Positions 1 to 38,803 are shown, counted from the first letter of the stretch. The stretch is 38,803 nt of DNA from a virus (IMGVR_UViG_3300044713_000097:1-38803); one strand, 5' to 3'. Made by a program: numbers and translations. The notes: generated by a model from the letters alone, not told the origin.

Positions 1-20
1 TTCCATCCGATATCGAGGTG
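1..20. repeat. Terminal direct repeat, left copy (contig circularisation overlap)
   Basis: These 20 bases are identical to the last 20 bases of the window (38784-38803). A single HNH reading frame continues across the joined ends, so this is best read as an assembly overlap of a circular or circularly permuted molecule and not as a biological terminal repeat. Confidence 0.9.
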
Positions 21-125
21 TACCGACACGTAGACATCCTTGAATTTTAAGTTCCCCGTTTTCTCGTCTAACACGGCGCTGTTCTTCAGAAGCGCCATAA
101 GTTCTGGGTCGTCTTTTCGTCTCAT
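1..125 (-). CDS. HNH endonuclease, N-terminal part (continues at 38783)
   Basis: This is the first 41 or so codons of the HNH gene whose remainder is at 38255-38783. Translated from the ATG at 125 it begins MRRKDDPELMALL and stays in frame across the contig ends into the SVVSVPHSHLVWLL segment of the right part. The ATG at 125 is preferred over the in-frame ATG at 140 because a GGAGG sequence lies eight bases upstream of the former. The joined protein is 217 residues. The gene sits between the gp4-like adaptor gene and the gp10-like gene, a common place for free-standing homing-type endonucleases in phage virion operons. Confidence 0.85.
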   Translation of the reverse strand, partial: MRRKDDPELMALLKNSAVLDEKTGNLKFKDVYVSVHLDIGW

Positions 126-178
126 CTTCTGGTCCTCCATATAGTGAAGAACCAGATATATTACGCCCCCTGGGAAAT

Positions 179-1156
179 TCAACCTGTATTCGGGCCGACA
201 GGTCCCGGAAAAAACCCGTCCTGGACGTTGGCCGGACTTATGAATATCGGATGCACCCGCTTGACCATATTTAGGGTCGGCGCGGCACCGTCACGGGCGA
301 TCAGCGTATCGGTGAAGTCAATCGCATCATTGCGCAGCACGTCATAGGCAAAGCCCTTGGCCTGCTGCCGCATCCATTTGAGCCATTTGATCAGCGCTCG
401 GTCGTCCAGAAACGAGGTATCCGCGTCGCTGGTGATAACCGCCGAGGTGTCCGTCGAAACGCCGCCAATCATGACCCAGTCGGTTGACTGATATTCCAGC
501 GCAATCTGAATTGGGTTCACGATCTCAGACGGCTGCGGCCAAATCCGTATCTGCGTCGGAACGCTGCGGCCGATTTGGCGGAAATGCCGTCTCGGCCCAG
601 TGACCACAATGCCCGACCGGTGCCACTGATCCATTTGCGGGCTGTCCGGCCCGAGCAGTTCCCAGCGGTTCGTACGGTCCCACCAGGTGCGGTTTTGCGT
701 CGTCTTAAAGTCGGTCGGCAGCGGGTAAGTATCCTGCGAAAAGACCAGCGTCTCCTGAGTCGCCGCGCCTGTCGCTTCCATGCTCATGGTGATCTGTGAC
801 GGGCTATCGACACTCAATACCCGAGCCGCGGTCGGTATCGACCCGCCCGATACCATGAACGTGCCGGCAACTATGCCGGTCGTGTTCGGGGTGATGTTGA
901 TGATTGTCGGCGAGTCGTTCGAGGTGTCACCGGTAACCGTAATCGGTGTCGTGACGACCAGATTGAACTCCACCTCCATATTCATCCAGCCCTCTTCGGG
1001 GTAATCCCGAAGCTCCTCGCCGGCTGTGTTGAGAAGGGCTAGAAACTGGATGGCTGATAGGTCGGAGGTGTTGCCGACAAGCGATGTCGATTGCTGCAGG
1101 CCTAGTTCAGCCTGCGCCGCATTGACGATCTGAAGGACGGTCTTCGGCGTTGCCAT
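179..1156 (-). CDS. Head-tail adaptor / head completion protein, P22 gp4-like
   Basis: This 325-residue protein has the look of podovirus adaptor (tail accessory) proteins. The N-terminus is helical (TVLQIVNAAQAELGL and FLALLNTAGEELRDY), a beta-rich insertion follows, and then comes the segment with paired tryptophans (TWWDRTNRWELL) typical of the family. The C-terminus ends in the KWMRQQAKGFAYDV helix. Such proteins close the portal ring after packaging and prepare it for the tail. The position agrees, downstream of capsid and upstream of the gp10-like protein. The assignment rests on pattern and gene order, without an alignment. Confidence 0.7.
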   Translation of the reverse strand: MATPKTVLQIVNAAQAELGLQQSTSLVGNTSDLSAIQFLALLNTAGEELRDYPEEGWMNMEVEFNLVVTTPITVTGDTSNDSPTIINITPNTTGIVAGTFMVSGGSIPTAARVLSVDSPSQITMSMEATGAATQETLVFSQDTYPLPTDFKTTQNRTWWDRTNRWELLGPDSPQMDQWHRSGIVVTGPRRHFRQIGRSVPTQIRIWPQPSEIVNPIQIALEYQSTDWVMIGGVSTDTSAVITSDADTSFLDDRALIKWLKWMRQQAKGFAYDVLRNDAIDFTDTLIARDGAAPTLNMVKRVHPIFISPANVQDGFFPGPVGPNTG

Positions 1157-1233
1157 CGATCATGGCTCACCTATTCGGTTCCCCGCGCGCCGGATGCTTA
1201 CGCCCTTGTGGGGACGCCGGTCGCGCTGAGGTA

Positions 1234-1632
1234 TTAAGCGCTTGCCAAGCCTAACCACGTTGAAGTAGTGGCCGGCCAGAACGTCGCAGTAAATGCCGGC
1301 TGAATGCTGACGCCGGCAGAGGCTGAGGCTGACGCCCCAGAGAAATAGATCGTCGAGCTCGTGGGACCATAAACCTGGATCGTGGCCGACAGTAGATTAT
1401 GGATGATAAAGTCATCACCCAGCAAAGCGCCATTGTCACCACCGACCGCAGGCAACAGAACGCCGGACCCGCTGTTCGAGGCGTTGACGTAAACAAAGTA
1501 TTGGTCGCCACCCAACGGCGCTGCCGAAGCCTTGGAAGCCCCGGACGATGTAAACGCTGAAGGCTCAGTGGCCATACGTCGGGCAAGGAACGGAGTCAAA
1601 CCAAGCCCCATCAAGTCTGCTTTCTTAGGCAT
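1234..1632 (-). CDS. Small beta-rich virion protein of unknown function
   Basis: This 132-residue protein has no family that I recognise. The start at 1632 is chosen over an earlier one at 1650 because AAGGAAG lies at good spacing and the start overlaps the upstream Maf-like gene by only eight bases. After a basic N-terminus (MPKKADLMGLGL) it is rich in Ser, Ala, Thr and Gly with alternating hydrophobic residues, as in beta-structured decoration or fibre proteins. It lies between the second Maf-like gene and the adaptor gene. Its many Ser and Thr residues would make it a conceivable O-glycosylation substrate, which is inference only. Confidence 0.6.
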   Translation of the reverse strand: MPKKADLMGLGLTPFLARRMATEPSAFTSSGASKASAAPLGGDQYFVYVNASNSGSGVLLPAVGGDNGALLGDDFIIHNLLSATIQVYGPTSSTIYFSGASASASAGVSIQPAFTATFWPATTSTWLGLASA

Positions 1633-2419
1633 CTGCCGCTTCCTTTCCAAGCTTCATTAGTTCAGCGAGAGCACCGTCACCGTGGACAGTAAACCGCGCA
1701 CGACGCCCGATTGTCTTGAGCAGGTTTTTGAAATCGAACAGCTGCCCAACATGATAGGAGGCCATCAGAAACTTGCGACCGTCCGGACCTCCAATGCTCA
1801 TCCATTTCGCATCATTGACGGTGTCGTTTTCAGCCTCAGTAGAAAATTCATAAGCATGGTGACCAGCATTCATGCAGGTGTCGCAGCCGAACAAATGAAG
1901 GTTCGAGAACCCGAAGCTTACAGCGAGGAATACCGCACGCGACAACACCGTGCAGCCTCCGCTCATAATGACTGTCTGGGAGTCGCCCCAAATACTGTTG
2001 TTCGTCTCGGCATCGGCTCCGCAGTTCCAGAGCACGACATTAGCCCAATACAGCGACTCGAACAGTTCCGGCGAGCACTGTGATGCTACCAGGTAGGTCG
2101 TGCCAGGGCTCGACTTGGTGACGTAGTTCGCCATGATCGGGTCGGGATCGCAGAGCACGCACCACCGCGGCGTTACACCCTGATCGACAAGCCAATCGTG
2201 CGCCGAACCGCACACCATCACATTCTTGAACTTGCGGACCTCGCCGATAGTGTCACGCAGGGACGGGCCGCCACCGACCAGAGCGATAGGCATGCCCTCG
2301 CGCCAGTCAGACAGCTCGTGCACCTGCTTAAGGCCGCGAGCGGTTGACGCGGCAATATTGGCCAGCACCTGCTCAACAGGTGCCGCCATCGTGACACTGA
2401 CGCCGTCAATCCGTTGCAT
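1625..2419 (-). CDS. Maf-like / DUF115 (MptE-like) protein, copy B
   Basis: This is a 264-residue protein of the MAF_flag10/DUF115 (6-hydroxymethylpterin pyrophosphokinase MptE-like) superfamily. Signatures are IALVGGGPSL (residues 46-55), GSAHDWLVDQGVTP (71-84) and CDPDPIM (90-96). Further shared blocks are SGGCTV (153-158), FGCDTC (177-182) and HHAYEF (187-192). The same blocks occur in the same order in the copy at 3236-4144, so the two are paralogues. In flagellar Maf proteins this domain transfers nonulosonic acids such as pseudaminic acid to Ser or Thr. The gene is translationally coupled (14-base overlap) to its upstream neighbour. The ATG at 2419 is used; an ATG at 2389 is the alternative. 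Acceptor and donor are unknown. Confidence 0.75.
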   Translation of the reverse strand: MQRIDGVSVTMAAPVEQVLANIAASTARGLKQVHELSDWREGMPIALVGGGPSLRDTIGEVRKFKNVMVCGSAHDWLVDQGVTPRWCVLCDPDPIMANYVTKSSPGTTYLVASQCSPELFESLYWANVVLWNCGADAETNNSIWGDSQTVIMSGGCTVLSRAVFLAVSFGFSNLHLFGCDTCMNAGHHAYEFSTEAENDTVNDAKWMSIGGPDGRKFLMASYHVGQLFDFKNLLKTIGRRARFTVHGDGALAELMKLGKEAADA

Positions 2420-3239
2420 CGGGTGCCTGCGGCTCCTCTTGAACCTGCGGCTTGCGAGGCTTGCCCGGCGGCCAACCACGCCTGGTCTTCGGCTCCGCAG
2501 CAGCCTCTGGCATCCGTGCCGGGAGGGGAGGCAATGAGAACGCCGGGGCCGCACTGGTGGGATGCTGAACAGCTGCCGACTGCACAGCTGCAACGCCCGG
2601 CGTAGCTGCAAGGATTGCCGCATTCTGCTTGAGAAGCTGATCGAGTTGCTGCGTCAGCGTATCGATGCGCTGGTTCTGCAATCTGATCTGCTGGTCACGG
2701 TCGGACAGTTCCTTCTGCAACTGATGGAAGCCGACACCCTTCTGGGCATGATCGAGATAGGCCCGCGCATAGTTCACGTAGTCCTGCGCGCCCATACCGA
2801 CGTTATGCATGCCGGTAGAGCTGAGATTGGCCAACTGCTCGATCGTGGTTACGCCCGCCGACTTAAGATTGTCGGCAATACCGGGATGGTTGGGCAGCAA
2901 GAGGTCAATCGGTGTGCCCTCGACCACCTGTGCCTGGTTCTTCTGATATGAGGCCCACTGAGCCGGCCAGCGGTGCGGGTCCTCATTCATCTTCACCGGA
3001 CGGTCGATCTTCTGCTCGCGCTCGCCCGGATGTTGGATGGAGACAAAATCAACCTCATCGTAGATGCGCCGGCCGGCATTGGTTGACTTTATCTCATTGA
3101 AAACGGATTGCTTGTGGAAGAACACAATCGCACGCCGGTCATCGCCAAACTTGGCGATTCCCCAATTGCCTTGACCGCCTTGCCAATCAACGCCGGTCGG
3201 AGACGGGCCGTCGTAATCACCAACGTATGCGTTGCTCAT
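2406..3239 (-). CDS. Conserved phage protein with coiled coil and basic tail
   Basis: This 277-residue protein resembles an uncharacterised phage family found among virion genes. The N-terminal part (SNAYVGDYDGPSP onward to about residue 170) is globular and contains FVSIQHPGERE and a DLLLPNHPGIADNLK segment. Residues about 175-215 form a predicted coiled coil (QLQKELSDRDQQIRLQNQRI). The C-terminus is Ala/Pro-rich and ends in the basic AT-hook-like TRRGWPPGKPRKP. The gene lies between the two Maf-like genes and overlaps both, with an ATGA overlap upstream, so the three are coupled. It may be a structural or internal virion protein. No enzymatic motif is visible. Confidence 0.7.
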   Translation of the reverse strand: MSNAYVGDYDGPSPTGVDWQGGQGNWGIAKFGDDRRAIVFFHKQSVFNEIKSTNAGRRIYDEVDFVSIQHPGEREQKIDRPVKMNEDPHRWPAQWASYQKNQAQVVEGTPIDLLLPNHPGIADNLKSAGVTTIEQLANLSSTGMHNVGMGAQDYVNYARAYLDHAQKGVGFHQLQKELSDRDQQIRLQNQRIDTLTQQLDQLLKQNAAILAATPGVAAVQSAAVQHPTSAAPAFSLPPLPARMPEAAAEPKTRRGWPPGKPRKPQVQEEPQAPDATD

Positions 3240-4144
3240 GCTGCGTGCTCCTGCATCTCTTTCTCGTACTGTTCTCTCTCTTCGGGAGAGAGCGCTGCGA
3301 CGCGCGCAACCACCCCAGCGAGATAGGTGTCATACCAATCCGACAGCATGCCGCCGCCGTGAAAATAGCCACGGAAGCGATGCCCGTGCGCGGTTACGAA
3401 CAGCTTGAAATGGTACGCCTGCGCGAGCTGATAGCCCTCACAGAGGTAGGTTTTCTCACCGGGAGCGTCGATTCCGCACCTGACGGCATAAAGGTCCTGC
3501 ATCACCTCTTTGTCGGTCGCATATTCATAGGCGTGATGCGCGGTATGCCCCTCGAGCTGCTCGACACAGCTATCAAAACCGAAGAAATGCACATCCTTGA
3601 ACCCGAGAATCAAAGCGATAGACAGGCTACGAAGCCCGACCGTGCAACCGCCGCCGACCGCGCTCCACGCGGAGCCTTGCGCCTCCTGGAATAGCGCTTT
3701 GGCTCGCGGGTCATCCATGAAGCAATTCCACGTGACGACGCGATGGCCCTTCAAGTGTTCGAAAAGGCCAGGGTTGCAGTGCGCAGAAAGCAGAAAGATC
3801 GTCTTATGCGACGGGTTCTGCAAATACGCCTGCATGATTGGGTCGGGATCGCAGGCAACCGCGAAGGTCGGGACGATGCCTTGCTCGACCAGATAGTCGT
3901 GTGACGACCCGCACGAAATGACGGTCGGAGCGTCACGCAACGCGTCCAAATTTCTCTTTATGGATGGCCCGCCGCCCGCGAGAGCGACAGGCCAATCTTT
4001 TAGCTCGTTGAAGCCTGGAAGGTCCTCCAATCGCGGCAAGCCACGGCGAAGATTGATACGGATATTTTCCAGCGACTCGTCAATTGGAGTCGCCGCCTCC
4101 GTATTCAACCCGCCGAGACGAACAAATGGAGGACCAAAATCCAT
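3236..4144 (-). CDS. Maf-like / DUF115 (MptE-like) protein, copy A
   Basis: This 302-residue paralogue of copy B carries VALAGGGPSI (residues 53-62), GSSHDYLVEQGIVP (79-92) and CDPDPIM (98-104). It also has VGGGCTV (163-169), FGFDSC (188-193) and HHAYEY (203-208). These match the nucleotide-sugar-binding core of the MAF_flag10/DUF115 fold used by motility-associated factor glycosyltransferases. A C-terminal helix (LSPEEREQYEKEMQEHAA) is extra relative to copy B. It starts two bases after the stop of the capsid-associated gene, so it is expressed with the virion. Together with the plus-strand nonulosonic acid cluster it is a candidate transferase for that sugar. An unrelated pterin or nucleotide-binding role cannot be excluded. 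Confidence 0.75.
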   Translation of the reverse strand: MDFGPPFVRLGGLNTEAATPIDESLENIRINLRRGLPRLEDLPGFNELKDWPVALAGGGPSIKRNLDALRDAPTVISCGSSHDYLVEQGIVPTFAVACDPDPIMQAYLQNPSHKTIFLLSAHCNPGLFEHLKGHRVVTWNCFMDDPRAKALFQEAQGSAWSAVGGGCTVGLRSLSIALILGFKDVHFFGFDSCVEQLEGHTAHHAYEYATDKEVMQDLYAVRCGIDAPGEKTYLCEGYQLAQAYHFKLFVTAHGHRFRGYFHGGGMLSDWYDTYLAGVVARVAALSPEEREQYEKEMQEHAA

Positions 4145-4146
4145 GC

Positions 4147-4764
4147 TTACACCGATGCGATCATGGGCGTTTCAGCGACCACGTCGGTGGTCGTGTTGCT
4201 GCCTGCAAAGTTTGAGTTTGCAGTGCCGCTGAACAGGCCCTTGACCGAAGCCGATCCCGACGTAGTGAGCTGCCCTGGTGTGCCAGTATTCAAGAACAGC
4301 GCGGAGTTGGCAGCGACAGTCGCCGTGATATTCGCCACCAAACCCTGCCCTTGCACCGCTGCCCAGAAATAGTCCCCGGGCTGCGCCGCGTCCTGTTGCA
4401 AGGTCGATTGGATGCCACCCGGACCATTCCCCAAGGAATAGAACTGGGCGATACCAATAGCCTTGTTGATGACAGCAAGAGTGGTCGTCGCGTTGTTCGC
4501 GTTGAACGCTTCGTCCCACACGATGGCATTGCCAGCCGTGACGGTCGTCGATGCCTTCACGAACACCCAAACAGAGTTGTTGTTGCCCTGCACGCGATCG
4601 CCGAGAGCGGCGGTAGCGGCCGGCAACTCGTACCCGGTCTGGCCAGTGATTGCCGACAAAGCTGTAGCGGTCGAGCCTTGGCTGTTGACGACGGTTTGAC
4701 GCTGTTGGAGCCCCGGACCGGGGACCTTGTTGTCCATCGGGAACCACGAAAGGTTTGCGGTCAT
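4147..4764 (-). CDS. Capsid-associated protein, possible decoration protein
   Basis: This 205-residue protein lies immediately downstream of the major capsid gene. It has no catalytic motif. It is rich in Ala, Thr, Asn and Gly with regular beta-strand patterning (NSVWVFVKASTTVTAGNAIV and GDYFWAAVQGQGLVANIT), a character common in head decoration proteins and in DUF2190-like capsid accessory proteins. The C-terminus carries a Ser/Thr/Asn-rich stretch (SGTANSNFAGSNTTT). Gene order (scaffold, capsid, this gene) supports a head role. Its closeness to the first Maf-like gene makes it one candidate glycosylation acceptor, by inference. Confidence 0.6.
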   Translation of the reverse strand: MTANLSWFPMDNKVPGPGLQQRQTVVNSQGSTATALSAITGQTGYELPAATAALGDRVQGNNNSVWVFVKASTTVTAGNAIVWDEAFNANNATTTLAVINKAIGIAQFYSLGNGPGGIQSTLQQDAAQPGDYFWAAVQGQGLVANITATVAANSALFLNTGTPGQLTTSGSASVKGLFSGTANSNFAGSNTTTDVVAETPMIASV

Positions 4765-4774
4765 CGTTGCCTCC

Positions 4775-5806
4775 TTACGTGGTCAGCACGGCTTGCAGGA
4801 AGGCATTGCTAATCGTCGCATTGCCAGCCCAGCCGAGCAGCCGAACCATTGCATCCTGGTTCATGGAGAACCGATCGGGATCGAGCGGCACCATGTTCCG
4901 ACGGCTGTGCGGCCGCCAATGGATGTAATTGGTGTTGAGGAAATAGCCAGTTGACGTTGGTGCGCCACCGACTGCTGTGCCCGAGGATGAAACCTCGAAC
5001 GGAAGAGGATCGCTGCTCTGCCCCTGATAGCCACCGTCTAGCACGACGTCGCTATTGAGGTACTTGAGCGTCTGGAACCCGAGCTCGGCCAGCTCCGGAG
5101 CGCCGCTTTCCGTCTGAACGCGCTGGATCGACTGTAACGCCTGCAAGTAGAACTTGTAGAGGTTGTTGTCGAACACGATCAGGTCGGGATAGTCGCGGCC
5201 ACGGACGATCTGCACCCAGATGGCATCCATATAGGTGATGATGTTCGCAGCACTTGCCGCAGTCCCGCCGTTGGTAATGGCGCTGAACGAGATGTTGCGC
5301 CAGAACGGCCACTGCGAGCGGTCGATACCGCCCACGACTCCGGTAGCGGGAGAGGCGGCAACGAGCAGCTGAAGACCGCCAATCGAGTTTGCGACCGATC
5401 CGTCTCCGTAAAGGCCATTGCTCAGCCCGTTGAGGAAGGTTCGCTCGCCATTCTCGACCCGGCTTTCGAGCAGGTCGATGATTGCCTCGTCACCTGAGTT
5501 CTGAAGCTCCTCAAGGCCCGAGATGGACACCGCAAGCGCCGCCTGCCGGATTGGATACTCGGCAGCGGTGAATACCTGCGATGGGTTGATGTTGAGAGTC
5601 TGATAACCCGAATACCAGACAAAGCTCTGGTTATTCGCGTAGTCCAGCTCTTGAGTGATAGTACGACCACCACCGAACGGCTTAATGCGCCCTTTCTTAT
5701 TCAAACGGGCGAGCAGCGCATTATTCCTCGATACGTTGTCTTGCAAAGACCCCGTTCTGTTGCGCAAGGTGGTCGTGACGATTTCCGAAAGGCCAGGTTG
5801 GGCCAT
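4775..5806 (-). CDS. Major capsid protein
   Basis: This 343-residue protein follows the scaffold gene and fits the HK97-fold major capsid proteins of podovirus-like phages. It begins MAQPGLSEIVTTTLRNRTG. An N-arm with SRNNALLARLNKKGRIKPF follows, then an E-loop-like region (GGGRTITQELDYANNQSFVW). The helix AEYPIRQAALAVSISGLEEL and a long central domain ending in HWRPHSRRNMVPLDPDRF complete it. The IRQAALAVSISGLEELQNSG segment corresponds to the spine-helix region of such coats. No protease gene is seen nearby, which suits a P22-like assembly without maturation cleavage. The identification rests on position, size and pattern. Confidence 0.85.
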   Translation of the reverse strand: MAQPGLSEIVTTTLRNRTGSLQDNVSRNNALLARLNKKGRIKPFGGGRTITQELDYANNQSFVWYSGYQTLNINPSQVFTAAEYPIRQAALAVSISGLEELQNSGDEAIIDLLESRVENGERTFLNGLSNGLYGDGSVANSIGGLQLLVAASPATGVVGGIDRSQWPFWRNISFSAITNGGTAASAANIITYMDAIWVQIVRGRDYPDLIVFDNNLYKFYLQALQSIQRVQTESGAPELAELGFQTLKYLNSDVVLDGGYQGQSSDPLPFEVSSSGTAVGGAPTSTGYFLNTNYIHWRPHSRRNMVPLDPDRFSMNQDAMVRLLGWAGNATISNAFLQAVLTT

Positions 5807-5821
5807 CTGAGGTCACGCCTA

Positions 5822-6946
5822 TTACTGGCGCAGCTCCGCTAATGCCCTCTGGATGCTTTCCCTCACAGCCTCGTTGCGATTGGTCTTAGCTGCACCATTG
5901 GGCAAAGCTGGCGGGGCCGGAACACCGGTCCGCATGCTGCTGCCGGCCTTGCGCGCTTTGTCGGCGGCGGCCTTGCGATCAGCGGCTTCCTTGGCCCTTT
6001 GCTCTTGGGAAACAAGCTCACGGACTTCCGGGTGGGCATGGACGGCCATCTGGTAAGCGGCATCCAATCCGAAAGGATCGGTCGCAGATGGCTGCGCAGC
6101 GCCGCTTTGGATAAGCTGGCCCATCAAGGTCTTCACCGCATTGTAATGCGGCTTATCCTTGGCCCACGACATCACGGTTTGCTCGGCAGCGGTCCGCGTC
6201 TGTTGCGCGAAATGCTGGTCGAACTGTCCGACCTTTTGCTTGAGACCTTCGATCTCGGTTTGCAGCTGAGGCGGAATCGCACTTGTCTGTTGAGGTGTCG
6301 CACCCTGTTGGGCGCCTTGCAGGGCTGCCGCGAAGGTTGCGGGATCGACGCCATGAGATTGCATAAGGGCGACGAATGCGCGGACCTTGTCGGGTCCGGC
6401 CAGCGCCATCTGCCACTTGAAGAGTTGGTCAACCGCCTGTGCTTCAGTGAAGCCAAAGCGCTTGATGTTATCCCGATAGGGATTAACCGCCCCGTCAAGC
6501 TCCTGGTATCGTGCTTTGAGTTGCTCGACCCCTTTGGCCATGTCGGTTTCGCGCTTTGTGATGGCCGCTTGTACGGCCGGCGCTAGCCCTTGCCAGAGTG
6601 GCTGCAGTTCTCGTGACTTCCACGCATCCGGTGGGCCGCTTGTGGGCTGGCCTGTGACCCCTTGTGTGGGGGTGGAACCTTTGTCACCGGCTTGCTGCCC
6701 CGGTGCGGCGGCGCCTGGCTTTGCAGCCGGCGTCTTGGACGTCTTGTCCTTCTGCTCGGCAACTGTCCGAGCCTCTTTTACAGAACGAGCGAGCGTCTCA
6801 CGAACGGATTCGGGCTTGGATGGCCTGGACGGCTCCGGTAACTCACTGGAACCAATATCGGGAGTTTCGGGGGTTTCCGCCGCGGCTGTGGCGGAATTCT
6901 CCGAAACTGCGTCCAAATCCGTCCCAATCAGTCCATCATCGCCCAT
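5822..6946 (-). CDS. Scaffolding protein
   Basis: This 374-residue, highly charged and mostly helical protein sits directly upstream of the major capsid gene. The first 120 residues are low-complexity and disordered, rich in Pro, Glu, Ala and Thr. Long helical and coiled-coil segments follow (MAKGVEQLKARYQELDGAV and QTEIEGLKQKVGQFDQHFAQ). The C-terminal 70 residues are very basic and Ala-rich (AADRKAAADKARKAGSS), as in P22-type scaffolds whose basic C-terminal helix binds the coat. Gene order and composition both support scaffold. No protease motif is apparent. Confidence 0.8.
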   Translation of the reverse strand: MGDDGLIGTDLDAVSENSATAAAETPETPDIGSSELPEPSRPSKPESVRETLARSVKEARTVAEQKDKTSKTPAAKPGAAAPGQQAGDKGSTPTQGVTGQPTSGPPDAWKSRELQPLWQGLAPAVQAAITKRETDMAKGVEQLKARYQELDGAVNPYRDNIKRFGFTEAQAVDQLFKWQMALAGPDKVRAFVALMQSHGVDPATFAAALQGAQQGATPQQTSAIPPQLQTEIEGLKQKVGQFDQHFAQQTRTAAEQTVMSWAKDKPHYNAVKTLMGQLIQSGAAQPSATDPFGLDAAYQMAVHAHPEVRELVSQEQRAKEAADRKAAADKARKAGSSMRTGVPAPPALPNGAAKTNRNEAVRESIQRALAELRQ

Positions 6947-7256
6947 TGCGTAGCTCGTAGATGGCCTTGCGGATATCGTTTCGCCGCTGTCCCCGATCCA
7001 TTTCGATAGGTTTTCGCGGCTTCAGTAAAGTCGGGGCTTCATTCCCGACCTCGATACACCCGTGCGCGCGAGTCACCTCGCGGAATTTGGCCTTGCTATC
7101 GTAATAGCGGCCATCACACATATGGCGCGTCGGATCAATTGTGTCGGAAATAACGTAAGCAGCCGCGCCCTTAATTAAATGCTCGTAAACCAATGATTTG
7201 TCAACCATCCCGTTCTTATTTGCCTGCGGATGACCGGGTTTATAGACCAAAGTCAT
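6936..7256 (-). CDS. Conserved small protein of the portal-scaffold interval
   Basis: This 106-residue protein matches in pattern an uncharacterised phage family usually found between portal and scaffold. It contains NKNGMVDKSLVYEH, AAAYVISDTIDPTRHMCDGR, GCIEVGNEAP and a basic C-terminus (DRGQRRNDIRKAIYELRNGR). The conserved Asp, His and Cys residues of the DPTRHMCDG block might bind a metal, but no function is known to me. The start overlaps the stop of the upstream phosphatase-fusion gene by ATGA, and its end overlaps the scaffold start by 11 bases. Confidence 0.8.
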   Translation of the reverse strand: MTLVYKPGHPQANKNGMVDKSLVYEHLIKGAAAYVISDTIDPTRHMCDGRYYDSKAKFREVTRAHGCIEVGNEAPTLLKPRKPIEMDRGQRRNDIRKAIYELRNGR

Positions 7257-8707
7257 TGCATCGCTCCACCATTCGGGACAGGTCGGGGCATCATGGCCGT
7301 CTGCATACGCTGCTGATGCTGCATATTGGCCTCCGCCAGCTTGCGGTTATGTTCAGCCATCTTGAACTGTTCCTCGCGCTCCATTTCGGCCATGCGGAAC
7401 TGAAACTCCTGCTGCTTTAGCTTAAATTCGAGCTCCATAATCTGCTGCTGGCGCTGGTCATTGGCCTGGGCCGACTGGGCATCGAGTTTAGATTTGGTAA
7501 TCTCCGCTGTGGCCTTGGTTTGGGCAGCCTCGGCATCGGCTTGAGCCTTCTGATGCTCCGGATTGGGCTGCTGAGGCTTCGGCGGTGCCTTCATGATCTT
7601 GTCGGCATATTCGTCGATCGCGGATTCCAGTTCTCGCCCAGTACGGAACTTGCGCACCCCGAATTGAAGCATTTTGGCTGCCAGAGGCGCAAAATCGGGC
7701 TGCACCATCGCAATCTTGCCGGCCTCCATGACGAACTGGGTCACAGCCTCGATGAATTGCGTGGCGTCCTGCCGCTCCTGCAGCTGGTCGCCGGCAACCA
7801 TGGTGTCAACCTCGATGTCAATACGGTAGCCGCGCGGGATGTCTTGACGTAGGAGGTCGATCGCCTTGCCGATCTGGGCCATCTTCTGCTGAACGGCCAT
7901 CAGCTGCGCAAACATCGGATTAGGCTGCGGCGGGGCAGCCCCAGGAGCGCCCGGCATGCCCGGAGGCTGTCCAGGTTCCGGCACGGGCAAACCCGCCTGT
8001 GGGGCCGCGGGAGCACCACCAGGAGGCATAGGAGGCGCCCCTGCACCGTTACCGGGGGAGGGACCAGGGACAGGAGCGCCAGGAGGCTGGGCGCCTCCCA
8101 TCGGGGAAAGCACGGCGGGATTGATTTGCATTTCAAACACCCCGCCAGGCGGGTCGCCTTTCTGAAGGAATGTGTCGAGGTCCAGCTGGCCAGGTTGCCA
8201 ACCGGTGGCCTGTTCAGCCTTCCACAGGCGTTCGTTCCGGTGATGGGTCACCACCACCAGCGGCCGACCGTTGGCGAGCTGTATGGCCTCCTGTAGGCCA
8301 TGGTTAGCTCGAGCCATAAACTGATGGAAGCTCTCACCACCAGGCACAGGCTCGTCAGGCCTGTCCGTGACATACTGGGCAATCTGCGGGAGCGCATCCT
8401 TGGTGGTCGCCCCGGTAAAGTTGCCCAAATTCCACGGGCGCAGGTTGGGATTAGCCTGAACCGGTATGCCGCCGAGCTGCTGGCTGATGATTTGCGCGGT
8501 CTCTTCGGCCCGAACCAGGCTTGAGGTGACGATTACCTGAATCCCGAGGTGGCGAAGCTTCTCGGCAGCCTGCTTGGCCTCCTCTTTGCCGGCCGGCGCC
8601 AGAGGGACATCACGCCAACCGCGAATCCGATCCTCCGAGAGGTCGGTATCGTTGTTGAGCGGCGTCGCACCATGGCGAACCACATATATGGTAACAGCAC
8701 CATTCAC
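7253..8707 (-). CDS. Histidine phosphatase fused to a portal C-terminal-like domain
   Basis: This is a 484-residue chimera starting at a GTG that overlaps the portal stop by four bases. Residues 1-190 form a histidine phosphatase (phosphoglycerate mutase-like) domain: VVRHGATPLN with RHG at 11-13, SSLVRAEETAQ at 62-72, GGESF at 123-127 and VTHHR at 153-157, so the His/Arg catalytic set looks intact. Residues about 195-265 are a Pro/Gly-rich linker. Residues about 266-375 (LLRQDIPRGYRIDIEVDTMV, FAPLAAKMLQFGVRKFRTGR) strongly recall the C-terminal domain that normally ends P22-like portal proteins of this type. The rest is a Gln/Glu/Ala coiled coil. The portal encoded just upstream lacks that domain. 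The phosphatase substrate is unknown. Confidence 0.8.
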   Translation of the reverse strand: MNGAVTIYVVRHGATPLNNDTDLSEDRIRGWRDVPLAPAGKEEAKQAAEKLRHLGIQVIVTSSLVRAEETAQIISQQLGGIPVQANPNLRPWNLGNFTGATTKDALPQIAQYVTDRPDEPVPGGESFHQFMARANHGLQEAIQLANGRPLVVVTHHRNERLWKAEQATGWQPGQLDLDTFLQKGDPPGGVFEMQINPAVLSPMGGAQPPGAPVPGPSPGNGAGAPPMPPGGAPAAPQAGLPVPEPGQPPGMPGAPGAAPPQPNPMFAQLMAVQQKMAQIGKAIDLLRQDIPRGYRIDIEVDTMVAGDQLQERQDATQFIEAVTQFVMEAGKIAMVQPDFAPLAAKMLQFGVRKFRTGRELESAIDEYADKIMKAPPKPQQPNPEHQKAQADAEAAQTKATAEITKSKLDAQSAQANDQRQQQIMELEFKLKQQEFQFRMAEMEREEQFKMAEHNRKLAEANMQHQQRMQTAMMPRPVPNGGAMQ

Positions 8708-10311
8708 TGAGGCGGTCCCGTAAGGGCTGGCTGATACTGACCGCCCATCATGCCGCCAAGCTGCTGCATTATGTCGGAAATACCCTCTTCCTGCAGAATG
8801 CCGGACGACTCAATCAGCGTCTTCTGGCTGAAATGCTTCGATATCACTTCACCGACGAGCCGAACCACATCACGAGCAAACCGACCAACGTCATTACGCT
8901 GATCATCAATGCGAGTTCCCGCAGCGTTCGACTTAAGCCGCTGCCCGCCCATCGTCTCTCGCGCATCCGACGTGCCGCGCAGAACATCCGAAACACCAGT
9001 GACACGGTCCAGGTCCTCCGCAATCTTTTCCTTCACCTCAATGAGCGTCTGCATCGTCTCAATAACTTGCTTGATCGGAAGGAAGGCAATCGAACCCTCA
9101 ACGCCGCCCTTCTCCTTGTGCATTGCCCAGTTATCGACCGGGATCAGTTCGTTCTCGACAGACTCGTCCATCAAGCGGCGAAGCGCACGGTTCGCAGCAT
9201 CATAAGTGCCGGCAACCTTACAAGACTTCGCCAACATGTTGATGCGCTGGGTCAGCTCGTCAATCATGATGGCCTGGTCCTGCCACTCCATGTAGAACGG
9301 CACCGGGATCATGGTTTCGTTGGTCATCACCGAAGAAAGCGGCTCCGGGCAGGGAAAGAAACCCTCAAGCTCAAGCGGGTCATCCTCCATCTTGCAAAGA
9401 AACTCGAAACCAGATGACACCCAGTAAACCTTGCGGTCCATCTTGTTCCAGATTTCCCAAATCACACGGCGCCGCTCGTTAATGTCATCGAATATCGCCG
9501 TGTCAGACGTGCCACCCATGCGCTGAGCTACACCAAGTGTCGCGTCAGCCTTGATCTGCTTGCCGATCTTCTCGCCAAAGAACGCAATGCACTCGTTCTC
9601 AGAAGAATAAATGCGCTTGGCAACAGCCTGTACCTCCGTCCACGTGCGAGCACGCTTCGGAAGCATCCGAAAATCCCGCCAGTGAATGTAATCGACCGGT
9701 GCCGCCTCGCGCTCTAGCTCCTCACCTAGAAGGTCTTCCTCTTCATCCTCGCTTTCTTCGCCAATAAGGACACCCGAACTGTCGCGCATGTCCTGCGTAG
9801 ACTTCGCAGGCATGGATGGACCAACCTCACCAAAAGTCGGCTCATAACGGACCCAAGCCTGTCCGCGCCCGGGCAACAGATAGTCATGCACGCAGCGCTT
9901 CATGGTGTCGTGGAAACCATTGGTTTCGAGCTCAAAACGTAGTGAACGCTCAAGTATCATCGAGGACATGCGACCGACCGGATCACGGTCAAGAAAACGC
10001 CGCTCGGCAACGGCATTGGGGCAGCGCCCGTAAATCGCAGGCTTCAAGATGCTGTACCAGGCCCACAGGGAGTTGACCCGGCGCTGGCCCTCCTCAGTGG
10101 CGCGATCGCGCTCGTCACGGAAGCGCTTGATAATGTCGTCACCACGCTTGAACCAGCGCTTGCCCTCCTCCTCGGATTGCTCAAGTTGGCTCTTCCAGTA
10201 GACGGCCATGCGGCGCGACCATTCCAGGTCGTTAACTGGGCCAAATGGCCCAGTTGTGTCGCGATCGTCGTCACCGACAGAAATCGGATCACCGGGTTGA
10301 CTGGTGGCCAC
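8704..10311 (-). CDS. Portal protein, apparently lacking its usual C-terminal domain
   Basis: This 535-residue protein resembles the P22-like portal family. It has a charged N-terminus with WSRRMAVYWKSQLEQSEEEG, then RRVNSLWAWYSILKPAIYGR. The acidic insert DEEEDLLGEELE and the block YIHWRDFRMLPKRARTWTEV follow, with a stem/wing region including LKSNAAGTRIDDQRNDVGRF. It ends shortly after FARDVVRLVGEVISKHF. Relatives usually continue with an RIDIET-type C-terminal region, which here appears in the next gene. The start is a GTG sharing one base with the large terminase stop. The portal ring is the DNA entry and exit channel of the head. Confidence 0.88.
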   Translation of the reverse strand: MATSQPGDPISVGDDDRDTTGPFGPVNDLEWSRRMAVYWKSQLEQSEEEGKRWFKRGDDIIKRFRDERDRATEEGQRRVNSLWAWYSILKPAIYGRCPNAVAERRFLDRDPVGRMSSMILERSLRFELETNGFHDTMKRCVHDYLLPGRGQAWVRYEPTFGEVGPSMPAKSTQDMRDSSGVLIGEESEDEEEDLLGEELEREAAPVDYIHWRDFRMLPKRARTWTEVQAVAKRIYSSENECIAFFGEKIGKQIKADATLGVAQRMGGTSDTAIFDDINERRRVIWEIWNKMDRKVYWVSSGFEFLCKMEDDPLELEGFFPCPEPLSSVMTNETMIPVPFYMEWQDQAIMIDELTQRINMLAKSCKVAGTYDAANRALRRLMDESVENELIPVDNWAMHKEKGGVEGSIAFLPIKQVIETMQTLIEVKEKIAEDLDRVTGVSDVLRGTSDARETMGGQRLKSNAAGTRIDDQRNDVGRFARDVVRLVGEVISKHFSQKTLIESSGILQEEGISDIMQQLGGMMGGQYQPALTGPPQ

Positions 10312-11894
10312 TATGCAATCCTCTCATAAGCCGCCCGCGAACGCTGGGGCGACTCGAATACCTCATCCATGACGTCATCAATGACAATCTGGTTCTTGCT
10401 GCCAACGGCAAAGATGCGGTCGGGACCCTTCGTTTCCATCAGACGCGTGTACGGACGGGACATGCAGGCATACCGAACCTCGTCGGGACAGTGATCCTCA
10501 GATTCGGTGTTCACATCCTCAACGTTGTCCGGGTCATGCTGCATCGCCGGAAGAGTTCTGATGGCATCAATGCAGTTCTCGAAGAAATACATCATCGGAA
10601 CGCCGTCCTCGCCCTTCAGCCGCATGCGCACCATATCCCAGCCACCAACCGCACCCTTGCGCGAAACCCGCGCATTGTCAGCAGGCTGCCAGAACTGATG
10701 AAACGGAGAGACGCCCATTCTTTCGGCTAGGGAGGGGCCACCCTCATGCTTGAATAGGTCCTTGCCGGCTACCCGATAGGCCATACGCGGCCGACCGTTG
10801 CTGTCACGCGGCTCCCGGCGCTCCCTGGCGCGGATGCCCTCGGCGAGCTCCTCCACGTCAAGCTTCAAGCCAACGTTGCTGTGCAGGCTGTTGCCGGCCT
10901 TGTCCAGCTGGCATCCATACCACTCTCGATATCTGACGAGAGCACCGCGGGGCAGGTTGTTCTTGTACAGAAACCGGGTAGCGTCAGAAGTGTCGTCGCC
11001 AACCTCGAGAATTTGAGTGTCAAACTTTTCAGGAACAATAGCCCACCAACCAATAGAGAAGGGATGGGCAGAGCCCCAGTCCATAGAGACAAACCGGGTC
11101 CAGTGCTTCGGGATAATGAACTGCGGAATCACGTGGAGGTCATGCCGCCACTCATCAAAGAACGCGCCCTCAATAATGTCCCAATTTCCATGCAGCCAAG
11201 CCTGCACAATCCGCTCAGAGCCAGACATCTGCAGGCGAGCAATGTACGCAGAGTTGTTGTTGTACTTGTTGTCAGTAATCTTCGCAGGAATGAAGACCCG
11301 ATCAATCTCAGTCTTCTCTTTAGTGAACGGATTCTCAAACGTAGACTTGATTACCTTCATCCCAAGCGGGGCAGGATCGATGTATCTGCGTTTGACCCAA
11401 AGATGGCCGGGACCACCAGGGTTGCCAGTCGCACGAAAACCGCACTGAACCTTGGGATTGGAACTGCGGATCGTCGCCATGAGCTTCAGAACAGGCTCAG
11501 GATTGGGAAAGTTGCCGATCTCCTCACAGTAAAGACGCGAGTAACTGTGGCCCTGGTAGGCCTCGGCGTCCTGGTCGTGCTCGAGGTAGGCAAACGTCAG
11601 ACGCGCACCGTTCGGGAAACGCCACATGGTGCCGCCCATCTTCGCACCCAGAGGGGTGTACAGCTGACGGGAGCGCTCTATCAACTCGCGGAGCTGGGTG
11701 CGCTCACGACGGACGCAAAGGCCTATGGCATCCGGACCATATTGATCGGCATGCGCCGCAAAATCGCCAAGCATACCGTCAGACTTGCCGCCACCTCGAG
11801 CACCACCGTAGAAAACCTCAAAAACAGGGCAATGCAGCAACGCTGTCTGCGGGCCAGGCTGGGGCTGCCAGATAATGGTGGTGTTGGCATTCAT
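10311..11894 (-). CDS. terL: Terminase large subunit (packaging ATPase and nuclease)
   Basis: This 527-residue protein has Walker A GGARGGGKS (residues 30-38), Walker B RLYCEEI (120-126) and the coupling motif RATGNPGG (154-161). The RNase H-like nuclease domain begins with VSMDWGSAHPF. A final acidic block (EDVNTESEDHCPDEVRY) near the C-terminus is typical of phage terminase nucleases. It motors DNA into the prohead and cuts the concatemer. It begins with an ATGA overlap on the Cys-cluster gene and shares one base with the portal start. Length and motif order are normal for the family. Confidence 0.96.
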   Translation of the reverse strand: MNANTTIIWQPQPGPQTALLHCPVFEVFYGGARGGGKSDGMLGDFAAHADQYGPDAIGLCVRRERTQLRELIERSRQLYTPLGAKMGGTMWRFPNGARLTFAYLEHDQDAEAYQGHSYSRLYCEEIGNFPNPEPVLKLMATIRSSNPKVQCGFRATGNPGGPGHLWVKRRYIDPAPLGMKVIKSTFENPFTKEKTEIDRVFIPAKITDNKYNNNSAYIARLQMSGSERIVQAWLHGNWDIIEGAFFDEWRHDLHVIPQFIIPKHWTRFVSMDWGSAHPFSIGWWAIVPEKFDTQILEVGDDTSDATRFLYKNNLPRGALVRYREWYGCQLDKAGNSLHSNVGLKLDVEELAEGIRARERREPRDSNGRPRMAYRVAGKDLFKHEGGPSLAERMGVSPFHQFWQPADNARVSRKGAVGGWDMVRMRLKGEDGVPMMYFFENCIDAIRTLPAMQHDPDNVEDVNTESEDHCPDEVRYACMSRPYTRLMETKGPDRIFAVGSKNQIVIDDVMDEVFESPQRSRAAYERIA

Positions 11895-12151
11895 CTAATA
11901 ATGACCCGCATGCCAGGGTGGTCATACCAGTCACAACACCACCGGCCCTCAACAGGCTTGCCATGCAACTTGGCCCTCGGGTTGTCGCAAATGCCGTCAT
12001 CGAAATAATCGCAGGTAGCACACTGGAAGGGGACATCGTCCGGGTTCTCGACAAGGCCAATGGGGCCAACTTCGTCATTTGACGAAGTTCCCTTGGAGCG
12101 CTCCTCGGCAACCGCCTTCGTAACGCTATCTCTTACCGATTCGGTGGGCAC
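11891..12151 (-). CDS. Small Cys-rich protein upstream of large terminase
   Basis: This 86-residue protein carries a cluster of cysteines: CATCDYFDDGICDNP followed by RWCCDWYDH. The layout resembles small iron-sulfur or zinc-binding proteins (HiPIP-like Cys spacing). The open frame extends upstream to 12415, but that part is the shadow of the neighbouring gene. The GTG at 12151 is preferred because CAGGTG lies just upstream at good spacing; an ATG near 12199 is possible. The gene is coupled to terL by ATGA. Its role in packaging is unknown; a similar Cys block accompanies terminase genes in some phages, from memory. Confidence 0.6.
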   Translation of the reverse strand: MPTESVRDSVTKAVAEERSKGTSSNDEVGPIGLVENPDDVPFQCATCDYFDDGICDNPRAKLHGKPVEGRWCCDWYDHPGMRVIIR

Positions 12152-12563
12152 GGCTGTCACCTGAGTTGCGCAAATGCCCGCTCCGCTGCGTGGCATCATG
12201 CCGGTAGCCATGGGCTGCCGATGCCGGGAGAACACCAGGCGCAGGACCCTCCTTGCGCGGGGCACGGTCAGGACCATGGGCAATCTTGGGCATGTACTCA
12301 ACAAAGCCGCTGTCACGGTGCGCGCCAGCATTGCGATGGGGTAGGGCGACGTCGGGGCCAGCCACGCTGCGTTCCATCGGGTCGGGACCGCCCATGCCGG
12401 GGTATTTGCCAGCACGGCGGGCTTCGCTGAGACCGATGGCGATGGCTTGTTTTCTGTTGGTGACCTTGGGGCCGTGCTTGGAGCCAGAGTGCAGAGCGCC
12501 GTGCTTGAACTCCGACATTTCGGTGTGCATCACCTGCTTGGGAGATTGCCCCTTAATCGGCAT
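12126..12563 (-). CDS. DUF6496-like small basic protein
   Basis: This 145-residue protein has an N-terminal block QVMHTEMSEFKHGALHSGSK, then KVTNRKQAIAIGLSEARRAG. This is the pattern of DUF6496-like proteins, short basic proteins common in phage and bacterial genomes with no known function. The rest is His-, Arg- and Gly-rich and probably disordered (HRNAGAHRDSGFVEYMPK). It overlaps the previous gene by 11 bases and the Cys-rich gene by about 26. Its place among pre-terminase genes suggests a packaging or head-associated role, without direct support. Confidence 0.7.
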   Translation of the reverse strand: MPIKGQSPKQVMHTEMSEFKHGALHSGSKHGPKVTNRKQAIAIGLSEARRAGKYPGMGGPDPMERSVAGPDVALPHRNAGAHRDSGFVEYMPKIAHGPDRAPRKEGPAPGVLPASAAHGYRHDATQRSGHLRNSGDSRAHRIGKR

Positions 12564-12795
12564 GGCTAAGCTCCTTCAGAATGGCATACGCGCCATCGAG
12601 GAATTCATCGGCCTGCGAGGACCCCGCACGGTGGCGCTCAATGCCCCTGGCAAGCATCGTGGTGGCCGTCACGAGCTGCTGCTGCATACGACCGTAGTCG
12701 GTCAGGACGGCATCAGCGGGCGGCGCTGGGCGCCTGTCATCGCCATGCGCCGTGGCGGTGATTGGCTGGCCGTAGTCGTCGAATAACGTGGGCAT
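12553..12795 (-). CDS. Small hypothetical protein
   Basis: This 80-residue protein begins MPTLFDDYGQPITAT. After a Pro/Asp-rich N-terminus it is mainly helical (YGRMQQQLVTATTMLARGI and ADEFLDGAYAILKELS). I do not recognise a family. It starts one base after the stop of the upstream His-rich gene and overlaps the downstream gene by 11 bases, so it belongs to the same operon. No motif suggests catalysis; a packaging accessory role is possible from position only. Confidence 0.65.
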   Translation of the reverse strand: MPTLFDDYGQPITATAHGDDRRPAPPADAVLTDYGRMQQQLVTATTMLARGIERHRAGSSQADEFLDGAYAILKELSHAD

Positions 12796-12796
12796 G

Positions 12797-13114
12797 TCAG
12801 CCTACAGGCATCTTGCTGGTGCCACGACGGATAAGCCGATGGCCATCACCGGTAGTCCCGGAGTTCTTGTGGTAGTGCTCGGGTCGTGGATCGTGGCCGC
12901 CATGGACATTGGTCGGAGATCGATCGGGATTGTGCTTATTGCGGTTGGCAAAGTTGGTGTGCATGCGCTCTGGATTGGTGTTCGACCCACGATCTGCATG
13001 GAAACCTCTCGATTCAAATGGCGTGTGATGCTGGCCCGCCTGATGCAGCGCCGGATGCTTGTGCGGATGACCCGGCACGATGCCCTTGTCGCGTCCCCAA
13101 CCTTCCTTAGCCAT
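12797..13114 (-). CDS. Small His/Asn/Arg-rich hypothetical protein
   Basis: This 105-residue protein begins MAKEGWGRDKGIVPGHPHKH. It is unusually rich in His, Asn, Arg, Gly and Pro, and is predicted to be basic and disordered. It is preceded by GGAG at suitable spacing, and its stop lies one base from the next ATG. A longer open frame in another register over the same bases looks like a shadow. The family is unknown to me. Such low-complexity basic proteins could bind DNA or fill the head, which is speculation. Confidence 0.55.
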   Translation of the reverse strand: MAKEGWGRDKGIVPGHPHKHPALHQAGQHHTPFESRGFHADRGSNTNPERMHTNFANRNKHNPDRSPTNVHGGHDPRPEHYHKNSGTTGDGHRLIRRGTSKMPVG

Positions 13115-13123
13115 GTGGTGCTC

Positions 13124-13582
13124 CTATAAAATCTTGGACATGCCGATCTTGGCGCTGAACGTGGCGTTGCCAGAGCCCGCAGCGTTGCTGGCAACCACCT
13201 GGAAGACGGCCGGCAGCGGCACACCAGCGGCATGCTGGCCAACGGCGCTTGCGGCGCCCGTATCGACCGCGCCCGGGTAAACCGACATTGCGTAGTTGGC
13301 AGCGCCTGCAGGCACGCTGTCGAGCGATACGCGCGCTACGGTGATGTACTGGCCGGTGGAGGCTTCCTTGCCGTTGATGCTGACGCCTAGCGTTGAGGCG
13401 GCCGACAGGCTGGTAATCATCAGGTAGAGCACGGCGCCCTTGTGGAGCGTGTTCACCTGGTCCGGGCTTGCGCCGAAGTTGTTGGTGGTCGTCGTGGTGA
13501 CGGTGAGTATCGGCGTGGCGCTGTCTCGGGCCTGCACGAAGAAGTCGGCGGAATCGACCTGGGTCTGGATTGCGCGCGCCAT
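13124..13582 (-). CDS. Hypothetical beta-rich protein, first gene of the terminase-proximal operon
   Basis: This 152-residue protein begins MARAIQTQVDSADFFVQARD and has alternating hydrophobic residues (AVLYLMITSLSAASTLGVSI and QYITVARVSLDSVPAG) suggesting a beta-sandwich. It resembles small head or neck proteins but has no recognisable motif. It is the first gene after the non-coding region 13583-14307, so its promoter should lie there. Its frame and composition match its neighbours. Confidence 0.6.
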   Translation of the reverse strand: MARAIQTQVDSADFFVQARDSATPILTVTTTTTNNFGASPDQVNTLHKGAVLYLMITSLSAASTLGVSINGKEASTGQYITVARVSLDSVPAGAANYAMSVYPGAVDTGAASAVGQHAAGVPLPAVFQVVASNAAGSGNATFSAKIGMSKIL

Positions 13583-13650
13583 AGAGGTATTTCCATCGGT
13601 ACGGAGCAGCTGGCGCGGTTACTGTAACACCTTGAAGTCACGGCTACAAG

Positions 13651-13678
13651 AAAGAATGAATCTGGTTTCAGTTCAACG
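13651..13678. repeat. 28-bp direct repeat, copy 1
   Basis: The sequence starting AAAGAATGAATCTGG and ending CAGTTCAACG is repeated exactly at 13909-13936, 258 bases away, in the same orientation. The two copies enclose the two palindromes listed separately. The bases beyond the 28 differ between copies. Confidence 0.95.
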
Positions 13679-13727
13679 CAATAGCAGGGTGGGATCACCG
13701 GTAGGACGATTTGAGCGGTAATGGGGT

Positions 13728-13753
13728 TCACTTGCCGAAATTTCGGCAGGTGA
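13728..13753. promoter_or_regulatory. Palindromic operator-like site 1
   Basis: TGCCGAAATTTCGGCA at 13733-13748 is a perfect 16-bp palindrome. With flanking TCAC and GTGA it extends to a 26-bp near-palindrome with one mismatched pair. The same core recurs at 13864-13881, 132 bases away centre to centre. Two identical long palindromes in non-coding DNA are typical of binding sites for a dimeric regulator; which protein binds is unknown. Confidence 0.7.
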
Positions 13754-13863
13754 TGTCGCGGCGCGGGTGCCCGCGCAAAATGTGCAAGCCGTTGATATCG
13801 CCTAGCATCCCCAGATTGTCGTCAATCGCAGGAACAAACCATGAATGGATTACAGAGATGAGG

Positions 13864-13881
13864 TTGCCGAAATTTCGGCAA
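13864..13881. promoter_or_regulatory. Palindromic operator-like site 2
   Basis: TTGCCGAAATTTCGGCAA is a perfect 18-bp palindrome sharing its 16-bp core with the site at 13733-13748. It is probably the second half of an operator pair controlling genes on either side of the region. The excisionase-like HTH protein or a host regulator could be the ligand, which is speculative. Confidence 0.7.
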
Positions 13882-13908
13882 GCTGGGCTATGCAGAAAGA
13901 GGCTGCCC

Positions 13909-13936
13909 AAAGAATGAATCTGGTTTCAGTTCAACG
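13909..13936. repeat. 28-bp direct repeat, copy 2
   Basis: Exact copy of 13651-13678 in the same orientation. It lies 27 bases to the right of the second palindrome, whereas copy 1 lies 54 bases to the left of the first. The order is therefore repeat, palindrome, palindrome, repeat. Confidence 0.95.
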
Positions 13937-14184
13937 GCTTAATCGCTGCTGGTCGTGGGTAAATCCGTGGGTAGCAAATGGCCAAATCCAGAATGTTCAA
14001 CGATATCAACGCGTAACTGCGAAAGCCAGCGGATGACGTATCCGCCGCTAGTTCATAATGGGTCAGTTACGGTACTCCGGTGAGGCTGGGGGCATGCGCA
14101 TGGCGCCTACCGGGCAAGGAATGAATATGAACAACAGGCCGATTATGGTCATGGTTTGTTCGCAGATTGCGGAAACATTGAGGC

Positions 14185-14207
14185 GTCTTACTAGAGGTTA
14201 GTAAGAC
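14185..14207. repeat. Inverted repeat (hairpin 1 of the terminase-proximal series)
   Basis: GTCTTACTA (14185-14193) pairs perfectly with TAGTAAGAC (14199-14207) around a five-base loop. No T-run follows, so it is not an ordinary terminator. Four smaller or larger inverted repeats follow within about 100 bases. Confidence 0.8.
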
Positions 14208-14232
14208 TACCCCTCAACCGGGGATAGGCAAA

Positions 14233-14268
14233 TATCTTGTCGTCAAGATAAACTACCAGAATTTCTGG
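14233..14268. repeat. Two adjacent inverted repeats (hairpins 2 and 3)
   Basis: TATCTTG (14233-14239) pairs with CAAGATA (14244-14250), and CCAGAA (14256-14261) pairs with TTCTGG (14263-14268). A weaker CCCC/GGGG pair lies just before them near 14210-14223. They continue the series that ends in the long hairpin at 14284-14311. Confidence 0.75.
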
Positions 14269-14283
14269 GAGTTTCGCGACCTT

Positions 14284-14311
14284 TTGAGCTCGCTAAAGTT
14301 AGCGAGCTCAA
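14284..14311. repeat. Long perfect hairpin at the 3' end of the small terminase gene
   Basis: TTGAGCTCGCTAA (14284-14296) and TTAGCGAGCTCAA (14299-14311) are perfect 13-base arms around a two-base loop. The stop codon of the small terminase gene lies inside it. No U-tract follows on either strand. It may stop or stabilise the terS transcript, or be part of a packaging recognition site. Confidence 0.8.
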
Positions 14312-14703
14312 CCATCGCCCCCAGCCTCGCCGCCATCCTCAACCTGCGCCTCCAACAGCTCCTGGCGGCCATATAGCTGCTGCCAGTCGTCGGCGTTGAC
14401 AGGCTTTCCCGACATCGGCAACGCTATCACAAACCGATGCTGGTGCTCCACAGCGGCATCCACGGTAACGGCCTGTGCGGGCTTCCCAAAGGCTCTATCG
14501 AGTATCAGCGACCAAGCCTTGATGCGCACCTCTGGTGCCTGCGCTACGTCTCTGGCAATGGCCTCAACTTGCTTGAGTCCTTCAAGGCTCACCGTGCGAG
14601 CATGATTGAGTAGGGCCTTTTCCTCTTTTGGCCTGCCACCATTATTTCCGGACTGGCCAGGTTTGAACTGGTTTCCGAGCTTATGGCCTTTAGGGAATGG
14701 CAT
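14308..14703 (-). CDS. terS: Terminase small subunit-like protein
   Basis: This 131-residue protein starts with the pattern PKGHKLGNQFKPGQSGNNGG and RPKEEKALLNHAR, seen in phage small-terminase-like and DUF5681-like DNA-binding proteins. The middle is helical (LEGLKQVEAIARDVAQAPEV, IKAWSLILDRAFGKPAQAV), and the C-terminus is acidic and Gly-rich. It would recognise the packaging start and hand DNA to the large subunit. It is separated from terL by the hairpin-rich non-coding region and five small genes, which is unusual but supports a local pac region. The ribosome binding site is weak. Confidence 0.65.
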   Translation of the reverse strand: MPFPKGHKLGNQFKPGQSGNNGGRPKEEKALLNHARTVSLEGLKQVEAIARDVAQAPEVRIKAWSLILDRAFGKPAQAVTVDAAVEHQHRFVIALPMSGKPVNADDWQQLYGRQELLEAQVEDGGEAGGDG

Positions 14704-14774
14704 CTCTGTTCTCAGGTTTATGCTGGTACCCGGCTACTACAGCTTTCACCGGTCAAAAATCGGGTCAGTTGTCC

Positions 14775-14898
14775 TGCTCCAGTTAGCTCCGTCCCTATAA
14801 GGGACTGGAGCAACTGGAGCACTGGAGCAAACCGACTGACTTTGGCCTCTGGAGCGCTCCAGTTGTGCTCCAGTTGTGCTCCAGTTATTGCTCCAGTT
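14775..14898. repeat. Iteron-like array of TGCTCCAGTT repeats (candidate origin)
   Basis: At least eight copies or near-copies of TGCTCCAGTT lie here in both orientations. Forward copies are at 14775, 14855 (CGCTCCAGTT), 14866, 14877 and 14889, the last four spaced 11-12 bases, about one helical turn. Inverted copies are at 14803, 14812 and 14820. More copies lie in the rep gene end (15164, 15175, 15207). Directly repeated sites beside a RepA-type ATPase gene suggest a replication origin bound by an initiator. Confidence 0.65.
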
Positions 14899-14899
14899 A

Positions 14900-16351
14900 T
14901 CAATGGTCACCATTGGTTGCTCCATTGAAGGTGTTTTCGCTTGGTGGTTGCTTGCTTCCTTGGATGAAATATTCCCTTGGTCTCCGCTTCTCATCGATGC
15001 GTGTTTCGACCTCTAAGATATTGTCGCTGCGGCACTTTTTCAGTACGCCGTTCAGCCTCGCCAGGTCACACTTACGGTTGTCTCCGCCATGGAAGCATTT
15101 CATTTCGAGGTGTTTGGCGAGCTTCCATCCGAGCCATTCTGGAGACCTACTATCGCTTCGATATGCTCCAGTTCCGCTCCAGTCGTAGATCAACCTAAGG
15201 ATAGGTTGCTCCAGTTGATACAACTGCTCTGGCTTTTTCCATGGTTTTAGGACCCCAACGCTCTCGCCGCATGGTAGAACCTCAGACCACAGTTGCGTCC
15301 AGGTTGCTTCGCCCGGAGGTTTCATATTGGCCTTGCCATCATCCAATCGGTTGTATCGCCAAGCATCCTTTTCCTCGATGCCGAGGGCCGGTGCTTCGGC
15401 TGTTGTCATGATGGTGATGACGCGTGCCGAGCGTGCGGCCGCGATGATGGCGTCGGCGCCGCGGGCGTCGTCTGCGGTCATGGGGGCGCTGCCGTTCCCC
15501 TGACTTGGCTTGCGGGTGTGGAGCAGGATTTCGATTGAGACGTTCTTCTCCATGGCGATTTCGGAGAAAATCTCCATGACCTCGTCCATCTGGTCGTTGC
15601 TGTTCTCCGCCACGCCGTGGAATTTCTTGAGGGGATCGAGAATGAGCACATCGACCTTATGCGCGTCGATGCCTGCCTTGAGCGACTTGATTCCGTCTTC
15701 GTTGGCGGTGACGGTGCCTTTGATCAGCTTTGCCACCTTGGCGCTACCGCGTTTGATATCGAGCACGGAGTCAAAGAACAGTCGGTCGCCTATTTCCTCC
15801 TGTGTTATTCCGTAATGAACGCACGCTGCCATGATACGTCGTTCTATTTCGTCTCGCGGGTCTTCCCCAATATACCACACCCGCAATTTGCCCCCTGGCA
15901 TTTGCCCAGTTTTGAGTATGTCGCGCCCTGTGACCATGGACAATATCTCGGCGATGGTGCGTGTAGTCTTGCCGTGGCCGCGACGTCCGATGGTGCAGCT
16001 GACGAATTTCCGGATGTAGTGTTTAGCGTATAGCCAATCCCGCGGCTTGATATCGGCTGGGTTTTTCCAACTGAATGGCGTTGGCTTGAACAGTATGATC
16101 ACCGCCTCTCGGCGGGGCGGGTTCTCCCGCAAGCCTTCCTTGTCTTGCGTGTAGCCCTCGAAGCTATGGCCGTTATGTCCATTTGGCCGCCGCGGGTAGT
16201 CATAGACATCATTATCGATAGCGAACTGCGTCACGATCTCGTTCAGAACGTCGTCTGTGAACCTCGCTACGGTCGCTGTCAGGTCTGGTCGATTCACATA
16301 CAGAAACTCGCGGGCTTTCTGGCGCCAGGCTTCATTGACATCGGCACTCAT
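14900..16351 (-). CDS. RepA-like AAA ATPase (replicative helicase/loader type)
   Basis: This 483-residue protein has Walker A GRRGHGKTT (residues 122-130) and Walker B VDVLILDPL (233-241). A RecA-like core with EILLHTRKPSQGNG fits the AAA_25/RepA family of hexameric helicases and initiators found on plasmids and phages. The C-terminal 130 residues (YQLEQPILRLIYDWSGTG onward) could be a DNA-binding domain. The open frame extends to 16465, but the ATG at 16351 is preferred because the longer form would start at a GTG without a ribosome binding site and read through a hairpin. Iteron-like repeats at its 3' end support a replication role. Confidence 0.75.
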   Translation of the reverse strand: MSADVNEAWRQKAREFLYVNRPDLTATVARFTDDVLNEIVTQFAIDNDVYDYPRRPNGHNGHSFEGYTQDKEGLRENPPRREAVIILFKPTPFSWKNPADIKPRDWLYAKHYIRKFVSCTIGRRGHGKTTRTIAEILSMVTGRDILKTGQMPGGKLRVWYIGEDPRDEIERRIMAACVHYGITQEEIGDRLFFDSVLDIKRGSAKVAKLIKGTVTANEDGIKSLKAGIDAHKVDVLILDPLKKFHGVAENSNDQMDEVMEIFSEIAMEKNVSIEILLHTRKPSQGNGSAPMTADDARGADAIIAAARSARVITIMTTAEAPALGIEEKDAWRYNRLDDGKANMKPPGEATWTQLWSEVLPCGESVGVLKPWKKPEQLYQLEQPILRLIYDWSGTGAYRSDSRSPEWLGWKLAKHLEMKCFHGGDNRKCDLARLNGVLKKCRSDNILEVETRIDEKRRPREYFIQGSKQPPSENTFNGATNGDH

Positions 16352-16387
16352 TTTAGATAACCAGTTGTTCGGGTTAGTCAAACTAGG

Positions 16388-16418
16388 CCCTCCCGGCTCA
16401 CACCAGGAGGGTTTTTTT
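16388..16418 (+). terminator. Hairpin with T-tract, reading on the plus strand
   Basis: CCCTCC (16388-16393) pairs with GGAGGG (16406-16411), followed on the plus strand by seven T. It looks like an intrinsic terminator, yet both flanking genes are on the minus strand. It may stop antisense transcription or, read on the minus strand, form a leader hairpin ahead of the RepA-like start at 16351. Confidence 0.5.
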
Positions 16419-16689
16419 ATTTCCGGCACTTGGCCGGTTTGGTTTCCGGGAATGTCTTCGGCCACCAGGGTGGCAGGTACGGCTCGTCCGGCTGCGTGTC
16501 CTGTTGCGCATACAGCCCAGCGAGCGCGTCCTGCTCCAACACGTAGGCGGCGGCCTGCCGTGTACTGCGCGTTCCCAGTGGCGTTCCGTCGGCGGCCGTT
16601 ATCCAGTACCTACCCTGACGAAACGAGATGCTGCCGGCACGAATGCCGTATGCATGCACGAGGAATGGCCGTGAGATGTCGCAGCTCAT
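16417..16689 (-). CDS. Small hypothetical protein
   Basis: This 90-residue protein starts at an ATG overlapping the methyltransferase stop (ATGA); an upstream in-frame start at 16713 is less likely. It contains YGIRAGSISFRQGRYWITAA, then a helix STRQAAAYVLEQDALAGL and a Pro/Lys-rich tail. I do not recognise a family. Its compact alpha/beta appearance and its position between methyltransferase and replication ATPase suggest an accessory early protein. Confidence 0.6.
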   Translation of the reverse strand: MSCDISRPFLVHAYGIRAGSISFRQGRYWITAADGTPLGTRSTRQAAAYVLEQDALAGLYAQQDTQPDEPYLPPWWPKTFPETKPAKCRK

Positions 16690-17282
16690 GGCGCCGCCTC
16701 CCACGATATCCATTCCAGTTCGGTCGGACCGCTATGGCCCAGCTCCCAGATGAACCAGGCGAACGACATTGCGCTGCTATTCGTCTTGGTCGCCTGTGTG
16801 CCGCGGCCGCTCCGGTGCATCATCGGCAGCCGATTGCGGAACACATACACGCGGGCAAGCAATCCGCTGTTGAGGATATCGCTACGCCCTTCGCTCTCTA
16901 GGAACGCCAGCCGCAGCAGCATCACGACCTTGGGGACCCCGAGCAGCAGGGCGTGTCGCACGAACTGTGCGGCCAGCTTGAACGGCGGATTAGTTACGAG
17001 CGTGCCTATATGGAATGGCGGATGCCGCTCCATGAGGAAGTCAACACGCGCCTCCGACTCCGGGCAGTCGTAATCGACCAGGTCGGTTGCGTGCACGCGG
17101 TGGCCGGCATCCCGCAGCACCTGAACGATAGCCCCAGGGCCGCATGCGGGTTCCCAGATGATGCCGGAAAGATCTTCTGCCTTCAGGAGCGCATGGACGG
17201 CGACGGACGGCGTTTCGTACAGGTCGTCACCCCTGGCCGACAGCGGCGCTTTGGCATTGCCAGTGTTGAGGCTCATGCTCAT
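16686..17282 (-). CDS. DNA N6-adenine-type methyltransferase
   Basis: This 198-residue class I SAM-dependent methyltransferase has motif I WEPACGPGAIVQVL and catalytic motif IV TNPPF in LVTNPPFKLAAQFVRHA. The opening LSARGDDLYETPSVAVHALL is typical of phage DNA methyltransferases. The NPPF tetrad is characteristic of exocyclic amino (N6-adenine or N4-cytosine) methylation. The ATG at 17282 is chosen because GGAGGCG lies seven bases upstream; it overlaps the preceding stop by ATGA. No partner restriction endonuclease is seen, so it is probably an orphan enzyme protecting phage DNA or marking it. Target sequence is unknown. Confidence 0.8.
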   Translation of the reverse strand: MSMSLNTGNAKAPLSARGDDLYETPSVAVHALLKAEDLSGIIWEPACGPGAIVQVLRDAGHRVHATDLVDYDCPESEARVDFLMERHPPFHIGTLVTNPPFKLAAQFVRHALLLGVPKVVMLLRLAFLESEGRSDILNSGLLARVYVFRNRLPMMHRSGRGTQATKTNSSAMSFAWFIWELGHSGPTELEWISWEAAP

Positions 17283-17437
17283 GTCTGGCGCCTCCACCCG
17301 AGGATGCGCTGCACGACAGGGTCCATCCACCACGGCAGCCGTTTCAGGTTCACCCGGACCCGGTCGCCCTTCATCCGAACTTTGTGGGGAGGAACTATGC
17401 GCGGTCGCTTACGCGCTGTTTTGCGATAATTGGCCAT
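17279..17437 (-). CDS. Very basic 52-residue protein
   Basis: This short frame fills the interval between the HTH gene and the methyltransferase gene. It begins MANYRKTARKRPRIVPPHK and has Arg/Lys throughout (VRMKGDRVRVNLKRLPWW) and ends in WRRQT. It starts 16 bases after the HTH stop and overlaps the methyltransferase ATG by ATGA, so it behaves as an operon member. No family is recognised; the charge suggests nucleic acid binding. Confidence 0.5.
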   Translation of the reverse strand: MANYRKTARKRPRIVPPHKVRMKGDRVRVNLKRLPWWMDPVVQRILGWRRQT

Positions 17438-17452
17438 TGTGGTGCGCTCCAA

Positions 17453-17680
17453 TCATTCGGCACCACCCCGAATTATCTCTATGAGCTCGTCGATCGACTC
17501 TTCCGGCAGCAGCGTTCGCTTGCCGAACTTGATGATTTTAATATCGTATTGTTTGAGCGCGACGTAAAATGTCGAGCGCTTCAGTCCGGTAATCGTGCAG
17601 GCCTCGTTGATGGAGTAAAACGCCTTCCGACGCTTTACAATGCCGGGCTGCACCACTTCGTCTCTGACCAGGGTATCCAT
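17453..17680 (-). CDS. Excisionase-like helix-turn-helix protein
   Basis: This 75-residue protein has the winged-HTH pattern of the excisionase/HTH_17 family: FYSINEACTITGLKRSTFY followed by IKFGKRTLLPEESIDELIEI. The ATG at 17680 is chosen because GGAGACG lies upstream at good spacing; an in-frame ATG at 17698 is possible. It lies near the integrase but behind a terminator, so it is transcribed separately. It could act as Xis directing excision, or as a transcription regulator of the replication operon. It is one of the few recognisable DNA-binding regulators in the genome. Confidence 0.7.
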   Translation of the reverse strand: MDTLVRDEVVQPGIVKRRKAFYSINEACTITGLKRSTFYVALKQYDIKIIKFGKRTLLPEESIDELIEIIRGGAE

Positions 17681-17732
17681 GACCGTCTCCGTTAACATTG
17701 GACGGTCTCTTACAAATCACCATAAACCCCAT

Positions 17733-17778
17733 GAAAAAAGGTCCCCCATTTTTTGAAAAACCGGGGACCCTTTTATTT
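17733..17778 (-). terminator. Intrinsic terminator after the integrase operon
   Basis: On the minus strand GGTCCCC (17769-17763) pairs with GGGGACC (17746-17740), with an A-tract before and a six-T tract after the stem. It lies downstream of the gene ending at 17798 and upstream of the HTH gene. The symmetric A and T tracts could allow weak function in both directions. Confidence 0.85.
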
Positions 17779-17797
17779 ACCGAACACGTTTGCGTGA

Positions 17798-18175
17798 TTA
17801 GTTTGCTTTCCGCGGACGCCCGACCGGCTTTGGCGGCCACCACTTGCCCTTCGCGGCACGGTAGCCTCTTTTGTATTCCTTCTCCGCAATATCCAGCGCT
17901 CTCTTGGCCAGGTCTAGATACTCCTGCGCACGCTCATGGGCATCCCGCAGCAGGTCCCACGGTCCAGGCGTATACAGCGCACCACCAGCAAACCCGTGTA
18001 TCCTGCCATCGTCGTCAACATCCGGCGTTGCGGCGCCGCCGAGCCCAGTGACGATCTTTCCATCGCGTACCGTCATTGCTTCGAAGCTGCAGCCATTCGG
18101 ATCAATGAAAGGCAACAAAGCTGCGGCCAGCCCAACCGGTGGCGTCCTGTCCGTCTTATACCAATGCAAACACAT
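17798..18175 (-). CDS. Hypothetical protein coupled to integrase
   Basis: This 125-residue protein begins MCLHWYKTDRTPPVGL at an ATG two bases after the integrase stop, with GGAGAG overlapping the integrase end. The N-terminal half is compact (FIDPNGCSFEAMTVRDGKIV). The C-terminal half is a long helix (AHERAQEYLDLAKRALDIAE) ending in the basic, AT-hook-like PKPVGRPRKAN. The longer frame upstream is a shadow of the integrase. Function is unknown; the basic tail and co-transcription with integrase allow a role in recombination or regulation. Confidence 0.6.
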   Translation of the reverse strand: MCLHWYKTDRTPPVGLAAALLPFIDPNGCSFEAMTVRDGKIVTGLGGAATPDVDDDGRIHGFAGGALYTPGPWDLLRDAHERAQEYLDLAKRALDIAEKEYKRGYRAAKGKWWPPKPVGRPRKAN

Positions 18176-18177
18176 CA

Positions 18178-19356
18178 CTACTCTCCTGCTAAAAAGGCCG
18201 CCCATGCGACCATAAGTTCTCTTCGCTTCGCCAGTAAATCGCCCCTTCGGTAGTCGCCCTCTACGCCTCCGACCGTATGCGCCAGCGCCATCTCGACCAC
18301 ATGATTCGGGAATGACGTTGCCTCGGCCGCCCAATCCCGGAAGGCGCTCCTCATGCCGTGCACCGTCCCCTTGGCATTCAGCCGTCGCATCAGGTGCGCC
18401 AGCATATTGCCCGTGACCCCCGGAAACACGACAGCCGGGTCCAACCCCTGCACATCCGCCAGCACTGCCATTGCAGCCTCAGACAGCGGCACCCGGTGCT
18501 CCTTGCCGTTCTTGGTGGCCGGCACTGTCCACAAATACCCAGCCACATGTGACCACAGCATCGGGGTCCTATCCTCGCGATCGCTACCGACCAGGTCTGA
18601 GAGCCGCACAGCGGTCAAGACAATGAACTCAAGCGCCCGGGCAGCCACACCAGGCTCCAAGCGCAGCCGCCTCATGAACACCGGCACATCCCGCCACGGC
18701 ATCGCCGCGTAATGGCCGCGGGCCTTAACCTTTGCCTTCGATGGCAGCAGCTTATCGAGGTGCCCCTTCCACCTGGCAGGGTTCTCGCCAGTCCTGAAGC
18801 CCCGCACCGTGGCCCAATCCAAGATGCTCTCGATTCGCCCCCGCACCCGCGAAGCCGTTTCCGGCTTGTCCGTCCAGATTGGCGTCAACACCCGCATCAC
18901 CGCCGCCGTGTCGATTGCTGCCACTGGCAGCCCCCCTAGCACCGGCTCCACGTAGTCAGCCAGGCTCTGCGACCATTGCCTGATATGCCGCGGATGTTTC
19001 CAGCCCGCACGGTGCGCCTCGATGTATGCGATCGCGCATTCACTGAACGTGACACCCTTTGCCGACTGTGGCCGCTGGGAAGCCCGCTGAGCGTGTCTAG
19101 CCTCGATAGGGTCTACGCCCAAGTATCTCTGCCGACGCGCATCCAGGGCAGCCTGCCGTGCCTCTGCGAGGCCTATGAGCGGATAGGGTCCTAGACCCAT
19201 GTAGCGGGGCCGCTTGTCGAGCATGAACCGCAGGACCCAGCCCTTCGAGCCGGACGGCAACACGCGCAGATACAGCCCACCCCCGTCATGGTGCAACCCG
19301 GGCGTCTTGAGCCTCTCAACCTTGAGCGCTGTCAGCCTATTCGCCAGCCGCGGCAT
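18178..19356 (-). CDS. int: Tyrosine integrase, P4-type
   Basis: This 392-residue protein has the N-terminal DUF4102-like region of P4-type integrases (RLTALKVERLKTPG, GGGLYLRVLPSGSKGWVLRF, YMGLGPYPLIGLAEAR). It also has a SAM-like core-binding domain and the catalytic domain with LTAVRLSDL, VHGMRSAFRDW and ALAHTVGGVEGDYRR. These carry the Arg, His-x-x-Arg, His and Tyr catalytic residues. The ATG at 19356 is preferred over one at 19386. It integrates the phage genome, usually at a tRNA gene, so the phage is temperate. The attachment site is not identified. Confidence 0.93.
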   Translation of the reverse strand: MPRLANRLTALKVERLKTPGLHHDGGGLYLRVLPSGSKGWVLRFMLDKRPRYMGLGPYPLIGLAEARQAALDARRQRYLGVDPIEARHAQRASQRPQSAKGVTFSECAIAYIEAHRAGWKHPRHIRQWSQSLADYVEPVLGGLPVAAIDTAAVMRVLTPIWTDKPETASRVRGRIESILDWATVRGFRTGENPARWKGHLDKLLPSKAKVKARGHYAAMPWRDVPVFMRRLRLEPGVAARALEFIVLTAVRLSDLVGSDREDRTPMLWSHVAGYLWTVPATKNGKEHRVPLSEAAMAVLADVQGLDPAVVFPGVTGNMLAHLMRRLNAKGTVHGMRSAFRDWAAEATSFPNHVVEMALAHTVGGVEGDYRRGDLLAKRRELMVAWAAFLAGE

Positions 19357-19386
19357 CCTGCCACATGTCCACAAATCAGTCCACAA

Positions 19387-19426
19387 TTGACACCAATATA
19401 TAGGGGGACCATATTGGACATGTCAA
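19387..19426. promoter_or_regulatory. Divergent promoter/operator region between integrase and plus-strand operon
   Basis: On the plus strand TTGACA (19387-19392) is followed after 17 bases by CATATT. On the minus strand TTGACA (19426-19421) is followed after 18 bases by TATATA, about 40 bases before the integrase ATG. The segment is nearly symmetric, with CCAATAT (19393-19399) and ATATTGG (19411-19417) as inverted arms. Overlapping face-to-face promoters with an internal palindrome imply mutually exclusive or jointly repressed expression of integrase and the nonulosonic acid operon. Confidence 0.55.
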
Positions 19427-19532
19427 GACGGTTTGCAAGTCAAAACACCTAGAACCGCCGTGGCTTCTTGGATGATAGCGGACGGAGCAAGACAGAACCG
19501 GACACTTTTATCGAGGACATGCATTCCTCACG

Positions 19533-19548
19533 GTGTCTAGCTAAATCA
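19533..19548. repeat. Imperfect 16-bp direct repeat, copy 1
   Basis: GTGTCTAGCTAAATCA recurs with one mismatch at 19704-19719. Copies flank the leader of the plus-strand operon near the integrase gene and could be integrase arm sites or chance. Confidence 0.4.
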
Positions 19549-19670
19549 AGCACTTAGCCAGGTTTAGCGGTCTCTGTCCACAAGTCTGCCTGCAATCCAA
19601 GAATGAAACGAGCCGAACAGGCGTTCGAAGCACCTGCCGGCTCTGAACATCCAGCTGCAGGAGACAGCCG

Positions 19671-19814
19671 ATGCCTGACGCCAATGTAACCACCCCCGAC
19701 CATGTGTCTAGCCAAATCACATTCGAAATCGACCCTGGTTACGAAGAGTTTCGGGACCAACTCGATGCTCGGTTCGAGGCCCAGTTCGCAGCCGTTTTCG
19801 GCGAGGTGGAGTGA
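19671..19814 (+). CDS. Small acidic protein, first gene of the plus-strand operon
   Basis: This 47-residue frame begins MPDANVTTPDHVSSQITFEI and ends in an acidic, aromatic helix (DQLDARFEAQFAAVFGEVE). It has a strong ribosome binding site (AGGAGA seven bases upstream). It ends three bases before the next ATG. I recognise no family. It is the first translated gene after the divergent promoter, so it may be an early regulatory or host-interaction protein. Confidence 0.6.
   Translation: MPDANVTTPDHVSSQITFEIDPGYEEFRDQLDARFEAQFAAVFGEVE
19704..19719. repeat. Imperfect 16-bp direct repeat, copy 2
   Basis: GTGTCTAGCCAAATCA differs from 19533-19548 at one base. It lies inside the 47-residue gene at 19671. 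Confidence 0.4.
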
Positions 19815-19817
19815 GCC

Positions 19818-20033
19818 ATGACCGACCGCACAATGACATTCAAGGTCAGTGACGCCCGCGCTCTTGCTGACCGCCTCTTCGGGCTAGCGACCAGCCGATT
19901 GGCCTTTGAGCCCGATCCAGTCCGACGAGACATGAAATCTGCCGCCAGATTGCTGTGGTGGCTGCTGCGCGACTTCGCTCCCGGCGAGGTCATCACCCTA
20001 CCGATCGACGACACCGAAGGAGACCACCAGTGA
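19818..20033 (+). CDS. Small hypothetical protein
   Basis: This 71-residue protein begins MTDRTMTFKVSDARALADRL. It has two predicted helices (ALADRLFGLATSRLAF and MKSAARLLWWLLRDFAPGE) and an acidic end (PIDDTEGDHQ). Its stop overlaps the GTG start of the next gene (GTGA). No family is recognised. It belongs to a run of three small genes at the head of the nonulosonic acid operon. Confidence 0.65.
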   Translation: MTDRTMTFKVSDARALADRLFGLATSRLAFEPDPVRRDMKSAARLLWWLLRDFAPGEVITLPIDDTEGDHQ

Positions 20034-20266
20034 ACAACGACAGTGGGTATGTCTTCATGGCTGCCGCCAACTACGAGCTCGCACGGCAGAAATCCGAGTT
20101 CGACCCAAGCCCGGAGACGGTGCGGGCAGAAGCCGATGCGCTTAGCCGGGTTGCGATCCTTGTCGTGAACACGGTCGAGACCTTCCGCAATAGCGATCTC
20201 ATGCCGGACGACATCTTCGCCAAGGTTAGAAGCGCCGGCGAAAAGATTGCCCGGATGCAATTCTGA
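20030..20266 (+). CDS. Small helical hypothetical protein
   Basis: This 78-residue protein starts at GTG with a strong AAGGAG ribosome binding site seven bases upstream; an open frame further upstream is only an extension. The sequence is helical and charged (ANYELARQKSEFDPSPETVR, LSRVAILVVNTVETFRNSDL). The stop shares one base with the PseB-like ATG (TGATG). No family is recognised. Tight coupling to the sugar pathway suggests co-regulation. Confidence 0.65.
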   Translation: MNNDSGYVFMAAANYELARQKSEFDPSPETVRAEADALSRVAILVVNTVETFRNSDLMPDDIFAKVRSAGEKIARMQF

Positions 20267-21198
20267 TGAGCATCCTGATCACTGGCGCGACGGGGTCTCT
20301 GGGCAACGAGCTGGTTCGCCAGCTCCTTGCTCAATCTGACCCGCCCAACCGTATCGTCATCTACTCCCGCGATGAGCAGAAGCAGGAGGCGATGCGTCAG
20401 CATTTCAATGACCACCCATCCCTGCGGTTCTTCATTGGCGACGTCCGCAACATCGACCGGCTGACGCTGGCGTTGTTCGGCATCGACACCGTCATCCACG
20501 CGGCTGCGCTCAAGATCGTCCCGGTGCTTGAGTACAACCCCCAGGAGGCGATCGAGACCAATGTCATCGGCACCATGAACGTGGTGCAAGCCTGCATCCG
20601 CACCGATGTGCGGCGCGCCATTCTGGCCTCCACCGACAAGGCTGTGAACCCTGTGAACCTCTATGGCGCCACCAAGCTGTGCGCCGAGAAGCTGTTCGTG
20701 GCGGCCAACAACCTGTCGGGCTCCACTGGTGGCGAGCATGGCTGCCGCTTCTCCGTCGTGCGCTATGGCAACGTGGTCAACTCCCGCGGCTCCGTAATCC
20801 CGTTCTGGCGCTCTCTGGCTGCCCGTGGCGAGCCGCTGCCGATCACCCATCCCGACATGACCCGGTTCTGGATAACGCTCGACCAGGCGGCCGACCTGAT
20901 CCTTTCGGCCATGGACGACGGCATAAGGGGCGGCGAAATCTTCATCCCGCGTTTGCCTGCGTTCCGTGTAGCGGACCTCTGCGGAGTCATTGGCACCCCG
21001 GAGACCTGTTACAGCGGCATCCGTCCCGGCGAGAAGATACACGAGACCCTGCTGTCGTCCGATGAGTGCGCCGAGCTCGAGGGCGACTTGTTCACCATCT
21101 ACCCGTCCTGGCTTCCTTCAAAGGGGCGGGCCAAGGGCTACTCATCCGACATTGCCCACAAGCTTTCCGTCGATGAGCTGCGCGCGAGGCTCGCATGA
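20266..21198 (+). CDS. pseB: PseB-like UDP-GlcNAc 4,6-dehydratase
   Basis: This 310-residue short-chain dehydrogenase of the CapD/FlaA1/PseB group has NAD-binding GATGSLG (residues 7-13). It has the group's AAALKIVPVLEYNPQEAIET (79-98), STDKA (122-126) and the catalytic pair Y133/K137 in NLYGATKLCAEK. PseB converts UDP-GlcNAc to UDP-2-acetamido-2,6-dideoxy-beta-L-arabino-hexos-4-ulose, the first committed step to pseudaminic acid. Its short length favours the soluble inverting PseB type over the long membrane-bound LegB/PglF type. It overlaps the following aminotransferase start by ATGA. It is slightly shorter than cellular PseB (about 330 residues). Confidence 0.85.
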   Translation: MSILITGATGSLGNELVRQLLAQSDPPNRIVIYSRDEQKQEAMRQHFNDHPSLRFFIGDVRNIDRLTLALFGIDTVIHAAALKIVPVLEYNPQEAIETNVIGTMNVVQACIRTDVRRAILASTDKAVNPVNLYGATKLCAEKLFVAANNLSGSTGGEHGCRFSVVRYGNVVNSRGSVIPFWRSLAARGEPLPITHPDMTRFWITLDQAADLILSAMDDGIRGGEIFIPRLPAFRVADLCGVIGTPETCYSGIRPGEKIHETLLSSDECAELEGDLFTIYPSWLPSKGRAKGYSSDIAHKLSVDELRARLA

Positions 21199-21821
21199 GC
21201 AACCCGTTCGCCATCATCGAAGAGTTTGAGGCGGCGATCTGCGACTACACGGGCGCACCTTACGCGGTTGCCGTGAACTCAGCCACGAATGCGCTGTTCC
21301 TCTCTCTCGTCTGGTGGCGCCAGCACTACGTCAAGCCTTCGCATTGGCCCGACAGCATGGGCGACAGCATTTGGCTGCCCAAGCGCACCTACGTGTCAGT
21401 ACCCATGTCGGTAATCCATGCCGGCTGGCGTGCACGCTTCGTAGATAAGGATTGGGAGGGCGGCTACGACCTGCATCCACTTCCGCTATGGGACTATGCC
21501 CGGAGATTCACAGGAGGAATGTACCGTGCTGGAACTATTCAGTGTGTTAGCTTTCATTGGAGTAAGCCTCTCGGTATTCAGCATGGTGGCGCAATACTCC
21601 ACGATAATATTTCTGCTGATGATTGGCTACGTCGTGCTCGATTTGATGGCCGTCTCTCGGGAGAAAGCGCAGGAGAAGCCAAAATAATTGGCTGGCACTG
21701 TCTAACTACGCCCGAGGTTGCTGCGGCTGGTTTGGTGAGAATATCTCTACTACCGCCAAACAACCCGGACGCTCCTAAACCAGACTATCCAGACCTCAGC
21801 AAAATGGAGTTGTTCCGATGA
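21195..21821 (+). CDS. Compact DegT/DnrJ-family (PseC-like) aminotransferase
   Basis: This 208-residue protein is about half the usual 370-390 residues of PseC-type PLP aminotransferases, but it keeps the core blocks. These are FEAAICDYTGAPYAVAVNSA (residues 11-30), TYVSVPMSVIHAGWRARFVD, WDYARRF with the probable PLP-pairing Asp (100), and SFHWSKPLGIQHGGAIL with the probable Schiff-base Lys124. The C-terminal small domain seems largely missing. In context it would aminate the PseB product. Residues 111-164 are also read in another frame by a membrane-protein ORF. Whether it is active alone or an intentionally reduced enzyme is not decided by sequence. Confidence 0.75.
   Translation: MSNPFAIIEEFEAAICDYTGAPYAVAVNSATNALFLSLVWWRQHYVKPSHWPDSMGDSIWLPKRTYVSVPMSVIHAGWRARFVDKDWEGGYDLHPLPLWDYARRFTGGMYRAGTIQCVSFHWSKPLGIQHGGAILHDNISADDWLRRARFDGRLSGESAGEAKIIGWHCLTTPEVAAAGLVRISLLPPNNPDAPKPDYPDLSKMELFR
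21526..21687 (+). CDS. Nested out-of-frame small membrane protein
   Basis: Inside the aminotransferase gene, in another frame, a GTG at 21526 lies eight bases after a perfect AGGAGG (21512-21517). It opens a 53-residue frame with two clear membrane segments (LFSVLAFIGVSLSVFSMV and STIIFLLMIGYVVLDLM) and a charged tail (SREKAQEKPK). Both frames remain plausible proteins here, and base composition shifts toward A/T over exactly this interval. Size and topology resemble small phage holins or antiholins, or membrane anchors. A chance ORF is possible, but the ribosome binding site and hydrophobic pattern argue against it. Confidence 0.6.
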   Translation: MLELFSVLAFIGVSLSVFSMVAQYSTIIFLLMIGYVVLDLMAVSREKAQEKPK

Positions 21822-21979
21822 ATGAAATAGCGTTCCCGTTGTGGCAAACTGCAGTCAGTCTTTTTGCCCTTATCGGGTTTTACGGCCTTGTCTTTGGTGG
21901 GACCTGCTGGCTGGTCGATCGTTATCTCTCATGGTCCAGCCGCCGCCGTAGCAAAATTCTAAATAGGGGTTCCCGGTGA
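21818..21979 (+). CDS. Small single-span membrane protein
   Basis: This 53-residue protein starts at an ATG overlapping the aminotransferase stop (ATGA), and its stop overlaps the GTG of the synthase gene (GTGA). It begins MNEIAFPLWQTAVSLF. One membrane segment (LFALIGFYGLVFGGTCWLV) is followed by a strongly basic tail (SSRRRSKILNRGSR), suggesting an N-out, C-in topology. No family is recognised. It could anchor the sugar pathway at the membrane or work with the nested membrane protein. Confidence 0.6.
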   Translation: MNEIAFPLWQTAVSLFALIGFYGLVFGGTCWLVDRYLSWSSRRRSKILNRGSR

Positions 21980-22623
21980 CCGAGCTCGTAGCTGAAATAT
22001 CAGGCAACCATGGCGGGGTGCTTAATAACGCGCTCCATCTGATTGCCGTAGCCAAAGCCTGCGGTGCTGATGCCGTTAAGTTTCAGTGCTTTGACGCGGA
22101 GCGGCTTGCGGTTAAGCGCTCTGGAATTAGCTGGCAAGGCATTACCATGGCCTACAGCAATCTCCTGGAACTCTACTACCGTACGGAGACCCCTCGCGAT
22201 TGGTTTCCGACGCTGATTGCCAAAGCGGAGCTAGAAGACATCCCTTGGTTCTCGTCAGTGTTCGACCCGGATGACGTGGCTTTCCTGGAAACGCTAGGTT
22301 GCCCGCGGTACAAGATCAGCGCCTACGAAATGCTCGATGGCGATCTAATCAACGCCGTGGTGGCAACCCGCAAGCCTATCGTGATGTCGGTTCGCCCCCG
22401 CGACGGGCTGACGATCCTGGCCGCAACCGACTATGAAGGCGAAACAGTAGCGCTAGGGCTATCGGACCACACACCATTCGACGGCGATCTGTTTATAGAA
22501 CCCGATACCCCGATGGTCGAGCGGCACATCTGCTTGCCGGATGTCGAGACGCCGGACAGTGAGTTCTCGTCAACTCCGGATGAATTCGCGACCTACGTGA
22601 AAGCCATTAGGGGCGCACCATGA
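21976..22623 (+). CDS. Minimal NeuB/PseI-like nonulosonic acid synthase
   Basis: This 215-residue protein has the TIM-barrel blocks of sialic/pseudaminic acid synthases: VAEISGNHGGVLNNA (residues 5-19), GADAVKFQCF (30-39) and WFSSVFDPDDVAFLETLGCP (91-110). YKISAYEMLD (112-121), GLSDHT (161-166) and VERHICLPD (181-189) follow. These enzymes condense phosphoenolpyruvate with a six-carbon amino sugar. The usual C-terminal antifreeze-like SAF domain is absent and barrel loops are short, against about 340-350 residues in PseI/NeuB. It starts at GTG coupled to the membrane protein and overlaps the amidotransferase start. Activity is inferred. Confidence 0.8.
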   Translation: MTELVAEISGNHGGVLNNALHLIAVAKACGADAVKFQCFDAERLAVKRSGISWQGITMAYSNLLELYYRTETPRDWFPTLIAKAELEDIPWFSSVFDPDDVAFLETLGCPRYKISAYEMLDGDLINAVVATRKPIVMSVRPRDGLTILAATDYEGETVALGLSDHTPFDGDLFIEPDTPMVERHICLPDVETPDSEFSSTPDEFATYVKAIRGAP

Positions 22624-23696
22624 AACACTGCCGCCGTTGCGTCTATCCCGAGACCAAACCCAACCTATGGTTCGACAATACGGGGCTGTGCTCGGCATGT
22701 GTCTATTTTGACCGTCAATCGAAAATCGACTGGCCAGCCCGCACGCAGGAATTTTCCATCAAGTTTCCTCGCGGTACGCGCGTCGTAGCCGCCGTCTCTG
22801 GCGGCAAGGACTCCACCTACATCGTCGTCAAGCTGATGGAGCTCGGTCTCAAGGTCCTTGCCGTTTGTGCCACCACCGACGACTTGACGCCGATCGGCCG
22901 CAGGAACCTCGACAACATCGGGCGCCTAACCGACCTGATCGAGGTAACGCCCAACAAGACGCTGCGCCGCCAGATGTCTAAGTACGCGCTTGAGACGGTC
23001 GGCGACATCTCTTGGTGCGAGCATGTCCTGATCTGGACGACTCCGGCGCAGATTGCCGACCTGATGGGTATCGGTCATGTCTTCTACGGCGAGAACCCTC
23101 AAAATGCTTACGGTGCCGGTCCGGATGGCACCGAGCGCCTAGCCGGGATGCCTCCCCAGTGGGAACAGGAGTTCGGTGGCATGCTCGGACTGCGCGTCAG
23201 CGATATGCAGGAGCAGTTCCCGGACGGCGAGTTTGGCCCGTACAAGATGCCCAAGCGGATGCCGACCAGGCATTTCCTTGGCTACTACTTCCCCTGGGAT
23301 GGCGGGGAGAACGCTAAGATCGCACGCCAGCATGGCTTCGAGTGGTACGGTGGCGATGTCGAAACATCGTGCGTTCCGTGGGAGAATCTCGATAACCACC
23401 AAACCGGCCTGCATGATCTAATTCGATATTATAAGTACGGCTACACACGAGCCCACGACATCCTTGGCTCAGCCATCCGCAGAGGCAGGCTCGATCGTCC
23501 GTTAGCGGCCACGTGCATCAAGTGCCTTGATCCTTACCCGCACACTTATATCGGCAAGCCAATCAAAGAAATCCTCGATGACATTGGCATGACGAGGTCT
23601 GAGTTCTGGGCTGTCGTCTACCGGTTCACTAACTGGCAACTGTTCGACCGTCCTGTGCTGGGTTTCCAGCCCACCCCAAAGTTTGAGATAGAGTGA
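22620..23696 (+). CDS. WbuX/PseA-like N-acetyl sugar amidotransferase
   Basis: This 358-residue protein opens with a zinc-type CRRCVYP (Cys4, Cys7) and GLCSACVYF (Cys24, Cys27), then the PP-loop SGGKDST (60-66) for ATP adenylation. A late TCIKCLDPYP block follows. This is the WbuX/WbpG/PseA amidotransferase family, which converts an N-acetyl group on a sugar to acetamidino with ammonia supplied by HisH/HisF-like partners. The WbuZ/HisF-like partner is encoded four genes downstream. The length is normal. The substrate here is presumably a nonulosonic acid or its precursor. Confidence 0.87.
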   Translation: MKHCRRCVYPETKPNLWFDNTGLCSACVYFDRQSKIDWPARTQEFSIKFPRGTRVVAAVSGGKDSTYIVVKLMELGLKVLAVCATTDDLTPIGRRNLDNIGRLTDLIEVTPNKTLRRQMSKYALETVGDISWCEHVLIWTTPAQIADLMGIGHVFYGENPQNAYGAGPDGTERLAGMPPQWEQEFGGMLGLRVSDMQEQFPDGEFGPYKMPKRMPTRHFLGYYFPWDGGENAKIARQHGFEWYGGDVETSCVPWENLDNHQTGLHDLIRYYKYGYTRAHDILGSAIRRGRLDRPLAATCIKCLDPYPHTYIGKPIKEILDDIGMTRSEFWAVVYRFTNWQLFDRPVLGFQPTPKFEIE

Positions 23697-24106
23697 TGAG
23701 ACTAACCGACATCTACAGCATGCCCGCCACTGTGGTCACAGGCTTCCTATGGGAAATGCTACGGGACAGGGACCCGGCCGCGAACATCTCGCACCAGAAG
23801 ATGCCAACGCCAGAACAACACAAGGCCTTCGTTGACTCCAAGCCCTATGAAGCCTGGTATGCGATAGAAAAGAACCGTAGCTATATCGGGACGGTGTATT
23901 TGAGTCGCCAGAACGAGATTGGCGTGTTCCTGATGCATGGTGTGCAGGGCCGCGGCATTGGCTCATGGGCTGTCCAGGAGATCATGCGCATCTACGGTCC
24001 GCGCCGGTATCTGGCCAACATTGCGCCCACCAATGTCAAATCGCAGGATTTCTTCCGCAAGCTTGGGTTCAAGCTGATCCAGTACACGTTCGAGAGGGAG
24101 ACTTAG
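23696..24106 (+). CDS. GNAT N-acetyltransferase, PseH-like
   Basis: This 136-residue protein has the acetyl-CoA loop QGRGIGSWAV and the C-terminal NIAPTNVKSQDFFRKLGFKL of GNAT enzymes. The N-terminal NISHQKMPTPEQHKAFV recalls PseH/SpeG-like proteins. In pseudaminic acid synthesis PseH acetylates the 4-amino group made by PseC. The ATG at 23696 shares one base with the amidotransferase stop; a GTG one codon earlier is also possible. The stop overlaps the ribosome binding site of the next gene. The role is inferred from operon context. Confidence 0.75.
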   Translation: MRLTDIYSMPATVVTGFLWEMLRDRDPAANISHQKMPTPEQHKAFVDSKPYEAWYAIEKNRSYIGTVYLSRQNEIGVFLMHGVQGRGIGSWAVQEIMRIYGPRRYLANIAPTNVKSQDFFRKLGFKLIQYTFERET

Positions 24107-24116
24107 GAGGATGTTT

Positions 24117-24287
24117 ATGAAGATTTTCGAGTGGCTTTTCGGATGCAGACGCCAACGCGACATCACTCTAGCTATGACTGCGGAAGAGGCTTGGCGCGAA
24201 TACCGAAAGACTGGCGAGGCGGTAGAGAGCTTCGAGTCGTTCAAACGACGCTGGGACCATCACCGGAAGCTAGAGATGGGGAAATGA
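24117..24287 (+). CDS. Small charged hypothetical protein
   Basis: This 56-residue frame begins MKIFEWLFGCRRQRDITLAM. The AGGAGG at 24105-24110 sets the start at 24117, not the ATG at 24111. The N-terminal 10 residues are hydrophobic/amphipathic, and the rest is a charged helix (AEEAWREYRKTGEAVESFES and FKRRWDHHRKLEMGK). It overlaps the WbuZ-like ATG by ATGA. Function is unknown. Confidence 0.6.
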   Translation: MKIFEWLFGCRRQRDITLAMTAEEAWREYRKTGEAVESFESFKRRWDHHRKLEMGK

Positions 24288-25015
24288 TCAAAACCCGCGT
24301 CATCCCAGTTGTCCTGTGGGACGGTGTCAACGCTGTCCAGACTGTTAAGTTCGGCCGGCCTGCACGTGTGTTCGGCTCCCTGATGGATGCCGTGCGGGTT
24401 TATGAGCGGCGCAACGTTGACGAGCTTATCTTGCTCCACATTAACGCGGCGACTCCCGACCTTGAGGACATCAAATGGTTCACGTCGCAGATGTTCTGCC
24501 CGGTGACCGTAGGTGGTGGCGTGAATACGCTGGCCGATATCCGCAACGTGCTCAAGTCTGGGGCCGACAAGGTGTCGATACGGCGAGCAGCCAGCCCGCA
24601 ATTCATTGATGCTGCAGCTAGGCATTTTGGCTCACAGGCTATCGTGTTCTCGCTCGATGCTATCCCTATCAACCGCTACGCTATCACTCCCCACGACGGC
24701 TACATGATCGACCGCTGTACGGCGGCAGCACAGGACGCAGAGGGAGCCGGCGCGGGCGAAATCCTGCTCACCTCTGTCGAGCGCAATGGCACGATGCAGG
24801 GCTACGACCTTGACCTTATCCGCGCCGTCGCCGGCTGTGTGGACATCCCCGTTATCGCCCACGGTGGTTGCGGCAAGCCAGAGCATATGTTGGAAGCTAT
24901 CCAGGCCGGCGCCCACGCTATCGCCGCCTCCACCATGTTCATGTTCTGTGATGTAACCCCTCGTGATTGCAGTAGGTATTTGAGCGATCACGGGATAGCC
25001 GCAAGGATAACTTAG
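24284..25015 (+). CDS. WbuZ-type HisF-like protein (glycosyl amidation partner)
   Basis: This 243-residue TIM barrel is of the HisF superfamily. The opening RVIPVVLWDGVNAVQTVKF and the block VDELILLHINAA match WbuZ/HisF2-type proteins, not histidine-pathway HisF. The catalytic Asp of the IPCLDV motif is not conserved. Phosphate-binding loops are recognisable in TVGGGVNTLADIRNVL, IVFSLDAIP and VIAHGGCGKPEHM. WbuZ-like proteins channel ammonia from a HisH-like glutaminase to the WbuX amidotransferase. The partner amidotransferase is present, but no HisH-like gene is seen, so host HisH or free ammonia may serve. Confidence 0.85.
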   Translation: MIKTRVIPVVLWDGVNAVQTVKFGRPARVFGSLMDAVRVYERRNVDELILLHINAATPDLEDIKWFTSQMFCPVTVGGGVNTLADIRNVLKSGADKVSIRRAASPQFIDAAARHFGSQAIVFSLDAIPINRYAITPHDGYMIDRCTAAAQDAEGAGAGEILLTSVERNGTMQGYDLDLIRAVAGCVDIPVIAHGGCGKPEHMLEAIQAGAHAIAASTMFMFCDVTPRDCSRYLSDHGIAARIT

Positions 25016-25465
25016 ATGTCTGCACGTCTTGGCAACAAAACAGCCATCACCCATGGCGGTAGCGACACGCGCCTATATCGTATTTACAACAACATGAAGA
25101 ACCGTTGCCACAACGAGCGATCTCCAAGGTTTGCAGATTATGGGCAACGAGGCATTTCTGTATGCCCACAGTGGAAAGCCTCCTTCGTAAGTTTTCGAGA
25201 CTGGGCCTTGCAAAATGGTTATGACGACACCCTGGTTATAGATCGCATCGATAATGACGGAAATTACTGCCCTGAAAATTGTCGGTGGGTCACCGCCTAC
25301 GCCAGCAATAGGAATCAGAGAAGCAACATTGTCGTAGAGATCGGTGGCGTAGCCAAATGCCTGAAAGATTGGTCTAAGGACCCTATTTGCAGGGCAAATT
25401 ATAGCACTATTACCCGCCGCATCCGCGATCTTGGATGGAACCCAGTGAAGGCTATAACGACATGA
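25016..25465 (+). CDS. HNH-like homing-type protein inserted in the sugar operon
   Basis: This 149-residue protein belongs to a common phage family with TRLYRIYNNMKNRCHN, FADYGQRGISVCPQWK and the HNH-like block VIDRIDNDGNYCPENCRWVT. The central His of the HNH motif is Arg (IDRID), as often seen in this family, so nuclease activity is uncertain. A DNA-binding C-terminus follows (LKDWSKDPICRANYSTITRR). It starts directly after the WbuZ stop and overlaps the cytidylyltransferase ATG by ATGA. The sequence is visibly richer in A/T than its neighbours, suggesting separate acquisition. No intron boundaries are evident. Confidence 0.8.
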   Translation: MSARLGNKTAITHGGSDTRLYRIYNNMKNRCHNERSPRFADYGQRGISVCPQWKASFVSFRDWALQNGYDDTLVIDRIDNDGNYCPENCRWVTAYASNRNQRSNIVVEIGGVAKCLKDWSKDPICRANYSTITRRIRDLGWNPVKAITT

Positions 25466-26187
25466 CCAACGGCGTAGTCATACAGGCTCGCATGACCTCT
25501 AGCCGCTTCCCTGGCAAGTCGATGGCCATGCTCGCCGGCAAGCCGGTCTTGCAGCACGTCATCGAGCGCTGCCAGATGATACCCTTCATCAACAAGGTAG
25601 TGGTTGCCATGCCGGTCGCCAAGGAATCCGACCCGATGGGCGCGCTGTGCGACACCATGGGGGTGGAGACATTCTTCGGACCAGAGCACGACGTTCTGAA
25701 GCGTTACTACCTCGCGGCCACCTATTACGAATTCACCACCATCATGCGGATTACCGCGGATTGCCCGTTCCTCGACCCGATCGTGTGCGGTGAGGTTCTA
25801 TCGCTGCTCAAGGCTGAGCAACTGGACTACTGCTGCAACTGCTATCCGGTGCGGACCTATCCGAAGGGGTTGGACTGCGAGGCCTTCACCTATGATTGCC
25901 TTGAGGCGGCGCATGTAACCACCAAGAGCCAACATAACCGCGAGCATGTCACGCCATGGATGCAAACCCGGAAGGGCATCAGGCGGGCTTGCGTGCAGCA
26001 GAAGATAGACGTGTCCAATCAGAACTGGTGTGTGGACTACCCCGAGGATATCTCGCGTCTTGAGGCGCTGCTGGCAGATGCCCAGAAGCGATACGATGCC
26101 GAGCACATACAGCCTGGACTGCCGGGCCGACCGTTCACCACCGATGAATTGCTCAAGATGGAGTCGCAACGTGGAAGCCCCAATTGA
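25462..26187 (+). CDS. SpsF/PseF-like CMP-nonulosonic acid cytidylyltransferase
   Basis: This 241-residue protein has the nucleotide-binding signature QARMTSSRFPGKSM (residues 8-21) of the SpsF/NeuA/PseF family. It also has LQHVIERC and ITADCPFLDP with the metal-binding Asp. Such enzymes activate pseudaminic or related acids as CMP sugars, the donor for transferases. The ATG at 25462 overlaps the HNH stop; an in-frame start at 25435 lies inside the HNH gene and is less likely. The 3' end overlaps the methylase start by 17 bases. Confidence 0.85.
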   Translation: MTNGVVIQARMTSSRFPGKSMAMLAGKPVLQHVIERCQMIPFINKVVVAMPVAKESDPMGALCDTMGVETFFGPEHDVLKRYYLAATYYEFTTIMRITADCPFLDPIVCGEVLSLLKAEQLDYCCNCYPVRTYPKGLDCEAFTYDCLEAAHVTTKSQHNREHVTPWMQTRKGIRRACVQQKIDVSNQNWCVDYPEDISRLEALLADAQKRYDAEHIQPGLPGRPFTTDELLKMESQRGSPN

Positions 26188-26776
26188 AGCCTGGAAGGGT
26201 TCTTTCGGCGACGCCTATCATGCTCGCCAGACTGATATGCATGCCGAGGCCGCCAAGCGTGAGATGCTATGGGCGCATGCGCTCGACAGGCTGCCTAGGC
26301 TCCGTATGGACATCCTTGAGGTTGGCGCCGGCACCGGGGCGAACTTGGAGGCCATTCGCCGACTGCGACAAATGTCGCAGTTGACGCCCACGCTGTTCGC
26401 CTTGGAGCCCAACGAGAAGGCGGCCGCGTCCATCCCCGGAGACGTAGCCCTTATCTATGGCACGGCCGACCGTATCGAGGCGGCATCCGCAACGTTCGAC
26501 CTGGTGTTCACCTATGGCGTCCTGATCCACCTCGAGGACCCGTTGGCCGCCATGCGGGAGATGTACCGGGTATCCAAGCGCTACGTCATGTGTGCCGAGT
26601 ATTTCGCCCCCAAGAGAGAAGCCATTCCCTACAGGGACGGAGTTCCGCTGTTCAGAGACGATTACGGCGCCTTTTGGATGGATAGCTTCGATCTGAAGCT
26701 GCTCGGCTACGGTTTCTGCTGGAAACGCGCCACGGGCCTCGACAACGTCACTTGGTGGATGTTTGAGAAGACTTAA
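26171..26776 (+). CDS. Pseudaminic acid biosynthesis-type methylase
   Basis: This 201-residue SAM-dependent methyltransferase starts at a GTG within the end of the cytidylyltransferase gene. The opening EAWKGSFGDAYHARQ and motif I ILEVGAGTGANLEAI (residues 48-62) fit it. LVFTYGVLIHLED and MYRVSKRYVMCAEYF match the family known as pseudaminic acid biosynthesis-associated methylase. It would O- or N-methylate the sugar. It is the last gene of the operon and its 3' end overlaps the convergent gene by 29 bases. This family strengthens the pseudaminic assignment of the whole cluster. Confidence 0.85.
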   Translation: MEAPIEAWKGSFGDAYHARQTDMHAEAAKREMLWAHALDRLPRLRMDILEVGAGTGANLEAIRRLRQMSQLTPTLFALEPNEKAAASIPGDVALIYGTADRIEAASATFDLVFTYGVLIHLEDPLAAMREMYRVSKRYVMCAEYFAPKREAIPYRDGVPLFRDDYGAFWMDSFDLKLLGYGFCWKRATGLDNVTWWMFEKT

Positions 26777-26906
26777 CCTTGTTCTCTTGTTTGGGCTGTT
26801 TGAGAAGATTTAATTCAGCCTTCAGCCTTTCGATTTCATCTTGCTGCATGATTTGCGTCACGACAAGGTCGCCAATGGCCAGCCTAATTCTTGCGTTGAT
26901 GTCCAT
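26748..26906 (-). CDS. Small coiled-coil protein at the end of the virion operon
   Basis: This 52-residue protein begins MDINARIRLAIGDLVVTQIM, continues with a helical, coiled-coil-prone stretch (QQDEIERLKAELNLLKQPKQ) and ends with a Lys/Ser tail. The RLAIGDLVVTQIMQQ motif is typical of short proteins encoded after phage tail fibre genes. The longer frame upstream is a shadow of the fibre gene. It ends convergently with the methylase gene, with 29 bases of antisense overlap. No terminator is evident between the two operons. Confidence 0.65.
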   Translation of the reverse strand: MDINARIRLAIGDLVVTQIMQQDEIERLKAELNLLKQPKQENKVKSSQTSTK

Positions 26907-26914
26907 TTTGCTAC

Positions 26915-27985
26915 CTACGGCGTCGGTTTCGTAAAGATATAGGCAACGGTCACGGTGCGCGAAGCCCCTCGGTTGCTGTACACGGTGTAGGCGGTACCGT
27001 TGAAGGCCACGGACATCTGGTTTGCGCCCGGCGTCGTGGTGCTGGCGACCCACACGGCGCCCTGCACGGTTCCAAGAGTTACGCTTGCGCCAGCGCATAA
27101 GTAAATGGCGACCGCACCATCCTCGATGGCATGTACGACAAGCATACCGGCGCCAAGGCCAAGCTGGTGGTTCGCTCCGCTGGCAAGCGTAAAGCTGTCT
27201 TCGTAGATCAGGCCGGCTACTGTCGCAGCGGCAGAGTACCATTTCGTGGCATATCCGGTCGGCAACGCGAGTGCGGGGGGTGTGGGATTCACGCTGGTAT
27301 CGAGAGAATTGCTGCCGAACACAATACCGCTGATGCATTGGGCACCATTGTTAACGATGTCCATCGCGGCGCTAATGCTATTGCCCCCCAAACCTCCCGA
27401 TGCAGAGTTATCGAGACGAATTATAACTGCGCTTCCAAGCGGATTGACGTTGAACGGGTCCTCGGTAGCTACCCCGCCATTATTGAATACAGAGCATTCA
27501 AGATTGATATGATGTGAGTTGGTGGAACCCGACGCGATATATCCAGCCATGTAGGTGGACCACGTGTTGTGGCCCGTGCCGGTGCTATCGTGTACGACGA
27601 GTGAGTTTAGGCCGATGACATTCTGGACGCTTCCGGAAGGATTGTCGCTACTCCTAGCCGCGAATAGAGCACCCCAATTGCCTACAGGCGATACGCCATA
27701 GACGGTAACCTGCCCTCCTGCGTCAGCGCCTAGGATGTAGGTATTCACCCATGTGACGTTGGTATCTTGGGCAGGAACACCCGCAAGGATATTTTTGGCA
27801 CCTACGGTATTAGCGATAAGAACTGAATTTAAGTCGTATCTAAAATGGCTTAATGAAACAAAAGGATATAAGGATGCCCCAACCTGGAAGGGGTTTATCG
27901 TCTTGAAGGCATCGGTCAGCGCAGTAGGTTGCCCGGTGTCGTAGTTCACAAACCGTGGTGCCGTTGGCCCGGTGCCGGAGGTCAC
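26915..27985 (-). CDS. Tail spike or fibre protein
   Basis: This 356-residue protein begins MTSGTGPTAPRFVNYDTGQP and is rich in Gly, Ser, Asn and Thr with repeated short beta strands. Examples are QNVIGLNSLVVHDSTGTG, NSHHINLECSVFNNGG and GGNSISAAMDIVNNGAQ. The C-terminal 60 residues could be a small beta-sandwich (VSNRGASRTVTVAYIFTKPTP-like end). No enzymatic site is seen. It is the last of four tandem fibre-type genes, so it probably contributes to host binding. The gene starts one base before the stop of the preceding gene ends, with no gap. Confidence 0.7.
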   Translation of the reverse strand: MTSGTGPTAPRFVNYDTGQPTALTDAFKTINPFQVGASLYPFVSLSHFRYDLNSVLIANTVGAKNILAGVPAQDTNVTWVNTYILGADAGGQVTVYGVSPVGNWGALFAARSSDNPSGSVQNVIGLNSLVVHDSTGTGHNTWSTYMAGYIASGSTNSHHINLECSVFNNGGVATEDPFNVNPLGSAVIIRLDNSASGGLGGNSISAAMDIVNNGAQCISGIVFGSNSLDTSVNPTPPALALPTGYATKWYSAAATVAGLIYEDSFTLASGANHQLGLGAGMLVVHAIEDGAVAIYLCAGASVTLGTVQGAVWVASTTTPGANQMSVAFNGTAYTVYSNRGASRTVTVAYIFTKPTP

Positions 27986-29143
27986 TTAAATCCCCGCGTC
28001 GGCCTGCCAGTGGACGGCAATCTGATTACCAGCCGCGATAGAGGTGCTTCCCACTGACACGTAAATCATGTTTGCCACTGGCGAATTGATGCCAGCCGAA
28101 TCCAGCGACACCACCAGACTGCTGCCGGTCGTGATGTTCTGTGCATTGGCGCTGGAACCTGACGGGTTATAGCTCGTGTAAGAGGCTGTGGCCCGAAGCT
28201 CGATTGGGTAATGCTGTATCCATAGCCCGCAAGCTGCGCCAGCCGCCGCTACCAAAGCCGAGGCTCCCGGCAATCCAGCATTCTGCGCTGGTGCGGTCTT
28301 GTACGGGAAACTCTTGCGGTAGTGCCGCTTGCATGCGAGTAGCGACCGCTCGAAGGGCCAGCGCTCGAAGGCGGCGATCGGCGCACTGGTATTCTGGATA
28401 ATCTCAACCTGGAAATCGTCGATCGTTAAACTGTCGTCCGTGCCAGCGGTGCCGACAGGAGCCCAGTTAACCCCGACCTCAAGCTGAGTTGCGTTCGCTG
28501 CGATCGCGGCGGAAATGAACGTGTATCGCGTGGCCGTCGTGGTCAGGTTTGCAGATGAGTTGAGTGGCTGCGTCTGGTTGCTGTAGCCGGTTGTCGTCTT
28601 GGCAGGGCTGCCGGTACCCGCATTGATGTAGACGTTCAGCGTGCCGCTTGCCGGTGACCAGTTCGCGCCAGCCTTCGCGGTAAAGCTTACCGCAACGATC
28701 TGGCCCGCAAGCATAGCGCACTCATCGACATCGAACGGAAAGCCGAAGGTGATGAACCCTGTACCGGTCTGCCCGCTGTTGCGCTGAGGCTTCGCAGCCC
28801 ATTGTGAGCCTGTGACGATGCCGGCCACCTGTGCAACGGTACATGCCTGGTTAGCATTCGTGGTGAGGTACCAGCGGTCAGCCGTGTAGACGGACGACGA
28901 TGCGCTGACTGCAATGCTCGCGGTACCACCCGCCCCGCGCTGCCATACCTCAAAGCCGCCGTTGGCGCCGATGATATTGCGCTGGCCATAGGTGTTCTGA
29001 AGCGCCTGCATGGCCTCCGTGAACGAGCCCGACATGTCGGTGAAGATCGCATCCCACACCGCGGATTGGACGACCTGGCCCGGGGCGGCGCTCTCAGCAC
29101 CTGCTGCCGGTGTATAGACGCCTGTGACTTGATTAAAGCCCAT
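27986..29143 (-). CDS. Tail fibre protein with carbohydrate-binding-like module
   Basis: This 385-residue protein begins MGFNQVTGVYTPAAGAESA, with an N-terminal segment likely for virion attachment. It then has NGGFEVWQRGAGG and YTADRWYLTT, a signature frequent in phage fibre proteins that precedes a jelly-roll domain (AMLAGQIVAVSFTAKAGANW, LTIDDFQVEI). The pattern resembles carbohydrate-binding modules. The C-terminal part includes FERSLLACKRHYRKSFPY and a Ser/Thr-rich tail. It lies between the Gly-rich fibre and the last spike. Receptor specificity is unknown. Confidence 0.75.
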   Translation of the reverse strand: MGFNQVTGVYTPAAGAESAAPGQVVQSAVWDAIFTDMSGSFTEAMQALQNTYGQRNIIGANGGFEVWQRGAGGTASIAVSASSSVYTADRWYLTTNANQACTVAQVAGIVTGSQWAAKPQRNSGQTGTGFITFGFPFDVDECAMLAGQIVAVSFTAKAGANWSPASGTLNVYINAGTGSPAKTTTGYSNQTQPLNSSANLTTTATRYTFISAAIAANATQLEVGVNWAPVGTAGTDDSLTIDDFQVEIIQNTSAPIAAFERWPFERSLLACKRHYRKSFPYKTAPAQNAGLPGASALVAAAGAACGLWIQHYPIELRATASYTSYNPSGSSANAQNITTGSSLVVSLDSAGINSPVANMIYVSVGSTSIAAGNQIAVHWQADAGI

Positions 29144-29146
29144 GGA

Positions 29147-30229
29147 TCACCCGATGATTCCTGCAAAGAAGCCTCGTGAGGCTGGTGTGTTGGTGACGAC
29201 GATCAGACCCTGGCCAGCCCCGCCAGATTGGCAGCTCCCCGCATTCGATATGGACGCTCCGCCACCACCACCGCCGTAATTTGCGCCACTGCCTGCGGTT
29301 ATGCTGCCGCCCGAATTTATCGAGCCACCGCCGCCACTGCCGCAGCCGTGAGAGCCATCAAACTCAGTGCCGCTATTCCCGCTGCTGCCATTGCCGCCGC
29401 TCCCAGCTGCCCCACCGGAGACTGTACCGCCATCTGCGGCGCCTCCATTGGTAACGCTATTGCTTGCCGCACCAGAGGTGCTTCCGTCACCATTGGGACC
29501 ACCAGCCCCACCACCGCCTGTGGCCGCTTGTGTAGTTATGTTGACGGTGGCCCCTCCAGAGCCGCCGCCTGACTTTTTGGTGGCGCCAACTCCGCTGCTT
29601 GCGGCGCCCCCAGATGCACCACTGACGACTGTACCGCCCGAAACACTGTCGGCAGCTTGACCAGCGGAGCCGCCAACAGCTCCGACAGAAGAACCCCCAA
29701 GGGTCGTCCCATTAAACCAGGTGGAAGCGCCGTCATGGCCAGCCGATGCCGAAATATTCGCCGTGACTGCGTTGCCTGCGGTTGCGATTTGATAGGTAGC
29801 CGTCCCACCGGGGGTTAGGACAATATTGGTTTGGGCCGAATAAGCTCCCGCACCGCCACCTGTCGCACCAGTTGTTGCGCCCGCATTAGCCCCAGCGGCT
29901 CCACCACTGGCACCGCTCCCTATTGTTTCGCCCTTGTTGTTTCCCGAGTTCCAGTTTGTCGGTACATTGAATGTCTGGTTCGAGCCTGTCGGCGACACCA
30001 GAAACGTGACAGTGGCAATGAACTTGAAATGGCTGTCCTGCAGCAGCTCGTGGAGTTGCGGGACGCTGACATCCTCGAATGGGACGACATATTCGTGCGG
30101 GGAAAGGATATTGGTGCGGACCCGCATTCCCTGCGCGAGCATCGTGGCAACAAGCCCTGCACTCGCCAAGAAGCATAGGCATTGAACATTGCGCTTCGGA
30201 CGCGCCGGCCTGGTGAGGAAATACTTCAC
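29147..30229 (-). CDS. Glycine-rich fibre-like protein with hydrophobic N-terminus
   Basis: This 360-residue protein starts at a GTG that overlaps the upstream stop (GTGA), with AGAGGA upstream; the longer open frame is a shadow. After a basic N-terminus (KYFLTRPARPKRN) comes a hydrophobic stretch (QCLCFLASAGLVATMLAQG). A short globular domain (YVVPFEDVSVPQLHELLQDS) follows, and then TVTFLVSPTGSNQTFNVPTN. About 220 residues of Gly/Ala/Ser-rich repeats resemble the glycine-rich domains of phage adhesins such as those of Salmonella phage S16 type. It probably mediates receptor contact. Confidence 0.7.
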   Translation of the reverse strand: MKYFLTRPARPKRNVQCLCFLASAGLVATMLAQGMRVRTNILSPHEYVVPFEDVSVPQLHELLQDSHFKFIATVTFLVSPTGSNQTFNVPTNWNSGNNKGETIGSGASGGAAGANAGATTGATGGGAGAYSAQTNIVLTPGGTATYQIATAGNAVTANISASAGHDGASTWFNGTTLGGSSVGAVGGSAGQAADSVSGGTVVSGASGGAASSGVGATKKSGGGSGGATVNITTQAATGGGGAGGPNGDGSTSGAASNSVTNGGAADGGTVSGGAAGSGGNGSSGNSGTEFDGSHGCGSGGGGSINSGGSITAGSGANYGGGGGGASISNAGSCQSGGAGQGLIVVTNTPASRGFFAGIIG

Positions 30230-31074
30230 GATCCGGTCCTCTGGCACAGCAGTGAGACTGTGAGGCGTTGAACATTGGTCGCTGGGTTGCCAACATTTGT
30301 ATTTCCGCCTACGAAAAATCCGACAAGTTCTCCTGCTGTAAGGGCCGTTGTCCACCCTGTAAGTGTCGAGTCTTGCGCCTTGGTGGCGCTGCTGAAGCTG
30401 AGATTGGGTGTTGGAAAACTAGATGCCGAGCTGATGTTGCTGAAGCCACCCGATCCTGCAAAACCGGAGAAGGTGTTGGTACCTACCCAAACTCCCGCGC
30501 TGCCGGATTGATCACCCAGCATAGTGATCCTTTTTACCGTGCAGTTGCACGGCACCTCGACAAAGGCGAAGGTGTTTCCGGCAATCGCGCTGCCTCCACC
30601 GTCGAAAGCCACCTCAATTGAAAAGTTCGAGGCGATGCCGGCCCACCATGCGGCTGCCGCGCCTGCACCGAATGAATAGCTTGTGGCGTTGAGCGTGACG
30701 GCGCCATTGATGGTCAACGCGCCGCTATAGGTGACAGCCCCAGACCACGATGCCGCCCCCGCCCAAGACACCGACTGGTCGTTATTGAACGTGGCAACCT
30801 GCGTGCCATTCGTGGCAAAGCCGATCTGATGCGTTCCTGCGAGAAACAAACCCGACGTCGGGTCGCCTGCAAACGTGATAGATGGAGCGCCCACCGAACC
30901 CGCTGCGGCTTTGAGCGCCCCCGTCATTGTCGAGACGCCGGTCGTGGCAACGCTCTGCGTCAGCGCGGTGGCTATATCGCTGTAGTTTGAGTTATGATCG
31001 CTCGACTTGATCAGCGTGTTAGGGCTGAACGCTCCGATCGGGAGTGTATAGGTGCCTGAACTATTGCGGGGCAT
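30226..31074 (-). CDS. Tail fibre-like protein
   Basis: This 282-residue protein begins MPRNSSGTYTLPIGAFSPNT, followed by LIKSSDHNSNYSDIATALTQ. This N-terminal pattern is common in podovirus tail fibres for attachment to the tail. A region of repeated short strands follows (GTHQIGFATNGTQVATFNND, SGAVTYSGALTINGAVTLNA), as in trimeric beta-helical shafts. The C-terminal 120 residues form a separate Gly/Ser-rich domain. It is the first of the four fibre-type genes and is coupled to the Gly-rich gene. Confidence 0.75.
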   Translation of the reverse strand: MPRNSSGTYTLPIGAFSPNTLIKSSDHNSNYSDIATALTQSVATTGVSTMTGALKAAAGSVGAPSITFAGDPTSGLFLAGTHQIGFATNGTQVATFNNDQSVSWAGAASWSGAVTYSGALTINGAVTLNATSYSFGAGAAAAWWAGIASNFSIEVAFDGGGSAIAGNTFAFVEVPCNCTVKRITMLGDQSGSAGVWVGTNTFSGFAGSGGFSNISSASSFPTPNLSFSSATKAQDSTLTGWTTALTAGELVGFFVGGNTNVGNPATNVQRLTVSLLCQRTGS

Positions 31075-31083
31075 TTCAGCGTC

Positions 31084-31674
31084 CTACCTCTGTAAATCCA
31101 GCCGGGCTAGCGGCCAGTCCTCACCCGCGCTAACGGCTGCCGGGCCTTGTCTGGCCCCGCTCGACCTCGCTGCAGTGATTGCCTTGGCCTTCGGAAACTC
31201 GTTCTTCAGCGCCTCTACAATCGACCGGATATTGGCCGCGCCGAGACTGTGTGCATTCGTGTTTGCCTGCGCTGCCGCAGAACCAGGATCGACCGTCCCC
31301 GGTAGGTCAGATTGCATCCCGGACACGTAAACCTCACCGCGGTGCGGCTGCCACGTGGCCGACATGGAGCCGACCTTTTTGCCTTGCTCATTCATCAGAT
31401 CGTAAATCCGGTCGTTCAACCCAGGTCGGCCGGCAGTGCGCAAGCTGAGCGCCCCCAACGCTGTCTGGTTGTCCGGGTTCTGCAGCGCCGCCTGCACCGG
31501 GTTGGACTGCATCCACCCAGGCATCGGCATGCCAGCGCCCTGCAGGCCACCAGAAAGGAATCCGGCTATCGCCTGCAGTGCAGGAGGGACATTCGGCGAC
31601 ATATACGGCTGTACCGGTGCAGCGACCGGCTGATGCGTCATCTGGTCCGACGATTGGTCGAACGGGTCGGGCAT
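31084..31674 (-). CDS. Hypothetical virion-block protein
   Basis: This 196-residue protein begins MPDPFDQSSDQMTHQPVAAP. Residues 1-75 are Pro/Gln-rich and flexible. The rest is compact, with IYDLMNEQGKKVGSMSATWQ, EVYVSGMQSDL and SLGAANIRSIVEALKNEFPK. The alternation of strands and the final helix weakly recall acetyltransferase-like (GNAT) folds, which are often encoded near tail genes, but the acetyl-CoA loop is not evident. Its ATG overlaps the stop of the small membrane gene (TGATG). Confidence 0.6.
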   Translation of the reverse strand: MPDPFDQSSDQMTHQPVAAPVQPYMSPNVPPALQAIAGFLSGGLQGAGMPMPGWMQSNPVQAALQNPDNQTALGALSLRTAGRPGLNDRIYDLMNEQGKKVGSMSATWQPHRGEVYVSGMQSDLPGTVDPGSAAAQANTNAHSLGAANIRSIVEALKNEFPKAKAITAARSSGARQGPAAVSAGEDWPLARLDLQR

Positions 31675-31814
31675 CAGGCCATTTCCATTTCAGGAACCAT
31701 AGCGCGTTGCTCAATAGCGTAGCTAACCGCCTCCCATACAAACACCATGAACAGCAAATCCCACGGCCAAGGCGTTATGCAGAGCAATAAGGATATCGCG
31801 ATAGTTTTGAGCAT
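31674..31814 (-). CDS. 46-residue membrane protein, holin candidate
   Basis: This short frame fills the gap between the lysozyme-domain gene and the next protein. It begins MLKTIAISLLLCITPWPWDL, continues LLFMVFVWEAVSYAIEQ and ends in an acidic tail. One long or two short membrane segments are likely. Its ATG shares one base with the upstream stop (TAATG), and its stop overlaps the next ATG (TGATG), so it is clearly an operon member. A lysis role (holin) is possible, since no other holin is recognised in the virion block, but this is inference. Confidence 0.6.
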   Translation of the reverse strand: MLKTIAISLLLCITPWPWDLLFMVFVWEAVSYAIEQRAMVPEMEMA

Positions 31815-34471
31815 TAGTGCCCCCCTATTAACGATTGGAGCAAATACCACATAAGCGTTCCGCGTTCGATTTTCTCCATAGGCTTGCTGCCTAGAACGCC
31901 TAATACGCCTCTTGCCGCTGCAGGACCTCCCGCAACCGCACCTCGCCCGGCAAGACCAGCAAACGGCGCGCCAAGCAACGCAGCGGAGCCGGCAGTCATC
32001 TCTCCCGGCGTCGGCTCATGCGCTCCGGGGATGAGTCCCGCCTCGTTGGGCTGCGGGCCGATGTTGCGAATGCCTTGCCGCATCAAGCTTTGCTGACTTG
32101 GCTGTCCTGGCTGCGCCGTTGCCGGAGGCATTGGGCCAGAAGCGCTAGGGGGCACGCCAGGGAACGCGGCATTAAAGCGATCGGCAAAATTGGCCCCGCC
32201 CTGCGGTGCAGGCGCAGCATTCACTGCGCCAGGAGCGGCCGGAGGGATCGTCGGCGGGGACTGAGGCGTCAAACTGGCTGGCGGTTGTTTGGGTTGGTCT
32301 GGCTTCCCTTCTGTGGCGCCTAATCCGTTTAGCTTTGCAAGGCTCCCCTGCAAGCGTTCTATCGCCTTTGAGCTTTGCTCATTGATAACCGGATGCTCGT
32401 TCAGATACTTTTCGCCGAGCGTTCCTTTAATCTGCGTTCCCAAAGCGCCCAGCTTGCTCTGCATCAGCTCCGCTTCACGAGAAAGGACAGACGCAAGTTC
32501 TTTCGGCGTGTTGGCGTTTGATATCGCCTGCTCAAACCTGGTTCTTTCCTCGACCCCACCGCCGGAGCCAGAATAGAACTTTGTAATCTCCTGCCCATAG
32601 TGGAGCGCGGTGTCTTTCATGTCCTGGACGACCGCAGATTTGTCGCCAAACAAGTTCTTCGTTGCATTCACTGCGTGGGAGAGCGGAGCAACGCCCCAGC
32701 TTTGATTGTCTAGCTTCGTTGCAACGTCAGCCAGGTCGGACAGGTGACCGATAGCTGTGTTGCCATTGTTGATTTGGCCGCCCAAAGAGCCCGGGGTCGA
32801 TTGCGAGAGCCCATTCCGCATCGTTTGACGAGTGCGAAAGGTCGTGTCGTCGGCGGGGAAGCCGATATCGTCACCATATTTCTGTGCCAGCTGCTTGACC
32901 ATCGCCGTATTGCCAGAGCGAGGGTTGCCGGTCGGCATTTGCCGCCCTTCAACGTAAGCGTGGATTTGTGACTGTATTGGTTTCGGAAACTGATTGATGA
33001 AGTCGTCGCCCGACAAATCCCAATTCACATTCTCAGTATCGAAGCTGCCCTTCTGCCCTTGCTTGGCAGGAGTGATTGCATGCGTGTACGGGTTGACGAA
33101 TCCATAGTTTGGATTGCCGAAAGCGTCCTTTCCAATCTCCTTAAACTCGTCCGGCTTCTGGCCGCCTAAAGGCTTATAGCCCTTGTAGGCGTTGCCTTGG
33201 TGCATGACGCCGCCAATCTCAATATGCTCCATAGTGTTGAGCCGCTTGTCCCAGTCCTCCAACTGCCTACGGCCTTCGGCCTGCACTTGCGGGTTCGGGC
33301 TGCTGAGCTGCTGCTGAATGCGCTGGCCAATGCCCTTCGGAATCTGCGCCGTCGGCGGAATAAAGGACGGGGCCGCAGGAGCCGCTGGCGTGGCCGTGGG
33401 GGGATTGGCACCGGCTGGGGCATTCTGTGCCACTGCGGGCGGCGGGCCGCCCTGTGGGGCGCCTTGTGGGCCACCCGGCGACATCGGCTGTGTGAGGCTT
33501 GCCGGGATGGGGGTATAGTCGCCCTTCCCTTGAACCGGTGGAAGACCAAGAGCATCGTGCCCTTGTGACATGGGCATGCTGGCGGATTGAACTCCGCCGC
33601 CTTGGCCGGCGAGATCGAACATCGGCGCCATGGACTGACGTCGGTTGTATAGCGCACGATTAAACTGGCCGTCGGCGTGAGAGTACTGCGTGAATAGCTC
33701 TTTGGCTTTGCCCCAATCGCCTGCTTGCACCGCTTGGCCCAGCCCAGAGCCCTGCCACTTGGTGCCGGCATTGTAGGTCAGGTCAGTTAGGGCCTGCTTG
33801 ATAGGGTTGGGCGCGTGCGGCGCAAATGCCTCGACTGCCGCTGCACTCTTTCCCAGCTCGTCATGCAAACGCTGCTCTGCATCTTCACGTGAGATAGTCT
33901 TCTCACCCGGCTGAGCACGAGTGCCCCAGCCGATCGAGATTTGCTTGCCGTCCGGATATGCGTTGGGGTTGTAGCCCTCCTGTCCCTTCACAAACTTAAC
34001 CAAAGCGTCGGGAGTGCCGTCGCCCTGGTATGGGACAGGCTGAGCACCACCACCCCCGCCGCCTCCACCCGCATTGGACGTCGCCCCATTGCTGCCGCCG
34101 CCGCTGGCTTGTGGAGCTGGACCTTGCGTTACCTCTTCACCGCCCCCAACATCGCCACCAAACACGTTGCCCACGGCCGCCGCCGCGGCACCGGATTGGT
34201 TGCCCTGCGATTGCTGCATCAAGCGGTTGAGTTGGATTTGATCGGCAGCTGTGTTGAGAATGCCGGAAGCCACCTGCGTCCATGAGCGGATTGGCGGTTG
34301 CTCTCCACCCCTCGAGCCGCCACCGCTATCCTTCTCCAAAAGCTTCTTCAAATACTCGTTCTGCAGCGTCTGCGGGTTCACGCCAAACGGCTGAAGCCCG
34401 GCAGTGTTGATTCTCGGGTCTTGGCCGCCCCCAAAGGACGGAACCGGTGAGAACATCCCATTATCAGGCAT
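31814..34471 (-). CDS. Large virion protein with GH24 lysozyme domain
   Basis: This is an 885-residue protein; the ATG at 34471 is chosen because GAGGTGA lies upstream. The N-terminus is low-complexity with a poly-Gly stretch. Residues about 155-290 form a GH24 lysozyme: LVKFVKGQEGYNPNAYPDG with the catalytic Glu in QEG (about 165), ISIGWGT (178-184) and LTDLTYNAGTKW. A Pro/Ala-rich linker and a helical region with many Gln follow. It is probably an ejected or tail-tip protein that opens peptidoglycan at entry. No separate endolysin is seen, so it may also serve in lysis. Confidence 0.8.
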   Translation of the reverse strand: MPDNGMFSPVPSFGGGQDPRINTAGLQPFGVNPQTLQNEYLKKLLEKDSGGGSRGGEQPPIRSWTQVASGILNTAADQIQLNRLMQQSQGNQSGAAAAAVGNVFGGDVGGGEEVTQGPAPQASGGGSNGATSNAGGGGGGGGAQPVPYQGDGTPDALVKFVKGQEGYNPNAYPDGKQISIGWGTRAQPGEKTISREDAEQRLHDELGKSAAAVEAFAPHAPNPIKQALTDLTYNAGTKWQGSGLGQAVQAGDWGKAKELFTQYSHADGQFNRALYNRRQSMAPMFDLAGQGGGVQSASMPMSQGHDALGLPPVQGKGDYTPIPASLTQPMSPGGPQGAPQGGPPPAVAQNAPAGANPPTATPAAPAAPSFIPPTAQIPKGIGQRIQQQLSSPNPQVQAEGRRQLEDWDKRLNTMEHIEIGGVMHQGNAYKGYKPLGGQKPDEFKEIGKDAFGNPNYGFVNPYTHAITPAKQGQKGSFDTENVNWDLSGDDFINQFPKPIQSQIHAYVEGRQMPTGNPRSGNTAMVKQLAQKYGDDIGFPADDTTFRTRQTMRNGLSQSTPGSLGGQINNGNTAIGHLSDLADVATKLDNQSWGVAPLSHAVNATKNLFGDKSAVVQDMKDTALHYGQEITKFYSGSGGGVEERTRFEQAISNANTPKELASVLSREAELMQSKLGALGTQIKGTLGEKYLNEHPVINEQSSKAIERLQGSLAKLNGLGATEGKPDQPKQPPASLTPQSPPTIPPAAPGAVNAAPAPQGGANFADRFNAAFPGVPPSASGPMPPATAQPGQPSQQSLMRQGIRNIGPQPNEAGLIPGAHEPTPGEMTAGSAALLGAPFAGLAGRGAVAGGPAAARGVLGVLGSKPMEKIERGTLMWYLLQSLIGGH

Positions 34472-35438
34472 GCCAATCACCTCGCAGCATGCGCATGCCG
34501 CCGACATGTGCGGTCATCCAGACCGGCACCTCGTCCAGCATCGGGCCGAAATGCCAATCGTCGCTGGTCTTGTAGCGATAGATGTAGACCGGCACGCCGC
34601 TCTTGGTACCGATCCGCATGATGTCTCGCTTGAGGCGGCGATCGGACGGAAGCGGGTTCGCCTTCACGGCTGCCGACCCGATTCCCATAAGCCCCTGTAG
34701 CATCGCGGCCTGCTGGGCCATCTGAGCCTGATAGTTCTGCTCCAATCCCTGCTGCGCGGTGGCATTCGCCCCGATTACGTTTGGCGCCTCGTAAGACGGT
34801 GCCTGCCCTGTCTCCGGAGCCCCGACGTTGCCGGGGACGTTCTCACCCATGAGCGTTCCGGCCACCTGCAGAGGTGTCAGGTAGTTCGTCTGTGCCTGCT
34901 GGAATGCCGACGGTTCGGCCTGTGCCAGGAAGCCGGTCACAGCCTGGTTCTGGTTGGCCGCATTCTCCATCATCTGTTGGTTATAGGCGGGCGTGCCCGG
35001 CATAATGCCCTGGTTACGTAACTGAGTGTCTAACTGGCTGGTCTGCTGACTGAAGAAAGGCTGCAGATAGCTCGTTTCCTGCCCGAGCAGCTGCTGTGTC
35101 GCCCCGCCAGCCGCATCTGTCAGGTTTGTCGGCGTCGAATACTGGTCGAACGTGTTCGCCATCAGATTGGCGCCAGCGCCACCGGCCTCGCCCATTCCCT
35201 GCTGCTGCAGGTTCAACAGTTCCTGCTGCTGCGGGGTAAGCTGCTGGACGGCCGAATAGGTCGGCACGCCGTTAGGGCCAACACCGGTCTGGTAGTAGGT
35301 CAGCGAGCCGGTAGGCGTAATCTGGTTAACCTGCGATCCAGCCTGCGCGCTCTCGCCGCCCGCAAGGTTAGCCGCAAACTGGCCAGCGCTTACGCCTGAC
35401 GGATCGGCGACAGGAGGGGGACTCGGGGAACCACCCAT
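34464..35438 (-). CDS. Virion protein with S74-like chaperone end
   Basis: This 324-residue protein starts MGGSPSPPPVADPSGVSAGQ at the ATG at 35438. The first 260 residues are Gln/Ala-rich and helical (LTPQQQELLNLQQQGMGEAG, QQTSQLDTQLRNQGIMPGTP), as in podovirus internal or ejection proteins. The C-terminus (PSDRRLKRDIMRIG, GVPVYIYRYKTSDDWHFG, PMLDEVP) matches the S74 intramolecular chaperone family, in which self-cleavage occurs at Ser before Asp. It is coupled to the lysozyme-domain gene by an eight-base overlap. Confidence 0.7.
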   Translation of the reverse strand: MGGSPSPPPVADPSGVSAGQFAANLAGGESAQAGSQVNQITPTGSLTYYQTGVGPNGVPTYSAVQQLTPQQQELLNLQQQGMGEAGGAGANLMANTFDQYSTPTNLTDAAGGATQQLLGQETSYLQPFFSQQTSQLDTQLRNQGIMPGTPAYNQQMMENAANQNQAVTGFLAQAEPSAFQQAQTNYLTPLQVAGTLMGENVPGNVGAPETGQAPSYEAPNVIGANATAQQGLEQNYQAQMAQQAAMLQGLMGIGSAAVKANPLPSDRRLKRDIMRIGTKSGVPVYIYRYKTSDDWHFGPMLDEVPVWMTAHVGGMRMLRGDWHA

Positions 35439-35439
35439 A

Positions 35440-35880
35440 TTAGGCTCCTGCCGTTGTGGGGTTCTGCGCACCCAGCACAGCCAAGATCGACTGCAGAGAG
35501 TTCGGTTGCATCGCGTTGACCTGCCCCGTCGCCAGGGACTGCGGATTCATCTGAGAGCCCCCAGGACTGCCCCCTTGAGGCACTGTCGGCGGTATTGGCG
35601 GGTTAGGCGCTGCCGGTGGCGTAAAGCCTGATGTGCCGCCAAAGCCGTTGGGGAAGCCGCCTACATCAGGCCCGGCAGTAGCGCCCGCAAACTGCCCCGG
35701 CTGCGCGCCCGCAAACTGCCCCGCTGGCGGCGTGATCCAAGGATACTTGGCCGCAATCGTCTGCTCGTTCTGCTCGGCGCCCTGGGCGTTGTATGGCCCA
35801 TTGAAAACGCTCGGCATGAACGGCGCGAGTGCGCCGAGGTTAAACGGAATCACGCCTCCTCCACCGCTACTACCGCCCAT
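35440..35880 (-). CDS. Pro/Gly-rich low-complexity virion-block protein
   Basis: This 146-residue protein begins MGGSSGGGGVIPFNLGALAP at an ATG sharing one base with the upstream stop (TAATG); the longer frame upstream is a shadow. It contains a short tandem repeat (GQFAGAQPGQFAGATAG) and ends in a helix (NSLQSILAVLGAQNPTTAGA). The C-terminal pattern resembles that of the 90-residue protein at 36301, suggesting related roles. No family is recognised; probably structural or internal. Confidence 0.6.
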   Translation of the reverse strand: MGGSSGGGGVIPFNLGALAPFMPSVFNGPYNAQGAEQNEQTIAAKYPWITPPAGQFAGAQPGQFAGATAGPDVGGFPNGFGGTSGFTPPAAPNPPIPPTVPQGGSPGGSQMNPQSLATGQVNAMQPNSLQSILAVLGAQNPTTAGA

Positions 35881-36308
35881 TACAAAGCTCCCTTGCCGGC
35901 AAGTCGGACTAGGCCGTCGCGAAAGATCACCAACCGCTGCGCGTCCTTGCCGATGCCGTAGAAATCCCTCTCGATGCCCTCTTCGACAAAGCCAAGCTTT
36001 TTCATCCCGCGGGCAACGAGTTCGCTGGCGCACCGCAGCGTCCCGCGAGTGGCATTGAATTTCTTCAAGGCTATGGTGGCGAGAATCCTGGCTATGCCCA
36101 GTGTGGCCGTGCGTGGCCCGTAGTAATTGAGCTCTATGTTGCAGCCGTTCCACCAATAGAATAGCGCGGCGCCGACAAGCTGGTTGTCGTTCTGCGTGTC
36201 GATAATGCCAATAGCCATCTCCACCGGCATCGGAAAGAGGTCAAACTCTTTCCAGCACCAGTTGGCGACCATATCGTCATGGCCGAATAGGACGGCGTGT
36301 CTAGGCAC
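35880..36308 (-). CDS. GNAT-like acetyltransferase in the tail gene block
   Basis: This protein of about 142 residues has a GNAT-like order of elements (MAIGIIDTQNDNQLVGAALF, IELNYYGPRTATLGIARILA, LRCASELVARGMKKLGFVEE), although the classic acetyl-CoA loop is degenerate. Similar proteins are encoded beside gp10-like genes in many podovirus-like phages. The GTG at 36308 is preferred because GGGGA lies upstream and overlap is small; an ATG at 36332 is the alternative. The target is unknown. It is distinct from the PseH-like GNAT of the sugar cluster. Confidence 0.65.
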   Translation of the reverse strand: MPRHAVLFGHDDMVANWCWKEFDLFPMPVEMAIGIIDTQNDNQLVGAALFYWWNGCNIELNYYGPRTATLGIARILATIALKKFNATRGTLRCASELVARGMKKLGFVEEGIERDFYGIGKDAQRLVIFRDGLVRLAGKGAL

Positions 36309-36573
36309 TTTGTGTCCCCAAAAGCTGTGCAAGGATGGACTGGTTTATCTGCCCGGGCTGGCCGTAGTTTGGAGGCTGCATGCCGCCCATTTGGTCGGGC
36401 CAAATCCATGGCTGCGATGTCTGAGCGCTCATAGGAGCCGCCGGCGCGACTGTTGTTTGCGTCGTGCCTGCACCTGTCGGTGGCGGCGACGACAACATAT
36501 TGCCGCCCGTAGTCGTGCCTTGGCCCAACGACTGCAGGGATTGATTGGGAGGATTTTGAGCAGAGCCGCCCAT
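36301..36573 (-). CDS. Small Gln/Pro-rich virion-block protein
   Basis: This 90-residue protein begins MGGSAQNPPNQSLQSLGQGT; the open frame to 36702 is a shadow of the gp10-like gene. It is disordered in its first 60 residues and ends in a short helix (GQINQSILAQLLGTQSA) similar in style to the end of the protein at 35440. It lies between the tail stabilisation and GNAT-like genes. The function is unknown. Confidence 0.55.
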   Translation of the reverse strand: MGGSAQNPPNQSLQSLGQGTTTGGNMLSSPPPTGAGTTQTTVAPAAPMSAQTSQPWIWPDQMGGMQPPNYGQPGQINQSILAQLLGTQSA

Positions 36574-36592
36574 CAGATGTGACCTTGAATGG

Positions 36593-38254
36593 TCATATGA
36601 ACCCTCCCTTTCGCACCAGCGCATTGAAAGCCATAATCTGAAGGGTCGTCGGCGTGGTGCCGAATCCGTCAAACACCATTGTGTCGAAGACACCAGTATC
36701 AAAGACAGACGTTCCGCCAGGTCCGCTGGGAACTGTGTTGACCTTCATCCGGACCGCGAGTGCATGGCCTTCGCCGATGGCGTCCTGCCATAGGTCCTGC
36801 GTCTGGAAGCCGCTTGCATAGAAGCTGGCATCCCAGAGCGAAACGTCATACAGCGCGCCTGCCGGCATTGGGCTGGTAACCAGCGCGGCCGGTGAGACAC
36901 TGCCGAAATCCACATCAATTGAAATCGTGGGCGTGATGGTGCCGCTGGTGATCATGAGCGGCTGCACCATCAGGATTTCCTTGAGCCGGCCAGGGTCGCC
37001 GAAGTAGTTGAACGCACATTGCATGTCAGCGACGATCGGCGAAACAAGGTCAGCCGGCCCGGAATAGGCAAGGTTCACGTTGCCGCTGTTGTCGCCAAAG
37101 AACAGCTGGTCATTCATCAGGGCGAAACAGTTAGCGTTCCAACCGACGAACCTGCACCATGCGCCGGTCACAGCGTTCTGAACGAACTGCACCTGAGAGG
37201 CATTTGTTTCGGTCGGCACGTTGACGATAAATAGGCCCTGCGCTGGATAGTGCGAAATCTCCCAACCAAAGTTGGTCTGGCCCTGCGCAGCTGCAATCAG
37301 CATTGCGTTCTGAATTTTGTTCGTCAGCGCAACACCTCGAACGGCATCCGAATCTGCAGGCAACGCCAGAGAAAAGGGAATCACCCCCTGCAGCGTTATC
37401 ACCGCAAGATCGGCCCCATAGTCCATCAAGCATCTGGCGCCGAGCGGAGGCGGTAGCTGGAAGACGCCCACCAGCGAGAAGGCATTGGCATTGGTTGGAT
37501 CGGTGCCCTTGTAGACTACGGACTCGCCGCGCGAGGTAATGAATATGATTAGGTCGTCTGGCCCGTTACCACCATCGACAGTGATCGAGCCGATGGCAAC
37601 AAGCTCGCCACCCTTCGTGCACAACGCCCCGACGTCCACCGAACCAGCAAGCGCTCCCTGGATAGCATCCGTTCCAAGATACCAGGCGACCAATGTGCCG
37701 CCCTGGACGAAGAATATGCGCCGCTTCCATACCGCGATATTGGAGAAGGTCGAAGGGCTTGGACCTCCGGTAATGCTTGGCTGTGTCCATGCCGTCCCCT
37801 GGAAGTAGCGCGGGGCATCTTGGCCGTTCACTATGTAGAGGTAGTTTGGCTCTGCAGTGGGCGTGCCTGTGGCCGGCGTGAAATTCACATATTGCCAGCG
37901 ATTATTGGAAATGCCGGTTTGGGCAGTCGTCGGAACGCCTTCGGTCGTGACCTCGAAGATGGAGCCGGAGCACGCGGCAAACAGACGGTCTGTCGTGCCC
38001 GCCGCACGGTAAGCCATCAGGCTTTCGACCGGACCCGACGCTAGACCCTGAATCCATGCGCTATAGCCCGGGCGCAGCTCCACATAGCCCGTGCGCGGTA
38101 TCCAGTTGTCGAGCACCGGGGCATATTTCGGGTCCATGAGCGCCAGCGGGTCGATAGCATTCCAGCCACCAACGGGCGCGGGCACCGGATAGTTGTTGGT
38201 GTCCTCGACCGATACCGGCCTGGTCTGCATCTGCTGGGGTTTGATGTGGCGCAT
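36593..38254 (-). CDS. P22 gp10-like packaged-DNA stabilisation / tail protein
   Basis: This 553-residue protein begins MRHIKPQQMQTRPVSVEDTN, then has the family-type opening VGGWNAIDPLALMDPKYAPV followed by LDNWIPRTGYVELRPGY. A series of beta-propeller-like repeats follows (DRLFAACSGSIFEVTTEG, NYLYIVNGQDAPRYFQG, KRRIFFVQGGTLVAWYLG). This matches podovirus tail hub/stabilisation proteins that plug the portal with the gp4-like adaptor. It starts immediately after the HNH stop. The C-terminus has a repeated VFDTGVFDTMVFDGFG block that ends the fold. Confidence 0.82.
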   Translation of the reverse strand: MRHIKPQQMQTRPVSVEDTNNYPVPAPVGGWNAIDPLALMDPKYAPVLDNWIPRTGYVELRPGYSAWIQGLASGPVESLMAYRAAGTTDRLFAACSGSIFEVTTEGVPTTAQTGISNNRWQYVNFTPATGTPTAEPNYLYIVNGQDAPRYFQGTAWTQPSITGGPSPSTFSNIAVWKRRIFFVQGGTLVAWYLGTDAIQGALAGSVDVGALCTKGGELVAIGSITVDGGNGPDDLIIFITSRGESVVYKGTDPTNANAFSLVGVFQLPPPLGARCLMDYGADLAVITLQGVIPFSLALPADSDAVRGVALTNKIQNAMLIAAAQGQTNFGWEISHYPAQGLFIVNVPTETNASQVQFVQNAVTGAWCRFVGWNANCFALMNDQLFFGDNSGNVNLAYSGPADLVSPIVADMQCAFNYFGDPGRLKEILMVQPLMITSGTITPTISIDVDFGSVSPAALVTSPMPAGALYDVSLWDASFYASGFQTQDLWQDAIGEGHALAVRMKVNTVPSGPGGTSVFDTGVFDTMVFDGFGTTPTTLQIMAFNALVRKGGFI

Positions 38255-38803
38255 TTATTTCACCGTATGCTTCCACACCGTGGCCTCGCAAAAGCCTGTT
38301 CGCTTAGAGATTTCGTTGAGGGTTAATCCCTCTCCTCTAAGCTTGCGCATCAGATTTCCATCCGGGCGGCGACGGTCAGCAATGTGCTTGGAGTGCTCGC
38401 GGCCAGCTTTAATATCCGCAATACACTCTCTGACTCGCTTCTCAGCGTCTTCTAAGGTCAAAAATCCACCAAGAGCGATCTTAATCGTTGTGATCGACTT
38501 ACTTTCCCCGCGAGAAGGGGATCGAACTACATAAAACCTACCATCTCGCCTATCCTGTGTTACGGAAATTCCATATCCATATTTTCCAGTCCCGTAAGAC
38601 CTGGAAATAATTCGACCGCGTCGCTTTTTCTGATTTTCAGCGTGCGTTACCTCCTTGAGGTTTGATGGTGAGTTGTTCATCGCGTCGTCGTCGATATGGT
38701 CGATCTGATAACCCTCCAACGGCCAGCGACCATGCTTCAGTAACCACACTAGATGCGAGTGCGGAACCGAAACAACCGACCCATTCCATCCGATATCGAG
38801 GTG
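38255..38803 (-). CDS. HNH endonuclease with AP2-like and HTH regions (5' end wraps to 1-125)
   Basis: This is the main part of a 217-residue homing-type endonuclease; the last 20 bases duplicate positions 1-20. The HNH core is visible as HSHLVWLLKHG, then IDHIDDDAMNNSPSNLKEVT and ENQKKR, with the first His, the central DH pair and the Asn residues of the family. A middle segment (KYGYGISVTQ to LGGFLTLEDAEKRV) resembles an AP2-type DNA-binding domain. The C-terminus (LTLNEISKRTGFCEATVW) looks like a helix-turn-helix. The stop codon abuts the ATG of the tail stabilisation gene. The sequence looks more AT-rich than its neighbours, consistent with recent acquisition. No intron is evident, so it is probably free-standing. 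Confidence 0.88.
   Translation of the reverse strand, partial: HLDIGWNGSVVSVPHSHLVWLLKHGRWPLEGYQIDHIDDDAMNNSPSNLKEVTHAENQKKRRGRIISRSYGTGKYGYGISVTQDRRDGRFYVVRSPSRGESKSITTIKIALGGFLTLEDAEKRVRECIADIKAGREHSKHIADRRRPDGNLMRKLRGEGLTLNEISKRTGFCEATVWKHTVK
38784..38803. repeat. Terminal direct repeat, right copy
   Basis: Exact copy of positions 1-20. The repeat is as short as an assembly k-mer, and it lies inside the HNH coding sequence, so removing one copy gives a closed genome of 38,783 bases. Confidence 0.9.

Follow-up and report, generated by a model that had tools for sequence, protein, structure and literature searches.

A predicted, near-complete pseudaminic-type nonulosonate pathway and candidate capsid-module transferases in an uncultivated tailed phage

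Canonical synthesis of pseudaminic acid (Pse) requires PseG to free the reducing end of the sugar before PseI can act (PMC7910423). The DNA analysed here, a whole 38.8-kb virus record of IMG/VR (38,803 nucleotides, hereafter the window), has the PseB, PseC, acetyltransferase, PseI and cytidylyltransferase steps of the Campylobacter and Helicobacter pathway (PseB-C-H-G-I-F) in one gene set. It differs from that pathway in lacking PseG, in having a GNAT matched by generic models and a cytidylyltransferase nearer to KdsB-type models than to PseF, in the miniaturisation of its aminotransferase and synthase, in the amidation and methylation genes that are built in, and in being encoded by a virus. 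With the WbuX/WbuY/WbuZ amidation system the phage cassettes share WbuX and WbuZ, which are co-conserved, but not the HisH-like glutaminase WbuY. Two window proteins contain the PF01973 core domain of the Maf flagellin nonulosonate transferases (5MU5); unlike Maf, they are short and are encoded in a phage capsid module.

Glycosylation and nonulosonic acids have both been linked to phages. Mycobacteriophage virions are glycosylated on capsid and tail proteins, according to the account of Freeman et al. (2023) given in PMC12619734; the window phage differs in also encoding a pathway for an activated sugar, predicted to be a nonulosonic acid, and is known here from its genes alone. The EpaA/EpaB proteins and O-acetyltransferases of Acinetobacter prophages act on nonulosonic acids (PMC12053666, PMC6586298), but their substrate is a sugar or polymer of host origin, whereas the window cassette would cover most of de novo synthesis. 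In the open-licence literature, virion glycosylation and prophage modification of host nonulosonic acids were both found but never combined, and no report of a phage with a near-complete nonulosonate pathway and a capsid-module Maf-type transferase was found.

Cassette layout and gene identities

Besides primase/helicase, terminase, portal, capsid and integrase genes, the window carries a sugar cassette at 20266-26776 on the plus strand, opposite to the late genes. Beside it lies a tyrosine integrase gene (18178-19386, minus strand; phrog_1, 3.6e-39), in keeping with the temperate phage proposed in the initial annotation. That annotation had also named eight sugar genes on a single strand, mostly coupled, and all eight were recovered from the ORF list and in NCBIfam and Pfam searches, with most neighbours coupled or overlapping. 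Order and strand of the eight-gene operon thus stand, with further genes to be added. An HNH endonuclease gene (25016-25465, plus strand; phrog_3377, 1.4e-49), putatively a mobile passenger, interrupts the cassette between the WbuZ-like and cytidylyltransferase genes, and there are three small plus-strand ORFs, at 21526-21687, 21818-21979 and 24117-24287. The first two are hydrophobic, and the first is nested in another frame within the aminotransferase gene; it was considered as an overprinted gene and rejected, as its frame is not kept in relatives. The start of the PseB-like gene (20266) overlaps by one base the stop of a small phage ORF directly upstream (20030-20266, plus strand), which places the cassette inside a phage operon. 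Promoter and terminator scans returned sites no more numerous than in shuffled sequence.

Each cassette protein was searched against the NCBIfam and Pfam models. The PseB-like protein (20266-21198, plus strand, as are all cassette genes) was identified as a UDP-GlcNAc 4,6-dehydratase of PseB type by matches to TIGR03589 (1.4e-109; 366 bits, under the equivalog cut-off of 407.75) and PF02719 (1.3e-89). The synthase gene (21976-22623) gave a NeuB/PseI-type match (TIGR03586, 2.3e-39), which confirmed its assignment. Two products just under their NCBIfam cut-offs were the WbuX-like N-acetyl sugar amidotransferase (22620-23696; TIGR03573, 1.2e-59; 202.5 bits against 203.2), which is 48-50% identical to the proteins of viral contigs L002 and L003, and the Pse-associated methylase-like protein (26171-26776; TIGR03587, 4e-32; 112.0 bits against 112.05). 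The WbuZ-like (HisF-type) amidation subunit (TIGR03572, 3.2e-59) is encoded at 24284-25015, its start having been corrected from 24131. For these five proteins the profile searches agreed with the names given initially. Two other names held in part. The 'PseH-like GNAT' (23693-24106; PF00583, 1.9e-8) is a GNAT acetyltransferase in the PseH slot, but it matched generic GNAT models, PseH not being among its NCBIfam matches. The 'SpsF/PseF-like' protein (25462-26187) has the cytidylyltransferase fold of PF02348 (CTP_transf_3, 1.8e-20) and is SpsF/KdsB-like, matching a KdsB-type NCBIfam model (2.3e-16) better than the PseF model of the slot it occupies (8.9e-4).

On these gene assignments, it is near-certain that the phage encodes a nonulosonate-type pathway, and the gene content of the window amounts to a near-complete, streamlined pathway of predicted pseudaminic type. 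The pseudaminic-type pathway of the initial annotation is borne out, its genes for amidation, activation and methylation included; it is incomplete, with two enzymes miniaturised and with PseG and WbuY/HisH missing. In the cassette set used for absence and transferase tests (36 contigs, namely the window and 35 related), PseG (TIGR03590) was absent from every contig, and the WbuY/HisH glutaminase (TIGR01855) was likewise found in none (0/36), against 14/14 positive controls. UDP release (the PseG step) and glutamine hydrolysis (the WbuY/HisH step) would have to come from the host or from an unrecognised enzyme; because WbuZ is HisF-like, recruitment of host HisH by WbuZ is a natural idea.

Miniaturised enzymes and their distribution

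The PseC-type aminotransferase (mini-DegT, 21195-21821; PF01041, 3.4e-14) has 208 amino acids compared with about 375 in canonical enzymes, the C-terminal small domain being absent. Its match to the NCBIfam PseC model is restricted to residues 7-86 (2e-11; 43.5 of 423.5 bits). The PLP lysine and aspartate of the DegT/PseC family are retained: D100 and K124 are invariant in an alignment of 57 homologues, and K124 aligns with the PLP lysine K183 of PseC (SFHxxK). The earlier 'DegT/PseC-like' label therefore stands for family and catalytic residues, with the qualifications that the protein is miniaturised and its match to PseC partial. An AF2 model (pLDDT 95.9, pTM 0.92) matched perosamine synthase, ArnB, WbpE and PseC over their large domain. 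Across 57 diverse viral sequences, 33-59% identical to the window protein, the short length is kept. In Flavobacterium phage immuto, mini-DegT has sugar genes as neighbours, one carrying the annotation pilin glycosylation protein and another nucleotide-sugar epimerase, a setting consistent with a role as UDP-4-keto-sugar aminotransferase.

The synthase (mini-NeuB) is similarly short, with 215 amino acids compared with about 350, and lacks a complete barrel and the C-terminal SAF domain. The alignment (A7) placed the gap at the 'LLHCxSxYP' strand; some 45 residues including this strand are missing from the NeuB of the window, L002 and L085 among 34 aligned sequences. Throughout these 34, E7, K35, Q37, K113, S163-D-H165, E182 and H184 are invariant, so that the metal- and PEP-site residues of NeuB (E, K-x-Q, K, S-D-H, E-x-H) are all present. 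The AF2 model (pLDDT 88.9, pTM 0.88) had PseI (8h2c) as its best PDB match and a low-confidence loop in place of strand 6.

Tabulated over the loci retrieved, with duplicates counted once, all eight families are present in each of 30 distinct viral contigs, one of them the window, a recurrence which argues that the window cassette is not due to chance. Gene order is shuffled between contigs, which in turn argues against recent common descent of a single block as the source of the joint presence. When viral contigs were scanned with WbuX, two proved to have this cassette, differently ordered, and scans with alignments retrieved 473 relatives of mini-DegT and 17 of WbuX. Among 50,697 isolate-phage records, mini-DegT was found in seven and WbuX in none. 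The cassette system is almost unseen among isolates, and the dozens of other viruses that share it are known only from metagenomes. Many marine phages have mini-DegT with a dehydratase and a GNAT only.

In cellular genomes mini-DegT was found in 1 of 385 in a sample of one class and in 0 of 369 in another. The cellular relatives inspected had a full-length NeuB, and DegT, where present nearby, was full-length too. A NeuB tree was built from 30 viral and 45 cellular sequences; on it, the former required 2-4 changes compared with 23.6 by shuffling, indicating few transfers. Prophage copies in bacteria were sought by a genome scan with a NeuB profile; the matches were to cellular NeuB, none of those inspected being recognised as prophage.

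Candidate transferases and the capsid module

Two Maf/MptE-like candidate nonulosonate transferases are encoded on the minus strand of the window, one at 3236-4144 (PF01973, 2.9e-23; PDB 5mu5, 5e-5) and one at 1625-2623 (PF01973, 7.5e-18; protein start probably near 2446), with 65.3 and 82.9 bits between them against a cut-off of 34.6. Both genes lie outside the region described in the initial annotation and had not been noticed there. The flagellin transferase Maf (5mu5) was the only PDB match of a window PF01973 protein, and a profile of the family matched it (7.4e-11) ahead of pterin pyrophosphokinases, PF01973 being a family that covers pterin kinases too. At about 300 amino acids compared with 666 in Maf, the window proteins correspond to the core of 5mu5 only, the N- and C-terminal domains of Maf being absent. 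A single-sequence scan of viral contigs with a window PF01973 protein gave no match, whereas a family search of the cassette contigs succeeded.

In that search PF01973 scored above cut-off in 9 of 36 cassette contigs and in 0 of 40 controls (Fisher p 7e-4, to be read with the shared ancestry of the contigs), the controls being marine viral contigs with mini-DegT and without the cassette that were not phylogeny-matched. A second family without a Pfam model, A4, was present in 21/36 cassette contigs and 0/40 controls, having been discovered in these same 36; in 20 of the 21 it shares the strand of the cassette and is no more than about 7 kb away. The distance between cassette and transferase genes in the PF01973 contigs, the window among them, is about 11-63 kb, often with a change of strand. 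The two families co-occur in two contigs only (p 0.02), and one or the other was found in 0/40 controls and in 28/36 cassette contigs, including 23 of the 24 cassette contigs of at least 36 kb. The profile match between A4 and PF01973 is weak. Homology of A4 to A5 was not accepted on profile comparison (34 columns, probability 24%).

The window transferase genes bracket a gene (2406-3239, minus strand) homologous to that after gp49 in Mx8-like phages (phmmer, 8/9 relatives), and follow the Mx8-type major capsid protein gene (4775-5806, minus strand; phrog_9953, 6.7e-104). In six cassette phages with this capsid type, one to three PF01973 genes come after the capsid gene; in nine cassette-free relatives with Mx8-type capsids, isolated or complete (Mx8, Mx9, BUCT555, ppBjS10J-1 and five others), the genes neighbouring the capsid are kept and PF01973 was found nowhere. 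A 205-aa protein encoded between capsid and transferase (4147-4764, minus strand) has the same position and family in the six cassette phages and is unmatched in the nine relatives; on these grounds it is the foremost candidate for the acceptor. The order of capsid, a protein of about 150-210 aa and one or more transferases recurs with phrog_9953, Phage_capsid_2 and Phage_capsid_3, three unrelated capsid families.

From the gene identities, their joint conservation, the retained catalytic residues and the transferase-like genes in the capsid module, we infer the enzyme activities, the order of steps, the sugar, its acceptor and its place on the virion as follows. The PseB-like enzyme would dehydrate UDP-GlcNAc, mini-DegT would aminate and the GNAT acetylate the product, and mini-NeuB would condense the sugar with PEP; WbuX/WbuZ would amidate it, the methylase-like protein would methylate it and the SpsF-like enzyme would activate it with CMP. 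The Maf/MptE-like transferases may then attach the sugar to a protein of the virion, the likeliest being the small one encoded between capsid and transferase. We consider it probable that Maf-like transferases decorate the virion by placing a virus-encoded nonulosonic acid on a capsid-associated protein. More tentatively, widespread uncultivated tailed phages with unrelated capsids may use a dedicated, sialylation-like virion decoration, in which a minimal, miniaturised pathway borrows a host HisH and UDP-sugar hydrolase and the capsid-linked Maf-type transferases are drawn from two alternating families. If so, sialic-acid-like virion decoration would be common in uncultivated phages, and the 200-residue aminotransferase and 215-residue NeuB would be natural minimal enzymes. 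Candidate nonulosonate transferases would be gained as well, in two alternating families and next to their predicted acceptors, making the targets of phage sugar genes directly testable.

Both short enzymes have 55-60% of canonical length, as might be expected of decaying morons, that is, broken remnants of bacterial genes. This we regard as highly improbable, given that the same short aminotransferase persists in the 57 diverged viral sequences, the synthases of L002 and L085 share the window deletion, both predicted folds are confident, and length and active-site residues are conserved across diverged contigs; a pseudogene origin was rejected on this conservation. The systematic lack of PseG and the loss of strand 6 and the SAF domain from the window mini-NeuB could instead mean that NeuB-like synthase activity has been lost and that the sugar-nucleotide serves another use, such as modification of DNA or a small molecule, as could the marine phages that pair mini-DegT with dehydratase and GNAT only and the bacillosamine-like set of phage immuto. 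Such a use appears improbable in view of the invariant metal- and PEP-site residues of NeuB in 34 sequences and the co-occurrence of NeuB with the cytidylyltransferase and Pse methylase, and no DNA-modification transferase was seen.

The initial annotation had named both the virion and the surface of the lysogen as destinations. The sugar might indeed be placed on the lysogen surface or its flagellin, altering receptor or superinfection properties. The integrase beside the cassette, the strand opposite to the late genes and the action of known Maf transferases on flagellin are in line with lysogenic conversion of this kind, and in Acinetobacter baumannii the capsule's nonulosonic acids are indeed changed by prophages (EpaA/EpaB, PMC12053666). 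We nevertheless judge it unlikely, since the sole transferase candidates found are in the capsid module, and in three unrelated capsid lineages, which favours the virion over the lysogen surface. Transfer to a capsid-associated protein also fits those phages, several in number, in which the cassette comes after the capsid-module transferases on the same strand; in L022 and L007, the capsid gene is followed directly by the small-protein gene, A4 and the cassette, all on one strand.

Mini-DegT homologues outside the cassette

Tabulation of gene families in the fetched loci showed that many marine viral contigs (L030-L083) carry the mini-DegT aminotransferase together with GNAT and PseB-like genes while lacking both NeuB and WbuX. 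The mini-DegT/GNAT/PseB-like set is probably a separate diacetamido-sugar pathway. A rare mini-DegT copy, 200 amino acids in length, was found in a 1.4-Mb cellular genome assembly (locus L186; sample of one class), where it adjoins a GDP-mannose dehydratase-like gene and is perhaps of the perosamine type.

Additional sugar genes and the A4 family

In the viral contig L003, the sequence downstream of the cassette (13560-15540) reads as encoding a methyltransferase-like protein, a hexapeptide acyltransferase and a radical SAM protein, which may tailor the sugar further. The sole isolate-phage record with a match to the candidate transferase family A4 was Microcystis phage Mvi-Yong1342-1 (L198, 3902-4705), in which no WbuX, NeuB or mini-DegT matches were found and the A4 match lies directly ahead of the terminase genes.

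Genome ends, unassigned proteins and portal

The ends of the window (38255-38803 and 1-182) lie between homologues of neighbouring Mx8 genes, those for the tail adaptor and the p52 amidase. This placement suggests that the genome is nearly complete and circularly permuted. Three consecutive proteins of 356-402 amino acids encoded after the structural genes (26915-30355, minus strand) had no PHROG match and are possibly fibres or receptor-binding proteins. The portal gene is split into two ORFs (7253-10311, minus strand), the second of which (7253-8707, minus strand) matched the histidine phosphatase domain profile PF00300 (1.9e-33), followed by a portal C-terminal match.
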